64,000 nucleotides of DNA from Pseudomonas fluorescens. GTDB taxonomy: Bacteria > Pseudomonadota > Gammaproteobacteria > Pseudomonadales > Pseudomonadaceae. The notes below the pieces were generated by a model that made no database searches, was not told where the DNA came from, and saw only the letters and a list, made by a program, of their open reading frames with translations. Shown here piece after piece: positions 1 through 64,000 of this stretch; position 1 is the first letter of the stretch; each line of letters opens with the position of its first letter. The DNA lies in NCBI RefSeq assembly GCF_001708445.1, contig NZ_CP015637.1, forward strand, positions 3,287,001-3,351,000, in the 5' to 3' direction. Position numbers and translations under genes: made by a program.

Positions 1-426
1 GAAGCAGTCGTTGGAACTCTGGGAGCGGTTGACGTGATCGTTGGGGTGTACGGGGCTCTTGCCGCCACGGGTCTTGCCCGACAGCTCGTTGGCGCGGCCG
101 GCGATCACTTCGTTGGCGTTCATGTTGCTTTGGGTGCCGCTGCCGGTTTGCCACACCACCAAGGGGAATTGGTCGTCATGTTGGCCGGCCAGTACTTCGT
201 CGGCGGCTTGTTCGATCAAGCGGGCGATATCGGCGGGCAGGTCGCCATTGCGGTCGTTGACCCGGGCAGCGGCCTTCTTGATCAAGGCCAGGGCGTGCAG
301 GACCGCCAGGGGCATGCGCTGTTCGCCGATAGCGAAGTTCACCAGCGAACGTTGGGTCTGGGCGCCCCAGTAAGCGTCATCCGGGACTTGGACTTCTCCC
401 AGGCTGTCGGTTTCGATACGGCTCAT
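1..426 (-). CDS. fumC: Class II fumarate hydratase FumC, N-terminal part (cut by window edge)
   Basis: Reading the minus strand from the ATG at 426 gives about 142 residues beginning [12 protein letters not shown] and containing the class II fumarase segments [22 protein letters not shown] and [14 protein letters not shown]. This enzyme interconverts fumarate and malate in the TCA cycle as an iron-free homotetramer in the cytoplasm. The family is about 460 residues long, so roughly the last two thirds, including the SS-loop signature, lies outside the window. It is transcribed away from the DUF2059/bolA/trhO genes. The assignment is clear from the active-site T-G-S-G-T-x-S-N-M-N block. Confidence 0.96.
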
Positions 427-524
427 CGGGCACACTCCTTCAGGTTCGTTTGCGCAGTTTAGGCTGTGATCGGCCCGGGGGGTTCCCTAAAAGACTTTTC
501 ATCGGATTCATTCACGGCAATCCG

Positions 525-562
525 CGCCCGCTAAGGCTCGGGGTTGAGCCGGGGCGTTTTTT
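525..562 (+). terminator. Hairpin plus T-tract in the leader ahead of the DUF2059 gene
   Basis: CGCCC (525-529) can pair with GGGCG (552-556), and an inner stem GGCTC/GAGCC (535-539/546-550) closes a GGGGTT loop. Six T follow at 557-562. On the plus strand this has the form of an intrinsic terminator. However, the only gene to its left (fumC) runs the other way, so it lies in the leader of the plus-strand DUF2059 gene rather than behind a gene. It may be an attenuator or a by-product of an older arrangement. Confidence 0.45.
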
Positions 563-618
563 AGGCGCAGAATGGGCGCCCTTGGGGTCTTACCTCGCCT
601 GCTAGAAAAGGAAACTCG

Positions 619-1137
619 ATGACTCGTCTTCGTGCCATCTGTACCGCGGTTGCTCTGGTTTGCGCCAGCGGCCAGGTTTTTGCCGATACCGCCAGCCACA
701 ACGCCAGTGCCGAAGCCTTCCTTACCCTGGCCCACGCTGACAAGCTGGGGACCCCGGTGTACATGCAAGTGCAGCAAATGTTCGCCCAGCGTTTCGAACA
801 GACCAAGGCGCCTGCCGCCAAACAGTCCGTACTGGACAGCTACCAGGCCAAGGCCAATGCTGCCCTGGACCAAGCCATCGGCTGGCCGAAACTGAAGCCG
901 GACATGGTCAAGCTCTACACCAGCAACTTCAGCGAATCCGAGCTCAAGGACCTGGTTGCGTTCTACCAGTCGCCACTGGGCAAGAAAGTCCTGGAGAAAA
1001 TGCCGCAGCTGACCCAGCAATCGGCCCAGATGACCCAGGCCAAACTGGAAAGCGCCGTGCCGGTGGTGAACAAGCTGTTGGAAGACATGACCAACGAGCT
1101 GACGCCTAAAGCCGCCGCACCGGCCAAGAAGAAGTAA
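619..1137 (+). CDS. DUF2059-family exported protein
   Basis: 172 residues with a clear Sec signal peptide (about residues 1-22, ending in GQVFA). The mature part is helical and carries the DUF2059 pattern around residues 90-135 (YTSNFSESELKDLVAFYQSPLGKK), with a basic, Ala/Pro-rich tail ending in AKKK. The family is periplasmic and of unknown biochemical role. AAAGGAAA lies just before the ATG at 619. The next gene, bolA, begins 12 bases after the stop, so the two are probably co-transcribed. Confidence 0.88.
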   Translation: MTRLRAICTAVALVCASGQVFADTASHNASAEAFLTLAHADKLGTPVYMQVQQMFAQRFEQTKAPAAKQSVLDSYQAKANAALDQAIGWPKLKPDMVKLYTSNFSESELKDLVAFYQSPLGKKVLEKMPQLTQQSAQMTQAKLESAVPVVNKLLEDMTNELTPKAAAPAKKK

Positions 1138-1149
1138 GCAGGAATGACC

Positions 1150-1440
1150 ATGCAACAGCGTATCGAAACGGCACTTGCCGCCCTGGCCCCGGAGCACTTG
1201 AGCGTGCTGGACGAAAGCCATATGCACAGCCGTGGGTTGCAGACCCACTTCAAGGCCGTGCTGGTCAGCCAGCAGTTCGAGGGGCTCAACCGCGTCAAGC
1301 GCCACCAGAAGGTCTACGCCACCCTGGGTGACCTGATGAGCGAGTTTCATGCGCTGGCGCTGCATACCTACACGCCCGCAGAGTGGGCGAAAATCGACGC
1401 AGCCCCGGCCTCGCCGACCTGCGCCGGCGGCCATGGCTGA
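1150..1440 (+). CDS. bolA: BolA-family protein
   Basis: About 96 residues with a complete BolA fold: an N-terminal helix, an HFKAVLVSQQFEGLNRVKRHQKVY core, and the LHALALHTYTPAEW end. BolA proteins work with monothiol glutaredoxins in iron-sulfur trafficking and affect cell shape and stress responses. An in-frame ATG at 1144 would add two residues, but AGGA (1140-1143) abuts that codon and sits six bases before the ATG at 1150, so 1150 is preferred. The C-terminal stretch after TYTPAEW is variable in the family. A terminator-like hairpin follows at 1482. Confidence 0.92.
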   Translation: MQQRIETALAALAPEHLSVLDESHMHSRGLQTHFKAVLVSQQFEGLNRVKRHQKVYATLGDLMSEFHALALHTYTPAEWAKIDAAPASPTCAGGHG

Positions 1441-1468
1441 TGACCGGGTGCCTCTGACACCTCGCATT

Positions 1469-1477
1469 TGCTAGAAT
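1469..1477 (+). promoter_or_regulatory. Candidate extended -10 promoter for trhO
   Basis: TG-C-TAGAAT (1469-1477) matches an extended -10 element. No convincing -35 box lies 17 bases upstream, as is often the case for extended -10 promoters. The predicted start of transcription falls at about 1484, at the foot of the hairpin at 1482-1505, so the same hairpin would end bolA transcripts and also form the extreme 5' end of the trhO leader. Confidence 0.4.
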
Positions 1478-1481
1478 CCGC

Positions 1482-1511
1482 AACGCGCCGCTTAGCCGGC
1501 GCGTTTTTTTT
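1482..1511 (+). terminator. Intrinsic terminator after bolA
   Basis: Nine-base-pair stem AACGCGCCG / CGGCGCGTT (1482-1490 and 1497-1505) with loop CTTAGC, followed by a run of eight T (1504-1511). Confidence 0.85.
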
Positions 1512-1558
1512 GCATCCGGTTCACCCCTTACGAGGGTAGCCACCTGGAGAGAACACCC

Positions 1559-2500
1559 ATGACTCAACCGATTGTCGTGGCGGCACTGTATAAGTTCGTC
1601 ACCCTCGAAGATTACGTTGCGCTGCGCGAGCCCCTGCTGCAGGCGATGGTCGACAATGGCATCAAAGGCACCTTGCTGATCGCCGAAGAAGGCATCAACG
1701 GTACCATTTCCGGCAGCCGCGAAGGCATTGACGGCCTGATGGCCTGGCTCAAGAACGACCCGCGCATGGACGACATCGACCACAAAGAGTCGTACTGCGA
1801 CGAGCAGCCGTTCTACCGCACCAAGGTCAAGCTCAAGAAAGAGATCGTGACCCTGGGCGTCGAAGGCGTCGACCCGAACAAGAAGGTCGGCACCTACGTC
1901 GATCCGCAGGACTGGAACGCGCTGATCAGCGACCCCGAAGTGTTGTTGATCGACACCCGTAACGACTACGAAGTGTCCATCGGCACTTTTGAAGGCGCGA
2001 TCGACCCGAAAACCACCAGTTTTCGCGAATTTCCCGACTATATCAAAGCCAACTTCGACCCGGCCAAGCACAAGAAGGTCGCCATGTTCTGCACCGGCGG
2101 CATTCGTTGCGAAAAGGCCTCGAGCTACATGCTCAGTGAAGGCTTCGATGAGGTCTACCACCTCAAGGGCGGCATCCTGAAGTACCTCGAAGAGGTGCCG
2201 CAGGCAGAGACCAAATGGCAGGGCGACTGCTTTGTGTTCGACAATCGCGTCACCGTGCGCCACGACTTGAGCGAAGGCGACTACGATCAATGTCATGCCT
2301 GCCGCACACCGGTGAGCGTGCAAGACCGCGCATCCGAGCACTATGTGGCGGGCATCAGTTGCCCACATTGCTGGGATAAGCTGCCGGAGAAAACCCGTCG
2401 CAGCGCGATCGACCGGCAAAAGCAGATTGAGTTGGCCAAGGCCCGCAATATGCCGCACCCGATCGGCTTCAACTACAAGCAAACTCCTTCCGAGGCCTGA
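1559..2500 (+). CDS. trhO: tRNA uridine(34) hydroxylase TrhO (rhodanese family, YceA-type)
   Basis: 313 residues. It has an N-terminal acylphosphatase-like domain (about 1-95, with [17 protein letters not shown]), a rhodanese domain (about 120-220) with the active-site loop [11 protein letters not shown], and a cysteine-rich tail (CHACR near 244, ISCPHCW near 265). TrhO proteins form 5-hydroxyuridine at tRNA position 34 using O2, the first step to cmo5U/mo5U; the catalytic cysteine of the rhodanese loop is present. The start ATG follows a GGAGA ribosome-binding site. The dsbA-like gene begins three bases after the stop, suggesting coupling. Confidence 0.95.
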
Positions 2501-2503
2501 GCC

Positions 2504-3139
2504 ATGTCCGCGCGCCTGCTCTATGTAATGGATCCTATGTGTTCCTGGTGCTGGGGCTTTGCCCCGGTGGCGCAGGCGCTGGTTGAGCAGGCCCAGGCGG
2601 CCGGCGTGGAGCTGCACCTGGTGGTGGGCGGCTTGCGCACTGGCAGCGGCGCGGCGCTGGAGCCGACGACCCGGCGCTATATCCTGGAACACTGGCAGGC
2701 GGTCACCGACGCCACCGGGCAGACGTTCACGTTCGAAGGCGCGCTGCCCGACGGTTTTGTCTACGACACGGAGCCAGCGTGCCGTGCAATTGTCACTGCG
2801 CGCAGCCTGGCGCCGGATTGCGCGTGGAAACTGCTGGGCCTGATCCAGCATGCATTTTATGTCGAGGGGCGCGATGTGACCCTCGCCAGTGTGCTGGTGG
2901 AACTGGCCGAGGAGGCCGGTATCCCGCGTATCGAGTTTGCCGGCGCTTTCGACCGCGCCGAGCAGCATGCCGCTACCGCCGCCGATTTCACCTGGGTGCA
3001 GGACCTGGGGATCGCCGGTTTCCCGACGCTGCTGGCCGAGCGCAATGGCCAGTTGGCGTTGCTGACCAATGGCTACCAGCCGCTCTCCGAGCTGTCGCCT
3101 CTGCTCGCCCGATGGCTGGAGCGAGCTGCCTGTGCATGA
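2504..3139 (+). CDS. DsbA-family thioredoxin-fold protein
   Basis: 211 residues without a signal peptide. The N-terminus carries the thioredoxin-fold motif DPMCSWCWGF (CxxC near residues 13-16), and the cis-proline loop AGFPTLL lies near residue 175. This arrangement matches cytoplasmic DsbA-like (FrnE-type) dithiol oxidoreductases; the substrate is unknown. It sits between trhO and an ABC exporter gene whose GTG start overlaps its stop by eight bases. Confidence 0.85.
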   Translation: MSARLLYVMDPMCSWCWGFAPVAQALVEQAQAAGVELHLVVGGLRTGSGAALEPTTRRYILEHWQAVTDATGQTFTFEGALPDGFVYDTEPACRAIVTARSLAPDCAWKLLGLIQHAFYVEGRDVTLASVLVELAEEAGIPRIEFAGAFDRAEQHAATAADFTWVQDLGIAGFPTLLAERNGQLALLTNGYQPLSELSPLLARWLERAACA

Positions 3140-4949
3140 TCAGCCCGACCTAACGCCCACCCCTCGTGTCGACCGCTTGACCTGGGCGGAGATCCGCCGC
3201 CTGGCCCTGCGTCACAAGAAATCCCTGTGGATCGCCAACGGTGTCGCCGTCCTGGCGACCCTGTGCAGCGTGCCTATTCCGCTGCTGTTGCCGCTGTTGG
3301 TCGACGAAGTGCTGTTGGGCCACGGCGATGCCGCGCTCAAGGTGATGAACCACGCGTTGCCCCTGGGTTGGCAAAAGGCCGCTGGGTATATCGGCTTGAT
3401 GCTGCTGGTGACCTTGGCCCTGCGCTGTGGTGCGCTGGTATTCAACGTGGTGCAGGCGCGTTTGTTTGCCCGGCTGGCCAAGGACATCGTCTACCGCATC
3501 CGCGTGCGCCTGATCGAACGGCTCAAGCGTATTTCCCTGGGGGAATACGAAAGCCTGGGCAGCGGCACGGTCACCACGCACCTGGTCACCGACCTGGATA
3601 CGTTGGACAAGTTCGTCGGCGAAACCCTCAGCCGTTTCCTGGTGGCGATGCTCACCCTGGTGGGCACGTCGGCCATCCTGGTGTGGATGCATTGGCAACT
3701 GGCGCTGCTGATCCTGTTGTTCAACCCGCTGGTGATCTACGCCACGGTGCAGCTGGGCAAGCGCGTCAAACACCTGAAGAAACTGGAAAACGACAGCACC
3801 TCGCGCTTTACCCAGGCGCTGACCGAAACCCTCGATGCCATTCAGGAAGTGCGCGCCGGTAACCGCCAGGGCTTTTTCCTCGGGCGCCTCGGCCAGCGTG
3901 CCCAGGAAGTGCGGGACTACGCCATCCACTCCCAGTGGAAAACCGACGCCTCCAGCCGCGCCAGTGGCTTGCTGTTCCAATTCGGCATCGACATCTTCCG
4001 TGCGGCAGCGATGCTGACGGTGCTGTTCTCCGACCTCTCCATCGGCCAGATGCTCGCGGTATTCAGCTACCTGTGGTTCATGATCGGTCCGGTGGAGCAG
4101 TTATTGAACCTGCAATACGCCTACTACGCGGCGGGCGGGGCGCTGACGCGGATCAACGAACTGCTGGCACGCGCCGATGAGCCGCAATATGCCGGCGGCC
4201 AAGACCCGTTTGCCGGGCGCGAGACGGTCGGCCTTGAAGTGCGCGGCCTCACGTTCGGGTATGGCGAAGAACGGGTGCTCGATCAATTGAACCTGGCCAT
4301 CGAGCCGGGGGAGAAGGTGGCAATCGTCGGCGCCAGTGGCGGCGGCAAAAGTACTCTGGTGCAACTGCTGCTGGGGCTCTACACGCCGCAAGCTGGCAGC
4401 ATTCGTTTTGGCGGCGCCACCCAGCAGGAAATCGGCCTGGAGACCATTCGCGAGAACGTCGCGGTGGTGTTGCAACACCCGGCGCTGTTCAACGATACCG
4501 TGCGGGCCAACTTGACGATGGGGCGCAGCCGCACGGACCAGGCGTGCTGGCAGGCCCTTGAAATCGCCCAGTTGGATGCGACCGTCAAGGCGCTGCCCAT
4601 GGGGTTGGATAGTATCGTCGGTCGCTCAGGCGTGCGCTTCTCCGGCGGGCAGCGGCAACGCCTGGCGATTGCGCGCATGGTGTTGGCCGAGCCGAAAGTG
4701 GTGATCCTGGATGAAGCCACCTCCGCCCTGGACGCCGCCACCGAGTACAACCTGCACCAGGCGTTGGCGCGGTTTCTCAGTGGCCGTACTACACTGATCA
4801 TTGCCCACCGGTTGTCAGCAGTGAAGCAGGCAGACCGGGTGTTGGTGTTCGATGGTGGGCATATCGCCGAAGATGGCGACCATCAGCAACTGATCGCCGA
4901 CGGCGGCCTGTACGCCAAACTTTACGGGCACCTGCAACAAGTGCGTTGA
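3132..4949 (+). CDS. ABC exporter, fused permease and ATPase
   Basis: 605 residues from the GTG at 3132, which has GGAG ten bases upstream and overlaps the preceding stop; a longer frame begins inside the dsbA-like gene but has no good ribosome site. An N-terminal six-helix exporter domain (about 20-320) is followed by an ATPase domain (about 345-600) with Walker A GASGGGKST, signature SGGQRQRLAIAR, Walker B VVILDEATSALD and H-loop IIAHRLS. This is a half-size ABCB-type exporter that would work as a homodimer in the inner membrane. The substrate is unknown. From knowledge of P. aeruginosa, a similar exporter gene lies next to rbdA (PA0860-PA0861), which supports synteny. Confidence 0.92.
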   Translation: MHDQPDLTPTPRVDRLTWAEIRRLALRHKKSLWIANGVAVLATLCSVPIPLLLPLLVDEVLLGHGDAALKVMNHALPLGWQKAAGYIGLMLLVTLALRCGALVFNVVQARLFARLAKDIVYRIRVRLIERLKRISLGEYESLGSGTVTTHLVTDLDTLDKFVGETLSRFLVAMLTLVGTSAILVWMHWQLALLILLFNPLVIYATVQLGKRVKHLKKLENDSTSRFTQALTETLDAIQEVRAGNRQGFFLGRLGQRAQEVRDYAIHSQWKTDASSRASGLLFQFGIDIFRAAAMLTVLFSDLSIGQMLAVFSYLWFMIGPVEQLLNLQYAYYAAGGALTRINELLARADEPQYAGGQDPFAGRETVGLEVRGLTFGYGEERVLDQLNLAIEPGEKVAIVGASGGGKSTLVQLLLGLYTPQAGSIRFGGATQQEIGLETIRENVAVVLQHPALFNDTVRANLTMGRSRTDQACWQALEIAQLDATVKALPMGLDSIVGRSGVRFSGGQRQRLAIARMVLAEPKVVILDEATSALDAATEYNLHQALARFLSGRTTLIIAHRLSAVKQADRVLVFDGGHIAEDGDHQQLIADGGLYAKLYGHLQQVR

Positions 4950-5020
4950 TTTAGCCTACGCTGTGCTATCAGGAGCGGATGTTCGCGTGCGTTTTCAGCT
5001 GTGCATGTGCAAGGGACTTC

Positions 5021-7483
5021 ATGAAGCAAAAGCGGACTCTCGGAACGCCACGGTTGTTGGGCATTGTCTGGCCATTTATCGCCGTCGTGCTGTTCCAGGC
5101 ATTGTTGGGCAGTGTCAGTCTCTACGTACTCTCGGCCGTGCGTGGTTATGTGGCCGGCGAAAGCCTGTGGTCAAAAGGCCAGAAGGACGCCATCTACTAC
5201 CTGACCCTGTACGCCGACAATCGTGACGAAGCCACCTTCCTCAAATACCAGCAGGCCATCGCCGTGCCCCAGGGCGGGCATGAGCTGCGTATCGCCCTGG
5301 ACCGGCCCATACCCGATCTCTCCGCCGCACGCCTGGGGATCCTCAAGGGGGGCAACCATCCGGATGACGTCTCCAGCCTGATCTGGTTGTACCTCAACTT
5401 TCGCCATTTCAGTTACCTGGAAAAAGCCATCGAGTTGTGGACCGTGGGGGATGGCTACCTGGTGCAACTGGATGACCTGGCCCAGACGATGCACCGCGCA
5501 ATCACCACCCACCAGGTCAGCGGCGACGCTGTGCGGCAATGGAAAGCCCAGATCTTTGCCATCAACGACGGCGTGACGCCGGCGGCCAAGGCGTTCAGTG
5601 ATGCCCTGGGCGAAGGTTCGCGATTTATCCTGCGGCTGTTGATGATTACCAACCTGGCCACGGCCCTGGGCCTGATCGCCCTGGCTTTGCTGCGCACCCA
5701 TAAGTTACTGCGCCAGCGTCATGCGTTCGCCGATGCCCTGGAATTGGAAAAGGAGCGGGCGCAGATCACTCTGGAATCGATCGGGGACGGGGTGATCACC
5801 ACTGATGTCAATGGTGCCATTGCCTACATGAACCCGGCGGCCGAGGCGCTGACCCACTGGAAATCGTCCCAGGCCCAGGGCCTGCCCCTGGCTTCGCTGT
5901 TCAATTTGCTGGATGAAGACGCCCAGCCCGATGGATTTACCCTGATCGAGCACATCACCAAAGGCCAGCTCAGCGGTGGCAGTGAACACTCCAAAACCAT
6001 TCAGCGCCTGGACGGCAGCACCGTCTCGGTGACCCTGGTGGGCGCGCCGATCCGTAGCGCCGGCAAGGTCAGCGGGGCGGTGCTGGTGCTGCACGACATG
6101 ACTCAGGAGCGCCAGTACATTGCCAATCTGTCGTGGCAAGCCACCCACGATGCCCTGACCGGCCTGGCCAACCGCCGCGAATTCGAATTCCGCCTGGAGC
6201 AGGTGTTGCAACAGGCCGCGCGCCAGCAAAGTGGGCGCCACGCCTTGATGTTCCTCGACCTGGACCAGTTCAAGCTGGTCAACGATACCTGCGGGCATGC
6301 GGCAGGCGACGAACTGCTGCGCCACATCTGCGCCTTGTTGCAATCGGACCTGCGGGAGGGCGACACGCTGGCGCGCCTGGGCGGCGATGAGTTCGGTATT
6401 TTGCTGGAGAACTGCCCGGCGCCGGTGGCGGAAAAAATCGCCGAAAGCCTGCGCCATACCGTGCAAAGCCTGCATTTTGTGTGGAAGGGGCGGCCGTTCA
6501 TGACCACGGTCAGCATTGGCCTGGTGCACCTCTCACACGCGCCGACCACCTTGGAGACATCGCTGCGGGCCGCCGATATGGCGTGCTACATGGCCAAGGA
6601 AAAGGGCCGCAACCGCGTGCAGGTCTACCATGCCGATGACTCTGAGCTGTCCTTGCGTTTCGGCGAGATGGCCTGGGTGCAGCGCCTGCACATGGCCCTG
6701 GAAGAAAACCGTTTCTGCCTGTATGCCCAGGAAATCGCAGCCTTGGGCCATACGGACCCCGGTAACGGACATATCGAGGTCCTCCTGCGCCTGCATGATG
6801 AGGCCGGTCGGATCATTCTGCCGGACAGCTTTATCCCGGCAGCCGAACGTTACGGCCTGATGACCTCGCTGGATCGCTGGGTGGTTGAGAACGTGTTCAA
6901 GATCATCGCCCGCTGCATGCATGAGCGTCCGGGCCAGCCCATGGCCATGTGTGCGATTAATCTGTCGGGAATAACCATTGGCGATGACGATTTCCTGGGG
7001 TTTCTACGTGACAAATTCGCGGCTTACAGCATTCCTGCGGAAATGATTTGTTTTGAAATAACTGAGACCAGCGCTATTGCCAATTTGGGTAGTGCAATTC
7101 GCTTTATTAATGAACTCAAAGCGTTAGGTTGCCATTTTTCACTCGACGACTTTTGTGCCGGAATGTCCTCATTCGCTTATCTGAAACATTTACCTGTAGA
7201 CTTCCTGAAGATCGATGGAAGTTTCGTAAAGGATATGCTGGACGACCCGATTAACCGCGCCATGGTCGAAGTGATCAATCACATCGGCCACGTCATGGGT
7301 AAGCGCACAATTGCCGAGTTTGTTGAAACACCGCTCATTGAACAGGCGTTACTCGAGATTGGTGTGGATTACGCTCAGGGCTACGTGATTGAACGCCCGC
7401 AGTTGTTTACCCCTGATAGCTTGCAGTGTCGACCTGTGCGGCCGCAGCCCCTGTTATTCAAGGCGCCCGGCACATTCCGCTGA
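5021..7483 (+). CDS. rbdA: RbdA-like membrane PAS-GGDEF-EAL protein
   Basis: 820 residues from the ATG at 5021, which has AAGGGA upstream; a longer in-frame start at 4979 has no better support. Two N-terminal membrane helices (about 15-37 and 200-220) bracket a periplasmic segment. A PAS domain follows (about 245-360), then a GGDEF domain with intact LARLGGDEFG, then an EAL domain. The EAL signature reads E-V-L-L-R, which fits ExLxR, and the DDFG motif reads DDFCAG. The metal/catalytic blocks INLS, FEITET and FLKIDGSF are kept. RbdA in P. aeruginosa is a dual-domain phosphodiesterase that lowers c-di-GMP and promotes biofilm dispersal. The gene symbol rests on architecture and neighbours. Confidence 0.82.
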   Translation: MKQKRTLGTPRLLGIVWPFIAVVLFQALLGSVSLYVLSAVRGYVAGESLWSKGQKDAIYYLTLYADNRDEATFLKYQQAIAVPQGGHELRIALDRPIPDLSAARLGILKGGNHPDDVSSLIWLYLNFRHFSYLEKAIELWTVGDGYLVQLDDLAQTMHRAITTHQVSGDAVRQWKAQIFAINDGVTPAAKAFSDALGEGSRFILRLLMITNLATALGLIALALLRTHKLLRQRHAFADALELEKERAQITLESIGDGVITTDVNGAIAYMNPAAEALTHWKSSQAQGLPLASLFNLLDEDAQPDGFTLIEHITKGQLSGGSEHSKTIQRLDGSTVSVTLVGAPIRSAGKVSGAVLVLHDMTQERQYIANLSWQATHDALTGLANRREFEFRLEQVLQQAARQQSGRHALMFLDLDQFKLVNDTCGHAAGDELLRHICALLQSDLREGDTLARLGGDEFGILLENCPAPVAEKIAESLRHTVQSLHFVWKGRPFMTTVSIGLVHLSHAPTTLETSLRAADMACYMAKEKGRNRVQVYHADDSELSLRFGEMAWVQRLHMALEENRFCLYAQEIAALGHTDPGNGHIEVLLRLHDEAGRIILPDSFIPAAERYGLMTSLDRWVVENVFKIIARCMHERPGQPMAMCAINLSGITIGDDDFLGFLRDKFAAYSIPAEMICFEITETSAIANLGSAIRFINELKALGCHFSLDDFCAGMSSFAYLKHLPVDFLKIDGSFVKDMLDDPINRAMVEVINHIGHVMGKRTIAEFVETPLIEQALLEIGVDYAQGYVIERPQLFTPDSLQCRPVRPQPLLFKAPGTFR

Positions 7484-7528
7484 AACATTTGCTGGTCTGT
7501 ACAATCACACTTAAAAAGGAGCCTTACA

Positions 7529-8332
7529 GTGATCGACACCTTCAACCGAACCGGCCCGCTTATGGAAGCCTCAAGTTACCCCGCCTGGGCACAACGACTG
7601 ATCCAGGACTGTAGTGAGAGCAAGCGCCGAGTTGTCGAGCACGAACTGTACCAGCGCATGCGTGATAACACGCTCAGCGCCAAGACCATGCGCCATTACC
7701 TTATTGGTGGCTGGCCAGTGGTTGAACAGTTTGCCTTGTACATGGCACAGAACCTCACCAAAACCAAGTTTGCCCGTCATCCTGGAGAGGACATGGCGCG
7801 GCGGTGGCTGATGCGCAACATTCGCGTGGAACTGAACCACGCCGACTATTGGGTGCATTGGGCCCGCGCCCATGGCGTCAGCCTCGAAGAGTTGCAAGCG
7901 CAGAACGTACCGCCGGAGTTGCATGCACTGAGCCATTGGTGCTGGCACACAAGTTCGGCCGACTCGCTGATCGTGGCGATTGCCGCGACCAACTACGCGA
8001 TCGAGGGGGCGACCGGGGAGTGGTCCGCGGTGGTATGTTCCACCGGCGTCTACGCTGCCGCCTTCCCCGAGGAAGACCGCAAGCGCGCGATGAAATGGCT
8101 GAAGATGCACGCCCAGTACGATGACGCCCACCCGTGGGAAGCGCTGGAAATCATCTGCACCCTGGCCGGGATGAACCCGACCAAGGCGCTGCAGGCAGAG
8201 CTGCGCCAGGCCGTGTGCAAGAGCTACGACTACATGTACCTGTTCCTGGAAAGCTGCATGCGCCTGGAGAAAGACAAACCTGCGGTCATGGCGGTGCGTG
8301 AACGCCCGGTTCGCGTGGCCAGCGAAGCATAA
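7529..8332 (+). CDS. undA: UndA, non-heme iron fatty-acid decarboxylase making 1-undecene
   Basis: 267 residues from a GTG start with AAAAAGGA upstream. It is an all-helical TenA/heme-oxygenase-like protein. The residues known to bind metal in UndA fall at the same numbers here: E101 and H104 (in VELNHADYW), E159 (in NYAIEGATGEW), and H194, D198 and H201 (in HAQYDDAHPW). UndA converts lauric acid to the volatile alkene 1-undecene with O2, and is characteristic of Pseudomonas. It stands alone, convergent with a diguanylate cyclase gene. A generic TenA/PqqC label would be less precise. Confidence 0.93.
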   Translation: MIDTFNRTGPLMEASSYPAWAQRLIQDCSESKRRVVEHELYQRMRDNTLSAKTMRHYLIGGWPVVEQFALYMAQNLTKTKFARHPGEDMARRWLMRNIRVELNHADYWVHWARAHGVSLEELQAQNVPPELHALSHWCWHTSSADSLIVAIAATNYAIEGATGEWSAVVCSTGVYAAAFPEEDRKRAMKWLKMHAQYDDAHPWEALEIICTLAGMNPTKALQAELRQAVCKSYDYMYLFLESCMRLEKDKPAVMAVRERPVRVASEA

Positions 8333-8342
8333 GGTCAGCGTG

Positions 8343-8366
8343 ATGGCGGGGTCATTACCCCGCCAT
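8343..8366. terminator. Symmetric hairpin between convergent undA and GGDEF genes
   Basis: A ten-base-pair stem ATGGCGGGGT / ACCCCGCCAT (8343-8352 and 8357-8366) with loop CATT. It overlaps the stop codon of the minus-strand gene. No clear T-run follows on either side, so termination strength is uncertain. Confidence 0.5.
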
Positions 8367-9281
8367 TGCCAAGCGGTTACGGCCTTCGCGCTTGGCCACG
8401 TACAGCGCATTGTCGGCCCGGCGCAACAGGCTGTCGGCAGACTCACCCGCCAACAAGGTCGAGCAGCCCAGGCTCACCGTCAATTCGATGCGTAGGTCAT
8501 CCTCCCAGTAGTCCTGGGCCTGCGTCGCCTGGCGCAGACGCTCGCCAACCATCGCCGCGGCATCCCGGCCGGTGTTGGACAGCAGGATCAGAAACTCTTC
8601 CCCGCCAAACCGAAACACCATGTCCACGTTACGCAACTGGGCCTTGATCGCTGCGGCGACCGCGCGCAGCACGTTATCGCCGGCCGCATGCCCATGGGTG
8701 TCGTTGATCTGTTTGAAGTGATCGATGTCCAGCATCAGCAACGACAACGGGTTCAGGTGCCGCCGCGCCATATCGATTTCCCGTTGCAGGGTCTGGTCCA
8801 TGGCGACGCGGTTACCGGTCTGGGTCAGCGGGTCGCGCAGCGCACTGCGGGTGGCGGCGCGGTAGAGCAGGGCGTTGCGCATCGGGTAGAGCAGGGTGGC
8901 CAGCAGGGATTCGAGTTGGCTCAGCTCTTCTTCCACCAAGCGTTGGTTGCGGCGGAACACCAGTTCACCCAAGTGCTCGCCTTCGTGACTGAGGGCATAA
9001 CTGACCGAATGATGGCCGCGATGACCAAACTCCAGGCGCAGATCACTGGCCTGGTGGCGGTACAGCAGGGCATCAAGGGGTACCAGACGCTGGATCTCGC
9101 GAAAGAACAGGCCGAGGATACGCTCCGGTTCCAAGCTGACCTGCAATTGCTGACCCAGTTGCTGGCGAAGCTGGACAGTGGTGGTGGGGCGGCGCGGCAG
9201 AGAGGTTGGCTGGCCAAAGCCCAGGCGTTGCAATTTGGCCGTGTCGAAGTCGATTGCGTGGGTCTGGGTGGGTGTTTTCAT
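8355..9281 (-). CDS. GGDEF diguanylate cyclase with N-terminal sensory region
   Basis: 308 residues from the ATG at 9281, which has AGAGG ten bases before it; a GTG at 9302 would add seven residues. Residues about 30-145 form a GAF-like region with no membrane helices. Residues about 145-305 form a GGDEF domain with the active motif RFGGEEF and the upstream DIDHFKQINDTHGH block that binds metal and GTP. It should make c-di-GMP in the cytoplasm. No RxxD inhibitory site was recognised. It lies convergent to undA. Confidence 0.9.
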   Translation of the reverse strand: MKTPTQTHAIDFDTAKLQRLGFGQPTSLPRRPTTTVQLRQQLGQQLQVSLEPERILGLFFREIQRLVPLDALLYRHQASDLRLEFGHRGHHSVSYALSHEGEHLGELVFRRNQRLVEEELSQLESLLATLLYPMRNALLYRAATRSALRDPLTQTGNRVAMDQTLQREIDMARRHLNPLSLLMLDIDHFKQINDTHGHAAGDNVLRAVAAAIKAQLRNVDMVFRFGGEEFLILLSNTGRDAAAMVGERLRQATQAQDYWEDDLRIELTVSLGCSTLLAGESADSLLRRADNALYVAKREGRNRLAMAG

Positions 9282-9514
9282 AAGCAATCGGCCTCTAAGC
9301 ACTTAGCTGTCTTACAGGCTCGATGAGAGTGGCGAGTGCCAAGCGTCTTACTGTTCCTTCAGTTCCGTAAAACATTGGAAACAGTTTAGACCGCTTTGTC
9401 ATGGGTTATAACCCTTGGGCACTGCCGCACGTCTTGTCATCGCTTAACCTGCGTGGGAAGGGTTAGAGCGAGATTCATGCCACTTTGTTTAACTTAATTA
9501 AACTCCTTATAAAT

Positions 9515-9548
9515 CAATGGCTGTTTTTAACACGCAAAACAGCCATTG
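9515..9548 (-). terminator. Candidate terminator of lldD
   Basis: A thirteen-base-pair perfect stem CAATGGCTGTTTT / AAAACAGCCATTG (9515-9527 and 9536-9548) with an eight-base loop, fifteen bases beyond the lldD stop. The stem itself carries the T-rich tract on the minus strand. The rest of 9303-9514, upstream of the GGDEF gene, is AT-richer spacer with no other feature that I can support. Confidence 0.6.
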
Positions 9549-9562
9549 CCGTATGGCGCCGG

Positions 9563-10705
9563 TTATTTGGCAGGCTGAACCAGCGTGCTGGGGTCAATCT
9601 GGTCGATCGCGGTGACGCCCGTCAGCGTCATGGCCACGCGCATCTCCTTGGCGAAGATATCCAGCAGGTTCTCCACGCCAGACTGGCCCTCGGCGGCCAG
9701 CGCATACGCCGTCGAGCGTCCCAGCAGGCAAGCCTTGGCCCCCAGGGCGAGCATGCGCACCACGTCGAGCCCGGAGCGAATGCCGGAGTCCACCAGCACC
9801 GTCAAGTCATCGCCCACTGCCTGGGCAATCGGTGGCAACGCCTTGGTGGTGGACAGCACGCCATCCAGCTGACGCCCGCCGTGGTTGGACACCACGATGC
9901 CATCGGCGCCGAAACTCACCGCATCCTTGGCGTCCTGCGGGTCGAGGATGCCCTTGATGATCATCGGGCCTTTCCAGAATTCGCGAATCCACTCCAGGTC
10001 TTTCCAACTGATCGAGGGGTCGAAATTGTTCGCCAGCCAGCCCACGTAATCTTCCAGGGTGGTGGGTTTGCCCAGGTACGTGGAGATATTGCCCAGATCG
10101 TGAGGGCGGCCGAGCAAGCCGACATCCAATGCCCATTGCGGTTTGGTCACGGCCTGCAACATCCGCCGCGTCGATGCATACGGCCCGGACATGCCCGAGT
10201 GCGCATCGCGGTAGCGTGCGCCTGGGGTGGGCATGTCGACGGTGAACACCAGAGTTGTCACGCCGGCGGCCTGTGCCCGTTCCAGGGCATTGCGCATAAA
10301 ACCGCGATCCTTGAGCACATAGAGCTGGAACCAGATCGCTTGCGGGCTCTGGGAGGCCACTTCTTCGATCGAACACACCGACACCGTCGATAAGCAAAAC
10401 GGGATGCCTTTGTTCGCCGCTGCCTTGGCGGCCTGCACTTCTCCGCGTCGCGCGTACATACCGGTCAGGCCCACTGGGCTGAGGATGACGGGCATAGCCA
10501 GTTCCTGGCCGAAGACGCGGGTCTTCAAACTCAAGTTATCAACGTTGCGCAAGATGCGCTGGCGCAGGCCGATCTCGGCCAGGTCCGAGCCGTTGGCGCG
10601 CATTGTGTGCTCGGCGTAGGCGCCACCATCGATATAGTCGAACAGAAAGCGCGGCAGCTTGCGCTTGGCGGCTGCGCGGTAATCGGCAGCAGACGAGATG
10701 ATCAT
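9563..10705 (-). CDS. lldD: FMN-dependent L-lactate dehydrogenase LldD
   Basis: 380 residues, full family length. It has the alpha-hydroxyacid oxidase FMN barrel: N-terminal [22 protein letters not shown], the active-site block [11 protein letters not shown] with the proton-accepting His and substrate-binding Arg, and [14 protein letters not shown] / [10 protein letters not shown] for FMN phosphate. It oxidises L-lactate to pyruvate and feeds electrons to the quinone pool at the inner membrane. No lactate permease or lldR lies beside it. Instead a LysR regulator is divergently transcribed across a 100-base gap with a palindrome. Confidence 0.93.
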
Positions 10706-10756
10706 TTAGGGTGACTCCACGGGCAAGGTGGCGCCACGATAAGCAAACATCTGGCA

Positions 10757-10777
10757 TGATAAAAACAACTTTTATCA
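10757..10777. promoter_or_regulatory. Perfect palindrome between lldD and lysR (candidate LysR operator)
   Basis: TGATAAAA (10757-10764), a five-base spacer ACAAC, then TTTTATCA (10770-10777): a perfect eight-base inverted repeat in the divergent promoter region, AT-rich against a GC-rich background. Size, symmetry and position fit the operator of the adjacent LysR protein. Binding is inferred. Confidence 0.65.
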
Positions 10778-10805
10778 CTACTACCCAGTCGCTAAAGGAA
10801 TGCTG

Positions 10806-11693
10806 ATGAACCTGCGCACATTGCGTGCCTTTGTCGAAGTGGTGCGCCAGGGAGGGTTCTCCCAAGCGGCCGATGTGGTGTCCCTGACCCAATCCACGGT
10901 GAGCAAGGCGGTCAAGACCCTGGAGGAGGAACTCGGCGCGCCACTGCTCAATCGCCTTGGCCACCGGAACGAACTCACCGCCGCCGGCGAAATTGCCTAC
11001 CGCCGTGCCCTGGTGCTGCTTGCCGAGCACCATGACCTCGTTGCCGAGATCAACGACTTGCGCGGCCTCAAGCGCGGTGTGCTGCGCATCGGCCTGCCGC
11101 CGGTAGGATGTGGCGTGCTGTTCGCTGCGATGTTCACCACCTATCGCAGTCGCTATCCAGACATCGATATCGAACTGACCGAGCACGGCAGCAAGACACT
11201 GCGCGAATGCCTGGAAGCCGGTGAGGTCGACCTGGCGGCCCTGCTGCTGCCGGTGGACGAGGGTTTCGATTACCAGCCTGTGCGTCATGAACCACTGATG
11301 GCGGTACTGCCCATGGGCCACTCACTGGCCCGGCACACTCGCATCGATTTCACCGACCTGGCGGATTCACCCTTCATCCTGTTCGAAGCCGGCTTCGCCC
11401 TGAACGCATTGATCATGGCTGCCTGCGAGCGCAAGGGCGTAACGCCCCGAGTCACCGCCCGCAGTGGCCAGATCGACTTTATCGTCGACCTGGTAGCGGC
11501 CGGCCTGGGCGTCGCGTTCCTGCCCCGCATGCTGGCGCACAAGCACCAACACGCCGGCATCGCCTTGATCCCCCTGGACGAGCCCCACACCGACTGGCAC
11601 ATCGCCCTGGCTTGGCGCGCCAGTGCCCACCTGCCACCGGCGGCACGCGCGTGGCTGGATTTGGCCAAGGAAATGGCCAGCCCGACGCAGTAG
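10806..11693 (+). CDS. LysR-family transcriptional regulator, divergent from lldD
   Basis: 295 residues from the ATG at 10806; AAAGGA sits six bases before it, whereas it directly abuts the alternative ATG at 10800. The N-terminal winged helix-turn-helix (about 1-60, GGFSQAADVVSLTQSTVSKAVKTLEEELG) is followed by a LysR substrate-binding domain (about 90-290). Its position suggests control of lldD, probably with lactate or a related hydroxyacid as co-inducer. It is a different family from the GntR-type LldR found in E. coli. Confidence 0.9.
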   Translation: MNLRTLRAFVEVVRQGGFSQAADVVSLTQSTVSKAVKTLEEELGAPLLNRLGHRNELTAAGEIAYRRALVLLAEHHDLVAEINDLRGLKRGVLRIGLPPVGCGVLFAAMFTTYRSRYPDIDIELTEHGSKTLRECLEAGEVDLAALLLPVDEGFDYQPVRHEPLMAVLPMGHSLARHTRIDFTDLADSPFILFEAGFALNALIMAACERKGVTPRVTARSGQIDFIVDLVAAGLGVAFLPRMLAHKHQHAGIALIPLDEPHTDWHIALAWRASAHLPPAARAWLDLAKEMASPTQ

Positions 11694-11740
11694 GGCGTCA
11701 CCGGTCATCCGAATGAAACCGGCCAAATGCTACGTAATGC

Positions 11741-11768
11741 TTGACTTCTCCTTTTCAATCAGTAACAT
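11741..11768 (+). promoter_or_regulatory. Promoter of tRNA-Asn
   Basis: TTGACT (11741-11746), a 16-base spacer, and TAACAT (11763-11768) match sigma-70 -35 and -10 elements and end ten bases before the first tRNA base. Confidence 0.65.
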
Positions 11769-11777
11769 ACGGCGCAT

Positions 11778-11853
11778 TCCGCGATAGCTCAGTTGGTAGA
11801 GCAAATGACTGTTAATCATTGGGTCCCTGGTTCGAGTCCAGGTCGTGGAGCCA
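11778..11853 (+). tRNA. tRNA-Asn (anticodon GTT)
   Basis: 76 bases ending in encoded CCA. The acceptor stem TCCGCGA pairs with TCGTGGA. The D-arm GCTCAGTTGGTAGAGC, anticodon loop with GTT and T-arm GGTTCGAGTCC are all normal. The promoter lies at 11741 and a terminator at 11863. Bases 11800-11853 recur at 30429-30482 in a copy lacking the 5' part, marking this gene as the probable integration target of the island to its right. Confidence 0.97.
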
Positions 11854-11890
11854 GATAGAGAAAGCCTGCAGCGATGCAGGCTTTTTTTTG
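11800..11890 (+). repeat. Left copy of a 91-base direct repeat (candidate attL)
   Basis: The 3' 54 bases of tRNA-Asn plus its terminator are repeated at 30429-30519 without insertions or deletions in the tRNA part, with four mismatches over 54 bases. Tyrosine integrases of ICEs and islands commonly use the 3' half of a tRNA gene as attachment core, so this copy, in the intact gene, is the likely regenerated end. Weaker similarity continues about 14 bases beyond each copy. Confidence 0.75.
11863..11889 (+). terminator. Terminator of tRNA-Asn
   Basis: AGCCTGCA / TGCAGGCT (11863-11870 and 11875-11882) with tetraloop GCGA and a run of eight T (11882-11889). A near-identical hairpin follows the tRNA remnant at 30429. 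Confidence 0.9.
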
Positions 11891-11974
11891 CCTTGGATTT
11901 GGCCGGGGTGATCAAAGCGCACAGCGTGACCAGCATGACGCCGTCTCTAATCCTATGATTCAGAGGTCAGTACC

Positions 11975-12392
11975 ATGAAAGTCGCAGCAGTCGTTTCAAC
12001 CAAAGGCGGGCCGGGTAAGACCACGGTGGGCGCCAATCCAGGTGCGTTCTGCGCCGATGCAGGGATTCGTACCCTGTTCATTGATCCATTCCAGTGATCC
12101 GTTCAATCAGCTGGGAAATTTGTTGCTCCATGCTGCTGACGGGTGCCTTCGTCTCAAGAACCTGTTGCCGGCTTTCGAGCAGGACTTTGATCTGATTTTG
12201 ATCGATACCCAAGGAGCACGCTCCATTGTGTTGGAGATGGCCTTGCTTGGGGCACAAATGGCTACTTCCCCATCCCCCCCCGATATGCTGACTGCCCTAC
12301 AGGGCGCAGGTGTTCAAGTGCTGCTACTGGTGCCGACCGTGCCGCATGAAGCCTTTGAGTGGGATTCTGTGATTTCTTGCTTAAGTACATGA
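11975..12392 (+). pseudogene. Broken ParA/Soj-type partition ATPase
   Basis: From the ATG at 11975 the frame gives 40 residues with the ParA deviant Walker A (STKGGPGKTT, where GGVGKTT is usual) and LFIDPFQ, then stops at TGA 12095. Another frame carries a later ParA segment, FDLILIDTQGA ... MATSPSPPDMLTALQGAG, running to 12392. The parts between (Walker A' to the central helix) are missing or out of frame, and the C-terminal half is absent. A functional ParA is about 260-290 residues. It is best read as a scar of the element that delivered the island. Confidence 0.8.
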
Positions 12393-12461
12393 TGTTAAAC
12401 AGCTTAATTTTTCAGGCTGAAACTGATCATGTGTCGCAGCTGAACAAAGTTATACATTTAA

Positions 12462-12490
12462 TTGACGCCACTAAAACGCCACCATAAGAT
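12462..12490 (+). promoter_or_regulatory. Candidate promoter of cdiBA
   Basis: TTGACG (12462-12467), a 17-base spacer, TAAGAT (12485-12490): a good sigma-70 pair ending 43 bases before the cdiB start. Nothing else in 12393-12533 looks like a gene. Confidence 0.6.
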
Positions 12491-12533
12491 CGCCGCAAAT
12501 TGATGGCATAGTGCCATGTAGAGGGATCTAGCA

Positions 12534-14255
12534 ATGTGGCGTTCGGTACCCCGGACCAGGCTCAGTCTGCTGTCCGCTTTTTTTTGCCTGGGTTTCGCCG
12601 GGACGGCTCAAGGTGCGACCCCGCAGGATACGCCGGGCGTCACTGATCTGATCCGTGATCGTCAGGATCGCCTGCTCGAAGAGCAACAGCGCCGCCTCGA
12701 AGAACTCAAGGACCTGCCCGGCAAAGCCGCCGCGCCTGCCAAACCGACGGCGCCGGCGGACACCCGCTGCTTTGCCATCAACACCATCGAACTCATCGGC
12801 GCCGACGCGCTGTCCGAAGGCGAGCGTGATCGCCTGCTCAAGCCCTATATCGGCCAGTGCCTCGGCGTACCGCAGCTCAATGATCTGCTCAAGGTCATCA
12901 CCGACTACTACCTGGCCAAAGGTCTGGTCACCAGTCGCGCCTACCTGCCGCAACAGAACCTCTCCAGCGGCAATCTCAAAGTGCAGGTGGTGGAAGGGCG
13001 TCTGGAAGGCATGAAGGGCGCCGAGGGCAGCGGTATCACCGATCGCCAGCTGTTTATGAGCTTCCCAGGCAAACCAGGCGCTCTGCTCAACCTGCGCGAG
13101 ATCGAGCAGATGGTCGACCAACTGAACCGCCTGCCATCGAACCAGACGCAGATGGAATTGGCCCCCGGCAAAGAAGTGGGCGGCAGCGAAGTGCTGGTCA
13201 AAAACACCCCGCAGAAACCCTGGCGCGTCGGCCTGTCACGCCACAATGGCGGCCAACGCAGCACCGGTGAACAGCAGTGGGGTGCGAGCCTCGATTGGGA
13301 CAATCCGCTGGGCCTGGCCGACCAACTCTCGCTGCGCGGCGGCCACGATGCGATCAGCGATCACCAGAAAACCTCGCGTAACTCGATGCTCAACTACAGC
13401 CTGCCGTTCGGCTGGTGGAACTTCAATTACACCTACAGCGAAAGCGAATACCGCTCGCTGGCCCAGGCCAGCGGCTTCAACTTCAAGCAATCGGGCGACA
13501 GCCAAAACCACCAACTGCGCCTGGAGCGGGTGATCCACCGCGACGCCCTGAGCAAAACCTCCCTGAGCACCGGTGTGGCCTACCTGCGCACCAACAATTT
13601 CATCGAAGACAGCAAACTCGCCCTGAGCAGCAACCGCCTCAGCGAAGCCCAATTTGGCATCAACCACGGTCGACGCATTGGCGGTTCGTTCCTCAACATC
13701 GACCTGGGCATGCAGGACGGCATCGGCGCCTTCGACGCCCAGGCCAACCACAACCCGCGCCCCGGCCAGGCCGATGCGCGCTATCGCAAATACACCGCGA
13801 CCCTGAGCTACCTGTACCCGTTCAAGCTGTGGGGCGAGTCGTTCAGTTTCAGCAGCCTGATGACCGGCCAGCGCAGCGAAGACGTGCTGTTCAGCCCGCA
13901 ACGCATGAGCCTGGGCGGGCAGTCGTCGATTCGTGGCTACAAGGATCAAAGCCTGTCCGGCGACAGCGGCGGCTACTGGCGCAACGACCTGCGCTGGAGC
14001 CGCCCGGTGACCTGGGCCTGGATGCAGCCGGTGTTCAGCGAATACGGCACCAGCCTCGGCTACGACCAGGGCGTGATCAGCCATGGCCGCTACAACGCCG
14101 AACAGCACGGGCGCATGACCAGCAACTCCGTGGACTTGTTCGCGCGCGGCCAGAACGTCGCCGCCACGGTGACCTTTGCACACTCTTTGGAACGCCCGGG
14201 GCCGATCACTGAACGTGAAGCGCCGATCTATTTCCGCCTGGATTTCTTTCTTTAA
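12534..14255 (+). CDS. cdiB: CdiB, outer-membrane two-partner secretion transporter (ShlB/FhaC family)
   Basis: 573 residues. A signal peptide ends near AQGA (about 27). It is followed by a charged helix (RDRQDRLLEEQQRRLEELKD), two POTRA domains (about 70-240) and a 16-strand Omp85-like barrel. The barrel keeps the L6-loop motif, here SIRGY (VRGY in FhaC), in the block MSLGGQSSIRGYKDQSLSG, and ends in an outer-membrane C-terminus FRLDFFL with terminal aromatic/hydrophobic residues. It would recognise the TPS domain of the following CdiA and export it unfolded. The start ATG has AGAGGG upstream. cdiA begins 33 bases after the stop: order cdiB-A-I, the E. coli-type arrangement. Confidence 0.95.
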   Translation: MWRSVPRTRLSLLSAFFCLGFAGTAQGATPQDTPGVTDLIRDRQDRLLEEQQRRLEELKDLPGKAAAPAKPTAPADTRCFAINTIELIGADALSEGERDRLLKPYIGQCLGVPQLNDLLKVITDYYLAKGLVTSRAYLPQQNLSSGNLKVQVVEGRLEGMKGAEGSGITDRQLFMSFPGKPGALLNLREIEQMVDQLNRLPSNQTQMELAPGKEVGGSEVLVKNTPQKPWRVGLSRHNGGQRSTGEQQWGASLDWDNPLGLADQLSLRGGHDAISDHQKTSRNSMLNYSLPFGWWNFNYTYSESEYRSLAQASGFNFKQSGDSQNHQLRLERVIHRDALSKTSLSTGVAYLRTNNFIEDSKLALSSNRLSEAQFGINHGRRIGGSFLNIDLGMQDGIGAFDAQANHNPRPGQADARYRKYTATLSYLYPFKLWGESFSFSSLMTGQRSEDVLFSPQRMSLGGQSSIRGYKDQSLSGDSGGYWRNDLRWSRPVTWAWMQPVFSEYGTSLGYDQGVISHGRYNAEQHGRMTSNSVDLFARGQNVAATVTFAHSLERPGPITEREAPIYFRLDFFL

Positions 14256-14288
14256 ATTTTTACTGCCCCTCGGGCATCGAGAAAACAC

Positions 14289-17200
14289 ATGGACGTTCGC
14301 CAGTTCGCCTTCCTCGCGCGCCAACCTTCTGCGGCCTTGAAAAGTCGTTCCAACTTCCTGGGGTTGCCCAAGCGTGGCTTGGCGTTGGTGCTGGCCAACG
14401 CGATGTTCTGGCAACCGTTGCTGGCCCAGGCGGACGGGATTGTGGTCAGCGCGCCGGGGACGACGCTCGGTCAGGCGGGCAATGGCGTGCCTATCGTCAA
14501 TATCGCGGCGCCCAATGGCAACGGGCTGTCGCATAACCAATTCCAGGATTACAACGTCGGCCAGCAGGGCGTGATCCTCAACAACGCGACCGGTCGGACC
14601 CAGTCGACCCAGTTGGGCGGGATCATCCTCGGCAACCAGAACCTCAACGGCACAGCAGCCAGCGTGATCCTCAACGAGGTCAACGGCGGCAGCCCGAGTC
14701 AGTTGCGCGGGTACACCGAAGTGGCGGGGCAATCGGCCCACGTGATCGTTGCCAACCCGTACGGTGTCACCTGCGACGGCTGTGGCTTCATCAACACCCC
14801 ACAGGCCACGCTGACCACCGGCAAGGCCGTCATCGAAAACGGCCAGATCACTCGCTACCAAGTCGACCAGGGCAGCGTCGCCATCGAAGGCGCCGGCCTG
14901 AATGCCAGCAACGTCGACCAGTTCGAAATCATCACCCGCTCGGCCAAGATCAACGCTGAGATCCAGGCCAAGAACCTGACGATCATTGCCGGTGCCAATG
15001 ACGTCGACGCGAAAACCCTCAAGGCGACTGCCCGCGCCGCCGATCCGGCGAGCAAACCGCAACTGGCCATCGACTCCTCGGCCCTGGGCGGCATGTATGC
15101 CGGCGCGATCAAGCTGGTCAGCAGTGAAGCCGGTGTCGGGGTGAAACTCGACGGCAAGATGGTCGCCAGCAGCGGCGATATGCAATTGGATGCCAGCGGC
15201 AACCTTAGCCTGGTTGATACGGCGGCGGCCGGCGCGGTCAACATCAAGGCCGACAACCTGCAAGCCAAGGGGCCGGTCTATGCCGGCACTACCCTGGACG
15301 TGAAAACCCAAGGCGACCTGACCAGTCAGAACAACCTTGTCGCCAAGGACCGCATCACGCTCACCAGCGGCGGCCAGTTGCGCAATAACGGAATCATCGA
15401 AAGCGGGGTCAATGCCGATAACACCCGTAATGCCACGGGCGATGTCAGCATCAGTGCACAGAGCCTCAACAACACTGGCAAGAACATCATCGCCAGTCGT
15501 GACCTGGTTGTTAACGCAACGCAGACCCTGACCAACCAGGGTGGCACGCTCAGCGGACAAACCACCACCCTCAATGCCCAGACTCTGGACAATCAGAACA
15601 ACGGGCGTGTGCTGAGTGTCAGCGCGCTGAAGGTTACGGCCGATGAGGTGTTCAATACCCTGGGCGTGATCACCAGCAGCGGTGACTTGACGGCCAATGT
15701 CGGGCACTTGAACAACCACAACGGCGAGCTTTCCAGCGCCGGTAACACCACGGTGAATGCTTCCTCGCTGGATAACAGCGATGGTCAGGTGACTGGTGAC
15801 GTTGCGCTGAATATCGGCTTGATCGGCGCCCTGAACAACCAGAACGGGGTGTTGGGGTCCGGTCAGCGTGTGAGCATCACTGCCGCCAGCCTGGACAACA
15901 GCCATAACGGCAGCCTTGTCAGCGATGGCGGCTTGACCGCCCGCATTGCGGGCCTGTTCGATAACCAGAACGGTGACCTCAGCGCCAAAGGCGCGGTCGA
16001 CCTGCAGACTGGCAGCCTCGATAACCGTAATGGCAGCCTGTCCGGCAAGGACCGACTGACGCTGCGCAGCGACTCGCTGGACAACCGCACCGGTAACGTA
16101 CGTGCCACCAATGACCTGCAACTGAATGTCGGGCAACTCGATAACCGCCAAAAAGGGCTGCTCAACAGTCAGGCGGCGATCAATTTCACGGGCACTCAAC
16201 TGGACAACCGCGGTGGGTTGTTGAGCGCAGTCGGGCCGATGCGTCTGGACGCCGCCAGTACCGATAACGGCGGCGGTCGTATTGCCAGCCAAACCAATCT
16301 GATCGCCAATGTTGCGCAGTTCGCCAACCAGGGGGGCGAACTGGTCGCTCAGGGCGCGTTGACCCTGAACGGCAAGGTACTGGATAACCGTGGCGGTGGT
16401 CTGGTAGGCGCCACAAAAGCGCTGCAACTCAACGTCGATGCAGTGGACAACCGTGGCGGGGAAATCTCCAGCGCCGTCGATGTCAGCCTGCAAGGCTCGC
16501 AACTGAACAACAGTGATAACGGCAAGATCCTCGCCGGTACCGATCTGGCCCTGCGCGTGGCACAGATCATCAACCAGACCAAAGGCCAACTGTTCAGCAA
16601 GGGCGCGACCACGGTTGTCGGACAGAGCCTGGACAACAGCGGTGGCAACCTTGTCACTCAGCAAGGTCTGGATATTCGCCTCGATAATGCCCTGAGCAAC
16701 GTCGCCGGTCTGATCAGCAGTGAAGGAACCCTGGCGGTCAATGCAGGCAGTCTCGACAGCACTGGTGGTAACTTGTCGAGTGCCGGCGCGCTGGCGCTGA
16801 CCACCAAGGGCGTGTTGAAAAATCAGGGCGGCTCGATCAGTACCGACGGCACCCTGACCCTCAATAGCGCCATCCTCGACAACAGCCGAAAAGGCCAGAT
16901 CAGCGGTAAGAATGCGACGGTTGTGACAACCGGTGTGTTCGACAATACCCAGGCCGGGCAATTGATCAGCGGCGACACCCTTGACCTGAGCGCGACTCAG
17001 GTGAGCAACGGTGTTGCCAGCCGGATTGCCAGCGACAAGGCGTTGACCGCCAGCGTCACCGGTTTTGATCAGCAGGGCGGTCAACTGTTCAGCAAAACCT
17101 CCCTGAGCCTGGACCTGAATCAGGGGCAGTTGAACAACCAGAACGGCTTGATCAACGCGCCGTTGCTGATGCTGAAAAACCTCAAGGACATCAACAATCA

Positions 17201-20200
17201 GGGCGGTGAAATCTCCAGTGCCCAGGCATTCGCGCTGGACGCTCGTAACCTCGATAACGGCAACGGCAAGTTGATCAGCAATCAGGGCCTGACCCTGCGC
17301 CTCGAACAATGGCTGACCAGCGTCAAGGGCCTGATTTCCGCCCAGACCCTGGACCTGCAGAGCGCCCGTCTGGACAACACGGGTGGTCTGATCAGCAGCC
17401 GCGGCACCCTCGGGGTAACGGTAGGCGGTCAGGTCGTCAACCAGGGCGGCACCCTGATTGCAGACGGGGATATGCAGATCAGCGCTGACAGCCTGGACAA
17501 CAGCGATGGCGGTCAGGTAGTTGCGCAGGGCGCGCTGGCGCTGACAGTCGATCATGTCATCAACCGCGCCAAAGGCCTTTTGTCGGGCAAGACTGACCTG
17601 ACGTTGATCGGGCAGGATCTCGACAACAGCGGCGGCTCGCTGTTGAGCCAGAAAAACCTCAAGGCCGGACTCTCCGGCGATCTGACCAACAGCCAAGGCC
17701 TGTTGAGTGCTGAAGGCCGGTTGGACGTGACCGCAGCCAGCCTGAGCAATACCCTCGGCAGCCTGTCTGCGGCAGGACCGCTGACGCTGACCACCACAGG
17801 CGTCGTGCTGAACCAAGGCGGTGTGATCGTTACCGATGCCGGTCTCGTGCTCAACAGTGCCAGCCTCGATAACAGCAACAAAGGCAGCATCAGCAGCAAA
17901 GGTGCGGTGCGCGTGAACACCGGTGTGCTGGATAACAGCCACAACGGGCGGCTGAACAGTGGCGACACGCTGGACCTGACGGCTACCCAACTGACCAACC
18001 AGGACAGCGGTCGAATTGCCAGTTCCGGCGCCCTGACCGCAAACGTCACTGGCCTGGATCAACAGGGCGGTCAACTGTTCAGCAACACCGCCCTGACGCT
18101 GGACGTGAACCGGGGTCAACTGAATAACCAGAACGGGTTGATCAGCGCGCCGTTGCTGATGCTCAAGAATCTCACCGACATCAACAACGATGGCGGTGAA
18201 ATCTCCAGTGTCCAAGCGTTCAACGTGACGGCTCGCAGCCTGAACAACAGCAATGGCAAGTTGCTGAGCAATCAGGCCCTGACCCTGCGCGTCGATCAGG
18301 CGCTGGCCAACCTCAAAGGGCTGATAGCTGCCGCCACACTCGACGTCAAGGCCGGCAGCCTGGACAACAGCGGCGGCACGCTGACCAGTCGTGCCAATCT
18401 GGACGTGAACCTCGACGGCCTTCTGAATAACCAGAATAAGGGCCTGATCAACGCCACCAACGGCCTGACCATTAACAGCCGCGGTATCAATAACCAGAGC
18501 GGTTCACTGTTGGGCAGCGCAATTGCCATCGATTTTGGTGCGGCCACAGCAGACCTGGACAACAGCGGCGGCCTGATCACCACCGCCGGCGTGTTGAGCA
18601 TTCAGCACTTACGCGACCTGAGTAACCGCAACGGCGAAATCTCCAGCACGCAAAGCCTCGACCTCAGCGCGCGGGCACTCGACAACACGGGGGGGAAGCT
18701 GATCAGCAGCAACGTGCTGACAGTGAATGCCGACGCCGTGCAAAACCTCGGTGGCTTGCTGTCCGGCTGGCAGGGCCTGAGCCTGACCAGCAACAACCTG
18801 GATAACCGCAACAAAGGTACGCTGTCGAGCCGCGATGGCGATGTTTCCGTTGCGGTCAGCGGTGCGGTACTCAATAGCGGCGAAGGCGCAATCGTCAGCC
18901 GCAAAAACCTCAGTCTCAACGCCGTGGACCTGGATAACAGCAACGGTGGTGTGATCTCCAGTGGCGGCGCCCAGACCCTGACCCTCAGCGGTCTGCTGAA
19001 AAACGCCCAAGGCGGTTTGATCGACAGCGATGCGGCGCTGGTGATTCAGGCGATGACGCTGGGGAATGCCGGCGGCACCGTCAACGCCCAGCAGGGCCTT
19101 AGCTTCACCGGCACCGCGCTGGATAACACCGGTGGCAATCTGGTCGGCAACGCGGCAGTGACCCTCGACTTGCTCGGCGTGCTGACCAACACCAATGGCA
19201 AACTGGCCAGCGTCGGCCCGCTGCGGGTTCAGCGCTCAACGCAAATCGATAACCAGGGCGGCCAGCTCGCCAGCCAAGGCTTGATGACGCTGCTCACCGG
19301 CGGCCTGGACAATCGTAATCGGGGCACCGTTGCGGCTAACGATCTGCTGACGATCACTACACCGGGCGTGGTGCAGAACGACGCCGACGGCCTGATCTAC
19401 AGCCAGAGCGGTGACCTGCAAGTCCAGGCCGGCAGCCTCAGCAATGGCAAAGGCACGCTGCAAAGTCAGGGCGCGCTGACCCTTACCACAGGCGCGGATA
19501 TCAATAACCAGAGTGGCCGGATCATCGCCAAGACCGGCGACCTGAGCGTCTCCGCCGGCAATGTCGATAACCGCGGCGGCGTGCTCTCCAGCCTGCAATC
19601 GGCCTTCACTGCTCAGCTCACCGGCGTGCTGAAAAATGGCTATGACCTGAACAATAACCGTCAGGGTGGCGTGACCCAGGCACAGCGCTTGAATCTGACC
19701 GCCTTGGGTGGCATCGATAACTACGGCGGGCGAGTGTCGGCGCAAAGCGGTGACGCGATCATCACCACCGGCAACTTCGACAACCGTAACGGTGGCCTGT
19801 ACGCCAAAGGCAAGATCAACGTCACCGGCAACGATTTTGACAACAGCGGCGACAACGATGGCCAGATTGCCGGTCAGCAGATCGACCTCAACCTCAGTGG
19901 CGCACTGAACAACCGGCTGGGCATCATCGAAAGCGACAGCACCCTGGCAATCAAGGCCGCGAGCCTCGATAACCAGACCGGCCAACTGCGTGTTCTGGGC
20001 GGCAGCGGTAAAACCGACTTCCAGATTGGCGGGCTGTTTGACAACCGCAATGGCACCCTGGAAAGCGCCAACACCAACCTGAGCCTGGCGGCAGGAGGCT
20101 TTCTCAATGATGGCGGCAGCTTGCTGCATGTGGGCGACGGCACGTTCGATATCTCTACCGCCAACGTCACGGGCGCCGGCGGCTCGATTGTCACTCGCGG

Positions 20201-23200
20201 CGGCCTGACGCTTAACGCCGATAGCTGGAGCAACAGCAACGTCATCCAGGCTGCGCGCCTGAACGTCAACGTCAATAACTTCACCCAGACCGCCAGTGGC
20301 CAGCTGTTGGCGTCCACCAGCCTCGTCGGTAGCGGCGGCAATTGGACCAACGATGGCCTGATCGCCAGTGACGGTGCGCTGAGCCTGAACCTCGGTGGCA
20401 CATACGCAGGCAATGGCCGGCTCAGTAGCCTTGGGACACTCGGGCTGAGTGCCGGGCAAGTGAGCTTGAACGCGGCTTCGAGCATCGCCGGCGGCGGAGA
20501 CACTACGGTGTCAGTCGGCGGCCAGCTGAACAACGTCGGTCGCCTGACCTCGGCGACCAACCTGATCGTCAACGCCGCAGGCATCAACAACCAGGGCACG
20601 CTGGGCAGCGGTCAAGGGCTGACCGTGACCACTGGCGCGCTGGTCAACGACCACGGCCTGATCTTCAGCGGCGCCGACATGAGCCTGCGCCTCGACACAC
20701 TGAACAACAGCTACGCCGATATCTACAGCCTGGGCAACCTGAGCATCGACCGCGACGGGCAGGGCGGTCTGGCAACCAGCGTGATCAACAGCTCGTCGAG
20801 CATCCAGAGCGATGGCAACCTGAGCTTGGCCGCCAGCACGCTTCAGAACGTGCGTGCCGTGCTGACCACCAGTGCCGGTGGCATTTACACCGCCTCCATC
20901 ACGGAGTATCCGTGCATAGAAAGCCCGAACTACGCGGGTGACTGCAGCGGCAAGCAAAACCACCTGTGGCAGATCGACCAACGCGAAAAACTCGAGGTGA
21001 CCGCTGCCAGCGCCGGTTCCAGCATCACCGCTGGGAAAAACCTCAATATCGCAGGCGGTGATGTACTCAATGCAAGCAGCACCATCGGTGCTGCCGGCAA
21101 CCTCAACATTACCGCCAACAACCTGACCAACAGCGGCGTTGAAACCGGCGAAACCGAAACCTGGCGGCTGTTCGTGTCCGAGCGCACCCGCAATGCCGGT
21201 ATGTGGTACGACGCTGCGGCGGCGTTCAACAACCGCTATGCCATTGGCGGCGCGGGCTACAACCCCAAAGACCTGAGCGGCCTGGTTGGCGCCATGTCCT
21301 CGTTTATCGGCATGACCGAGCAAGAGCGCACAGTGTTGCGCCGGGTCACCAAGATCAGTACGGGTGACCAGACCTACGCTGCCGTGATTCAGGCGGCAGG
21401 CGCGGTGAACATAAAGGCCCAGGACGGTATCGACAACCGTGTGGCGCGGCCCGGTTTCACCTATGTAGGTGCGGGTGCGAAAACCACCACTGGCAGTGCC
21501 GGCGCCAGCGGCGCGGGGGCGTTTTCGACGCGAGTTACAGTCAATCAACAGCTGCCACCGAACCTCGCCCAGCAGCAGGTGAATCCACTGACCTTACCGG
21601 GTTTCGCACTGCCCACCGGGCAGAACGGTTTGTTCCGCCTGAGTGGTCAAGGCAGCAGTACTCCAGTGGCCAGCGGCCCGCAAAGCTGGACCATGGGCAG
21701 CGCCAGCGTCAGCCCGACCCAGCGTCAGCAAGTGCTGCCCAGCGTCCAGCCCCCGAACATTCAACTGGGCAACGACGCTCAGGCTTCGGCCAGCGGCGTA
21801 GATTTGACTGCGGCAGGTCATCAGGCGTCAAACGTCAACGTGGGAGCCAGCGCGATTAACGTCAGCCCACCGGCTGCCAGCGCTGAGGGTTCTGCACTGC
21901 CAGGCCGGTCCACGGCGTTTACCATTAATCGCGTCCAGGGCTTGCCCGCCAGCAGCGGTCAGTCCACCCCCCATAAATACCTGATCGAAACCAACCCGGT
22001 ACTCACCGACCTCAAGCAGTTCATGAGCTCGGACTACCTGTTGTCCAACCTCGGTTACAACCCGGACCAAAGCGCCAAGCGCCTGGGCGACGGTTTCTAC
22101 GAACAGAACTTGATTCAGCAAGCCGTAGTCGCCCGAACCGGCCAGCGCTTCATCGATGGCCAGACCTCCGACGAGGGCATGTTCAAGTACCTGATGAACA
22201 ACGCCGTCGCCAGCAAACAGGAATTGAACCTGCAATTGGGCGTCTCCCTGACCTCCGAACAGGTCGCAGCCCTGACCCACGACATTGTCTGGATGGAAAA
22301 CGCCGAGGTGAACGGCGAGCAAGTGCTGGTACCGGTGCTGTACCTGGCCAACGCCAACAATCGCCTGGCCGCCAACGGCGCCCTTATCCAGGGCAGCGAC
22401 GTAACCCTGATCGCTGGTAAGGACCTGAGCAACGCGGGTACGTTGAAAGCTTCCAACAACCTGTCGGCGACGGCTGGCAACGACCTGGTGAACAGCGGTC
22501 TGGTCGAAGCGGGCAATCGTCTCGACCTGCTGGCCGGCAACAACCTGATCAACAAGGCAGGCGGTGTCATCGCCGGCCGCGACGTCTCACTGACGGCCGG
22601 CCGCGACGTGATCAACGAACGCACGGTTACCACCCACGAAAGCGGCAGCAGCTACCGAACCGAACGCACTGATTTCGTCGATAACGCCGCCCGCATCGAA
22701 GCCGCCAACGGCCTGACTGTCAACGCCGGGCGAGACGTCAACAACGCCGGCGGCGTGCTCAAAAGCGGCAAGGACACCACGATCAGTGCCGGACGTGACG
22801 TCAACCTTGTCTCTGCTGAACAAGTCACCAGCGGCGTGCGTGGTTTGTATACGAGTCAGGGCATTACCCAATACGGCTCGACCGTCGATGCCGGGCAGGA
22901 CTTGAAAGTCAGCGCTGGCCGCGATGTCACCGCGATTGCCAGTCAGCTTGCTGCCAAGCGCGATGTGAGCATGAGTGCGGTGGGTGATCTGACCCTGGCT
23001 TCGGCGGCGGATGAGCAGCATTCGTATGGTAAGACCAAGAAGGTGACGAGTCAGGAGGATCACACCCAGCAAGTCGCGACCAGTGTTTCGGCGGGTGGCA
23101 ATGTGGTGCTGGCAGCTGGCAAGGACTTGGGGTTGATAGCCAGCAAGGTCAGTGCAGGGAATGAGGCCTACCTGAGTGCGGGCGCCAACCTGACGTTGCA

Positions 23201-26200
23201 AGCGGCGGCCAATGAAGACTACAGCTTCTACAGTAAGGTCAAGAAAAGCTCGTCGGGTAAAAAGAGTCGACTGGATGAGATCGCCAGTACCACCAATATG
23301 GCCAGCTCGGTCACCAGTGGGATGAACAGCACGCTGGTTGCGGGTAATGATCTCATCGTCAAGGGCAGTGAGGTCGCCGCCGACAAGGGCGCAGCCAAGC
23401 TAGTCGCCGGTCATGATGTGCAGATTGTTGCGGTCACCGATTCCAATAGTGCTCGGCATGAAAGCAGCAAGAGCAAAAGCAGCTGGGGTGGGTTGAAGTC
23501 GAGCAAGGTTCAGGATGCGGTTTCTGAGACGCAGACCATGGCAAGGGGCAGCATTATCTCGGGTAACACCGTGGATGTGGCGGCTCTGCATGATGTCACG
23601 GTGAGAGGCTCCGGACTGGTCAGTACCCAGGACCTGAAGGTGCAGGCCGGTCGTGACCTGGTGATTGATGCGGCGCAAAACACGTTCACTCACAGTGAAA
23701 TGCACAAGCAGAAAAATCGAGACCTGACCGGTGTGCTGACGGCCAACAACCTGGGCATTGATGACATCACCGGCAATCAGCATCTGTCCATCAGCAGCCA
23801 GAACCATACCGGTCAGTCCGCTCAGACCACATTGACCGGCAGCACCGTCGGTTCGAGCCAGGGCAATGTTGTGCTCACTGCAGGGCGTGAGCTGAGCGTA
23901 ATCGCCAGCGATCTGGTCAGTACCAAAAACATGAACCTGACGGGGGCCAACGTCAACATTGCCGCTGGCATGGAAAGCGCCAGCCAGAGCAGTACCGACA
24001 AGTCCAGCAGCCTGGCAGTGGGCCGAGTGGTTGGCGGCGCTGTCGTGGATACCTTCAACTCCATCCGTGGCGCCATCAAGGCGGCGAACAACGCCGATGA
24101 CCCCAAACTCAAGGCTGTGAAGCTGGCGCAGGCCGCGCTGGCTGCTTACAACCTGAACGGTATGAGTGATTCGGTTTCCGAGGGCATCAAGGACTACGCC
24201 AACAACAAAGGCGGTTCCAGCAATGGCTCATTAATAAAAATCGGTACTGAAACAGCGCTGACCCACAGTAAAAGTACTAGCGAATATGAAAGCCAGACGG
24301 CCAAGCAGAGCTCGCTCAACGTAGGCCAGGCCCTTGCTATCGAAGCCACGGGAAAGGCACTGGGCACGGTAGGTGATATCCATGTCATCGGCAGTAGCCT
24401 GAAGGCGGCCGAGACTGCACTGATCGCCAAGAACGACATCATTCTGGAAAGTGCGCAGAACACCGCTGACTGGGCAAACAAGAACTCCAACAACAGAACG
24501 GCCATAGGCGCCAGCTTCAATATTGGTCAGCAGAATGGTTTTACCATCGACCTGGGTGCCCAGATCGCCAAGGGCATGGGTAACGGTAGTTCGGTCACTC
24601 AGGTCAATACCACGCTGGATAGCGGTGCACTGACGTTGCACAGTGGCAAAGACACCACCCTTGATGGCGCGCAGGTGCGAGCCAACAAGATTGATGCACT
24701 AGTCCAGGGCAACCTGAATATCACTTCGCGCCAGGACTCCGAAACCGAAAAGAACAAGCAGGGCAGTGCGGGTGTGGGCGCCAGTATCTGCATTCCGCCG
24801 ATCTGTTATGGCGCTCCGGTGACGGCATCGGCCAGCCTTTCCGCCGGCAACATGAAAAGTAACTACCAGGCTGTTACGGACCAGAGCGGTCTGTTTGCGG
24901 GCAATGGTGGTTACAACATTGTTGTCGGCGCCAACACCACGCTTAAAGGGGCAGTGATTGCCAGTGATGCGACGGCCGACAAAAACCTGCTCAGCACCGA
25001 CCGATTGATAACCAGCGACATCAAGAACAAGAGCGACATCGAGAGTTCGTCTGCCAGCGTCAGCGGTTCCGCCAGTTATGGAGGGGCGGGTGGATCGGCG
25101 GCTTCCTTGGGCGGCCTGTTCGGCATGTCGCTCAATGAGTCGGACAGTAGCAAGACCCGAAGTGCGGTCAGCGAAGGCACGATCATTGTACGTAACGCCG
25201 AAGGAGCTAACGACCTGGTTGGCTTGAACCGTGACACCGCCAATGCCAACGAAAAACTGGATCGCCCTGACAAAAAGGCGATTGAAGAGCGCATGGAGCT
25301 GATTCGTAGCTCTGTGGAGTTGGTCAATGGCATCTCGGATGCAATTGCCACGGCCAAGATGAAGGCCGCCAAGGATCCGAACAGTGATGAGTCGAAGGCG
25401 GCACGTCAGCAGCTACTGGAGAAGGGCACCGCCAATCCGACTCCTGATCAGATCGATCAACAGGTCAGTCAGAACTATGGCGTCGGTAGCAGCTTCAAGA
25501 AAGCGTCTCAGGCGGTCAGCGCTGTTGTCCAGGGAATCCTGGGTGGGAACATTGGTGGTGCGTTGGCTGGCGCCGCTGCGCCCTATGTGGCTGAAAGAAT
25601 CAAGAAGGCTACCGGGGACGACGACGTCGCGAACCTGATGGCACATGCGGTGTGGGGAGCGGTACTAGCCAAAGCTCAAGGTAACTCGGCGTTGGCGGGC
25701 GCTGCGGGAGCAGGTATTGGTGAATACATCGCCAAACAGTTGTATCCGAATAAACCTGTTGATCAATTAACCGAGTCGGAAAAGCAGACGATATCGGCTC
25801 TATCAACATTGGCTGGAGGACTGGCGGGTGGGCTGGCCGCTGGAGGCTTGAACAACGCGATTGCCGCTGCAGGGACCGCTAAAAACGCGGTCGAGAACAA
25901 CCATCTGAACCCGATCGAAGACGCCTCCCTGGAGATAATGCGAAAGGAGTACAACTCGTCGTGCGTGGGAGTTTCGTCAGATGAATGCACAAAACTGAAG
26001 GCTGATATTGAGGCTTTGTTCAAGAAGGCCCAAAGCATACTTAAAGACGAAACCATCAGCTTGGCAAGTGATGCGACCTGGGACTCCAAGCTGGATCACA
26101 AACCTGGCGACATCGTCATGTGCAAGACGTCCTATACCTCGTTCTGTGTAGTTACAGATCAATTTGTGAAAACCGCTGACGGTAACGAGTGGTATCTGAA

Positions 26201-26852
26201 GCCGGCGACCGTCGAACAGGCATTGGAAGGACGAGCGAATCAGGAGAAAATGGCGAGCGACCTGAAAGCGTCGCTTAAGCAGTTTGCTGATGATTCTTTC
26301 AGTGAAGGCTGCGGTGGGATGGGCCTAATTGGCATTGGATGCCAGCTTTCGATGGCATTTGGTGTCACTAACCCGGTTACAGAGGCCAAAGCGACTACTG
26401 GAGAGAGAATTGGTTGGTTTGCGCAAGCGCTTCTGAATATAGTGGGGCTGAAGGCTGCTGTTGGTGGTGCTGCGGCGGAAGGTGCAAAAGGGACTCCTGC
26501 TTGGGATAACGCTATATCTAAAGCTGACGGAGACTTCGGGTATCTCCCGCCTGTCCGGCAAAACTATGTTAAAGATGTTTACGACTTACAAGGGGCTGTG
26601 GACAAGATGCGTGCTAGCGGTGCAAGCGCAGAAGACGTTGCAAAGTATGCGTATGGCGCAAGAAACGAGCTGAAAATGAAGTACAGGGAGTATACACCTC
26701 CGGAAATGCTTGATGTCATTGATGCAAGAAACTTGGAGCGATATGGCAACAAGATTGGACCCGCATTTGATGATCTAGTTAAAAAAGGTAAAACTTTTGA
26801 TCAGATAATTGAAAGTTCTACTCGGGCTGGCGGTGGAGACCTTTTTCAATGA
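14289..26852 (+). CDS. cdiA: CdiA, giant contact-dependent growth inhibition toxin (filamentous haemagglutinin family)
   Basis: 4187 residues. An extended signal peptide ends near LAQA (about 47). The TPS domain (about 48-300) has SQL...NPYGVTCDGCGFINT. Then come FHA-type beta-helix repeats (LDNxxGxLxSxxxL, about 330-2160), including a 330-residue internal duplication, and an irregular receptor-binding-like region (about 2200-2690, starting YPCIESPNYAGDC). A second repeat block of GRDVxLTAGRDV type follows (about 2700-3560), and a PT-VENN pretoxin domain ends in AVENNHLN (VENN at 3868-3871). The 193 residues after VENN contain hydrophobic helices and look like an entry domain. The toxin itself probably starts at GAK (4065) and is 123 residues. 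Its end, ARNLERYG ... FDQIIESSTRAGGGDLFQ, resembles toxin tails of enterobacterial CdiA proteins; its activity is not established here. The cdiI start overlaps the stop by four bases. Confidence 0.95.
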   Translation: MDVRQFAFLARQPSAALKSRSNFLGLPKRGLALVLANAMFWQPLLAQADGIVVSAPGTTLGQAGNGVPIVNIAAPNGNGLSHNQFQDYNVGQQGVILNNATGRTQSTQLGGIILGNQNLNGTAASVILNEVNGGSPSQLRGYTEVAGQSAHVIVANPYGVTCDGCGFINTPQATLTTGKAVIENGQITRYQVDQGSVAIEGAGLNASNVDQFEIITRSAKINAEIQAKNLTIIAGANDVDAKTLKATARAADPASKPQLAIDSSALGGMYAGAIKLVSSEAGVGVKLDGKMVASSGDMQLDASGNLSLVDTAAAGAVNIKADNLQAKGPVYAGTTLDVKTQGDLTSQNNLVAKDRITLTSGGQLRNNGIIESGVNADNTRNATGDVSISAQSLNNTGKNIIASRDLVVNATQTLTNQGGTLSGQTTTLNAQTLDNQNNGRVLSVSALKVTADEVFNTLGVITSSGDLTANVGHLNNHNGELSSAGNTTVNASSLDNSDGQVTGDVALNIGLIGALNNQNGVLGSGQRVSITAASLDNSHNGSLVSDGGLTARIAGLFDNQNGDLSAKGAVDLQTGSLDNRNGSLSGKDRLTLRSDSLDNRTGNVRATNDLQLNVGQLDNRQKGLLNSQAAINFTGTQLDNRGGLLSAVGPMRLDAASTDNGGGRIASQTNLIANVAQFANQGGELVAQGALTLNGKVLDNRGGGLVGATKALQLNVDAVDNRGGEISSAVDVSLQGSQLNNSDNGKILAGTDLALRVAQIINQTKGQLFSKGATTVVGQSLDNSGGNLVTQQGLDIRLDNALSNVAGLISSEGTLAVNAGSLDSTGGNLSSAGALALTTKGVLKNQGGSISTDGTLTLNSAILDNSRKGQISGKNATVVTTGVFDNTQAGQLISGDTLDLSATQVSNGVASRIASDKALTASVTGFDQQGGQLFSKTSLSLDLNQGQLNNQNGLINAPLLMLKNLKDINNQGGEISSAQAFALDARNLDNGNGKLISNQGLTLRLEQWLTSVKGLISAQTLDLQSARLDNTGGLISSRGTLGVTVGGQVVNQGGTLIADGDMQISADSLDNSDGGQVVAQGALALTVDHVINRAKGLLSGKTDLTLIGQDLDNSGGSLLSQKNLKAGLSGDLTNSQGLLSAEGRLDVTAASLSNTLGSLSAAGPLTLTTTGVVLNQGGVIVTDAGLVLNSASLDNSNKGSISSKGAVRVNTGVLDNSHNGRLNSGDTLDLTATQLTNQDSGRIASSGALTANVTGLDQQGGQLFSNTALTLDVNRGQLNNQNGLISAPLLMLKNLTDINNDGGEISSVQAFNVTARSLNNSNGKLLSNQALTLRVDQALANLKGLIAAATLDVKAGSLDNSGGTLTSRANLDVNLDGLLNNQNKGLINATNGLTINSRGINNQSGSLLGSAIAIDFGAATADLDNSGGLITTAGVLSIQHLRDLSNRNGEISSTQSLDLSARALDNTGGKLISSNVLTVNADAVQNLGGLLSGWQGLSLTSNNLDNRNKGTLSSRDGDVSVAVSGAVLNSGEGAIVSRKNLSLNAVDLDNSNGGVISSGGAQTLTLSGLLKNAQGGLIDSDAALVIQAMTLGNAGGTVNAQQGLSFTGTALDNTGGNLVGNAAVTLDLLGVLTNTNGKLASVGPLRVQRSTQIDNQGGQLASQGLMTLLTGGLDNRNRGTVAANDLLTITTPGVVQNDADGLIYSQSGDLQVQAGSLSNGKGTLQSQGALTLTTGADINNQSGRIIAKTGDLSVSAGNVDNRGGVLSSLQSAFTAQLTGVLKNGYDLNNNRQGGVTQAQRLNLTALGGIDNYGGRVSAQSGDAIITTGNFDNRNGGLYAKGKINVTGNDFDNSGDNDGQIAGQQIDLNLSGALNNRLGIIESDSTLAIKAASLDNQTGQLRVLGGSGKTDFQIGGLFDNRNGTLESANTNLSLAAGGFLNDGGSLLHVGDGTFDISTANVTGAGGSIVTRGGLTLNADSWSNSNVIQAARLNVNVNNFTQTASGQLLASTSLVGSGGNWTNDGLIASDGALSLNLGGTYAGNGRLSSLGTLGLSAGQVSLNAASSIAGGGDTTVSVGGQLNNVGRLTSATNLIVNAAGINNQGTLGSGQGLTVTTGALVNDHGLIFSGADMSLRLDTLNNSYADIYSLGNLSIDRDGQGGLATSVINSSSSIQSDGNLSLAASTLQNVRAVLTTSAGGIYTASITEYPCIESPNYAGDCSGKQNHLWQIDQREKLEVTAASAGSSITAGKNLNIAGGDVLNASSTIGAAGNLNITANNLTNSGVETGETETWRLFVSERTRNAGMWYDAAAAFNNRYAIGGAGYNPKDLSGLVGAMSSFIGMTEQERTVLRRVTKISTGDQTYAAVIQAAGAVNIKAQDGIDNRVARPGFTYVGAGAKTTTGSAGASGAGAFSTRVTVNQQLPPNLAQQQVNPLTLPGFALPTGQNGLFRLSGQGSSTPVASGPQSWTMGSASVSPTQRQQVLPSVQPPNIQLGNDAQASASGVDLTAAGHQASNVNVGASAINVSPPAASAEGSALPGRSTAFTINRVQGLPASSGQSTPHKYLIETNPVLTDLKQFMSSDYLLSNLGYNPDQSAKRLGDGFYEQNLIQQAVVARTGQRFIDGQTSDEGMFKYLMNNAVASKQELNLQLGVSLTSEQVAALTHDIVWMENAEVNGEQVLVPVLYLANANNRLAANGALIQGSDVTLIAGKDLSNAGTLKASNNLSATAGNDLVNSGLVEAGNRLDLLAGNNLINKAGGVIAGRDVSLTAGRDVINERTVTTHESGSSYRTERTDFVDNAARIEAANGLTVNAGRDVNNAGGVLKSGKDTTISAGRDVNLVSAEQVTSGVRGLYTSQGITQYGSTVDAGQDLKVSAGRDVTAIASQLAAKRDVSMSAVGDLTLASAADEQHSYGKTKKVTSQEDHTQQVATSVSAGGNVVLAAGKDLGLIASKVSAGNEAYLSAGANLTLQAAANEDYSFYSKVKKSSSGKKSRLDEIASTTNMASSVTSGMNSTLVAGNDLIVKGSEVAADKGAAKLVAGHDVQIVAVTDSNSARHESSKSKSSWGGLKSSKVQDAVSETQTMARGSIISGNTVDVAALHDVTVRGSGLVSTQDLKVQAGRDLVIDAAQNTFTHSEMHKQKNRDLTGVLTANNLGIDDITGNQHLSISSQNHTGQSAQTTLTGSTVGSSQGNVVLTAGRELSVIASDLVSTKNMNLTGANVNIAAGMESASQSSTDKSSSLAVGRVVGGAVVDTFNSIRGAIKAANNADDPKLKAVKLAQAALAAYNLNGMSDSVSEGIKDYANNKGGSSNGSLIKIGTETALTHSKSTSEYESQTAKQSSLNVGQALAIEATGKALGTVGDIHVIGSSLKAAETALIAKNDIILESAQNTADWANKNSNNRTAIGASFNIGQQNGFTIDLGAQIAKGMGNGSSVTQVNTTLDSGALTLHSGKDTTLDGAQVRANKIDALVQGNLNITSRQDSETEKNKQGSAGVGASICIPPICYGAPVTASASLSAGNMKSNYQAVTDQSGLFAGNGGYNIVVGANTTLKGAVIASDATADKNLLSTDRLITSDIKNKSDIESSSASVSGSASYGGAGGSAASLGGLFGMSLNESDSSKTRSAVSEGTIIVRNAEGANDLVGLNRDTANANEKLDRPDKKAIEERMELIRSSVELVNGISDAIATAKMKAAKDPNSDESKAARQQLLEKGTANPTPDQIDQQVSQNYGVGSSFKKASQAVSAVVQGILGGNIGGALAGAAAPYVAERIKKATGDDDVANLMAHAVWGAVLAKAQGNSALAGAAGAGIGEYIAKQLYPNKPVDQLTESEKQTISALSTLAGGLAGGLAAGGLNNAIAAAGTAKNAVENNHLNPIEDASLEIMRKEYNSSCVGVSSDECTKLKADIEALFKKAQSILKDETISLASDATWDSKLDHKPGDIVMCKTSYTSFCVVTDQFVKTADGNEWYLKPATVEQALEGRANQEKMASDLKASLKQFADDSFSEGCGGMGLIGIGCQLSMAFGVTNPVTEAKATTGERIGWFAQALLNIVGLKAAVGGAAAEGAKGTPAWDNAISKADGDFGYLPPVRQNYVKDVYDLQGAVDKMRASGASAEDVAKYAYGARNELKMKYREYTPPEMLDVIDARNLERYGNKIGPAFDDLVKKGKTFDQIIESSTRAGGGDLFQ

Positions 26853-27157
26853 AGAGATTTATTGATGATAACGTTTATGCTCTTGGCCGTATGAAATCTG
26901 GAAGGTTGTATGCGGAGCTGATTTCTGATGTGGGCTGGGAAGGTTTCCCTAACTATGCGGAGGAGTTCATTAAGCTGTTCTCTGGCAGTATCATTAGTAA
27001 AAATGATTCTGTTGATACTAGAGTTTGGGGCGTGATTATAAAAGGTCAGTCCCTGCGATTGGTTTACGAAGACTTTCCCGTGATGATTAGTTTGGAGTCG
27101 CAAAGTGAAGGGGGGGACCGATTTGTCGAGGAGCTAAGAGAGATTTTGATAAGCTAG
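26849..27157 (+). CDS. cdiI: CdiI immunity protein for the CdiA toxin
   Basis: 102 residues, acidic and cytosolic with no membrane segment. It starts in an ATGA overlap with the cdiA stop, the usual coupling of toxin and immunity genes. The sequence (NVYALGRMKSGRLYAELISD ... WGVIIKGQSLRLVYEDFPVMISLE) looks like the immunity partners found beside CdiA toxins with the IIESxxRxGGxDL tail. It would bind and block the 123-residue toxin in the producing cell and in siblings. The GC content is much lower than in cdiB or the body of cdiA, as expected for an exchanged module. Confidence 0.88.
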   Translation: MKRFIDDNVYALGRMKSGRLYAELISDVGWEGFPNYAEEFIKLFSGSIISKNDSVDTRVWGVIIKGQSLRLVYEDFPVMISLESQSEGGDRFVEELREILIS

Positions 27158-27162
27158 GTTAG

Positions 27163-27519
27163 TCCTTCGGCGCAAAAGATGTAGTACCTGATCCAGGTAA
27201 GACCGCTGTATATTCTTCGACGGCTGAAGACGGCACTGTACAGTATGTTGGTATTACCGATAATCTTGAGGCGCGGTCAGCGGCACACTTATCCCAGAAA
27301 GGCATTGAAATTGATGCAATACCAGGTCTTCAGAATATATCTCGCAGTGATGCAAGGGCAGTTGAGCAAGTGTTGATCGAATACAACGACTTAGGTAAAG
27401 ATGGCGGCTCATTGATCAATAAGATCAACAGTATCTCCACAGCTAATCCGATTTATGCGGAGTCTCTCGCTAGAGGTGCCGCTCTTTTGAAATCAATTGG
27501 ATATCCAGGGTTTAAATAA
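27163..27519 (+). pseudogene. Orphan CdiA toxin module 1, GIY-YIG nuclease-like, no start codon
   Basis: 118 codons are open from just after the cdiI stop, with no usable start. They begin SFGAKDVVPDPGKT; the word GGCGCAAAAG (27169-27178) encodes GAK, as at the toxin boundary of full-length cdiA. The body AVYSSTAEDGTVQYVGITDN followed by LEARSAAH has the V-Y ... Y-V-G-I-T ... R...H layout of GIY-YIG nucleases. It ends SIGYPGFK. Such orphan toxins are silent unless recombined onto a cdiA body. The nuclease call is by motif only, and no partner C-terminal fold could be tested. Confidence 0.72.
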
Positions 27520-27971
27520 TGATCAAAATTGGAGATGTATTTGCCATCGCAACTACGAGTGGAAAAGCATATTTCCAGTTTGTGAAAAAAATCCCTCCTA
27601 TGGGTTCTTTAATCCGTGTCTTGCCAGGTACGTATCATGACGAACCAGATTTGGATGTCTTGGTAGAGGAAAAAACAAATTTCTGGATTTTTTTTCCTGC
27701 CTCGGCAGCTCTGAAGCAAGGAATTATCCAAAAAGCTAATAGTTGTACTGTTCCAACGCACTCTAAGGAGACCCCAACTTTCCGTGCTGGAGTAGTGGAC
27801 CCTTCAACTGGGCGTGTCGATGCTTGGTGGTTTTGGAACGGGGAGAAAGAATGGAAAGTTGGCGAAATTACAGAAGAGCAGCGGAAGTTTCCTATACGTG
27901 GAACATGGAACGACACTCTATTGGTCCAGAGAATTGAAGAGGGCTGGTTGCCGGAAAAGGATAGGCGTTAA
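27519..27971 (+). CDS. Orphan immunity protein 1, Imm26-like
   Basis: 150 residues. The ATG shares one base with the stop of the preceding toxin module (TAATG). The N-terminus MIKIGDVFAI ... GKAYFQFVKK, the acidic and aromatic body, and the WWFWNGEKEWKVG block fit the Imm26 family of polymorphic-toxin immunity proteins, cytosolic beta-rich proteins. It should neutralise orphan toxin module 1. Whether it is expressed depends on read-through from cdiA or a promoter I cannot identify. Confidence 0.72.
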   Translation: MIKIGDVFAIATTSGKAYFQFVKKIPPMGSLIRVLPGTYHDEPDLDVLVEEKTNFWIFFPASAALKQGIIQKANSCTVPTHSKETPTFRAGVVDPSTGRVDAWWFWNGEKEWKVGEITEEQRKFPIRGTWNDTLLVQRIEEGWLPEKDRR

Positions 27972-27986
27972 CTCTATCGGTTTTAG

Positions 27987-28484
27987 TCGCATGTTGGTGC
28001 AAAAGGAGGGCCAGCGAGTAATCTGAATGCGACGAGTGCTATAACAGACGCTGAGGCTGGAACCAGTGGATTGGCAAAGATAGGTTCTTTGAAGGGAGAG
28101 CCTGAGCTGCCACCAAAAAATGCAAGTCCGGACATGATTCGATCAATTGAGCGTCAAAATGAAGCTTCGAAGGGGCTTGCTCAAGCTGGATATGATGTTG
28201 AGCAGTTGGCAAATTCTGGGAAAAAAGGAGCCAACCCTGATTTGCGGATTAATGGTGAACTAGCTGATGTTTTCTCGCCAATCACCAATAGCCCAATTTC
28301 AGTGCTGAAAACAATAACCGGTAAAGTTGAGACTCAGGCTAGCAATATTGTTGTGAATTTGGCTGACTCTCCATTGACCTTTGATCAGATAGAAAGTGCA
28401 CTGCGCTCGAATCCTGTCGAAGGTTTGAAAAAGCTTTATTTGATGAAGGGCGGGGAATTTAGGGTGATAGGGGCTGCGAAGTGA
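27987..28484 (+). pseudogene. Orphan CdiA toxin module 2, CdiA_C tRNA-nuclease-like
   Basis: 165 codons are open from 27987 to the TGA at 28482, without a proper start. The word GGTGCAAAAG (27996-28005) encodes GAK near the beginning (HVGAKGGPASNLNATSA). The C-terminal part has SIERQNEASKGLAQAGYDVEQL ... NPDLRINGELADVFSP ... QASNIVVNL. That is the pattern of the CdiA_C domain, whose characterised Burkholderia members are tRNA nucleases with a PD-(D/E)xK fold; the acidic D of NPD and a later D/E are present. An internal TTG at 28071 could give a shorter product, but there is no ribosome site. Confidence 0.72.
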
Positions 28485-28873
28485 CAATTACAATGAATCT
28501 TGAGATTGAAGTTGGAGTTTCCTTTGAAGAAATTGCTTCAGTGCTCTCAGTGATGGGGGCTGAGCACGCAATTGAAAGTGGTTATCTAACAGGTAACTTT
28601 AAATATTCAGGTGTTTATTTTGTATTTCGTTGCTTTAGTACTCCTGAGGACGTTGCTGCTGAAGGGGTTGATGTTGATTGGAAAGCAGGTATGAGTGGAG
28701 CGTTTCATTGTCCTATAAAATATTTGCTGGAGAGTTCTGAGGATATTAAGTCTTTCCTTACGAAGCTGTCGATAGAGACGGATTTTAAATTTGTTCTTTC
28801 TTTTCAGTACGAAAGCTTGTATGTGATTCGTGATGAGTTTGGTATTAGTTTTCTGAGAAACATGGTTGATTAG
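28481..28873 (+). CDS. Orphan immunity protein 2
   Basis: 130 residues from a GTG that overlaps the toxin-2 stop (GTGA); an ATG at 28493 is an alternative start. It is acidic and has no signal or membrane helix. I do not recognise the family by sequence. Position and overlap identify it as the immunity partner of toxin module 2. The low GC content, with many TTT/ATT codons, differs strongly from the core genes. The next orphan module starts right at its stop codon. Confidence 0.65.
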   Translation: MTITMNLEIEVGVSFEEIASVLSVMGAEHAIESGYLTGNFKYSGVYFVFRCFSTPEDVAAEGVDVDWKAGMSGAFHCPIKYLLESSEDIKSFLTKLSIETDFKFVLSFQYESLYVIRDEFGISFLRNMVD

Positions 28874-29094
28874 TTGGTGCAAAAGCAACTGGTGGCGCTG
28901 CTGGAAAGGTAGATGATCTTGCCTCTACTGGGACACCTGTTCGTCCCACACCCCAAAAATCTGAAATTGATGTCGGCGCTGATCTTGGTGCTGGAGCTCG
29001 CCCACAAGTCAGTTATAAAAATGGACAAGAAGTTCCTTACGGCACTTCGGGTAGTGTTCGTCCAGACTGGTGTGTAGGTAACGTATGCAGTTAG
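28874..29094 (+). pseudogene. Orphan CdiA toxin module 3, truncated
   Basis: 73 codons are open from immediately after the immunity-2 stop, again with GGTGCAAAAG (28876-28885) encoding GAK at the start (VGAKATGGAAGKVDD). The end, SYKNGQEVPYGTSGSVRPDW followed by CVGNVCS, is the N-terminal part of a widespread toxin type in which an acidic (E)VKNY motif would be expected next. Here a TAG ends it at 29092, so the catalytic part has been lost. No start codon. Confidence 0.68.
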
Positions 29095-29195
29095 GCACGA
29101 AAACGCCATTTGGTACTGCGCTAGGTATATATGTCGGCGGAGTTGGCTATAAGGGCTACGGCTTTTACGAGGAGGCTAAGGGTGACGGTAAGTAA
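29085..29195 (+). other. Short reading frame at a module boundary, possibly the tail of a lost toxin
   Basis: A 36-codon frame, MQLGTKTPFGTALGIYVGGV followed by GYKGYGFYEEAKGDGK, begins inside the previous fragment and ends overlapping the start of the next membrane protein. The glycine-rich hydrophobic stretch could be the C-terminus of a different toxin joined here by deletion. The overlap with the next start is typical of a toxin/immunity pair. This is an inference from layout only. Confidence 0.3.
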
Positions 29196-29415
29196 GTTCA
29201 TTTCCTCGGCGATAATGGGGGCGGGTGTTTTGGTCGTCATGTTGTCCCTAGGATGCTTGTTGGCGTTGTTGCCGGTCCTGTTTATTTCCGCAGGGTTTGA
29301 GGTGGGGTTTGATGTGGTATTTGTATGGTTGGGAATGCCATTCTCGATTTTGTTTGCGTTGAGTTGGTTTTATAAGTATGCGGACTTCGCGAAATCAATC
29401 ATCTTTAGACGTTAG
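29182..29415 (+). CDS. Small inner-membrane protein, possible immunity protein
   Basis: 77 residues from the GTG at 29182, which has GAGGAGG six bases upstream; a longer ATG start at 29131 would ignore this site. Two strong hydrophobic helices (about 8-36 and 44-62) are followed by a short basic tail ending IIFRR. Small two-helix proteins of this kind serve as immunity proteins to membrane-active CDI toxins. Its matching toxin is not intact here. I do not recognise a family. Confidence 0.5.
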   Translation: MTVSKFISSAIMGAGVLVVMLSLGCLLALLPVLFISAGFEVGFDVVFVWLGMPFSILFALSWFYKYADFAKSIIFRR

Positions 29416-29431
29416 TGTGGTGTGTCTATGA

Positions 29432-29614
29432 GCAAGGCTTGGGGAAAAAGGTGGGGCTGGCTATGACGGATGGACGCCTGCAAACGCATTGATACAAGCT
29501 TTGTCAATGATGGCTGGAGTTCCGCTGGTAGCCGTTGAAGCCCCGTTGTTGGACTTACCGACGTGGCTGTGGGGGGATAAATTTCCGGTGGAGCGAATTT
29601 CAACTATCAACTGA
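29432..29614 (+). pseudogene. Gene fragment with hydrophobic segment
   Basis: 60 codons without a start. They begin ARLGEKGGAGYDGWTPANAL and contain a hydrophobic stretch SMMAGVPLVAVEAPLLDLPT before WLWGDKFPVERIS. It may be the end of an immunity or lipoprotein gene carried with a module. I do not recognise it. The next 105 bases (29615-29719) hold only short broken frames. Confidence 0.3.
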
Positions 29615-29719
29615 TGGCGGGAAAACTTATGGATTATGTCGATTTATCCGTTGCACGGGCGTTGGAATAGCGACCCACGACAGAAGTCTTGGGGGTTACA
29701 TTGGGCACTAGCTTAAGCG

Positions 29720-30064
29720 GTGAGGAGTTATATTAAAAGAGAATATGCAACATACTCACTCTGGGTGACCGCTGTCGGTGGTGTGGTGGGATTCAAAAGC
29801 GGAAAGTTGGTTGCGGGGCAATTGATACCGATAATAGGTGGGGCGGTTGAGACTGTCGGCAATACCTCCGGATCTTTTCTGCCGAAGGTGGTGAATGGAC
29901 AAATTAACGCATTGGGAGGGGGAGTTGATGTTTTTGGTTTGGTTAAAGGTGCTTTAGCCTATGCCATTCTAGTGGCGGTGAGGGTTTGGGTGCTGTATTT
30001 GCTCAAGGCGTGTAGAGGCCGTAAATCCCAGCGCGGTAAGATGGATAGAAAGGAATATTCTTAA
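29720..30064 (+). CDS. Hypothetical small membrane-associated protein
   Basis: Up to 114 residues from a GTG at 29720; the true start is uncertain because GGTGAGGAG lies at the GTG itself and would better serve a start further in. Two hydrophobic stretches (about 15-45, with VTAVGGVVGF, and 78-95, with AYAILVAVRVWVLYLL) are followed by a basic tail. It lies in the low-GC tail of the island and could be another immunity remnant. No family recognised. Confidence 0.35.
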   Translation: MRSYIKREYATYSLWVTAVGGVVGFKSGKLVAGQLIPIIGGAVETVGNTSGSFLPKVVNGQINALGGGVDVFGLVKGALAYAILVAVRVWVLYLLKACRGRKSQRGKMDRKEYS

Positions 30065-30428
30065 ACAGCTGTCTGGGGTACTGGCTGGTTAATCAAAGTA
30101 ACAGAAGTTTTGGAAAGGCGAAAATTATGCCAGTAAGTATTAATAAGCGAAGCCGCATAATTTATTTTACTAAATTTAGAGTTGAGTGTCGTTTCTCAAT
30201 AAGTGGAGCAACTTTATATAAGCGTATTGATGAAAGGCGATCGTTGAAGACTAAACTGTCTCTGACTAAGGGTGTCGCCTTTTCCTACAATGTATTGACT
30301 TCTCCAGCTTTGACAAGCCCACCCAACCCGACTAACTTTCCTGGCGTGACGCATTCATGCGACCCACGCTATGCAGCAACCCTATCTCCGCGCCACATTT
30401 CGTCGTGGCCCCGATGCGCCTAACAGCC
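30065..30428. other. Right-end spacer of the island, no supported gene
   Basis: 364 bases of low-complexity junction sequence. An open frame at 30127-30423 encodes nothing that I recognise, and its end runs into the repeat region, so it is not called. Confidence 0.6.
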
Positions 30429-30519
30429 AGCAAATGACTGTCAATCACTCGGTCCCTGGTTCGAGTCCAGGTCGTGAAGCCAGATAGGAAAAAGCCTGCA
30501 GAGATGCAGGCTTTTTTTC
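30429..30519 (+). repeat. tRNA-Asn remnant and terminator copy (candidate attR)
   Basis: Bases 30429-30482 match the last 54 bases of tRNA-Asn (11800-11853) with four changes, one of which turns the anticodon GTT into GTC. They are followed by a copy of the tRNA terminator (AGCCTGCA GAGA TGCAGGCT plus T-run, 30493-30518). The 5' acceptor strand and D-arm are missing, so it cannot make a tRNA. It marks the right edge of the island. Confidence 0.8.
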
Positions 30520-30652
30520 GCCTTGAATTTGACGAACACCCGGCGTGCCAGCAGCCAAAAAAACGCACAAAAAATTTTTTTAGGGTGACGCTTGAATTTT
30601 TTCCGCCTGAACCTACCTAGGGATTACGCGATGCCGAATGCGGGTCGCGTAT

Positions 30653-30684
30653 CAAATCACTTGGAGAAAACTCAGGAGATTTTG
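30653..30684 (+). promoter_or_regulatory. ROSE-like RNA thermometer hairpin over the ibpA ribosome-binding site
   Basis: The ibpA Shine-Dalgarno AGGAG (30674-30678) lies in the 3' arm of a hairpin closed by loop AAAA (30667-30670). GAG pairs with CTC, a G (30663 or 30664) bulges, T-T-C faces A-G-G, an A/A mismatch follows, then C-T-A-A-A faces G-A-T-T-T. Imperfect pairing with a bulged G opposite the SD is the hallmark of ROSE thermometers, which are known upstream of ibpA genes in Pseudomonas. A CTTGAA at 30591 fits a sigma-32 -35 box, but the -10 match is poor. Confidence 0.6.
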
Positions 30685-30686
30685 CA

Positions 30687-31145
30687 ATGGCTACTACTCT
30701 TTCCTTGGCCCCACTGTTCCGTCATTCCGTGGGCTTTGACCGTTTCAACGACCTGTTCGAATCGGCGCTTCGCAGCGAGGCCGGTACCACCTATCCGCCA
30801 CACAACGTCGAAAAGCACGGTGACGATCATTATCGGATCGTGATCGCGGCAGCAGGCTTGGTGGAGGACGACCTGGATATTCAGGTGGAGAAAGGCGTGT
30901 TGACCGTCGCCGGCGGCAAGCGGGAACACGATGAGGGCATCACTTACCTGCACCAAGGCATCGCCCAGCGCGCGTTCCGTTTGTCGTTCCGCCTGGTCGA
31001 CCACATTGAAGTGCAGGGCGCACAGCTCGCCAATGGTTTGCTGAGCATCGATCTGCTCAGGATCGTGCCCGAGGAAGCCAAGCCTAAGCGCATTGCGATT
31101 GGCGGTGCTGCCAAGGCTGAGGTGAAATCCATCAGCGAGCAATAA
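30687..31145 (+). CDS. ibpA: Small heat-shock protein IbpA (Hsp20)
   Basis: 152 residues. An N-terminal arm (LAPLFRHSVGFDRFNDLFESAL) precedes the alpha-crystallin domain (about 35-130, HYRIVIAAAGLVEDDLDIQVEKGVLTV). The C-terminal anchor is close to the I-x-I/V form (PKRIAIGG). It holds unfolding proteins in a refoldable state for DnaK and ClpB. Translation is probably heat-controlled through the hairpin over its ribosome site, and a strong terminator follows. Confidence 0.95.
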   Translation: MATTLSLAPLFRHSVGFDRFNDLFESALRSEAGTTYPPHNVEKHGDDHYRIVIAAAGLVEDDLDIQVEKGVLTVAGGKREHDEGITYLHQGIAQRAFRLSFRLVDHIEVQGAQLANGLLSIDLLRIVPEEAKPKRIAIGGAAKAEVKSISEQ

Positions 31146-31155
31146 GGCTGGAATG

Positions 31156-31185
31156 AATAAAGGCGCTCTTCGGAGCGCTTTTATT
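31156..31185 (+). terminator. Terminator of ibpA
   Basis: Thirteen-base-pair stem AATAAAGGCGCTC / GAGCGCTTTTATT (31156-31168 and 31173-31185, one G-T pair) with a TTCG tetraloop. Confidence 0.85.
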
Positions 31186-31435
31186 CGATGTGGCGAGGTC
31201 AAAATGTGGCGCTTTTGTATGAGCGGACTTGCCCCGATGCCAGTCAGTTAAGGGCGAACACTGTACCTGGGGCGAGGGACCTTGCTCCCGTTGGGACGCG
31301 AAGCGGCCCCAAAATCAGCCTATGAGTTCTAATCGGAAAATCTCAGTGCCTTTATTGGCGCTGCTTCGCAGCCCAACGCGGGGCAAGCCCGCTCGCCACA
31401 ACAGGCCCGCTTACCACAGAAGCACAGCAGTCGCT
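31186..31435. repeat. Spacer with degenerate Pseudomonas REP sequences
   Basis: GAGCGGACTTGCCCC (31221-31235) and, in the opposite orientation, GGGGCAAGCCCGCTCGCCAC (31380-31399) are the two arms of the common fluorescent-Pseudomonas REP. Further worn pieces lie between them. No gene is seen. Confidence 0.65.
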
Positions 31436-32713
31436 TCATTCCATCTGCACATTTTGCGCTTTCTGCTGCTGCCCAGCCCGCACCTCACGCCCCTCCCACT
31501 TGGCAATCACCAACGGCGCCAACGCATTGCCCAGCACATTCAGCGCCGTGGTCGGCATCTCCATCAAACGGTACACCCCAGCGATAAACGCGATGCCTTC
31601 CAACGGCAAACCGGCACTGGCCAGGGTGGCCGAGAGAATCACGAACATGAACCCCGGTACCCCTGCCGCACCCTTGGAGGTGAGCACCATGGTCACCACC
31701 AGCAAGGCCTGATCGCCCAGGCTCAAATCAATGCCGTACAACTGCGCGACGAACAGGGTACCGATGCCGAGGAACAGTGAAGCGCCGTCGAGGTTGAACG
31801 AGTAACCCACCGGTACCACAAAGCTCACCAGTGAAGGCGGTACGCCGTAGGTTTCGAGTTTCTTCATCAATTGCGGCATCACCGCCGCCGAGCTGGCGGT
31901 GGAGAAGGCCAGTACCAGTTCATCCTTGATATGGCGCATCAGCGCGAACAGGTTGATCCCGCAAACGCGCGCCACCAGGTTGAGCACCACCAGCACAAAG
32001 AACGCGATGGCCACATAGCTGACCATGATCAGCTTGGCCAGCGGCAGCAACGAGCTGAAACCGAAGTTGGCCACCGTCACGGCGATCATGCCGAACACGC
32101 CGATGGGCGAGTAGGCCATGATCATCGAGGTGACCTTGAACATCGCGTCGCTGACGCCACGCAACAGCGCGATGACCGGGTCTTTGCGCTCGGCGGGCAA
32201 GCGCGCCACGCCCAGGCCGAACATCACCGCAAAAAACAGCACCGACAACAGGCTGCCCTGGGCCATGGCGTTGACCACGTTGTCGGGGATGATGCCGACG
32301 ATGATCTGCCCCAGGCTATGACCGGCGCCGTTGCTGGTGGGTAGGGTGATATTCGCCGCGTGCAGGCTGGACAGTTCAGTGCCAGCGCCGGGCTTGAGCA
32401 GGTTGCCCATGACCAGGCCGATGATGATCGCCAGGGTGGTGATGCAGAAAAAATAGCTCAGGGATTTGACCCCGATACGGCCCAGGGATTTGCCGTCACC
32501 GTGCCCGGCAATGCCCACCACCATGCAGGAAAACACGATGGGCACCACGATCATTTTCATCAGCTTGATAAAGATATCGCCTGCCGGTTGCAGGACATTG
32601 TCCACCAGCCACGGCCGGGATTCGGGAAAGCGGTGCAGCAGGGCACCAATGGCGATACCGGCGAGCAAGCCGATCATGATTTGCCAGACCAGCGCGATGC
32701 GGGGCGTGTGCAT
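31436..32713 (-). CDS. DAACS-family dicarboxylate/amino-acid:cation symporter (GltP-like)
   Basis: 425 residues with eight membrane helices and the two re-entrant loops of the glutamate/aspartate transporter family. The serine-rich hairpin reads FSTASSAAVMP, and the cation/substrate motif reads FNLDGASLFL in place of the usual NMDGT. GAGG sits eight bases before the ATG. It takes up acidic amino acids or C4-dicarboxylates with H+ or Na+. It runs in the same direction as, and 95 bases behind, an aminotransferase and an RraA-like aldolase, so the imported substrate may be the amino acid they break down. Confidence 0.88.
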   Translation of the reverse strand: MHTPRIALVWQIMIGLLAGIAIGALLHRFPESRPWLVDNVLQPAGDIFIKLMKMIVVPIVFSCMVVGIAGHGDGKSLGRIGVKSLSYFFCITTLAIIIGLVMGNLLKPGAGTELSSLHAANITLPTSNGAGHSLGQIIVGIIPDNVVNAMAQGSLLSVLFFAVMFGLGVARLPAERKDPVIALLRGVSDAMFKVTSMIMAYSPIGVFGMIAVTVANFGFSSLLPLAKLIMVSYVAIAFFVLVVLNLVARVCGINLFALMRHIKDELVLAFSTASSAAVMPQLMKKLETYGVPPSLVSFVVPVGYSFNLDGASLFLGIGTLFVAQLYGIDLSLGDQALLVVTMVLTSKGAAGVPGFMFVILSATLASAGLPLEGIAFIAGVYRLMEMPTTALNVLGNALAPLVIAKWEGREVRAGQQQKAQNVQME

Positions 32714-32808
32714 GGGAGTGCCTCATTTGAGATCAATGATTTTTAAGTTGTTGTTCTAGGCAGTCAAAAGGCGGCCGTCCGCTGGTCGCCGGGTGTTACG
32801 GGTGGCCG

Positions 32809-34017
32809 TCAGCGCAGGTCGTTGCATGCGTCTTTGAGGCGACGGCACCCTTCTTCGATCACGTCCAGCGAGCTTGCGAACGACAGGCGCACATACGGCG
32901 ACATGCCGTAGGCCGCGCCGCTGACGGTGGCCAGGCCGTAGTCGCGCAATAGGTAGTCCACCAGTTGGGTGTCGCTGTCGAGGCGATCGCCTTGGGGGGT
33001 GAGCTTGCCCATCAGGCCGCTGACGTTGGCGAATACATAAAACGCGCCATCCGGTGGTGTAATGCTCAATTCGGGGATGCCCTCAAGCAGCGCCAGAATG
33101 CGCGCGCGGCGTTGCTGGTATTCCTCGCGCATGCCGGCGATAGGTGCTTGATCACCCGCAAACGCGGCCACCGCGGCCGCCTGGCTCAACGAGCTGGGGC
33201 AGGTGGTGGTCTGTGACAGCAACTTGGCGATGGCCGCGATCAACCAGGCCGGCCCCGCACCAAAGCCCAGGCGCCAACCGGTCATCGCATAGCCCTTGGA
33301 CGCGCCGTTGACGATCAGCGTGCGTGGCTTGAGATCGGGCGCCAGGCGTGTCAACGGCACATGCCGGGCGTCGCCGTAGACGAAGTGTTCGTAGATCTCA
33401 TCGGCCATGACCAGCACATGGGGATGACGACGCAAAACCTGCGCCAGGGCCAGCAGTTCGGCTTCGCTGTACACCGCGCCGCTGGGGTTGTTCGGGCTGT
33501 TGAGGATCACCCATTTGGTGCGTGGGGTGATCGCCTGTTCGAGCGCGGCGGGCGACAGCTTGAAACCCAGGCTTTCATCGCCCGGGATGATCACCGGTGT
33601 GGCATCGTTGAGCCGTGCGATGTCCGGGTATGAGACCCAATACGGCGTGTGCACGATGACTTCATCGCCGCGATTCAAGGTGGCGGCCAACGCGTGATAA
33701 ATGATGTGCTTGCCGCCGCAACCGGCGACGACTTCGTCCAGGCCATACACCACATCATTATCTCGCTGCAGTTTCAGGCAGATGGCCTGGCGCAGGGCAA
33801 GGGTGCCGGTGGTGGCGGTGTAATGGGTATCACCGCTGTGCATCGCCAAGCTGGCGGCCTCAAGAATATGCGCCGGGGTGTCGAAGTCCGGCTCGCCCAC
33901 GGTGAAGTTAACGATGTCGCGGCCCTGGGCGCGCAACTCGGTGACCAGGGCGTTGGCGGCAATGCTGGGGGAGGGCGCAATGCCCAGGACACGGTCCGAC
34001 AAAAATGCAGTGCTCAT
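32809..34017 (-). CDS. Class I PLP-dependent aminotransferase (aspartate aminotransferase-like)
   Basis: 402 residues from the ATG at 34017. AAGGAG lies six bases upstream and directly after an alternative ATG at 34032, which argues for the inner start. The fold-type I features are present: N-terminal VNFTVGEPDFDTP, PLP ring contact ADEIYEHFVYG, Schiff-base Lys in GASKGYAMTGWRLGF, and SFASS near the end with the substrate-carboxylate Arg (PYVRLSF). The substrate is probably an acidic or aromatic amino acid. It follows the RraA-like gene by 11 bases with the transporter behind it, forming a likely three-gene operon. Confidence 0.9.
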   Translation of the reverse strand: MSTAFLSDRVLGIAPSPSIAANALVTELRAQGRDIVNFTVGEPDFDTPAHILEAASLAMHSGDTHYTATTGTLALRQAICLKLQRDNDVVYGLDEVVAGCGGKHIIYHALAATLNRGDEVIVHTPYWVSYPDIARLNDATPVIIPGDESLGFKLSPAALEQAITPRTKWVILNSPNNPSGAVYSEAELLALAQVLRRHPHVLVMADEIYEHFVYGDARHVPLTRLAPDLKPRTLIVNGASKGYAMTGWRLGFGAGPAWLIAAIAKLLSQTTTCPSSLSQAAAVAAFAGDQAPIAGMREEYQQRRARILALLEGIPELSITPPDGAFYVFANVSGLMGKLTPQGDRLDSDTQLVDYLLRDYGLATVSGAAYGMSPYVRLSFASSLDVIEEGCRRLKDACNDLR

Positions 34018-34028
34018 CTCGGACTCCT

Positions 34029-34691
34029 TCATACCAGGCCGGCATTGTTGAGGGCCTTGTCGATCCAGCTCTGGCGCACTGCACCGCTGGCAATTTCTGC
34101 TTTGACCGCTTCTTCGTGCTCGGCATGTTGCGCGGCGCGGCGCAGTACTTCGGCGGCGTCGGCCTGGGAGAACGCGACCAGGCCGTCTTCATCACCCACC
34201 AGCAGGTCGCCGGGGTTGATCACCATGCCGCCGATAGACACCGGCACGTTCACTTCGCCGGGGCCGGTCTTGTACGGGCCGGTGTGCACCACGGCGCGGG
34301 CGTAGCACGGGGTGTCCTCGAAGCTGGCGACATCGCGAATCGCGCCGTCAATCACAAACCCCACGCAACCACGCTGCTGGGCGTAGAGCTTGACCAGTTC
34401 CCCGATCACCGCGTTATTGGTGTCGCCCTGGCCGTCCACCACCAGCACATGGCCCGGTTGCAGCATGCTCATGGCCTTGTAGATCAGCAGGTTGTCGCCG
34501 GGACGGGTCTTGACCGTGATCGCCGTGCCCACCAGCTTGCCGCTGCGGTTGTAGCGCGTCAGGCCACGGGCGCCGATATGACGGCCTAGGTTGTCGCTGA
34601 TATGCGGCGTGACGACTTGGCCAAACGCCTCGACCAGTTCGGCCGGGGCCATGGGCGCGTTGGGAAGGATGCGTGAACCGGGCAAGGACAT
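34029..34691 (-). CDS. RraA-like / 4-hydroxy-4-methyl-2-oxoglutarate aldolase family protein
   Basis: 220 residues with the RraA fold. The motif GFVIDGAIRD holds the Arg-Asp pair that binds metal and substrate in HMG/CHA aldolases, and VVDGQGDTNNAVIGEL forms the other side of the site. Aldolases of this family split 4-hydroxy-4-methyl-2-oxoglutarate to two pyruvates and also decarboxylate oxaloacetate. True RraA regulators of RNase E are about 160 residues and lack the C-terminal extension seen here. Placement before an aminotransferase and a transporter, with a LysR regulator opposite, favours a catabolic enzyme. Confidence 0.85.
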   Translation of the reverse strand: MSLPGSRILPNAPMAPAELVEAFGQVVTPHISDNLGRHIGARGLTRYNRSGKLVGTAITVKTRPGDNLLIYKAMSMLQPGHVLVVDGQGDTNNAVIGELVKLYAQQRGCVGFVIDGAIRDVASFEDTPCYARAVVHTGPYKTGPGEVNVPVSIGGMVINPGDLLVGDEDGLVAFSQADAAEVLRRAAQHAEHEEAVKAEIASGAVRQSWIDKALNNAGLV

Positions 34692-34762
34692 GGCAAATCT
34701 CCAGAATTGTTAGATAGCGATGGGCTATGGCTGGATCTTAGGAGTGATGATCGAAGAGTTTT

Positions 34763-34792
34763 AGCGATATTTTATGATGTGATAGCATCGCT
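34763..34792. promoter_or_regulatory. Inverted repeat between aldolase operon and lysR
   Basis: AGCGAT (34763-34768) and ATCGCT (34787-34792) are perfect inverted arms 18 bases apart. Between them TATGATGTGATA has a T-N-A form often bound by LysR proteins. The site lies in the divergent promoter region. Its function is inferred. Confidence 0.4.
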
Positions 34793-34813
34793 TTTTCTCA
34801 TGAATTGGCCGCG

Positions 34814-35710
34814 ATGATCACCTTCAAGCAAATCGATGCGCTGTACTGGATTGCCGAACTCGGCAGCTTTGAAGCGGCGGCGAACAAGCTGAACATGTCT
34901 CAGTCGGCCATCTCCAAGCGCATCCAGGAGTTGGAAGACACCTTTGACGTCGAGATTTTTGACCGCAGCAAGCGCAACGCCCGGCTGACGGAGAAGGGCG
35001 GTGAGCTGCTTGACTACGCCCGCGACCTGCTCAACAGCCGCGACCAACTGCTCGAACGGGTCAGCGCCCGCGAAGTGCTGGTGCGCCGTTTTCGCCTCGG
35101 CGTCACCGAACTCACCGCATTGACCTGGCTGCCGGCGCTGGTGGATGCGCTGCGTCAGGCCTACCCCAAGGTGCAGATCGAGCCGTCAGTGGAACTGAGC
35201 AGCGAACTGTTTCGCAAGCTGGAAAGCGACCAACTCGACTTGGTCATCGTGCCGGACGTCTACAGCGACCCGCGCTTTCACAGCACGGCGCTGCAATGCG
35301 TAGAAAACGCCTGGATCTGCGCGCCCGGCCTGATCCCCCAGCCCGACCCTGTAAGCCTGGAAGTGCTGGCCGATTACACCGTTCTGACCCAGGGTTCGCA
35401 GTCGGGCACCGGCTTAATCTACGAGCGTTGGCTGGCCGCGCACAACGTGCAGATGCCGCGGACCCTCACCAGCCATAACCTGCTGGTGCAGGTGGGCTTG
35501 GCGTTGTCGGGGATCGGCGTGAGTTATTTGCCCAAGGCGTGTTTGTCCCATCTGATCGAGCACGGCGCATTACGCGCGCTGGTCACGCAGCCGGAGTTGC
35601 CGAGTATCCAGTACGTGGCATTGCACCGGGTGGACCGCCAATTCGGCTTGAACCAGGACGTGGCGCGGATGGCGCAGGGGTGCTGTGATTTTTCGCGGTT
35701 GTTGTTTTAG
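34814..35710 (+). CDS. LysR-family regulator, divergent from the aldolase/aminotransferase/transporter operon
   Basis: 298 residues from the ATG at 34814; an upstream TTG at 34805 is less likely. It has an N-terminal winged helix (FKQIDALYWIAELGSFEAAANKLNMSQSAISKRIQELE) and a substrate-binding domain (about 92-295, starting FRLGVTELTALTWLPALVDAL). By position it should regulate the divergent operon, with the amino acid or oxoacid as likely effector. Confidence 0.9.
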   Translation: MITFKQIDALYWIAELGSFEAAANKLNMSQSAISKRIQELEDTFDVEIFDRSKRNARLTEKGGELLDYARDLLNSRDQLLERVSAREVLVRRFRLGVTELTALTWLPALVDALRQAYPKVQIEPSVELSSELFRKLESDQLDLVIVPDVYSDPRFHSTALQCVENAWICAPGLIPQPDPVSLEVLADYTVLTQGSQSGTGLIYERWLAAHNVQMPRTLTSHNLLVQVGLALSGIGVSYLPKACLSHLIEHGALRALVTQPELPSIQYVALHRVDRQFGLNQDVARMAQGCCDFSRLLF

Positions 35711-35769
35711 CGTAAGTGCACACACTGCGCTTTTTATTCCAAAAGGGTCCTTTGTCGAAAAACAGGGTC

Positions 35770-36915
35770 ATGATTAATTCAAGCCTGGATGTAGTCAGTT
35801 CAACTTCATACTTGAAGGCGCATGAACCCAGCCTCTATCAGCCAAGAAGACCAAAATGCATGGCATTCACCACCCTGATACTGGATGCACCCGGCCCGCC
35901 GTTGCTATTCGAGGAAGTCGACCGATTCCTTGAGTTGGGCTTGGTCGTCACCCTGAATCTCTACTATTTCACGGATAAAAACAGTATCCGCAAGCACTAC
36001 GGCGAGCGCATCCGATACACCGAGATCAATGGCCACGACAGGCAAGCTTTCATCGACGCCGTGACTGAGGCCGGGGGGTATAGCGTGTTCAAGACGCGCC
36101 TGAATATTCCCATTGAGAGCAAACTGATCCGCGCCGCTGCATCACCGACCCTGCCAACGCCACTGCGCGCCATCGCCCAGGCCGGTTCAGGCGTTAACCA
36201 TATCGACCGGCAAGAGGCTGAACGGTGTGGCGTGACGATACTGAACACGCCGGCCTCCAACGCGGTAGCTGTGGCCGAATACGTGGTGGCCCAGACATTG
36301 TTTTTATCCCGGGACCTGGATCACTACAACGCCGAGACGCACAGTGGTCGCTGGTCCAAGGGCACTTTGGCGCCCAGCCTTGAGTTCTGCGAACTCACGT
36401 TAGGCGTGGTCGGCACTGGCAGCATTGCTCAAGAGGTCGCGCGCAAGGCCGGATCGCTGGGGATCCGGGTCATCGCCACCGGTTCAGAGCGCTTTACGGA
36501 GCAGGTCGCGCGCAGCCTTGGGCTTGAGCGACGAGAAACCCTCGAGCAATTGTTGGGGGAGGCCGATGTGGTCTCGATCCACGTACCGCTGACACCGCTC
36601 ACCCGAGGCCTGTTCGGCCTTACCGAGTTCAGACAGATGCGCCAAGGTTCGATACTGATCAACACCGCTCGTGGTGACATTGTCGACGAAGCCCAGTTGG
36701 CAAGCTTCATGACGGCATTTCCCAGGCATATAAAAGCGGTCGCCATCGATACCTTCGCCCAGGAAAAAGACCGCTTCAACTCGCCGCTGGCTGGCATTCG
36801 CAACGCCCAACTGACACCCCATATCGCCGGCAACACGACGAAGGCAATCCGCAAGGCTTCACGGCAGATCGTCGACAAGATCCACGCGCTCAGCCTGGCT
36901 GCGAACGCACATTGA
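35770..36915 (+). CDS. D-isomer-specific 2-hydroxyacid dehydrogenase (NAD-dependent)
   Basis: About 381 residues from the ATG at 35770 (AGGG upstream). A GTG at 35716 and an ATG at 35860 are also in frame, so the start is uncertain. The Rossmann domain has GVVGTGSIAQ, with Ala where the third Gly usually stands. The catalytic residues are present: Arg in INTARGDIVDE, an acidic residue region AIDTFAQEKD, and His in LTPHIAGNTT. It reduces 2-oxoacids to D-2-hydroxyacids or the reverse; the substrate is unknown. It follows the LysR gene in the same direction with a 59-base gap. Confidence 0.85.
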   Translation: MINSSLDVVSSTSYLKAHEPSLYQPRRPKCMAFTTLILDAPGPPLLFEEVDRFLELGLVVTLNLYYFTDKNSIRKHYGERIRYTEINGHDRQAFIDAVTEAGGYSVFKTRLNIPIESKLIRAAASPTLPTPLRAIAQAGSGVNHIDRQEAERCGVTILNTPASNAVAVAEYVVAQTLFLSRDLDHYNAETHSGRWSKGTLAPSLEFCELTLGVVGTGSIAQEVARKAGSLGIRVIATGSERFTEQVARSLGLERRETLEQLLGEADVVSIHVPLTPLTRGLFGLTEFRQMRQGSILINTARGDIVDEAQLASFMTAFPRHIKAVAIDTFAQEKDRFNSPLAGIRNAQLTPHIAGNTTKAIRKASRQIVDKIHALSLAANAH

Positions 36916-36986
36916 CCACAGGACGCAAAGCGCTCTCTTGATGAACGCCTCAACGCCCTGAGTTGTAGCAAGCGCTTCCGGATGGG

Positions 36987-37637
36987 CTAGGGCTGCTGTG
37001 CAGCGGTCGCACGGATGGGCGGTGCGGTCGCGGCGGCAATGTCCCACGTCAGCAGGATGTGGCTGATGGCGGCATCGATGGTTGCGTGGGGCACGTTGTC
37101 CCGCGCCAATATCGAAATGCCCTGCAAGAAACTGTCAAACACCGCCGCCATCGACACCGCGGCAATCGTATCCGGCAGTTGCCCTGAGCTTATTCCACGT
37201 TCGACACACGCCACGATCCCTGCCCGCGTTCTCATACGGGACTGGGTCAATGCATCCGCCACCCGCGCATTCTCCGGGCTTGGTGCGCTCATCACGCCCA
37301 ATGCCACCATGCACCCCTTGGGATGCCCGTCTTCACACTGCATGCGCGCGGATTGGCGCAATGCGGTCTCGATGGCTTTGCGCGGCAGCAGGCTTTCATC
37401 CCATAGGCATTCGGTCACTTGAGCGTAGGTTGCCAGATAGCGCTGCACGCACTCATCGAACAGCGCTTCCTTGGAGCCGAATGCGGCATAAAAACTCGGT
37501 GCGGAGATACCGCCGCCCAGGCCGGCCTTGAGCTGGGCGAGGGACGTGGCGTCGTAGCCATGCTGCCAGAACAGGTGCATGGCCTGTTCCACGGCGTGGT
37601 CACGGTCGAAGGTACGGGGACGGCCCATTTGTGCCAT
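36987..37637 (-). CDS. TetR-family repressor
   Basis: 216 residues. The N-terminal helix-turn-helix (about 8-55, RPRTFDRDHAVEQAMHLFWQ and SAPSFYAAFGSKEALF) is followed by a helical ligand domain containing CEDGHPKGCMVALG, typical of the AcrR-like group that controls efflux pumps. GGGAG lies nine bases before the ATG. It is divergent from an MFS exporter. Two inverted operator-like sites lie between them, one over its own -10 box, indicating autorepression. Confidence 0.9.
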   Translation of the reverse strand: MAQMGRPRTFDRDHAVEQAMHLFWQHGYDATSLAQLKAGLGGGISAPSFYAAFGSKEALFDECVQRYLATYAQVTECLWDESLLPRKAIETALRQSARMQCEDGHPKGCMVALGVMSAPSPENARVADALTQSRMRTRAGIVACVERGISSGQLPDTIAAVSMAAVFDSFLQGISILARDNVPHATIDAAISHILLTWDIAAATAPPIRATAAQQP

Positions 37638-37667
37638 TTCATAAAACTCCCTTGGCAGACCAGATAA

Positions 37668-37735
37668 ATACTAGTCGATACATAAGTCGTTGACAACGTG
37701 CGACAGCTGCCCGCAACATTTGTATCGATCAGTAT
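37668..37735. promoter_or_regulatory. Paired TetR operators and tetR promoter
   Basis: ATACTAGTCGATACA (37668-37682) and TGTATCGATCAGTAT (37721-37735) are inverted copies of one 15-base word with two differences, placed symmetrically between tetR and the MFS gene. On the minus strand TTGTCA (37691-37696), 17 bases, then TAGTAT (37668-37673) forms a good sigma-70 promoter for tetR whose -10 lies inside the first site. Confidence 0.65.
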
Positions 37736-37759
37736 CTAAATTGCCTCAAGGAGTTTCCC

Positions 37760-38971
37760 GTGACCCCCTCACTCTGCGTATCCGCGTCTTCTGAACGCCT
37801 GCCTATCGGCGCCTTGCTCGCGCTGGCCATGACCGGTTTCATCTGCATCGTCACCGAAACCCTGCCGGCCGGGCTGTTGCCGTTGATCGGCGATGGCCTG
37901 GGGATTTCCCCGTCCATGGCCGGGCAGATGGTCACCGCCTATGCGCTGGGCTCGGTGCTGGCGGTGATTCCCATGACCATCGCCACCCGTGGTTGGCGCC
38001 GCCGCAATGTGCTGCTGCTGACCATCGTCGGCTTCCTGCTGTTCAATTCCATCACGGCATTGTCGTCCCATTACGGTGTGACGCTGGTGGCGCGTTTCTT
38101 CGCCGGGGTCGCCGCGGGGTTGGCCTGGAGCCTGCTGGCCGGTTACGCCCGGCGCATGGTCGCGCCCCATCAGCAGGGGAGGGCGCTGGCGCTGGCGATG
38201 GTGGGTACTCCGATTGCGCTGTCACTGGGTGTACCGCTGGGCACCTGGCTTGGCGGCCTGGTCGGCTGGCGTACCACCTTTGGCCTGATGTCGGTACTGA
38301 CCCTGGTGTTGATCGCTTGGGTGCTGGTGAAAGTCCCGGACTATGCGCCACAGCCCGCGCACCAACGCCTGCCGTTGCGCAAGGTCCTCACCACGCCAGG
38401 GGTCAGGCCGGTACTGGCGGTGGTGATCAGCTGGATGCTCGCCCACAACGTTCTCTATACCTACATCGCCCCGTTCGTGGCGCGTGCAGGCTTGGCCGCG
38501 CGGGTGGACCTGGTGTTGCTGGTATTCGGCATTGCGGCATTGGTGGGGATCTGGCTGACGGCCAAGCTGGTCGAGCCGTTATTGCGCCAGACGGTGTTGG
38601 TCAGCCTGGTGGTGTTTGCCGCGATTGCGCTGGTGTTTGGCGTATTGGGCAACGTGCCTGAAGTGATCTACCTTGGCGTCGCCGTGTGGGGCCTGAGCTT
38701 CGGCGGTGCCGCCACTTTGCTGCAAACGGCTCTGGCCGACGCGGCGGGCGATGGCGCCGATGTGGCGTTGTCGCTGAACGTCGTGGCGTGGAACAGCGCC
38801 ATTGCCGCCAGCGGTGTGGTGGGTGGCGTATTACTCGATCGCTGGGGCGTGGGGGCATTTCCGTGGGCGATGCTGGTGTTGATCGGCGTGGCGCTGGGGA
38901 TCGCGTGGGGCGCGCGTGACCACGGCTTCAAGCCTGGGCGACGGTCCGGCGTTGCAATAGTGTCTCACTGA
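37760..38971 (+). CDS. MFS efflux transporter (DHA1 / sugar-efflux-like)
   Basis: 403 residues from a GTG with AAGGAG upstream. Twelve predicted membrane helices, with the DHA1 motif A remnant TRGWRRRNVLLLT after helix 2 and motif C-like GTPIALSLGVPLGTWLGG in helix 5. It is probably a proton-driven drug or sugar exporter controlled by the divergent TetR protein. The substrate is unknown. Confidence 0.88.
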   Translation: MTPSLCVSASSERLPIGALLALAMTGFICIVTETLPAGLLPLIGDGLGISPSMAGQMVTAYALGSVLAVIPMTIATRGWRRRNVLLLTIVGFLLFNSITALSSHYGVTLVARFFAGVAAGLAWSLLAGYARRMVAPHQQGRALALAMVGTPIALSLGVPLGTWLGGLVGWRTTFGLMSVLTLVLIAWVLVKVPDYAPQPAHQRLPLRKVLTTPGVRPVLAVVISWMLAHNVLYTYIAPFVARAGLAARVDLVLLVFGIAALVGIWLTAKLVEPLLRQTVLVSLVVFAAIALVFGVLGNVPEVIYLGVAVWGLSFGGAATLLQTALADAAGDGADVALSLNVVAWNSAIAASGVVGGVLLDRWGVGAFPWAMLVLIGVALGIAWGARDHGFKPGRRSGVAIVSH

Positions 38972-39109
38972 ACCTTCGGGTGAGCGCGATAGGGGAGCGG
39001 AGCGCGACAAGATCGGTAAGCCTGCGGCACCAAACGGATTTATCAGGGTCCATACGCCCCGCGCGATCATTCGCGCTCATCCGTTTACCCTCACCTTAAG
39101 ATCTAAAGC

Positions 39110-39907
39110 ATGTACCTACGCAACATTGCAGTCGGGCTGGCAGCCCTCGTTTTAGTCTCTACCGCCGTAGACGCTCGCGGCCCGGCAAACCCCTACACGT
39201 CCACGCAGCAACGTATCTCGTTTGACGGTTGCGCCGAACTCTTCCCCGCCGCGACACCGATCAACACGGCCACGGTGCCAGCCAGCATGAGGCCAATGGC
39301 CCTCTGTTCCGACCACTTCGCGGTGCTCTATTCGCAAACCAGCAAGACCCCGCTGGTGGTGGTCGAGCGCCTGAATGCCGCCCAGTTGAACGACGCCAAA
39401 GGCGAGGAGCGCACCAACCAGTTTTACCCCGACCCACGCATTCCCAAAGGTGGGCGCGCCGAGTTGAGCGACTACCGCAGCCAGCACCCGGCGATGGACC
39501 GTGGCCACCAATCCCCAGCCGCCGACGCGCCGAATGCCCATGCCATGGCACAGTCTTTCGCGCTGTCGAACATGGTGCCGCAAGACCCTACCAACAACCG
39601 CAAGATCTGGAGCAAGGTCGAAGCGGATGTGCGCAAGTTTGCCAAGCGCGCGGGCGGCGACGTGTATGTGTTCACCGGGCCGCTGTTCGATGCGGGCTAC
39701 AGCACCATCGGCGACAACAAGGTCTGGGTGCCGACGCGCCTGTTCAAGTTGGTGTACGACGCCTCAAGCAAACGCGCCTGGGCCTACGTGTTGCCCAATG
39801 CCGAAACCCGTATCCAGAAACCGATGGACTACGACACCTTCGTGAAGAGTACCGGGCTCAAATTACTCGGCAACCTGCCGGTGACGGGTTCGGTGGGGCG
39901 TACGTGA
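39110..39907 (+). CDS. Secreted DNA/RNA non-specific endonuclease
   Basis: 265 residues. A signal peptide (about 1-22) ends in AVDA. The NUC domain (about 60-250) carries the active-site block MDRGHQSPAAD (DRGH form) with the metal-binding Asn further on (FALSNMVPQDPTNNRKIW). Enzymes of this beta-beta-alpha-Me group cut DNA and RNA outside the cytoplasm for nutrient recovery or defence. It stands alone. No inhibitor gene of the NuiA type is adjacent, as expected for an exported enzyme. Confidence 0.92.
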   Translation: MYLRNIAVGLAALVLVSTAVDARGPANPYTSTQQRISFDGCAELFPAATPINTATVPASMRPMALCSDHFAVLYSQTSKTPLVVVERLNAAQLNDAKGEERTNQFYPDPRIPKGGRAELSDYRSQHPAMDRGHQSPAADAPNAHAMAQSFALSNMVPQDPTNNRKIWSKVEADVRKFAKRAGGDVYVFTGPLFDAGYSTIGDNKVWVPTRLFKLVYDASSKRAWAYVLPNAETRIQKPMDYDTFVKSTGLKLLGNLPVTGSVGRT

Positions 39908-39933
39908 TGCTGGGTTGAGCGATACGCCCAGCG

Positions 39934-40137
39934 TTACTTGCCTTTTTTCAACGCCTTCAAGCGCGCTGTCGCTCGCTGCACGGCGGCCATTTTCTCGGGG
40001 CGTTTCATCCGTTTCCATTTACGGATGTCGTCCTTGGTCCGCCCGCAGCTGACGCACAACTCGCCACTCAACTGGCAGGTCGAGACACACGGGTTTTCGA
40101 TTTCTTTAGCCAAGATTTCACCTGGGGATACCGTCAA
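39934..40137 (-). CDS. DUF1289 small cysteine protein
   Basis: 67 residues. The family core is ENPCVSTCQLSGELCVSCGRT followed by KDDIRKWKRM: four cysteines that may bind a metal or iron-sulfur cluster, followed by a basic tail. Function unknown. It starts nine bases after the dmeF stop in the same direction, so it may be read from the dmeRF transcript. Confidence 0.88.
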   Translation of the reverse strand: MTVSPGEILAKEIENPCVSTCQLSGELCVSCGRTKDDIRKWKRMKRPEKMAAVQRATARLKALKKGK

Positions 40138-40146
40138 GGGGCGCCG

Positions 40147-41058
40147 CTACGCGGCACGAAATTCAACCGTGAGGTGGCTCACTTCATGGACCGGCTTGAG
40201 GCGCAGGCGAATGCTCTCGGCATCCGCTGTCGGTTGGCCGACCACGCTGACGATGGCCGCATGCACACCGGGCCCGACCTGCCAGACGTGCAGGTCGGTA
40301 ATCGTTGCATCGCCGGGTTGCTCCACCCGCTCGCGGATCTCGGCGGCGACGTGTTCGTCGGTCTGGTCCAGCAACACGCCGGCGGTCACGCCCATCAGGC
40401 TCCAGGCCCAGCGCGCAATCACGATGGCGCCGACGATGCCCATCACCGGGTCCAGCCATACCCAACCCAGGTACCGACCCGCCAGCAATGCGGCGATCGC
40501 CAGCACGGAGGTCAACGCATCGGCAAGCACGTGGATGTAGGCTGACCTGAGGTTGTTATCGTGGCCGTGGTGGTGATGGTCGTGATCATGGTCATGGCCG
40601 TGGCTATGCCCATGGCCCAACAGCAACGCACTGACGATATTGACCACCAGCCCGACGATAGCAATCAGGGTCGCCGTACCAAATTGCACTTCGGTCGGCT
40701 GGAGCAGGCGCATGAACGATTCGATACCGATGCCCAGGGCGACCAGCGCCAGGATCAGCGCCGAGGCGAAGCCGCCCAGGTCACCCACTTTGCCGGTGCC
40801 AAAGCTGTAGCGAGGGCTGTTCGCATGGCGCTTGGCGTAGGCATAGGCCGCCGCCGCAATGCCCAATGCGCCCGCATGGGTGGCCATATGAAAACCGTCG
40901 GCCAGCAGGGCCATGGAACCGGTCAGGGCGCCAGCGGCAATTTCCGCCACCATCATCACCACGGTCAGTATCACCACCCACAGCGTGCGCCGGGCGTTCT
41001 CGTCGTGGGCAGCCCCCAGGAAGACATGCTCGTGTGCCTGGCTATTCGTGAGGGTCAT
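40147..41058 (-). CDS. dmeF: DmeF-type cation diffusion facilitator (Co/Ni efflux)
   Basis: 303 residues, six membrane helices. Metal-site helices contain LLADGFHMATHAG and HVLADALTS (the HxxxD pair of CDF transporters), and a histidine-rich cytoplasmic loop (GHGHSHGHDHDHDHHHHGHD) lies between helices IV and V. The C-terminal domain binds metal and controls dimerisation. DmeF members export Co2+ and Ni2+ by proton antiport. The start overlaps the stop of the RcnR-like regulator by four bases, which fixes the substrate class by association. Confidence 0.9.
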   Translation of the reverse strand: MTLTNSQAHEHVFLGAAHDENARRTLWVVILTVVMMVAEIAAGALTGSMALLADGFHMATHAGALGIAAAAYAYAKRHANSPRYSFGTGKVGDLGGFASALILALVALGIGIESFMRLLQPTEVQFGTATLIAIVGLVVNIVSALLLGHGHSHGHDHDHDHHHHGHDNNLRSAYIHVLADALTSVLAIAALLAGRYLGWVWLDPVMGIVGAIVIARWAWSLMGVTAGVLLDQTDEHVAAEIRERVEQPGDATITDLHVWQVGPGVHAAIVSVVGQPTADAESIRLRLKPVHEVSHLTVEFRAA

Positions 41059-41330
41059 TTGGAGTAGCGCCGAATGGCTTCAAGCAATTCTTCGACGCCC
41101 TGGTTGCGCGCCTCTGTACTCAGTGACGGGTCAGCCACATGCGCCCTGGCGTGGTCCTCGATGATCTCTTCCATCAAACCGTTGATAGCACCGCGCGTGG
41201 CGGCCACCAGGTGCAGTGTCTTGGCGCAGTCGGCGTCTGACTCCAGCGCTTTTTCCAGCGCCTGAATCTGCCCGGCGATGCGTTTGACGCGTTTGATCAG
41301 GCTGTCTTTGTTTGCGGCTAGATGACCCAC
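41055..41330 (-). CDS. dmeR: RcnR/DmeR-type Ni/Co-responsive repressor
   Basis: 91 residues from a GTG start, an all-helical CsoR/RcnR protein. The four residues that define the nickel/cobalt sensors, H3, C35, H60 and H64, occur at exactly these positions, separating it from copper-sensing CsoR and formaldehyde-sensing FrmR. It should repress dmeRF until Co2+ or Ni2+ binds. G-tract operators lie directly upstream. Confidence 0.92.
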   Translation of the reverse strand: MGHLAANKDSLIKRVKRIAGQIQALEKALESDADCAKTLHLVAATRGAINGLMEEIIEDHARAHVADPSLSTEARNQGVEELLEAIRRYSK

Positions 41331-41333
41331 GGC

Positions 41334-41387
41334 ATACCCCCCCTACCTATAATGCGGCGGATCATTGCATACCCCACCCCCCTATAC
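41334..41387 (-). promoter_or_regulatory. Two G-tract operators upstream of dmeR
   Basis: Read on the minus strand: GTATAGGGGGGTGGGGTAT (41387-41369) and GGTAGGGGGGGTAT (41347-41334). RcnR-family proteins bind A/T-flanked runs of six or seven G of this kind. The sites end within a few bases of the GTG start. Confidence 0.7.
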
Positions 41388-41405
41388 AAGAAGGCTGTTG
41401 CAACG

Positions 41406-42623
41406 CTACTTCGGCCGGTGCAACTGGCGCCTTAGGGTATACAGCGCCACGCCCACCGCCAGCACACCGGATAACGCGCCCACCCCCAGCGCCCAGCGCG
41501 GGCCCAGGTGGTCGGCGACCCAACCGACGATGGGCGCCCCAATCGGCGTGCCGCCCAGGGCGACGCCCACGCGCAGGGCGATCACGCGGCCGCGCATGGC
41601 GGGGTCGGTGCTCAGCTGCATCAGGCTGTTGGTGGTGTTGCTGAAGGTCATCGCACCCACGCCGATAATCACCAGCGCCACGGCAAACAACCAGTAGTTC
41701 GGGGCCAGGGCTGCCAGTGTGCAGCCCGCGCCGAACACTGCTGCACCCGTGAGCAGCGACTTGAACTGCGGGCGTTCGCGGCCGGCGGCGAGCAGGGCGC
41801 CGGCGATCGTGCCGATGGCCAGGGTCGAGCTCAGCAGGCCGTAGGCGCGGGCATCGGCATGGAACACGCTGACTGCCATGGTCGAGATGAAAATCGGGAA
41901 GTTCATGCCGAAGGTGCCGATCAGGAACAGCATCAGCAGGATCGCCTTTAAGTCCGGTCGCGCCCACACATAGCGCAGCCCTTCGGTCAGGCTGCCCTTG
42001 GAGCGCAGCGCTCGCACCTTCACCGGCTGGCCGGACACCCGCAGGAAAAACAGCGAAGCCAGCACCGCAAAAAAGCTCGTGCCATTGAGCAGGAACGCCC
42101 ATCCGGTGCCTACCGATGCGATGGTCAAGCCCGCTACGGCCGGGCCGATCAGGCGCGCCATGTTGAACGAGGTGGAATTGAGCGCGATCGCATTGGACAA
42201 ATCCTTCTCACCCACCAGCTCCGCGACGAAGATCTGTCGCACCGGTGCATCGAAAGCCGAGGCGCAACCGGACAAAAACGCGAACACATACACATGCCAC
42301 AGCTCGACAAAACCGGTGATGGTGAACACCCCCAGCGTCAGCGCCAGCATGCCCATGACCGCCTGGGTGACGATCAGTAACTTGCGTTGGTCATAGTGGT
42401 CGGCGGCGAAGCCGGTCCAGGGCAGCAAGAGCAACTGCGGCCCGAACTGCAACGACATGACGATGCCGACGGCGGCCGCGTTATGCGGGGTGAGCTGGGT
42501 CAGTACCAGCCAGTCCTGGGCGGTGCGCTGCATCCAGGTGCCGATATTGGAGACCAGTGCACCCGCCGCCCAGATGCGGTAGTTGACGCTGCGCAGGGAG
42601 CGGAAGGTTCCGAGCAAACTCAT
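41406..42623 (-). CDS. MFS transporter (MFS_3 / EntS-like)
   Basis: 405 residues, twelve membrane helices, with N-terminal FRSLRSVNYRIWAAGALVSN followed by IGTWMQRTAQDW, typical of the MFS_3 group that includes enterobactin exporter EntS and macrolide exporters. No siderophore genes are nearby, so the substrate is unknown. It is divergent from the YeeE/YedE gene across an 80-base gap. On the 5' side of the gene ahead of it lie the dmeR operators. Confidence 0.85.
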   Translation of the reverse strand: MSLLGTFRSLRSVNYRIWAAGALVSNIGTWMQRTAQDWLVLTQLTPHNAAAVGIVMSLQFGPQLLLLPWTGFAADHYDQRKLLIVTQAVMGMLALTLGVFTITGFVELWHVYVFAFLSGCASAFDAPVRQIFVAELVGEKDLSNAIALNSTSFNMARLIGPAVAGLTIASVGTGWAFLLNGTSFFAVLASLFFLRVSGQPVKVRALRSKGSLTEGLRYVWARPDLKAILLMLFLIGTFGMNFPIFISTMAVSVFHADARAYGLLSSTLAIGTIAGALLAAGRERPQFKSLLTGAAVFGAGCTLAALAPNYWLFAVALVIIGVGAMTFSNTTNSLMQLSTDPAMRGRVIALRVGVALGGTPIGAPIVGWVADHLGPRWALGVGALSGVLAVGVALYTLRRQLHRPK

Positions 42624-42703
42624 GAATACTCCAAAGATAAGCCGCCCCTGGGTTTATACTCGCCCCCTCGCAATCGTCCAACTTCACCCGAACCGAGATC
42701 CCC

Positions 42704-43915
42704 ATGAGCACCTCTCTTTCCCTGACCCCTGCGCGCAAACCGCTTGCGCCCCTGGTGGCGTTTATCCTCCTGCTGGTGGGCGCCGTGCTCCTGCAAAACA
42801 CCGTCGGCGTGCGCCAGATGCTGTTGCTGGTGGTCGGCGCGGCGCTGGGCTTGACCCTCTATCACGCGGCGTTCGGCTTCACCTCGGCCTGGCGCGTATT
42901 TATCAATGATCGGCGTGGCGCCGGCCTGCGCGCGCAGATGGTGATGTTGGCGGTGGCGGTGCTGCTGTTCTTCCCGGCATTGGGGGCAGGCACGTTGTTC
43001 GGGCAACCGGTGGTCGGGCTGGTGGCGCCGGTCGGGGTGTCGGTGGTGTTTGGCGCATTTATCTTCGGCATTGGCATGCAACTGGGCGGCGGTTGTGCGT
43101 CGGGCACCCTGTTCACCGTGGGCGGCGGCAATGCGCGCATGTTGGTGACGTTGCTCTTCTTCATTTGCGGTTCGTTGATAGCTACGCACCATGTGGACTG
43201 GTGGTTTGCGCTGCCTGCGTTCCCCGCGACGTCCATCGTCAAAAGCTTCGGCGTGGTGCCGGCCTTGCTCATGAGCCTGGCGGTATTTGCGCTCATCGCG
43301 GTGGTGACTGTGCGGCTGGAAAAAGCCCGTCATGGTCAGCTTGAAGCGGGCGTGACCAGCGAACACCCAGGGCTGCGCCGCTTCCTGCGCGGGCCGTGGC
43401 CGCTGGTCTGGGGCGCGATTGGCCTGGCGCTGCTCAACTACGCAACGTTGGCCCTGGCCGGGCGGCCGTGGGGCATTACGTCGGCGTTCGCGTTGTGGGG
43501 GGCCAAGGCGGCGAGCGGGCTGGGGGTGGATGTGGCCAGTTGGGCGTTCTGGCAAATGCCTGGCAACGCCAAGGCCCTGGCCGCGCCAGTGTGGGAAGAC
43601 ATCACCAGCGTCATGGACATCGGCATCGTCCTCGGTGCGCTGCTGGCGGCCGGCCTGGCCGGGCGTTTCGCTCCCAGCCTGAACATCCCGGCACGCTCAC
43701 TGGTAGCGGCGGTGATCGGTGGCCTGTTGCTCGGCTACGGCTCACGCCTGGCCTACGGCTGCAATATCGGCGCGTACTTCAGCGGTATCGCCTCGGGCAG
43801 CCTGCATGGCTGGGTTTGGCTGGTGGCGGCGTTTATCGGCAATAGCGTGGGTGTGCGCTTGCGGCCGTTTTTCTTTGCCGGTGAGCGGCCGCAGGTGGCG
43901 TTGAGCGGTTGCTGA
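42704..43915 (+). CDS. YeeE/YedE (TsuA-like) sulfur-compound transporter
   Basis: 403 residues with about ten membrane helices in two repeats, each with the family's Gly/Cys signature: GMQLGGGCASGTLFTVGGGN near residue 126 and GYGSRLAYGCNIGAYFSGIASG near 345. In TsuA-type transporters the cysteines of these motifs relay thiosulfate across the inner membrane. No TusA-like partner gene follows. Confidence 0.88.
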   Translation: MSTSLSLTPARKPLAPLVAFILLLVGAVLLQNTVGVRQMLLLVVGAALGLTLYHAAFGFTSAWRVFINDRRGAGLRAQMVMLAVAVLLFFPALGAGTLFGQPVVGLVAPVGVSVVFGAFIFGIGMQLGGGCASGTLFTVGGGNARMLVTLLFFICGSLIATHHVDWWFALPAFPATSIVKSFGVVPALLMSLAVFALIAVVTVRLEKARHGQLEAGVTSEHPGLRRFLRGPWPLVWGAIGLALLNYATLALAGRPWGITSAFALWGAKAASGLGVDVASWAFWQMPGNAKALAAPVWEDITSVMDIGIVLGALLAAGLAGRFAPSLNIPARSLVAAVIGGLLLGYGSRLAYGCNIGAYFSGIASGSLHGWVWLVAAFIGNSVGVRLRPFFFAGERPQVALSGC

Positions 43916-43916
43916 G

Positions 43917-44078
43917 TCAACGTTCAGGGGAAATGTCTGGCGCCTGAGCGGCTTCAGCCGCCAGCTTTTCCCGCTCTGCTTTGCTGATGTATCTGTCTTT
44001 GCTTTTCGGCGCCAATTTGGCACTGGCCTTTTTCGCCTTGGCCTTGAATAGCTGCTGCAGTTTTTTCTGGCGGTTCAT
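43917..44078 (-). CDS. DUF2986 small basic protein
   Basis: 53 residues: MNRQKKLQQLFKAKAKKASA followed by KLAPKSKDRYISKAEREKLA and ending PDISPER. This very lysine-rich sequence is the DUF2986 pattern found in many gamma-proteobacteria, with unknown role, perhaps nucleic-acid binding. It is convergent to the YeeE gene with the stops almost touching (43915/43917). Confidence 0.8.
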   Translation of the reverse strand: MNRQKKLQQLFKAKAKKASAKLAPKSKDRYISKAEREKLAAEAAQAPDISPER

Positions 44079-44243
44079 GTCGTCTTACCCGGTTGGTACA
44101 GGCTCGGGATGATACCAGCTTAAAAACCGCGGCCGTTCCCTGGGTCGCTTTTTCACGCCGATCTGTGCATTGAATCGCCTTTCCTTTCGCCAATAATCGG
44201 GCCCTGCAATCCCCCGAGTATTGAACGGCATAGGGAAGAAAAG

Positions 44244-45059
44244 ATGAGCCTCCACACCCGTACCAAACGATTGACCGTGCCCCAACTGGTCGCCATGAAA
44301 GGCCGGCAGAAAATCGTCTCCCTCACGGCGTACACCAGTTCCATCGCCAAGCTGATCGACCCGCTCGTGGATTTCATCCTGGTCGGTGACTCCACGGCCA
44401 TGGTCGGCTATGGCCGGGCTTCGACGTTGAGCATGCAGCTCGAAGAAATCATCGGCCACACCCGCGCCGTGGTCGACAGCACGCGGTTGGCGTGTGTCAT
44501 CGCCGATATGCCATTTGGCAGTTATCAGGAATCCAACGAACAGGCCTTTCGCAATTGCGCCCAGGTACTGGCGCGTACCGGCTGCGATGCTGTGAAGCTG
44601 GAGGCCAACCAAGCGCTGGCAGGCACGGTTGAGTTCCTGGTGGCACGCGGTATTCCGGTGATGGCCCACGTGGGGCTGATGCCACAGTTCGTCAACGTGA
44701 TGGGTGGGTTCAAGGCCCAGGGCCTCACGGCCCAGACCGCAGCAGTGGTCAGCAACGATGCCCGTGCCAGCCTGCAGGCGGGCGCCTTCAGCCTGTTGCT
44801 GGAAGGGGTGGCCGAAGGCGTGGCACGCCAGATCACCTTGGACTCGGCCATGCCCACCATTGGCATCGGCGCTTCGCCCGCCTGCGACGGCCAGGTACTG
44901 GTCACCGAAGACGTGCTGGGACTGGGCGGCGAGCACCTGCCGCGTTTTGTCAAACAGTACGCGGATGTCAGCGCGGTGATTCGTGATGCGTGCGAGCGGT
45001 TTGCCGAAGACGTGCGCCACGGTCGCTTCCCAGAAGCTCGGCACTGTTACGGGCTTTGA
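44244..45059 (+). CDS. panB: PanB paralogue, 3-methyl-2-oxobutanoate hydroxymethyltransferase
   Basis: 271 residues, a complete PanB barrel. Magnesium-binding Asp residues are in [14 protein letters not shown] and [14 protein letters not shown] provides the substrate site, and the catalytic Glu region is FSLLLEGV. The [12 protein letters not shown] signature is present. It makes ketopantoate for pantothenate and CoA. panC and panD are not adjacent, so this is likely a second, stand-alone copy. Its last 13 bases overlap the end of the convergent MocR gene. Confidence 0.9.
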
Positions 45060-46435
45060 CGAATTGCCTGGGCCAGCTGCCTCACAGCCTGGGCGATATC
45101 CTTGCTCCAGTCGAGGGTGTAGCTCAGGCGCAGAGACTGCTTCCAGGTACCTTGCTGGCTGAATAGTTCTCCAGGGGCGATGACGATGCGCTGGGCCAGC
45201 AGGTGCTCGAATACCCAGCGCATGTCGACCGTGCGACGGGTCTGCAACCAGAAACTCGCGCCCCCACGCGGCTCGACCACTTGCCATTCGCCGAGCGCTT
45301 CCAGCAGGGCTTTCATGCGCGTCATGCGCTCCAGCAACGCCGCCCGCAGCATCACCAAGTGCTGGTCGAGACGCTTGGAGGTAAGCAGTTTGGCGATCGC
45401 CTTCTGGCGGATCGGCGAGAGGCGAAACCCGCGCTCCATAAACAGCCGCTGCAAGTGCGGCGCCTGCCCGCGACACAGTACATAACCGTAGGGCGCTTCC
45501 GAGCCGATCACCTTGTCGAAGGTTGAAAACACCACCAGTCTTTGCGGGTCGGCATAGTCGCGATAGCGCGCGGGCCGAGGTTCGAAATACAGCTCGCCGT
45601 AGGTGTCATTCTCGAACAACCAGATATCCCGCTCTGCCAGCCAGCGGCAGACCTGCTGCTTGTCTTGCGCCGGTACCACGCCACCCTGGGGTATGTTGAC
45701 CGTCGATGACAGCACTGCCAGGCGAATCGGCTCCTGTTTGAGCAATTCATGGAAGGCCGGCATGTTGAAGCGCCCGTCTGCTCCGAGGGGCACTTCGATC
45801 ACGCGGATATTCGCCGCCTGCAACTGGCGCAGGATCGCCCACGAACACGGCGACTCCACCAGCGCCACCGTACCTCGCAGTTCGAGGGCGCTGAGTGACA
45901 CGTCCAGCACAGTGTGCAGGTCTGAACCGATATACACCTGTTCGGCCTGCCAGTAAGGGGCTGTGGAGCAGGTGTAACGCTCGGCCAACGCCGTGCGCAA
46001 CTCGGGCTCGCCGAATGGCAGGTACAGCGGCGTGAGTGAGCGCGGGTACTGGCGGGCTATTTCGCGCTCTATCATCAGTAAAGGGTTTTCCAGCGACAGC
46101 AGCATCGCCGGGGCGTCGCTGCTCAGGGCCAACATGCCGGGCTGGCGCGCGTTGGCGAACACCTGGTCGAGCAGGTTGGGCGAGTGTTCAGTCGATAAAG
46201 GCGCCGGTATCCACCGGGTGAAGTAACCGGACTTGGGTTTGGCGTAGATCCGTCCTTGATCCTCAAGCAGCGAGTAAGCGTACTTGGTTGTCGACACCGA
46301 CACGCCCAGGCGTTGGGCCAAATGGCGCAGGGACGGCAGTTTGCGTTCGCCTTGGGAAGGGCTGGCTTCGATCCATTCGACGAGGTAGCGGTACACCGCC
46401 TGATAGGCAAAAGAGGCGTCTTTAGGTTTATCCAT
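45047..46435 (-). CDS. MocR-type regulator (GntR helix-turn-helix fused to aminotransferase-like domain)
   Basis: 462 residues from the ATG at 46435 (AAAGGATC upstream); a longer in-frame start at 46501 is weaker. Residues about 10-75 form the GntR winged helix ([31 protein letters not shown]). Residues about 110-460 are a fold-type I aminotransferase domain with the PLP lysine in [16 protein letters not shown]. MocR proteins sense PLP or amino compounds rather than catalyse transamination. Its target is unknown. It faces away from panB and may control neither neighbour. Confidence 0.85.
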
Positions 46436-46750
46436 GATCCTTTGAGCCGCTCGACCTGCGATTACGGGAAGACTTCGGATGTGGGGCCGGTCCAGTATCA
46501 CGCAAGGCGATGGAATACGGAAACTTAACGCAGAGGCCTATGATCAAGCCCTATACCCTCGCCATACCGGCCACGTGACTGGCTGCCGTCAAGGCCAACG
46601 TCGCCGCGCTCCCATGCCGAAAAAACCTGCACTATCGTGCATGGGTGCGACATGCCGGCTGACAGGCACGTGGCGGCGTGGGAGCAACCGGCGTCGCGGT
46701 TGGCGCGATGGCGGGCATTTATTGCGAAGGTCTCGGGTTGCAGGGCAGGC
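46436..46750. other. Intergenic region with no supported feature
   Basis: 315 bases between the MocR start and the MFS stop, both on the minus strand. Short plus-strand frames here are not gene-like. I see no strong hairpin, and the MocR promoter was not identified. Confidence 0.5.
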
Positions 46751-47977
46751 CTAGCCAGGCTGGGCCGCCAAGCTATTGCTGACATTACGCCCCAGCACCA
46801 GCACCGTCACAAAACCGCAGCCCACCAGGGCCGTGGCCAGGCTCAACAGCACCGAGCTGCCCAGTTGGTCGACGATCCGCCCGCCAAAGAACGAGCCCAA
46901 GGCAATGATTACCTGGAACAAGGCGACGAACAGCGGCATGCCGCGTTCGACATCCTTGGGCGCCACCACAAACATCCAGATACTGGCACAGGCCGGGAAG
47001 GCGCCGAAGGCGAAACCCCACAGCCCGATCAGCATCGCTGCGCCGGTCATCCCGGTGGCGAAGTGAGGGAACAGGGCGGTGCTGGTGCCGATCATCAGCG
47101 CGACCAGCAACAGGGTGTGACGCACGCTGCGGTTGGCGGTGAAACCGGCAAAGATATTACCGAACACCCCGGCCACGCCGAAGAGCAGCAACAGCGAGCC
47201 GATCGTCGGCCCGTCGAAGCCGGAGCTGTATTTGAAGAACGGCGCGACATAGGTGTAGGCCGCAAAGTGCGCCAAGCCGATCAACAGCACCGCGATCAAC
47301 CCGACCCGCGCCTGTGGGTTGATAAACAACGCCGGCAGGTCGCTGATGCGAATGGCCTTCTCCGGGGTGAGCCGAGGCAGCAGGAACACCTGCGCCAGCA
47401 GCACCGGCACGCCCAGCAGCGCGGTGACCAGGAACGTCATGCGCCAGCCCATCAGGCCGCTGAGCCAGGTGCCGACGGGCACGCCGAGCACGGTGGCCAG
47501 GGTCACGCCCATCATGATGATCGAGGTGGCCTTCGCGACATCCACACCCTTGGGCGCCAGGCGCCCACTGAGGGCAATGGCCGTGGCCCAGAACCCGCCG
47601 ATGCTGATGCCCAGCAAGACACGGCCGAACAGCAGCAGGTTGAAGTCACTGGCAAAGGCCACGACCGAGTTGGCGATGATCATGATCAACGTCAGGCCGA
47701 TCAGCAGGTAGCGACGGTCCATCGCGCCAATGCTCACCGACAGAAACGGCGCGGCGAGGGCGGCCATGATGCCCGGCAGGGTCACCATCAGCCCGGCGTG
47801 GCCGGCAGTGATACCGAGGTCGGCGGCGACGTCGTTGAGTACGCCCACCGGCAGGAACTCACTGGTCACCAGGGCGAAGGCGCCCACCGCGACCGAGAGA
47901 ATCGCCAGCCACTGCTGTTTGACGCTTTGTTGATTATGTTCGGGACGGCCGCTGGGGGCCTGGAGGGCGCTTGGCAT
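46751..47977 (-). CDS. MFS transporter (DHA1 sugar/drug efflux type)
   Basis: 408 residues from the ATG at 47977; a frame open to 48067 would add 30 residues ahead of the first membrane helix, with no better ribosome site. Twelve helices, with SEFLPVGVLNDVAADLGITA in helix 1, as in SotB/YdeA-like arabinose or drug exporters, then SIGAMDRRYLL (motif A) and GRVLLGISIGGFWA (helix 4). Substrate unknown. The MocR gene lies upstream of it only in map order, not in a shared promoter region. Confidence 0.85.
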   Translation of the reverse strand: MPSALQAPSGRPEHNQQSVKQQWLAILSVAVGAFALVTSEFLPVGVLNDVAADLGITAGHAGLMVTLPGIMAALAAPFLSVSIGAMDRRYLLIGLTLIMIIANSVVAFASDFNLLLFGRVLLGISIGGFWATAIALSGRLAPKGVDVAKATSIIMMGVTLATVLGVPVGTWLSGLMGWRMTFLVTALLGVPVLLAQVFLLPRLTPEKAIRISDLPALFINPQARVGLIAVLLIGLAHFAAYTYVAPFFKYSSGFDGPTIGSLLLLFGVAGVFGNIFAGFTANRSVRHTLLLVALMIGTSTALFPHFATGMTGAAMLIGLWGFAFGAFPACASIWMFVVAPKDVERGMPLFVALFQVIIALGSFFGGRIVDQLGSSVLLSLATALVGCGFVTVLVLGRNVSNSLAAQPG

Positions 47978-48189
47978 GATGCTGGGTTCCAAGGGGGATG
48001 TCGCCTGAGGCCAGGCGAAGGGGAAGAATTGGGAGGCGATTATAGGAATCGGGTTTGGCCACCCCATAGGCGAGCGGTTCGATAGTAATCATCAGTGTTA
48101 TCGATGCGAGGCTGTTGAGCGGGATTGCCCAGGTCCGCCCATGTAGCCTGACTGATTGGCTGGCCGCCGTCTGTCCAGGGGGGATTTGT

Positions 48190-49230
48190 TTAACGCTGAA
48201 ACGTCTGCGCCAGAAAGTCGCTGATCAGCGCTGTCACCTGTTTTTGAATCTGCGCCCGTGGTCGTGCGCCCTCACCATCTCGACAAATCATGCCGTCGCC
48301 TGGCGAACGCTCTTCGATCAATGCGACCGCCCCCGGCTTGCAGATCGACATAAAGCTGAAATGGTTGGCGTCGCTGATCGCCACGTAGCGCGTCGAGGCG
48401 GTTGGCAGGCGCTTGGCCAGGTCGGCAGACTCCAGTTCGGCAGGCATATCCTCCGACGGTACCCCGCCTGCAATCACCAAAACCGGCACCCGTAGCGCCG
48501 CCAGGCTCGCGTCGGTCATGCCGCGTGACAGGCCCAGGTCCAATGACACTATGGCGGTGACGCGTTTATCGCTCAAGTCAGCGGCCAGTCGCGCCTTCCC
48601 GTCAGGTGTCCCTGCGGGGTTCATCTCCTGGTAGCCGATGCAACCGCCCAGCTTGGGGTGGGCGCCGCAGTCGCGGCTGAACAGGTCGGGGTCGAAACGC
48701 GCGCCGGCGATCTCCAGTACGGTCCAGCCGCCGAGGGAGTGGCCTGCCGCGGCAATCTGGTTTTTCGCCACCGCGCCAAATTGCTTCGGTTGCGCCAGGA
48801 CTGCGTCGATGGCACGGCTCAGGTCGGCCGGGCGCTGCCATAACGCTGCGGCGGCCTGGGGGCTGCGGTCTTTGCTGGTAGTGCCGGGATGGTTGACCGC
48901 CGCCACGATATAACCCTGGTGCGCCAAAGCACTGGCCAGCCACACCTGTTTACCCCAATTACCGCCGTAACCATGGGAGAGCACAACCAGGGGATGTTCG
49001 CCGCTGGCCGGTGGTGCGTCGGGTACGGCGAGGGCGCCGATGAAGACGACGGAGTCGGCGATCAGCGTTGGCGTGGCGGTGGTGTTGGCGGGGTACCAGA
49101 CCGCCAGTTCCAATGGGCGAGCGTGGTGGGCGTCGGGCAGGGTGGTGCTCTTGAAGCCGATGAGGGGGGCGTCAGCGAATGCGGGTGTGGCCAGGCAGGT
49201 CAGGAGCAGGGCGGCGAAGGTGGTTTTCAC
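48190..49230 (-). CDS. Exported alpha/beta hydrolase (dienelactone hydrolase / PAF-acetylhydrolase-like)
   Basis: 346 residues. A signal peptide of 19 residues ends in PAFA. The alpha/beta fold has HG oxyanion loop VVLSHGYGGN, nucleophile elbow AAGHSLGG and a late His in SDANHFSFM, giving Ser-His with an Asp in between. Four cysteines in two clusters suggest a disulfide. It is probably a periplasmic or secreted esterase. Substrate unknown. Confidence 0.85.
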   Translation of the reverse strand: MKTTFAALLLTCLATPAFADAPLIGFKSTTLPDAHHARPLELAVWYPANTTATPTLIADSVVFIGALAVPDAPPASGEHPLVVLSHGYGGNWGKQVWLASALAHQGYIVAAVNHPGTTSKDRSPQAAAALWQRPADLSRAIDAVLAQPKQFGAVAKNQIAAAGHSLGGWTVLEIAGARFDPDLFSRDCGAHPKLGGCIGYQEMNPAGTPDGKARLAADLSDKRVTAIVSLDLGLSRGMTDASLAALRVPVLVIAGGVPSEDMPAELESADLAKRLPTASTRYVAISDANHFSFMSICKPGAVALIEERSPGDGMICRDGEGARPRAQIQKQVTALISDFLAQTFQR

Positions 49231-49322
49231 TGTTTTTATCGTCCTTGAAGTGAGGCGCGCATCATGACTTTAACCACTTGGTTTGAATAGTGTGCACGCG
49301 GGATTAGGACGTGGCTGACGTC

Positions 49323-49413
49323 ATCCTACTGTTAAGTATGACGGAGCGGTCCTTAGTGTTTTTAGGAAGCGGCTGGCTTACCCGGGATAATAAATCGTGC
49401 ATGTTAGGGGCGT
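49323..49413 (+). promoter_or_regulatory. Conserved upstream block of cassette copy A
   Basis: About 90 bases, including TATGAC...GTCCTT.GTGTTTTTAGGAAG...TGGCTT and TAAATCGTGCA, match 53732-53823 upstream of copy B almost throughout, ending 62 bases before both gene starts. The inner part has inverted words TCCT and AGGA. It probably contains the promoter and a regulator site, but no standard sigma factor box is clear. A small hairpin GGCTTG/CAAGCC follows at 49427-49442 in copy A only. Confidence 0.65.
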
Positions 49414-49475
49414 CGTTCCTACTGCTGGCTTGTTAGCAAGCCGAGAGAGTAATTCCTGACGCTATGGTGATCACT

Positions 49476-49982
49476 ATGAAACGCTCAACGGTGTTTTTGT
49501 TGTTGGCGTCTTGCATGAATGCAAGACGAGCCCTGCTTGCTGTGTTGGCTGTTTGCGTACTGGTTTTAGATAACGCAGCCTACGCGATAGATCGATCTAT
49601 TACTAAAACCCAAACGCCGGACCCCGTTCTTGTGATATCGAATAATGCGGGTGTCGGATTAGCATTTTTTAACTTGGCTACCTCAGATTTCCCCAGTGGT
49701 ACGCTACCCTATCCTAAACAATTATTAGGGGTCGACTGGAAGACGACCTACTATCCTCAGAGTATTAGCGAGTCGGTCGAGTTGTGCTACTACCGCCCCT
49801 ACAGTTCTGAAAAGAACTGTGTTGCTATTAACCCGAACTCTTCCGGAACACTATCAGACTTTAATGGTGAGGCGTTCAACCATGGTTCGCGTGTCACCAT
49901 CGGTCATACGGTACTAGGAGGAGTCCCTCCCTATGCTCGTCCTGCCGGCGTTGATTCAGTGACCTTTCGATATAGAGACTAG
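49476..49982 (+). CDS. Small exported protein, cassette copy A (unknown function)
   Basis: 168 residues from the ATG at 49476. The paralogue at 53886 has the same length when its equivalent ATG is used, supporting this start over 49464. The N-terminal signal sequence ends near AYA (about 37). The mature domain of about 130 residues appears to be a beta-sandwich with a conserved cysteine pair (ELCYYRP ... EKNCVAINPNSSGTLSDFN) and ends DSVTFRYRD. The copies agree over ITKT.. .PNPVL, TTYYPQ, NSSGTLSDFN and HGSRV. I do not recognise the family. It heads a two-gene cassette with the gene at 50086, with a terminator-like hairpin between them. Confidence 0.75.
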   Translation: MKRSTVFLLLASCMNARRALLAVLAVCVLVLDNAAYAIDRSITKTQTPDPVLVISNNAGVGLAFFNLATSDFPSGTLPYPKQLLGVDWKTTYYPQSISESVELCYYRPYSSEKNCVAINPNSSGTLSDFNGEAFNHGSRVTIGHTVLGGVPPYARPAGVDSVTFRYRD

Positions 49983-49986
49983 TCAG

Positions 49987-50009
49987 GTGCCCGCTCAGGG
50001 GGCACTTTT
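49987..50009 (+). terminator. Hairpin between the two genes of cassette A
   Basis: GTGCCC / GGGCAC (49987-49992 and 50000-50005) with a seven-base loop and four T. It could reduce read-through into the large gene. Copy B has a different hairpin in the same place. Confidence 0.6.
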
Positions 50010-50085
50010 ACTGCGGCCTTCTGTGCTGACAATTGAACATTTTGAATGTAGGCAAGTTACAGCCGCCTCTACGGGGTGAGATTTT

Positions 50086-51426
50086 ATGATTAACCTGACT
50101 TCTTATGCTTCGATAGCTCATGGTCGCCTGACAGGCAGTCCGGTGAATGTTGTTAGCCCGCCAACGCAACACAAGACTGATGCATCCTTGGCTACAAGCA
50201 GTCGCGTTACCAACAGCACCGTATCGACGCTCGCCCATCAATTAAGCGAAGCCGCCACGCGCGCTGAAGCCCGTCGCGGTCAAAACACCCCCCACCCACT
50301 CGACTCGATTACGGGCGACACCTACCTCGCCAACAAAACGCAGCACGACGCAGAGCTTCCAAAGACCGCCACCCCAGAATTGCTGGCTCGCGCCCGTCAA
50401 GCAACCGCCTTCGTCAATGGGGTCGACAGCAACCCCTTCAAAGGCCTTGCGCGCGATCAATTGAGCTTGATCGCCCACGACGAGGGCGGCGCCTTTACCA
50501 CCCATGAGCGACGTGCCGCGTTGCAGGAGATGCAAACTGTCGCTCCCCCAGTGGCGAGTAGCCCCAGGTCGGCAGGCATCAATGGCCGTGACCTGATGAT
50601 CTCCCGCTTGTTCGGCCACCGTGAGCCGTCGGTTGCCCAGCCTCCGGCGACCTTTGAGAACACCACTCAAAGCGCTTTTGAATTCCTCAATCGCGATGAT
50701 CGTGCCTTGATCTCGGATATGTATGCTTATGCGCAGGCGGAAGGTGCGGATCTGGGCTATGTGGATCGCCTGGCTTGGTCACTTGGCCACTACCGTCATT
50801 TGAGCGATGGGCGCCAGCTCTTGAGCGGCAACAATGGCTACGATTCGGAGGGGTATCGAGTGACTTACAACTTCAAGGAAGAAGATGCTGCAATTGCCTC
50901 ACGTATCCTGAAAGGTTCGGCGATCAACAGCACCCGTCTCGACCCAGGCTATTTGCGGCATATCCTGAATCCGGATTACGGAGCACTCTCAAATACAGGT
51001 GGTATGCCGTTCCTTGAACAGATGGTCATCAAATTCTCTGGCGAAGGGGCTTCACTGCCCTCGCTGGGCAATGAGTTCGCCACTTTAAAAACCGTCAAGA
51101 TCAACGACAATATTGTGATCACCACGAATAAGAACATAAAACTACCGCCCTCCAAGGTACTCGCCGCTAGCGTCAACGGTACCTGGAGCCTCACCGAAGA
51201 AGGCAAAGCCGCCGGCTACACGTTAGACAAGGCCACCGGCAAGTTGCAACGGGCGACTGCCGCTGCAGACAATCCAGCGCCACACGGCTCCACCTCGCCT
51301 GTCCCCGTCGACAAAGCCCCCCATCGCACCCTCCTGGAGGCCCTCGCCACCAGCCGCAATCGGGCGCCTATGGGGGTGACCGGACCCGGTTATCTGTTCA
51401 CGGTGATGAGAGCTATCAACCCCTGA
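50086..51426 (+). CDS. Large protein of cassette copy A (unknown function)
   Basis: 446 residues, no signal peptide or membrane segment, with GGGGTGAG before the ATG. A low-complexity Ser/Thr-rich N-terminus (about 1-50) leads to a conserved region: QLSEAATRAEARRGQN, LDSITGDTYLANKTQHDAELP, ARQATAFVNGVDSNPFKGLA and RDQLSLIAHDEGGAFTTHERRAA. I know this pattern from uncharacterised proteins common in Pseudomonas. A middle domain (FLNRDDRALISDMYAYAQAEG to INSTRLDPGYLRHIL) and a Pro-rich tail follow. It shares about half its residues with the copy at 54500. Absence of a signal, with export-like neighbours, leaves open an effector or an internal partner. Confidence 0.7.
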   Translation: MINLTSYASIAHGRLTGSPVNVVSPPTQHKTDASLATSSRVTNSTVSTLAHQLSEAATRAEARRGQNTPHPLDSITGDTYLANKTQHDAELPKTATPELLARARQATAFVNGVDSNPFKGLARDQLSLIAHDEGGAFTTHERRAALQEMQTVAPPVASSPRSAGINGRDLMISRLFGHREPSVAQPPATFENTTQSAFEFLNRDDRALISDMYAYAQAEGADLGYVDRLAWSLGHYRHLSDGRQLLSGNNGYDSEGYRVTYNFKEEDAAIASRILKGSAINSTRLDPGYLRHILNPDYGALSNTGGMPFLEQMVIKFSGEGASLPSLGNEFATLKTVKINDNIVITTNKNIKLPPSKVLAASVNGTWSLTEEGKAAGYTLDKATGKLQRATAAADNPAPHGSTSPVPVDKAPHRTLLEALATSRNRAPMGVTGPGYLFTVMRAINP

Positions 51427-51449
51427 TGCGGCGGTCGTCGCCCTATACC

Positions 51450-53471
51450 CTAGGCATGGGTCAGCCCCGTCAACGTATCCGCAATGGTCTTGGTCCGTTG
51501 CGCCGTACCCTCCGTCGCACGGCTCGACGCCTCCAGCACATCCAGCATCTCCCGCAACGCGCCCACCCCGGTGGACTGGTCTTCAATCTGCTGGGCCACG
51601 CGCTGGATCTCACTCGACAACAGGTCAATATCCACACCGATTTCCGCTGCATTCTTACGCGTGATTTCCGCCAGCTTGCGCACCTCGTCCGCCACCACCG
51701 CAAAGCCTCGGCCCAGGTCGCCCGCGCGCGCCGCTTCAATCGCGGCGTTGAGCGCCAGCAGGTTGGTCTGCCCGGCGATCTGCTGGATCACCTGCACAAT
51801 CGACTGGATACGCAAACTCGACCCCGCCAGCGTGCGCGCGCCCTGCACCGCGACATCCGCCTGGCTGGACAGGCCCTCCACCGTGGCCCCGGCCTGGGCA
51901 GACACCGTGTTCTGCTGGCCAATCGTGCCCACCAGTTCATCCATCGAGGCGTGTAACTCACCGGAGTAGTGCTTGAGCTGCGAAGCGATGTCCTCCTGTT
52001 GGCGCTCGGCCTGGGCCAACACCAGGCCCAAGTCGGCCAGGCCTTCGAAGACTGGCAGGATATTGCGGTCCAGGCCTCGGGTATTCAGGGTGTCGGTGAA
52101 ATCATTGTTCTTGAACGCCGCAATCTGCTTGACCACCACATGGTTCAACCCCGCCAGCTTCTTCACCTGACGCCGCAGGAAAAATGCCTTGAACTCGCCG
52201 TAATGGGCGATGAAATTGTCCACGTACTCATCACTGAAACTCGCACCCTTGGCCACCCGAAAGAAGAAAATCGCCGTCAGCGTCTGATTCAGGTTCAAGC
52301 CCAGAATCTCCCCGAAGGTCGAAAACCCCGCCAACGGCACATCCCCAAAAATGCCGGCCATGCTGCCCAGCTCGGCGCCGTTATTCAGTCGGCGCAAAAT
52401 GCAGTCATTCAAAATCCCCGCCACCGGCTGGCCGCCCTTGCCACGCAAAAACTGCTCGTAGTCCAGGCGTGTGGCCTCACGCAATGGCGTACGCCGCACC
52501 ATCACCAGCTCTTCGCCCGGCGCCACGTCGCAAAACAGCTGCACGATCTGCTGTTCATAGTCGATGCGTGCGATGGAGCGCACAAACAACTCACTGCCCA
52601 CCCGAATCGCGAACGAGTAATCCGCCAGCTTCGACTCCAGTGCCTGGGGGGCGCAATTGAACGCGTCACACAGCGCCTGCACCATGCTCTTGATATTGCC
52701 GCTGCTGTCGATCACCTGGTCAATCGTGCGGTCTTCCACCGAGGCGGTCAGCACACTGAAGGTCAAATCCGCGGCCTTGAAGTTTTGGCTTTTAAACACG
52801 CCAAAGCGCACATGGGCCGCGGTCTTGAGGAACACAATCTGTGCATGGTTCTGATAACTGCGCTGGCCATCGTGGATCAGCGTTTTCTGGAAATCCGACT
52901 TACCCCCAGCCGACCCGCCTACGAACAAGCATGGAAAACGCCCGGACTCATACAGCGCCTCCATGAAAAACGATTCCGACGCCGACAACCCATCGAACAC
53001 CACGTAGGCCAAGGTGTCGCGGTGATCGATCGAGGTGTGCACCTGCACCCGCTTGATATTGGCCACCAACTTGGCGATCCGCTCCTGCATCCCCAAGCGC
53101 TTGCCGCCGCTGCGAATGTCCTCACACTCCAACGGCACCATCACCACCTCGGCAGAGGCAATCACACTGTCATCAAACAGCTGCAACACCATCCGGTCCC
53201 AGCGCTCGCCGGTCGCGCAATACAGCGAATCGGCGGCGTTGCACAACTCACCGGAGGTGGTGCACAGGCTGATGGCGGTTTGCGGAAAGCGACGCTTGAG
53301 CTTGGCGGCGACCTGGTCGATGTCCAGGTGGGGGGAGATGAAACCGGTGATCAGGGTGGGTGTGATGCGCAGGGTGGCCAATGAAGACTCCAATTCATTG
53401 GCGGTGCAGGTGAGGGTGGCGGTGCCTTGACGATCGGCCCGGGCTTTTTTTAGAAGGGAAAGTGGGTTCAT
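51450..53471 (-). CDS. Soluble FIST-domain chemoreceptor (methyl-accepting protein)
   Basis: 673 residues from the ATG at 53471; an ATG at 53513 would add 14 residues, but it sits too close to the predicted promoter. FIST N and C domains (about 20-375, [36 protein letters not shown]) sense small ligands. They are followed by a linker (about 400-480) and a cytoplasmic MCP signalling domain (about 480-670) with the tip [20 protein letters not shown]. No membrane helix is present, so it should form a cytosolic or CheA-bound array. It lies convergent to cassette A and between the two cassette copies, 2.7 kb from the chemotaxis operon it may feed. Confidence 0.88.
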
Positions 53472-53527
53472 AGGGCTGGCTCGAACGGGTGGAGGGGCGC
53501 AGGTCATAGGCATGCGGTTAGTAGGGT

Positions 53528-53535
53528 TATCGGCG
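53528..53535 (-). promoter_or_regulatory. Sigma-28 -10 element for the FIST receptor gene
   Basis: On the minus strand GCCGATAA (53535-53528) is a perfect FliA -10 box. The sequence 15 bases upstream reads TCCA rather than TAAA, so the -35 is weak. The predicted transcript start leaves a leader of about 50 bases to the ATG at 53471. The rest of 53536-53731 contains no gene. Confidence 0.45.
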
Positions 53536-53731
53536 GGTTCGGTGAGGGCTGGAGGGGAGGACGCAAAGATGCGACGAATGAGCGCAGGGCACTCCCTCTT
53601 TGGGTTTGTCAGTCAGAAAGACAAGAAATAACCGGTTCATCATTCAGGTGATTTGAACGGCCATTCGCTGGAAGATGGGTTAAGGGGCTTCCGAGCGGTA
53701 ATGCTGGCGGGACTAGGAAGTTACTTACGAA

Positions 53732-53823
53732 TTCCTACTTTCATGTATGACAGTGCTGTCCTTCGTGTTTTTAGGAAGTGCTTGGCTTTCTACGGTTATT
53801 AAATCGTGCAATGGTAGGGGCGT
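53732..53823 (+). promoter_or_regulatory. Conserved upstream block of cassette copy B
   Basis: Matches 49323-49413 across TTCCTACT, TATGAC, GTCCTT.GTGTTTTTAGGAAG, TGGCTT, TTAAATCGTGCA and TAGGGGCGT. It ends 62 bases before the ATG at 53886, the same spacing as copy A. Confidence 0.65.
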
Positions 53824-53885
53824 GATGCTTACAGCTGGATTGATTTGAACCTGACATGTTAATAACTGACTCTAGGGTGATGATT

Positions 53886-54392
53886 ATGAAAGGCACGATT
53901 GTATGGGCGCGCGGTATTACTCAAAGACGAACGTTGCTCGCTTTGTTAGCGGTTTTTGTAACGTCTACTCATGGGACTGCTTTTGCGGCAGAAAACGCTA
54001 TTACTAAAACAGCAGCGCCCAACCCCGTTCTTGTTTTATCTAACTCTGACACCCAGCCAGGCGTCGGGCTTGCGAGTTTCAATGTTTTGGCTGCGGATAT
54101 TCCCCAAGGTACACTCATTGATCCCAAACAGTTGTTAGAGATTCAATGGAATACAACTTATTATCCTCAGGGCATTAGAGAAGTGGTACAGCTGTGTTAC
54201 TCCCGGCCGTTCAGCTCTCAAGAGGACTGTAGGGAAATCTATCCAAATTCATCCGGGACATTGTCAGACTTTAATGCTCAGGCTTTCGGTCATGGCTCAC
54301 GAGTCGTCATCTACCATCGTGTATTTGGCGGTACACCACGTTATGTAAATCCTGCCGGCACCGACTCAGTGACATTCCGATATCGATATTAA
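53886..54392 (+). CDS. Small exported protein, cassette copy B (unknown function)
   Basis: 168 residues from the ATG at 53886, with AGGGTGAT six bases upstream; in-frame ATGs at 53856 and 53880 are weaker. A signal peptide ends near AFA (about 34). The mature part is a paralogue of the protein at 49476, with the same cysteine pair (QLCYSRPFSSQEDCREIYP), TTYYPQ, NSSGTLSDFNAQAFGHGSRV and end DSVTFRYRY. Divergence between the copies is large enough that the duplication is not recent, or selection has changed one copy. Function unknown. Confidence 0.75.
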   Translation: MKGTIVWARGITQRRTLLALLAVFVTSTHGTAFAAENAITKTAAPNPVLVLSNSDTQPGVGLASFNVLAADIPQGTLIDPKQLLEIQWNTTYYPQGIREVVQLCYSRPFSSQEDCREIYPNSSGTLSDFNAQAFGHGSRVVIYHRVFGGTPRYVNPAGTDSVTFRYRY

Positions 54393-54408
54393 TAAAACAA
54401 AAAGTACT

Positions 54409-54427
54409 CGCAGCCTATTTGGCTGCG
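54409..54427 (+). terminator. Hairpin between the two genes of cassette B
   Basis: CGCAGCC / GGCTGCG (54409-54415 and 54421-54427), loop TATTT, followed by GGTTGCTTT. The T-run is weak. It occupies the same position as the hairpin of copy A but has unrelated sequence. Confidence 0.45.
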
Positions 54428-54499
54428 GGTTGCTTTCCAGTTTTGACAATAGACTTTTCATCGCACCGTTGCTGTTTTCCCAAGCCAAGGTGAATGCTC

Positions 54500-55846
54500 A
54501 TGGTCATTATCAATCCTGCCGCATCGTCGGCTTACAACCCCGTGGCAAACAGCTCAGTCAACGCCACGCCTCGCTCTTCGGTGTCGCCAGGCGATGAAGT
54601 CAAACCCGATACCTATGGTTCAGCAACCGATAGTGGCACCTTCAGCTCAGTCTCAATCCTGGCTCAGCAATTGAGTGAAGCCGCAACGCGTGCCGAAACC
54701 CGCATCGGCCAAAACGATACCAGCCTGCTCGACTCGATTACCGGCGATCAGTACCTCATCAACCAAGCGCAGCACGACGCGCAGGTTCCCTCTACCGATA
54801 ACCCGGATCTCCTGGCACGGGCTCGACAAGCGACCGGCTTCGTCAACGGTTCTGATACCAACCCGTTCAAGGGCCTCACACGCGATCAACTCCAGCTGAT
54901 TGCCCACGACGACGGCGGGCCTTTCACCCTCAATGAGCGACGTGCCGCATGGGAAGAGCTGCGATCGATGGAGCCTCCGGCGCCGGCCAAGTCCAATTCC
55001 CACCGTGACCTCATGATTTCGCGCTTGTTTGGTAGCAACACCGAGCCACCGGTCGCCAAGCCACCGTTTACCTACCTCAATGGCACCCTGAACTCTAACC
55101 TTTTCCTTAACCGCGAGGATCGTGCCTTGTTCGCGGATATGTATGCTTATGCGCAGGAGCAGGGAGTGGATTTGGTTTATGTCGATGCATTGGCCATGAC
55201 ATTCGGTATTTATCGTCACTTCAGCGATGGCCGCCAGCTCTTGGGGGGCAACACCGGCTATGACGCGGAGCGGTATCGAGTGACTTTCGATTTCAAGCCG
55301 GAAGATGCTGCAATCGCCTCACGCATCCTCAATGGTTCGGCGATCAACAGTACCCGTATCGACCAGGGTTTTTTGCGATACATCCTGCATCCAGACCATG
55401 GAGCGTTCATGAACATCGGGGGGATACCGTTCCTGGAGAAGATGGTGAACAAGTTCTCCAGCGAGGGCGATCAGCAACCGCCGCTGGGCAGCGAGTTCGC
55501 CACCTACACGCGAGTCCGGATCGAGGATCACATTGTTCGCACCACGGACAAGTCCATAAGGCTGCCGCCCTCCGAAGCGCTCTCGGGTATCGTTAATGGC
55601 GTATGGGGACTGACCGAAAAAGGCAAGGCGGCTGGCTATAGCATCGACCCGGTCACCGGCCTGATGAGCAAGCCAGCCAAAGCCCCTGATGATCAAGCGT
55701 CGCCGCCCTCTACCCTGAATGCCCCTGTGGATACGGCGCCCAATCGCAATGCCTTCGACGCCCTCGCAGACACCCGCGACCAGCCCACCGCACGATGGAT
55801 CTGGCCCGGCCATCTGTTCAAATTGATGAGGGGGTTCAAACCTTGA
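54500..55846 (+). CDS. Large protein of cassette copy B (unknown function)
   Basis: 448 residues from the ATG at 54500 (AAGG nine bases upstream); an ATG two codons earlier is possible. It has the same layout as the copy at 50086: a disordered start; the conserved blocks QLSEAATRAETRIGQND, LLDSITGDQYLINQAQHDAQ, ARQATGFVNGSDTNPFKGLT and LIAHDDGGPFTLNERRAAW; a middle domain with FLNREDRALFADMYAYAQEQG and FLRYILHPDHGAF; and the tail WPGHLFKLMRGFKP. No signal peptide. Function unknown. Bases 55847-56056 after it hold no gene. Confidence 0.7.
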   Translation: MVIINPAASSAYNPVANSSVNATPRSSVSPGDEVKPDTYGSATDSGTFSSVSILAQQLSEAATRAETRIGQNDTSLLDSITGDQYLINQAQHDAQVPSTDNPDLLARARQATGFVNGSDTNPFKGLTRDQLQLIAHDDGGPFTLNERRAAWEELRSMEPPAPAKSNSHRDLMISRLFGSNTEPPVAKPPFTYLNGTLNSNLFLNREDRALFADMYAYAQEQGVDLVYVDALAMTFGIYRHFSDGRQLLGGNTGYDAERYRVTFDFKPEDAAIASRILNGSAINSTRIDQGFLRYILHPDHGAFMNIGGIPFLEKMVNKFSSEGDQQPPLGSEFATYTRVRIEDHIVRTTDKSIRLPPSEALSGIVNGVWGLTEKGKAAGYSIDPVTGLMSKPAKAPDDQASPPSTLNAPVDTAPNRNAFDALADTRDQPTARWIWPGHLFKLMRGFKP

Positions 55847-56056
55847 GGCTTGGGTGAAGACGGTCAATGGCGGTCCTCTATCACCGCCGGTTGGGGGGCA
55901 ATGGCGCAAGAGCGCGGCGTAGCCAGCCCCCGAGGCTTCTCAACGTCATGAGCGGACGTTAACGGCAGCGATTCGAAAGGCGCAGCGTCAGCGGTACTGA
56001 ACACCGTGGACGTTCATCCGTTGGTCATAAATCAGACGGAAGGCACATAAGGTGTC

Positions 56057-56083
56057 TAAAGTTGTTCTGTACTGCGCAGATAA
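56057..56083 (+). promoter_or_regulatory. Sigma-28 (FliA) promoter of the chemotaxis operon
   Basis: TAAAGTTG (56057-56064), an 11-base spacer, GCAGATAA (56076-56083): matches the flagellar sigma-28 consensus TAAA-N15-GCCGATAA with one mismatch. It lies 45 bases before the first mcp gene. Confidence 0.75.
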
Positions 56084-56128
56084 ACCCTATGTCGTTTATA
56101 TCCGCAACAACGTTCAAGGATCGAACTC

Positions 56129-57343
56129 ATGACCCAGCGTCAAGCCAGCCGCATTTCCCCTACCGGTCATCCGCGTTTTCGCTGGTTTGCTTTCATCCCG
56201 GTCCTGCCCGCCGTCGTGTGGATACTGGTGCAATCAACTTCTGCGGCCAACCTGGCGGCCTGCGCGGTACTGGTGTTGATCGGCTTCGGTGCCTGTGCCT
56301 GGAGCGCGGGTTCGCAGCGTGACGCCACGCGGCGAGCCATTGCGCGTGCGCAGGCGGATCAGGCCGACGCGGACGCGGCACATAACGGCATGGCCGCGCG
56401 GGCACAGCTTGATGAAGTGTTGCTGGGCGCCATGCCGATCTGGGCCAAGCAGGTGGAAAGCTCGCGCCATCAGACCGAAGAAGCCATTGTGAGCCTGGCC
56501 AACCGTTTTACCGGCATTGCCGCACGGTTGCAGGAAACGGTACAAGCCTCGCAGCACGCTGCGGGTGAGCTGGATGGCCAGGCCGCCGACGGCGCGCTTG
56601 AGGTGCTGGCGCGCAGCGACAGTGAGCTGAGCCAGGTGATCAATTCGCTCAAGGCGACCCAAAGCAGCCGTGACCAAACCCTGGCCCAGGTCCGTAGCCT
56701 CACCGCCTATACCGGTGAACTGCGCACCATGGCCGCCGACGTGGCGGCGATTGCCGCGCAAACCAACCTGCTGGCGCTCAACGCGGCCATCGAGGCGGCG
56801 CGGGCTGGCGAAGCCGGTCGTGGTTTCGCCGTGGTGGCCGATGCGGTGCGCAGCCTGTCGAGCAAATCCAGTGAAACCGGCCAACAGATGTCGGCCAAGG
56901 TCGACATCATCAATAACGCCATTACCCAACTGGTACAGGCCGCGTCCAGCAGCGCCGACCAGGACAGCCACTCGGTGGCGGCGTCCGAAAACAGCATTCA
57001 AGTGGTGCTCGAGCGCTTCCAGAACATCACCGGGCGCCTGGCCGAGTCCGCCGACCTGCTCAAGCAGGAAAGCTACGGCATTCGTGATGAGATGACCGAG
57101 GTGCTGGTCAACCTGCAATTCCAGGACCGGGTCAGCCAGATCCTCAGCCACGTGCGAGACAACATGCACGCCTTGCATGACCACCTCCTGCAGGCCAGCC
57201 AGGCCCCTGACCAGGCGGTCGCCGTCGACGCCCGGCAGTGGCTGGCGCGCATGGAAGCCACTTATGCCACCGACGAGCAACGGCGCATCCATCATGGCGA
57301 AGCGGCCGTGCAGCAGAATTCTCAAGACATTACCTTCTTTTAG
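56129..57343 (+). CDS. Methyl-accepting chemotaxis-like protein, short membrane receptor
   Basis: 404 residues. Two close N-terminal membrane helices (about 18-36 and 38-58) have almost no periplasmic loop, so it cannot sense through a classical outer domain. A coiled coil and an MCP signalling domain (about 150-330) with tip [34 protein letters not shown] follow. A helical tail with [21 protein letters not shown] is the form seen in receptors and CheZ-like regions that act on CheY. It ends DITFF. It is the first gene of the operon, with AAGGA upstream. Confidence 0.88.
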
Positions 57344-57352
57344 GAGCACCTC

Positions 57353-57721
57353 ATGGCGAAGAATGTATTAGTGGTCGACGACTCCAGCAGTGTGCGGCAA
57401 GTGGTCGGCATTGCCTTGAAAAGCGCCGGTTACGACGTGATCGAAGCGTGCGACGGCCGGGATGCCCTGGGCAAGCTCACCGGGCAGAAGGTGCACCTGA
57501 TCATCAGCGACGTAAACATGCCCAACATGGACGGCATCACCTTCGTCAAGGAGGTCAAGAAGCTGGCCAACTACAAGTTCACCCCGATCATCATGCTGAC
57601 CACCGAGTCCCAGGAATCGAAGAAGGCCGAGGGCCAGGCCGCTGGCGCCAAGGCGTGGGTGGTCAAGCCGTTCCAGCCGGCACAGATGCTGGCAGCGGTC
57701 TCAAAACTGATTCTGCCCTGA
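57353..57721 (+). CDS. cheY: CheY response regulator
   Basis: 122 residues, a single receiver domain. Acidic pocket D9-D10, phosphoryl acceptor D53 (IISDVNMPNMDG), T83 region LTTES and K105 (VVKPF) are all present. It would carry phosphate from the CheA encoded downstream. No output domain, so it acts by binding a motor or another protein. It starts nine bases after the mcp stop. Confidence 0.95.
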   Translation: MAKNVLVVDDSSSVRQVVGIALKSAGYDVIEACDGRDALGKLTGQKVHLIISDVNMPNMDGITFVKEVKKLANYKFTPIIMLTTESQESKKAEGQAAGAKAWVVKPFQPAQMLAAVSKLILP

Positions 57722-57744
57722 CACCCGGCGCCAGGGAGGCTCCC

Positions 57745-58032
57745 ATGCCCATCACCCATGAAACATTCGATGACACCACCCGCGTGTGCATTGACGGCGA
57801 ACTGACGATCTACACCGTCGCCGAGCTGGCGGGCGCGCTGCTGCCGCAGCTGGGCGCGACGCCACGCATGGCGCTGGACCTGTCACAGGTCACGGAACTG
57901 GATGGCGCCGGCCTGCAATTGCTCGCGGTCATCCAGCGTGAAGCCGGCATCGCCGGCACAGCCTTGAGCGTGATCGGCCAGAGCCAGGCAGTCACGCAGG
58001 CACTCCAACTGTGTCGAGGCGCGGTCTTGTAG
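57745..58032 (+). CDS. STAS-domain protein in the chemotaxis operon
   Basis: 95 residues, ATG at 57745 with AGGGAGG five bases upstream. It is one STAS domain (RVCIDGELTIYTVAELAGAL ... LDLSQVTELDGAGLQLLAVI). In SpoIIAA-like anti-anti-sigma factors the loop reads D-S-x-G with a phosphorylated Ser. Here it is D-G-A-G, so that switch is missing. No kinase or phosphatase partner is adjacent. It is likely a scaffold or adaptor in the chemotaxis complex; similar STAS genes accompany some accessory che clusters. Confidence 0.85.
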   Translation: MPITHETFDDTTRVCIDGELTIYTVAELAGALLPQLGATPRMALDLSQVTELDGAGLQLLAVIQREAGIAGTALSVIGQSQAVTQALQLCRGAVL

Positions 58033-58073
58033 TCAGCGCCACCCACGTTCATTGATCGACAAGGAAAGTTCAG

Positions 58074-60107
58074 GTGAGCATCAATCTCGATCAGGCACAG
58101 CAGACATTCATCGTCGAGGCGCGCGAGCTGTTGCAAGCCATGGAGCAATCCTTGCTGCAACTGGAAAGCGAACCCGGCGACCAGGATGCCATTGGCGCGA
58201 TTTTCCGTGCCGCCCACACTATCAAGGGCTCCGCCGGCCTGTTCGGCCTGGAGCCAGTCGTGAGTTTTACGCATATTGTCGAGGACGTACTCGACCGCCT
58301 GCGCGACGGCAGTGTGGCGGTCGATGCCACGCTGATCGCGATGTTGCTCAAGTGCGGCGACCATATGCTCGAGTTGATCGACGTCGTCGCCCATCGGGGC
58401 GAAACGTTGCAGCCCGAGGCCCTGGAACGTGAAGCGGCATTGCGCGAGGCGCTGAGCACGTATCAGGCACCTGGCACCCCGGCCCAACGCGTCGAAACTG
58501 CGGCGGCCTGCACGGGCACTCCCACCGACGTGCTGTGGCACATCTCCCTGCGTTTCGGCGCGGATGTGTTCCGCAATGGCATGGACCCGCTGTCGTTTCT
58601 GCGTTACCTCGAGACCTTGGGGCAGATGATGCAGGTCACGATCCTCACCGATAGCATCCCGGCCTTGGAAAGCTGGGACCCGGAGAGCTGCTACCTGGGT
58701 TTCGAGATCGACCTGCGCTCGACAGCCAGCCATGCCACCCTCAACGAAGTGTTCGACTTCGTGCGTGACGATTGTGAAGTGCACATCGTTGCCGTCGACC
58801 CCACGCCCGACAGCGACCTGGGCAGCGAACAGGTCACGGCGGCAGAGCAAGGCGCCATCACGGCTTCGGCGCAGCGCCAGCCGGCCGCCAGCGAGGCGAA
58901 ACCCCGGGACGGTAATTACGTGCGGGTCAACGCCGACAAGCTCGACGAGTTGATCAACCTGGTCGGCGAGCTGGTGATTGCCAGTGCCGGTGCGAGCCTG
59001 CTGGCCCGCTCCTGTAACAACGACCCTCTGCAAGAGGCCACCTCGACGGTATCGGGGTTGGTGGAAGAGATCCTCGATGGCGCCCTGCACTTGCGCATGA
59101 TCCCCATCGGCGACACGTTCAACCGCTTCCGCCGCGTGGTGCGCGATATCAGCCAGGAGCTGGGCAAGGACATCGAACTGATCATCAGCGGCGCGGAAAC
59201 CGAACTGGACAAGACGGTTGTCGAGAAAATCGGCGACCCACTGATGCACCTGCTGCGCAACGCCATGGACCACGGTATCGAAAGCGCCGATGCCCGGCGT
59301 GCGGCCGGTAAGTCGGCCAAAGGCCATTTGAGCCTCAATGCGTACCATGACTCGGGGAGCATCGTCATTGAAATCGCCGACGATGGCGCCGGGCTCAACC
59401 GTGAACGCATCCTGGCCAAAGCCCAGGAGCGCGGGCTGGTGGCCAGCGGCGCGGTGCTCACCGACCAGGAGATCTACAACCTGATCTTCGAAGCGGGTTT
59501 CTCCACCGCCGAGGCCGTGACCAATCTGTCCGGGCGTGGCGTGGGCATGGACGTGGTCAAGCGCAATATCACCCTGTTGCGCGGCACCGTCGACCTGGAC
59601 AGCCGCCCCGGCCAGGGCACCGTGGTGCGCATCCGCCTGCCGCTGACGTTGGCGATCATCAATGGGTTTCTGGTGGGCATCGACCAGTCCACTTATGTGA
59701 TTCCGCTGGACATGGTCCAGGAATGCATCGAACTGGATGAGCGCCAGCGCCAGTCCAGCCGCGACAAGGGCTACCTGGACCTGCGTGGCGAAGTGTTGCC
59801 GCTGGTGGACCTGCGCGACCACTTCAGCCACGAAGGCCCCGCCTCGCGCCGCCAGAATGTGGTGGTGGTGCGCTACGCCGAGCACAAGGCCGGGCTGGTG
59901 GTCGATGAGCTGCTCGGGGAGTTCCAGACCGTGATCAAACCCCTGGGCAAGTTGTTTGGCGCACTGCGCGGCATCAGCGGCTCGACCATATTGGGCAGCG
60001 GCGCGGTGGCCCTGATCCTGGATATACCGGCACTGCTCAACCAAATCGTACAACTGGAAGCCCGCACGCCCCAGGTGCCTCAATCGCCACCGGCCGTCGC
60101 TCGCTGA
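58074..60107 (+). CDS. cheA: CheA histidine kinase
   Basis: 677 residues from a GTG start. It has an Hpt domain with phospho-acceptor H48 ([15 protein letters not shown]), a regulatory/P2-like region (about 145-245) without a clear CheY-binding consensus, and a dimerisation domain (about 285-340). The ATPase domain has N-box [12 protein letters not shown]1 EIADDGAGL and G2 [11 protein letters not shown]-terminal CheW-like domain follows (about 530-670, [11 protein letters not shown] type, here [13 protein letters not shown]). It phosphorylates CheY and CheB in response to receptors. Confidence 0.95.
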
Positions 60108-60136
60108 CGTATTCGCAACTCCATGGAGGTTCCCCG

Positions 60137-61795
60137 ATGAAATGGTTCTACGATCTTAAGATTTCCACCAAGTTGATCAGCTCGTTCCTGGTGGTCCTGG
60201 CGCTCACTGCGGCCATGGGCGGCTTCGCCATCCTCCAGCTCGGTGCGGTCAACCAGGCGGCCCAGGACATCAAGGGCAACTGGATGCCCTCCATGCGCGC
60301 AGCGGCCGGCATGCGTTTTTTTGCCGCCAACTATCGCTTGAAAGAAAACCGCCACATCGGTACCGAGATTGCCGAGGAAAAGGCCCAGGCTGAACGTGAG
60401 GCCGTCGACTCGCGCCAACAGTTCGAAACCCGCCTCGGGACCTATGAGCAGTTGCTGTCCAACGACGAAGACCGTCAGCTCCTGGCCAGCGTGAAAAGCG
60501 CCTGGACGTCCTACCTGGCGGCCAGCAAGCAGTTGTTCGAGCTGTCCCGGCAGAATCAGGAAGCCCAGGCGCGCGGTTTGCTCAGGGGCGAGTCCAAGGA
60601 GCATTTCGATGAAGTGACCAGCCGCTTGCAGAAAATGGTCGAGCTCAACGACGGCGGGGCGACCATTGCGGGTGACAAGGGCGCGGCGCTGTACGAAAGC
60701 GCACGCGTGTCGATCATCGCGGTGCTGATCGCCGCCTTGTTGATTGGCCTGGGCCTGGCGATGTTCATTGCGCGGATCATTTCCCGTCCGTTGAAGCAAG
60801 CCGCGACTGCCGCCGAGCAATTGGCCGAAGGCAACCTCAACGCCCACATCGAGCCGGGTGCCAAAGATGAAACCGGCATGGTGCTCAACGCCATGCGCAA
60901 CATGGTCGGCAAGCTGGCACATATCATCGGTGAAGTGCGCAACGCCGCCGATAACCTGGCCAGCGCCTCCGAGGAGGTCAGCGCCACCGCGCAATCGATG
61001 AGCCAGGCCACCAGTGAACAGGCCGCCAGCGTCGAGGAAACCAGTGCATCGGTCGAGCAGATGAGCGCCAGCATCAACCAGAACACTGAAAACGCCAAGG
61101 TCACCGACGGCATGGCCAGCAAGGCCGCCAAGGAAGCCACCGAGGGCGGCGAATCGGTACAGCAGACCGTGGTGGCGATGAAGAAAATCGCCCAGCGCAT
61201 CAGCATCATCGATGACATCGCCTACCAGACCAACCTGCTCGCCCTCAATGCCGCCATCGAAGCCGCTCGGGCCGGTGAGCATGGCAAGGGGTTCGCCGTG
61301 GTGGCGGCCGAAGTGCGCAAGCTGGCCGAACGCAGCCAGGTCGCCGCCCAGGAAATTGGCGAACTGTCCTCCAGCAGCGTGGACATGGCCGAGAAGGCCG
61401 GCAAGTTGCTTGACGAAATGGTGCCCTCGATCAACAAGACTTCCGACCTCGTGCAGGAAATCAGCGCCGCGTCCGAGGAACAGGCCGCAGGTGTCGCGCA
61501 GATCAATACGGCGATGACCCAGCTCAACCAAGTGACCCAGCAGAACGCGTCAAGCAGCGAGGAACTGGCCGCCACCGCCGAAGAAATGAGCAGCCAGGCC
61601 GAGCAACTGCAACAGGCCATGAGCTTCTTCGTGCTGGATTCAACGCCCAAGGCCGCGGTTCAAAGCAGCAGCGTGGACAGCCCTGGCAGCAAGCCCAACC
61701 GTCAGCCGCCACGGCCAAAACCACAGGCGCCGCGCAAGGCCTTCGCCTACAGCATGGCCAGTGCCCCGGACGAATCGGAATTCACCCGCTTCTGA
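60137..61795 (+). CDS. Methyl-accepting chemotaxis receptor with four-helix-bundle sensor
   Basis: 552 residues. TM1 (about 11-33), a periplasmic four-helix-bundle sensor (about 34-190), TM2 (about 191-213), HAMP (about 214-266) and a signalling domain (about 270-500) with tip [29 protein letters not shown]. The basic Pro-rich tail ends in EFTRF, which fits the x-aromatic-x-x-aromatic pentapeptide that tethers CheR or CheB in receptors such as Tsr (NWETF). The cheR and cheB genes lie in the same operon. Ligand unknown. Confidence 0.92.
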
Positions 61796-61831
61796 TCACA
61801 AGAATCGATGCGGGCCTACAGGGAGAATGAC

Positions 61832-62371
61832 ATGGGCGCAGTGATGACGACTCGGCATGCCGCGGTTGCGGTGGACGAGGACGCGCAATACCTGACCTTT
61901 ATGCTCGGCGGCGAAATGTTTGCCCTCGGCATTCTGGGGATCAAGGAAATTATCGAATACGGCAGCCTGACCGTGGTGCCGATGATGCCCGCCTTCGTGC
62001 GCGGGGTGATCAACCTGCGTGGCGCGGTGGTGCCGGTGGTCGATTTGTCGGCGCGCTTCGGCCGGGCCAATTCGGCGATCACCCGGCGTTCCTGCGTGAT
62101 CATCATCGAGGCGAGTACCGAAGATGGCCAGCCCCAGGACATCGGGCTGCTGGTCGATACGGTGTCTGCCGTGCAGGAGATCCCCGCCACGCAGATCGAG
62201 CCGCCGCCCAGCTTCGGTGCGCGGATTCGCGCCGACTTCATCAGCGGCATGGCCAAGGTCGATGGCAAGTTCGTGATTGTGTTGGAGGTGGACAAGGTGC
62301 TGTCCATCGATGAGATGTCCAGCCTCGCCGAGGGCGGCCAGGCGCCGGCTCTCGACCTTGACCTGCGTTGA
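61832..62371 (+). CDS. cheW: CheW coupling protein
   Basis: 179 residues from the ATG at 61832 (GGGAG upstream); an earlier in-frame ATG at 61808 lacks a site. It has the CheW double barrel: YLTFMLGGEMFALGILGIKEII, VRGVINLRGAVVPVVDLSARFG and LVDTVSAVQEI. It links the receptors to CheA. Confidence 0.93.
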   Translation: MGAVMTTRHAAVAVDEDAQYLTFMLGGEMFALGILGIKEIIEYGSLTVVPMMPAFVRGVINLRGAVVPVVDLSARFGRANSAITRRSCVIIIEASTEDGQPQDIGLLVDTVSAVQEIPATQIEPPPSFGARIRADFISGMAKVDGKFVIVLEVDKVLSIDEMSSLAEGGQAPALDLDLR

Positions 62372-62380
62372 GGCCCGACC

Positions 62381-63190
62381 ATGCCAGACACCGCCGTTAT
62401 CGACGATCGTGAATTCGGCCAGTTCCAATCCTGGCTGTACCGCGCTGCCGGCATCAACCTGTCGCCGGCCAAGAAAGCCCTGGTGGCCGGGCGCCTGTTC
62501 AAGCGTCTCAAGCACTATGAGCTGCAGAGCTATGGTGAGTATTTCAAGCTGATCATGAATGACCAACGCACGGGCGAACTGCAGGTTGCCCTGGATTTGC
62601 TGACCACCAACGAAACCTATTTTTTCCGTGAGCCCAAGCACTTCGACTTCCTGCGTCAACAGGTGCTGCCCAAGGTCGTGCCGGGCAAGGTGTTTCGTGT
62701 GTGGAGTGCGGCCAGCTCCTCGGGCGAAGAACCCTACAGCCTGGCGATGACCCTGGCCGAGAGCCTGGGCACCACCCCCTGGGAAGTGGTCGGTTCGGAC
62801 ATCAGTACCCAGATGCTGGCCAAGGCGCGCAGTGGTCATTACACCATGGAGCGCACCGAGACGCTGCCCCAGCCGCTGCTGACCAAGTACTGCCTCAAGG
62901 GCATTGGTCGCCAGGAAGGCACCTTCCTGATCGACAAGACCTTGCGTAACCGGGTCAATTTTGTCCAGGTCAACCTCAACGAAGCGCTGCCCGCACTCGG
63001 CGAGTTCGAGGTGATCTTCCTGCGCAACGTGATGATTTATTTCGACCAGCCGACCAAGAGCCAGGTGGTTGCGCGCCTGTTGCCGCTGCTCAAGCCCGGC
63101 GGTTACTTCATCATCAGTCATTCGGAAAGCCTCCACGGTGTGAATGACACCTTGAAGCTGGTGGCACCGTCGATTTACCGCAAGCCATGA
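62381..63190 (+). CDS. cheR: CheR chemoreceptor methyltransferase
   Basis: 269 residues. The helical N-domain (about 1-75, INLSPAKKALVAGRL) and SAM-binding domain carry NETYFFREP, the glycine/SAM loop VWSAASSSGEEPYSLAM, SDISTQMLAKAR and FLRNVMIYF. It methylates receptor glutamates using SAM. Its stop overlaps the cheD start (ATGA). Confidence 0.95.
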   Translation: MPDTAVIDDREFGQFQSWLYRAAGINLSPAKKALVAGRLFKRLKHYELQSYGEYFKLIMNDQRTGELQVALDLLTTNETYFFREPKHFDFLRQQVLPKVVPGKVFRVWSAASSSGEEPYSLAMTLAESLGTTPWEVVGSDISTQMLAKARSGHYTMERTETLPQPLLTKYCLKGIGRQEGTFLIDKTLRNRVNFVQVNLNEALPALGEFEVIFLRNVMIYFDQPTKSQVVARLLPLLKPGGYFIISHSESLHGVNDTLKLVAPSIYRKP

Positions 63191-63690
63191 AAAAGCCTGT
63201 CGGCGTGGCCGAAGTGGTATTGGCACCTGGGCAGGTCAGCTTTGCGACGCGGCCGACGCGCCTGCGCACTTTGCTCGGTTCCTGCGTAGCTATCACCTTT
63301 TGGCACCCGCAACGGCAGATCGGCGGCATGTGCCACTTCATGCTGCCGGGGCGCTTGCGCAACCATCAGTCCCTGGACGGCAAGTATGCCGATGAGGCCC
63401 TGGAACTGCTGGTGCAACACGCCCACCTCAATGGCACGCAGGCACAGGATTACCAGGTCAAGCTGTTCGGTGGCGGCAGGATGTTTCCCGAACAGCAACG
63501 CCAGCGGCCGACGCAGGACGTGGCCAGCCTGAATATTCGCGCGGCGCTGGCCTTGGCCGAGCGCTATCACCTGCACTTGGCGGCCCAGGACATGGGCAGT
63601 ACCGGTTACCGCACGATCATGTTCGACCTGTGGAACGGCAACGTCTGGGTTCGGCACCAACCAATGGGAACACTTCAACAAAATGCCTAA
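63187..63690 (+). CDS. cheD: CheD receptor glutamine deamidase
   Basis: 167 residues with the CheD catalytic Cys in [13 protein letters not shown] and His in [19 protein letters not shown] and [14 protein letters not shown] match the rest of the fold. It deamidates receptor Gln residues and can bind CheY~P-type regulators. It overlaps cheR by four and cheB by eight bases, indicating translational coupling. Confidence 0.94.
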
Positions 63691-64000
63691 CAAAAAAATC
63701 AGTGTGCTGCTGGTCGATGACTCGGCCGTAGTACGCCAGGTGCTGCTGGCGATTCTCAGCGATACACCGGATATCCACGTGATGGGTGCCGCCTCTGACC
63801 CGATCTTTGCCATGGACAAACTCGCCCGGGAATGGCCGGATGTGATCGTACTGGACGTGGAAATGCCGCGCATGGACGGCATCACCTTTCTGAAGAAAAT
63901 CATGAGCGAGCGGCCGACGCCGGTGGTGATCTGTTCCTCGCTGACCCAGAAAGGCGCGGAGACCTCCCTGCAAGCGCTGTCGGCCGGTGCCGTGGAAATC
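63683..64000 (+). CDS. cheB: CheB receptor methylesterase, N-terminal part (cut by window edge)
   Basis: The first 106 residues of a CheB: receiver domain [20 protein letters not shown], phosphoryl site [13 protein letters not shown], and [11 protein letters not shown] with the start of the SAGAVE linker. The esterase domain (Ser-His-Asp) lies beyond 64000. It removes methyl groups from receptors when phosphorylated by CheA. Confidence 0.94.

Follow-up and report, generated by a model that had tools for sequence, protein, structure and literature searches.

The locus described here raises the question of where, to the nucleotide, the toxin end of a CdiA protein is exchanged for another, and by what kind of recombination. 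It lies within a window of 64,000 nucleotides (the whole stretch of Pseudomonas fluorescens DNA analysed). From its gene content the locus is predicted to be of the CDI (cdiBAI) two-partner type, with CdiB, CdiA, a PT-VENN domain, a variable C-terminus and a putative immunity gene (Table 1).

The locus and its four words

Table 1. Features of the cdi locus, in positions of the window.
Feature	Position	Strand	Evidence or remark
cdiB, outer-membrane transporter of two-partner system	12534..14255	+	Pfam ShlB 1.9e-95, POTRA domains
cdiA, 4187 aa	14289..26852	+	TPS, haemagglutinin repeats (Fil_haemagg); PT-VENN 1.8e-17 at 25758-25910
Entry region, VENN to word	25902..26480	+	Sequence; would be kept in toxin exchange at the word
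Junction word 1, GGTGCAAAAG, within cdiA	26481..26490	+	Identity with L280 has its left edge at 26480
Current CdiA toxin domain	26481..26852	+	No Pfam or NCBIfam match
Cassette 0 immunity gene (DUF3630), putative, from position	26849..27157	+	Pfam 2.7e-13
Junction word 2, variant GGCGCAAAAG	27169..27178	+	11 bp past immunity stop
Orphan toxin 1, GIY-YIG-like, headed without start codon	27169..27519	+	Pfam GIY-YIG 1.9e-4
Immunity gene 1 (putative, by position)	27519..27971	+	34% aa relative behind L080 toxin
Junction word 3, GGTGCAAAAG	27996..28005	+	Pattern match
Orphan toxin 2 (CdiA_C family)	27996..28484	+	Pfam CdiA_C 2.4e-13
Immunity gene 2 (putative, by position)	28481..28873	+	53% aa relative after L039 toxin
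Junction word 4, GGTGCAAAAG	28876..28885	+	2 bp past immunity stop
Orphan toxin 3, truncated at 72 codons	28876..29094	+	Relative L094:2994

The window holds exactly four matches to GGYGCAAAAG; they lie at 26481, 27169 (with GGC), 27996 and 28876, each of them on the + strand. The four positions given in the preliminary description (26481..28885) are thereby confirmed; each heads a toxin frame, and translation bears out the reading Gly-Ala-Lys in frame at all four. The cdiA word corresponds to residues 4065-4067, 193 residues past VENN (25890-25901), as previously described, and the orphan frames of modules 1, 2 and 3 start 11, 24 and 2 bases 3′ of the preceding open reading frame stops. Neither VENN nor the entry region is present at the starts of the three window orphans, each of which begins at the word. 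The designation of these frames as start-codon-less holds at their heads, but there is a possible TTG start at 28071 within module 2.

The DUF3630 open reading frame (26849..27157) overlaps the cdiA stop and shows a 77% aa match in L081 (L numbers denote the loci compared). Orphan toxin 1 has a GIY-YIG score of 22.1 bits, slightly below the cut-off of 22.6. Orphan toxin 3 and L094:2994 share 98.6% aa identity over 72 codons, and the L094 frame is open for 149 codons. Relatives of the entry region (25902..26480) are found in 17 of 398 Pseudomonas genomes.

Dinucleotide shuffles of the window give an expected 0.58 matches to GGYGCAAAAG, and none of 100 shuffles gave four. The candidate explanation that this is a rare genomic word is ruled out, as the whole 6.64-Mb chromosome carries 51 sites vs 47 of the reversed word. 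GGYGCAAAAG is common genome-wide, and thus the signal consists of clustering and position. The fixed word proposed for each module head does recur, but position 4 varies far more than any other and the word is better written GGTNCAAAAG, which encodes Gly-(Ala/Pro/Thr/Ser)-Lys. In the chromosome GGTNCAAAAG has 22 sites, 3 in this locus and 19 elsewhere, and the reversed control has more (95).

The word and cassette borders in other CdiA loci

In a 10-mer scan of 93 CdiA loci, run without presupposing the word, GGTGCAAAAG came out at the top of the strand-biased words, with 38 loci carrying it in sense and 4 in antisense orientation. For GGTNCAAAAG there are 111 sense sites vs 4 antisense in 94 loci; the sense sites represent 108 distinct junctions. 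A hold-out set of 40 DUF637-type loci shows 42 sense sites vs 1 antisense for GGTNCAAAAG, with GGTGCAAAAG ranking 7th. The word is common to the VENN, PT-HINT and DUF637 classes, and 83 modules fall into 61 toxin clusters, with 17 body clusters. It is not universal: GGTNCAAAAG is found in the fetched stretch of 48 of 82 genomes and is absent from that of the other 34. The word system would reach past the genus border (L238), and L243, from another family of the same order, displays one GGTACAAAAG at a toxin-like junction, which rules out confinement of the word to the family. The preliminary description had only about 120-165 residues exchanged. With 69 word-to-word spacings of 200-2000 bp and a median of 818 bp, the unit is instead the toxin together with its immunity gene.

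Among 1451 blocks of identity, the left end falls no more than 8 bases from the word in both loci in 43 cases and the right end in 38 (81 ends in all), and 11 blocks have the word at both ends, although blocks and locus pairs are not mutually independent. A shifted control gave a mean of 0.24 block ends (maximum 3 in 100 shifts), none two-ended; the reverse-complement word gave 0, but is itself represented by 14 sites vs 176 for the word. Word-to-word blocks with unrelated flanks are e.g. L047:3300-3964 and L041:1487-2151 (97.4% identity), and L047:2489-3309 and L059:5466-6299 (96.0%). There are also 16 word pairs with a common cassette and unrelated upstream DNA, where exact identity extends 0-2 bases 5′ of the word; by construction the word serves as the anchor of these pairs, whereas the 11 two-ended blocks are free of anchoring. 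A chance origin of the word pattern is rejected by the shuffles, the strand bias, the hold-out loci and the block-end control.

The expectation that window orphans would be found joined to CdiA-type frames elsewhere was checked and holds for modules 1 and 2, at variant words. A relative of module 2 (79% aa identity) is joined to a 715-codon VENN-entry frame at GGGGCAAAAG (L039:8032), and the full-length CdiA of the L039 genome bears a different toxin. A relative of module 1 (60% aa identity) is situated in a 3494-codon CdiA frame of L080, after GATGCAAAAG and 153 bp behind GGTCCAAAAG. Modules 1 and 2 therefore consist of a start-codon-less toxin and an immunity gene behind cdiA with a fused homologue elsewhere, as in orphan modules; the closest relatives of module 3 are themselves orphans (L094, L047). 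The toxin cassette of the window cdiA is found on an unrelated DUF637-type CdiA body at GGTACAAAAG (L280:2068-2741, 80.1% identity over 677 bp).

The same cassette is an orphan in one species and CdiA-joined in the other in L035/L046, L068/L086 and L098/L099, and in L072/L080/L081, L104/L106 and L244/L268 the word marks the point where bodies diverge from toxins. In L244 vs L268 the bodies match at 92.8% identity as far as the word; a single additional cassette follows, and after it the resident cassette matches at 97.8% identity from one word to the next. The first junction of L093 vs L096 likewise differs by one cassette at the word. In the four nearest relatives of the window's entry domain (L023, L024, L026, L027) homology is lost, and the toxin changes, 16-29 bp before the word, and no GGTNCAAAAG is found there.

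These comparisons show putative cassettes bounded by the word at either end, interchange between the orphan and the CdiA-joined state, and pairs of loci that differ by one cassette at the word. They support the original suggestion of a defined recombination junction or conserved splice point. GGTNCAAAAG is very probably the exchange junction for a genus-wide pool of toxin-immunity cassettes.

Models of cassette exchange

In the proposed mechanism a cassette would extend from the word to the next word and consist of a toxin domain headed without a start codon, followed by its own immunity gene. Situated at the word behind the entry/pretoxin part of cdiA, it would be translated as the CdiA C-terminus; further along the array it would represent a silent toxin plus immunity gene. 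An incoming cassette may insert at the body word and displace the cassette already there into the array of orphans, and deletion between two words would place an orphan on cdiA, in the directions that we infer. The strands would cross inside the ten-base word, and the reading frame would therefore be kept. The toxin-immunity pair appears to be an integron-like unit with its crossover within the word.

Position 4 is substituted at 39 sense and 0 antisense sites, and a change there alters the amino acid; the synonymous-capable positions 3, 6 and 9 are substituted at 16, 8 and 11 sense sites (antisense 6, 2 and 3). With nine bases specified, the word is short for a site recognised by a recombinase, which counts against dedicated recognition. 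The free base shows no link to either the cassette after it or the flank before it: it is alike in 9 of 23 pairs with the same following cassette and 13 of 31 with the same preceding flank (expected about 0.48), and with looser cut-offs in 19 of 38 and 10 of 22. Within one locus 88 of 154 pairs are alike vs 73 when shuffled (P 0.02). The missing link to cassette and flank suggests that the free base is re-made at each exchange; the same pattern is expected if crossovers fall on either side of the base. An extended TTAGTT ahead of orphan words was rejected, being present at only 6 of 53 deduplicated junctions and partly an immunity stop codon.

A sequence-recognising recombination activity is favoured, at about an even chance, over recombination through short homology with the word as a standardised microhomology. 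Tentatively, and at just short of an even chance, GGTNCAAAAG may be recognised by a recombination activity, either dedicated or recruited, that would cut and join the cassettes of toxin and immunity gene within the ten-base word. Such an activity, if true, would leave one base per junction unconstrained.

The closest alternative requires no dedicated enzyme and is quite possible, although we place it somewhat below an even chance. The word would be a standardised microhomology at which rare short-homology events are strongly selected, either by slippage between word copies spaced at about 0.8 kb, which the median word spacing fits, or by homology-facilitated illegitimate recombination in which cdiA anchors one end. 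The latter is discussed for T6SS modules in the available text of Kirchberger 2017 (PMC5361080). The word would be retained because only word-bearing cassettes fuse in frame. The likeness of free bases within a locus fits exchange with resident words, but a pure need for homology would not pick out position 4 as the one free base, and two-ended precision amid unrelated flanks requires two events or a circle.

Searches for an accessory site or agent also favour microhomology, as hairpin and arms are absent and a linked recombinase is not evident. At 35 orphan junctions there is no local folding-energy minimum indicative of a hairpin or attC-like site, and GTT/AAC paired arms are not coupled, both being present at 1 of the 35. 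No integron integrase (TIGR02249) scores above the cut-off in 15 genomes; weaker matches are found in all 15, and likewise in 14 of 14 control genomes. The 2899 open reading frames of the 93 loci were clustered, and the 45 families found in 6 loci or more were judged by eye, without family names. No linked recombinase is evident among them, though a rarer or more distant one is possible. The two families most restricted to word loci (7 vs 0 and 5 vs 1) are putative immunity genes. A candidate transposase family, which we take to be a REP-type Y1 transposase, is found in 5 word loci and 8 other loci. No array right-end motif common to four comparisons was seen by eye. The 120 stretches of viral contigs that carry TTAGTTGGTGCAAAAG are probably chance matches, judging from how large the collection is.

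Ordinary homologous recombination in longer common flanks, with the word as a hitchhiking relic, is unlikely to account for the pattern. Several frames in L039, L041 and L077 do share about 0.08-0.7 kb of upstream body with another copy at the same locus, and some orphans in L039 and L041 retain long pretoxin stretches, so that ordinary homologous exchange may also take place. However, upstream DNA is unrelated in the 16 word pairs (word-anchored by construction), and the 11 unanchored blocks end at words on both sides.

A protein-level constraint, in which Gly-X-Lys would link the entry and toxin domains or be processed between them, with DNA conservation as a by-product, is already disfavoured and very improbable: the word does lie in the toxin's frame (open for at least 30 codons at 100 of 111 sites), but the second residue is variable (A 72, P 22, T 13, S 4) and yet keeps a constant wobble A (the pattern has this built in, though single changes of that base are rare), the spelling GGT NCA AAA is about 16 times above codon expectation (89 of 332 in-frame G[APTS]K vs 5.4 expected; reversed-tripeptide control 17 of 421), and start-codon-less orphan frames retain the word.

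Relation to known systems

Integron cassettes form an ordered array in which the first unit is expressed, new units enter at the front and edges are exact. The arrays described here are similar in their order, expressed first unit and exact edges, and new units would likewise enter in front. They differ in having no attC-like hairpin, no integrase over the cut-off (15 of 15 genomes), a 10-base site, and a unit that continues the reading frame of the protein before it as a fusion. An integron analogy is raised for T6SS arrays in the portion of PMC5361080 available to us.

According to the accessible parts of Poole 2011 (PMC3150448) and Mercy 2016 (PMC4725963), orphan cdiA-CT/cdiI modules have their border at VENN or another pretoxin motif, where recombination is proposed; the latter text reports orphan modules only in P. 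aeruginosa. As in those systems, start-codon-less toxin and immunity genes lie behind cdiA, fused copies are found in other species and recombination diversifies them. Unlike those orphans, as far as these texts describe them, the present modules start at a 10-base word past the entry region and not at VENN, and the word spans the VENN, HINT and DUF637 classes. In Salmonella, a silent orphan Rhs toxin is likewise loaded on the main gene via recombination, but main gene and orphan there share 522 bp with 95% identity (Koskiniemi 2014, PMC3967940, in excerpt), whereas word-only orphans here share about ten bases. In the Vibrio cholerae T6SS, new effector-immunity pairs similarly displace older immunity genes downstream; recombination without specific integration sites is reported there (PMC5361080, in the part available), in contrast to the fixed cassette edges here. 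No published description of the word as a toxin-exchange junction was found in a search that was not exhaustive, especially for P. aeruginosa CDI diversity.

Frame-safe toxin swapping in polymorphic toxin systems is usually ascribed to recombination between conserved coding stretches. In the present loci the junction is defined to the single base and is found by plain pattern search, species with unrelated CdiA bodies draw from one common cassette pool, the word ends offer a route to new toxin-immunity pairs, and the agent of toxin exchange becomes a directly testable question. If the tentative reading of GGTNCAAAAG as a recognition site is true, this would be an integron-like cassette system for a protein C-terminus, without attC and crossing genus borders.

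The ten-base word in the window locus

The sequence GGTGCAAAAG (one copy GGCGCAAAAG) occurs within cdiA and again at the start of each of three toxin frames that lack a start codon. All four sites, recorded in the preliminary description, were confirmed; they lie on the + strand, are in frame as Gly-Ala-Lys, and the cdiA site follows VENN by 193 residues, as had been stated. The bare word is ordinary genome-wide (51 sites vs 47 for the reversed word). Clustering of four sites is unlikely, with 0.58 expected in 64 kb and four found in 0/100 shuffles. A toxin domain with its immunity gene, from one word to the next, is termed here a cassette, and an orphan when not joined to cdiA; the body is the CdiA part upstream of the word.

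Features of the cdi locus in the window
Feature	Position	Domains and remarks
cdiB	12534-14255	ShlB, POTRA
cdiA	14289-26852	TPS domain, haemagglutinin repeats, PT-VENN
DUF3630 ORF	directly after cdiA	presumed immunity gene
First orphan, GIY-YIG-like	after DUF3630 ORF	22.1 bits, slightly below Pfam cut-off 22.6; own presumed immunity ORF
Second orphan, CdiA_C	after GIY-YIG-like orphan's pair	own presumed immunity ORF
Third orphan toxin	last in window array	shortened to 72 codons

The cdi locus is flanked on one side by a tRNA-Asn gene (11778-11853) and on the other by an incomplete second copy of that gene's 3' half, and a 26-bp exact direct repeat (11822-11847 and 30451-30476) lies inside a longer similar stretch. 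By sequence this repeat pair resembles the borders of a genomic island integrated at a tRNA.

Distribution and conservation of the word

Of 398 Pseudomonas genomes, 17 carry entry region relatives and 82 PT-VENN. Stretches around these matches plus two named loci, the window included and L025, L038 and L043 omitted, form a set of 93 loci; L238 brings it to 94, and all loci number 134. When all 10-mers in the 93 loci were counted by strand, none being favoured, GGTGCAAAAG ranked first (sense in 38 loci vs antisense in 4; 71 vs 4 sites). Other top-ranked 10-mers could stem from conserved coding parts of the CdiA body, and unlike these GGTGCAAAAG is found in unrelated contexts. In a hold-out of 40 DUF637-type CdiA loci (DUF637 is present in 189/398 genomes), GGTGCAAAAG is 7th among strand-biased 10-mers, while the general form GGTNCAAAAG, present in 22 of the loci, has 42 sense sites and 1 antisense.

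The word is GGTNCAAAAG. At position 4 (N) the 94 loci show G 72, C 22, A 13 and T 4 at sense sites, and 4, 0, 0, 0 antisense. One-base variants of GGTGCAAAAG number 39 sense vs 0 antisense at position 4, 19 vs 4 at position 2 (mostly A), 16 vs 6 at position 3, 11 vs 3 at position 9, 8 vs 2 at position 6, and 11 or fewer at the remaining positions. Of the ten GGTGCAAAGG sites, six belong to a single conserved stretch adjoining VENN, not to junctions. The spelling GGT NCA AAA is used in 89/332 in-frame G[APTS]K vs 5.4 expected by codon usage (134 loci); a reversed tripeptide control, 17/421, also exceeds the codon-usage expectation. Judged from these sequences, DNA is what is conserved at the word, because residue 2 of Gly-X-Lys varies (Ala/Pro/Thr/Ser) with the wobble base staying A, and because GGT NCA AAA is in excess.

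In L080 (1639-2139) one frame displays two junctions, GGTCCAAAAG followed by a stretch that by eye is like the L026 toxin start, then GATGCAAAAG with a GIY-YIG-like toxin; from this locus, A at position 2 may also be tolerated. L040:5977 and L042:12615 share a stretch of ~100 bp, with few differences at most, in otherwise different loci. It holds GGGGCAAAGG and is not a toxin head.

By the number of codons open upstream, the 111 sites of the 94 loci divide into 51 orphan-type (no more than 8), 49 in longer frames (50 or more) and 11 intermediate; flank pairs are distinct at 108. In a pooled set of 153 sites, 53/68 orphan-type words have, within the preceding 60 bp, the stop codon of an ORF 60 codons or longer. 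L258, with eight GGTNCAAAAG sites, shows two in-frame words 24 bp apart at one toxin head (3347-3380).

The word is missing from the fetched stretch in 34/82 genomes. It is absent from the four nearest entry-domain relatives of the window, where homology to the window ends 16-29 bp before the word, and GGTNCAAAAG is absent from the fetched 18 kb of L043 (G000:C1:141000-159000). L043 is a second CdiA-like gene of the window's genome; a stretch of 424 residues close to the N-terminus is 70% identical in aa. In a sister genus the word is found in 1 of 2 loci, with a cassette also present in L244 and L268 and identity from the word's first base. Of four loci in other families of the order, three lack GGTNCAAAAG; L243:4835 has a single GGTACAAAAG, its frame open 503 codons upstream and 109 codons to the stop.

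Identity edges and cassette changes at the word

Among 3741 word pairs, anchored at the word by construction, 16 share DNA after but not before the word (exact identity reaching 0-2 bases before it), 12 before but not after (extending 0-4 bases past it), and 4 share both flanks. An unanchored test used 1451 identity blocks (≥250 bp, ≥80%) among the 134 loci. In both loci of a pair, 43 left and 38 right block ends are no more than 8 bases from a word, and 11 blocks are so at both ends, although blocks share origin (one cassette is common to L032, L035, L068 and L072) and are not independent events. The shifted-end control gave a mean of 0.24 and never more than 3 over 100 trials; for the reverse complement of the word no block end was counted, with only 14 sites vs 176. 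The majority of blocks end away from any word. Examples ending at words are L047:3300-3964 with L041:1487-2151 (97.4%) and L047:2489-3309 with L059:5466-6299 (96.0%). In L109 the CdiA pretoxin end recurs downstream of the main junction as a 587-bp copy (4274-4860, 98.5%) that stops one base past a word, there GGTCCAAAAG.

Orphan cassettes of L035, L068 and L098 are the C-termini of CdiA-type frames in L046, L086 (word form GGGGCAAAAG) and L099. One body carries three toxins in L072, L080 and L081, with divergence at the word, or 13 bases past it for L080/L081. The L104/L106 body is 98.7% identical through the word's last base and different beyond. L244 and L268 have a common body, 92.8% identical as far as the word, and L244 has one additional cassette; the CdiA-joined cassette of L268 is an L244 orphan, 97.8% word to next word, the block ends falling 5 bases or less from the words. 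L093/L096 repeat this pattern at the body word. Each of these differences may be a gain or a loss of a cassette. Block edges and changes between the orphan and CdiA-joined state at the word agree with the fixed recombination junction proposed earlier.

In L280 a DUF637-type CdiA body bears the window's cdiA-joined cassette (26480-27156) at GGTACAAAAG, with 80.1% identity over 677 bp. The expected joining of a window orphan to a CdiA body holds, through relatives at variant words. A relative of the first orphan is within the L080 CdiA frame, after GATGCAAAAG; one of the second, in L039, is attached at GGGGCAAAAG to a 715-codon VENN-entry frame, which is a long orphan and not the full-length CdiA of that genome. 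In some orphans a long part of the body is still present upstream.

Probable crossover position and possible recognition of the word

Poole 2011 (PMC3150448) proposes VENN as the recombination place, direct or following tandem duplication, a suggestion restated in Mercy 2016 (PMC4725963), which gives five pretoxin classes in Pseudomonas and orphan modules in P. aeruginosa only. A review (PMC9086364) takes the pretoxin motif as the typical orphan start, Zhang 2012 (PMC3482391) has toxins replaced via recombination with cassettes, and Kirchberger 2017 (PMC5361080) describes T6SS arrays without specific integration sites. No mention of the word was found among the listed matches of the literature searched, mostly open-access papers.

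If N were carried with the cassette or the upstream flank, it would be common to near-identical partners. N is alike in 9/23 same-cassette and 13/31 same-flank pairs, which are not independent (~0.48 expected from base counts), and in 3/4 where both flanks agree; a first set with looser cut-offs gave 19/38, 10/22 and 3/3. Within one locus N is somewhat alike (88/154 pairs vs 73, P 0.02). This fits crossovers that would lie inside the word, either side of N; the counts are no proof that N is re-formed.

The cassette arrays work like an integron array. In contrast to integrons, an integron integrase over cut-off was found in 0/15 genomes (14 with the word in fetched stretches), and a hairpin looked for at the junctions was not found. 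Short-homology recombination under strong selection is nearly as likely an explanation as recognition of the word, but by itself leaves unaccounted for the excess fixity of the wobble positions over position 4. Since the wobble positions vary far less than position 4, where a change alters the residue, we lean toward the word being recognised as a site; a recombination activity recognising the word would then exchange the cassettes.
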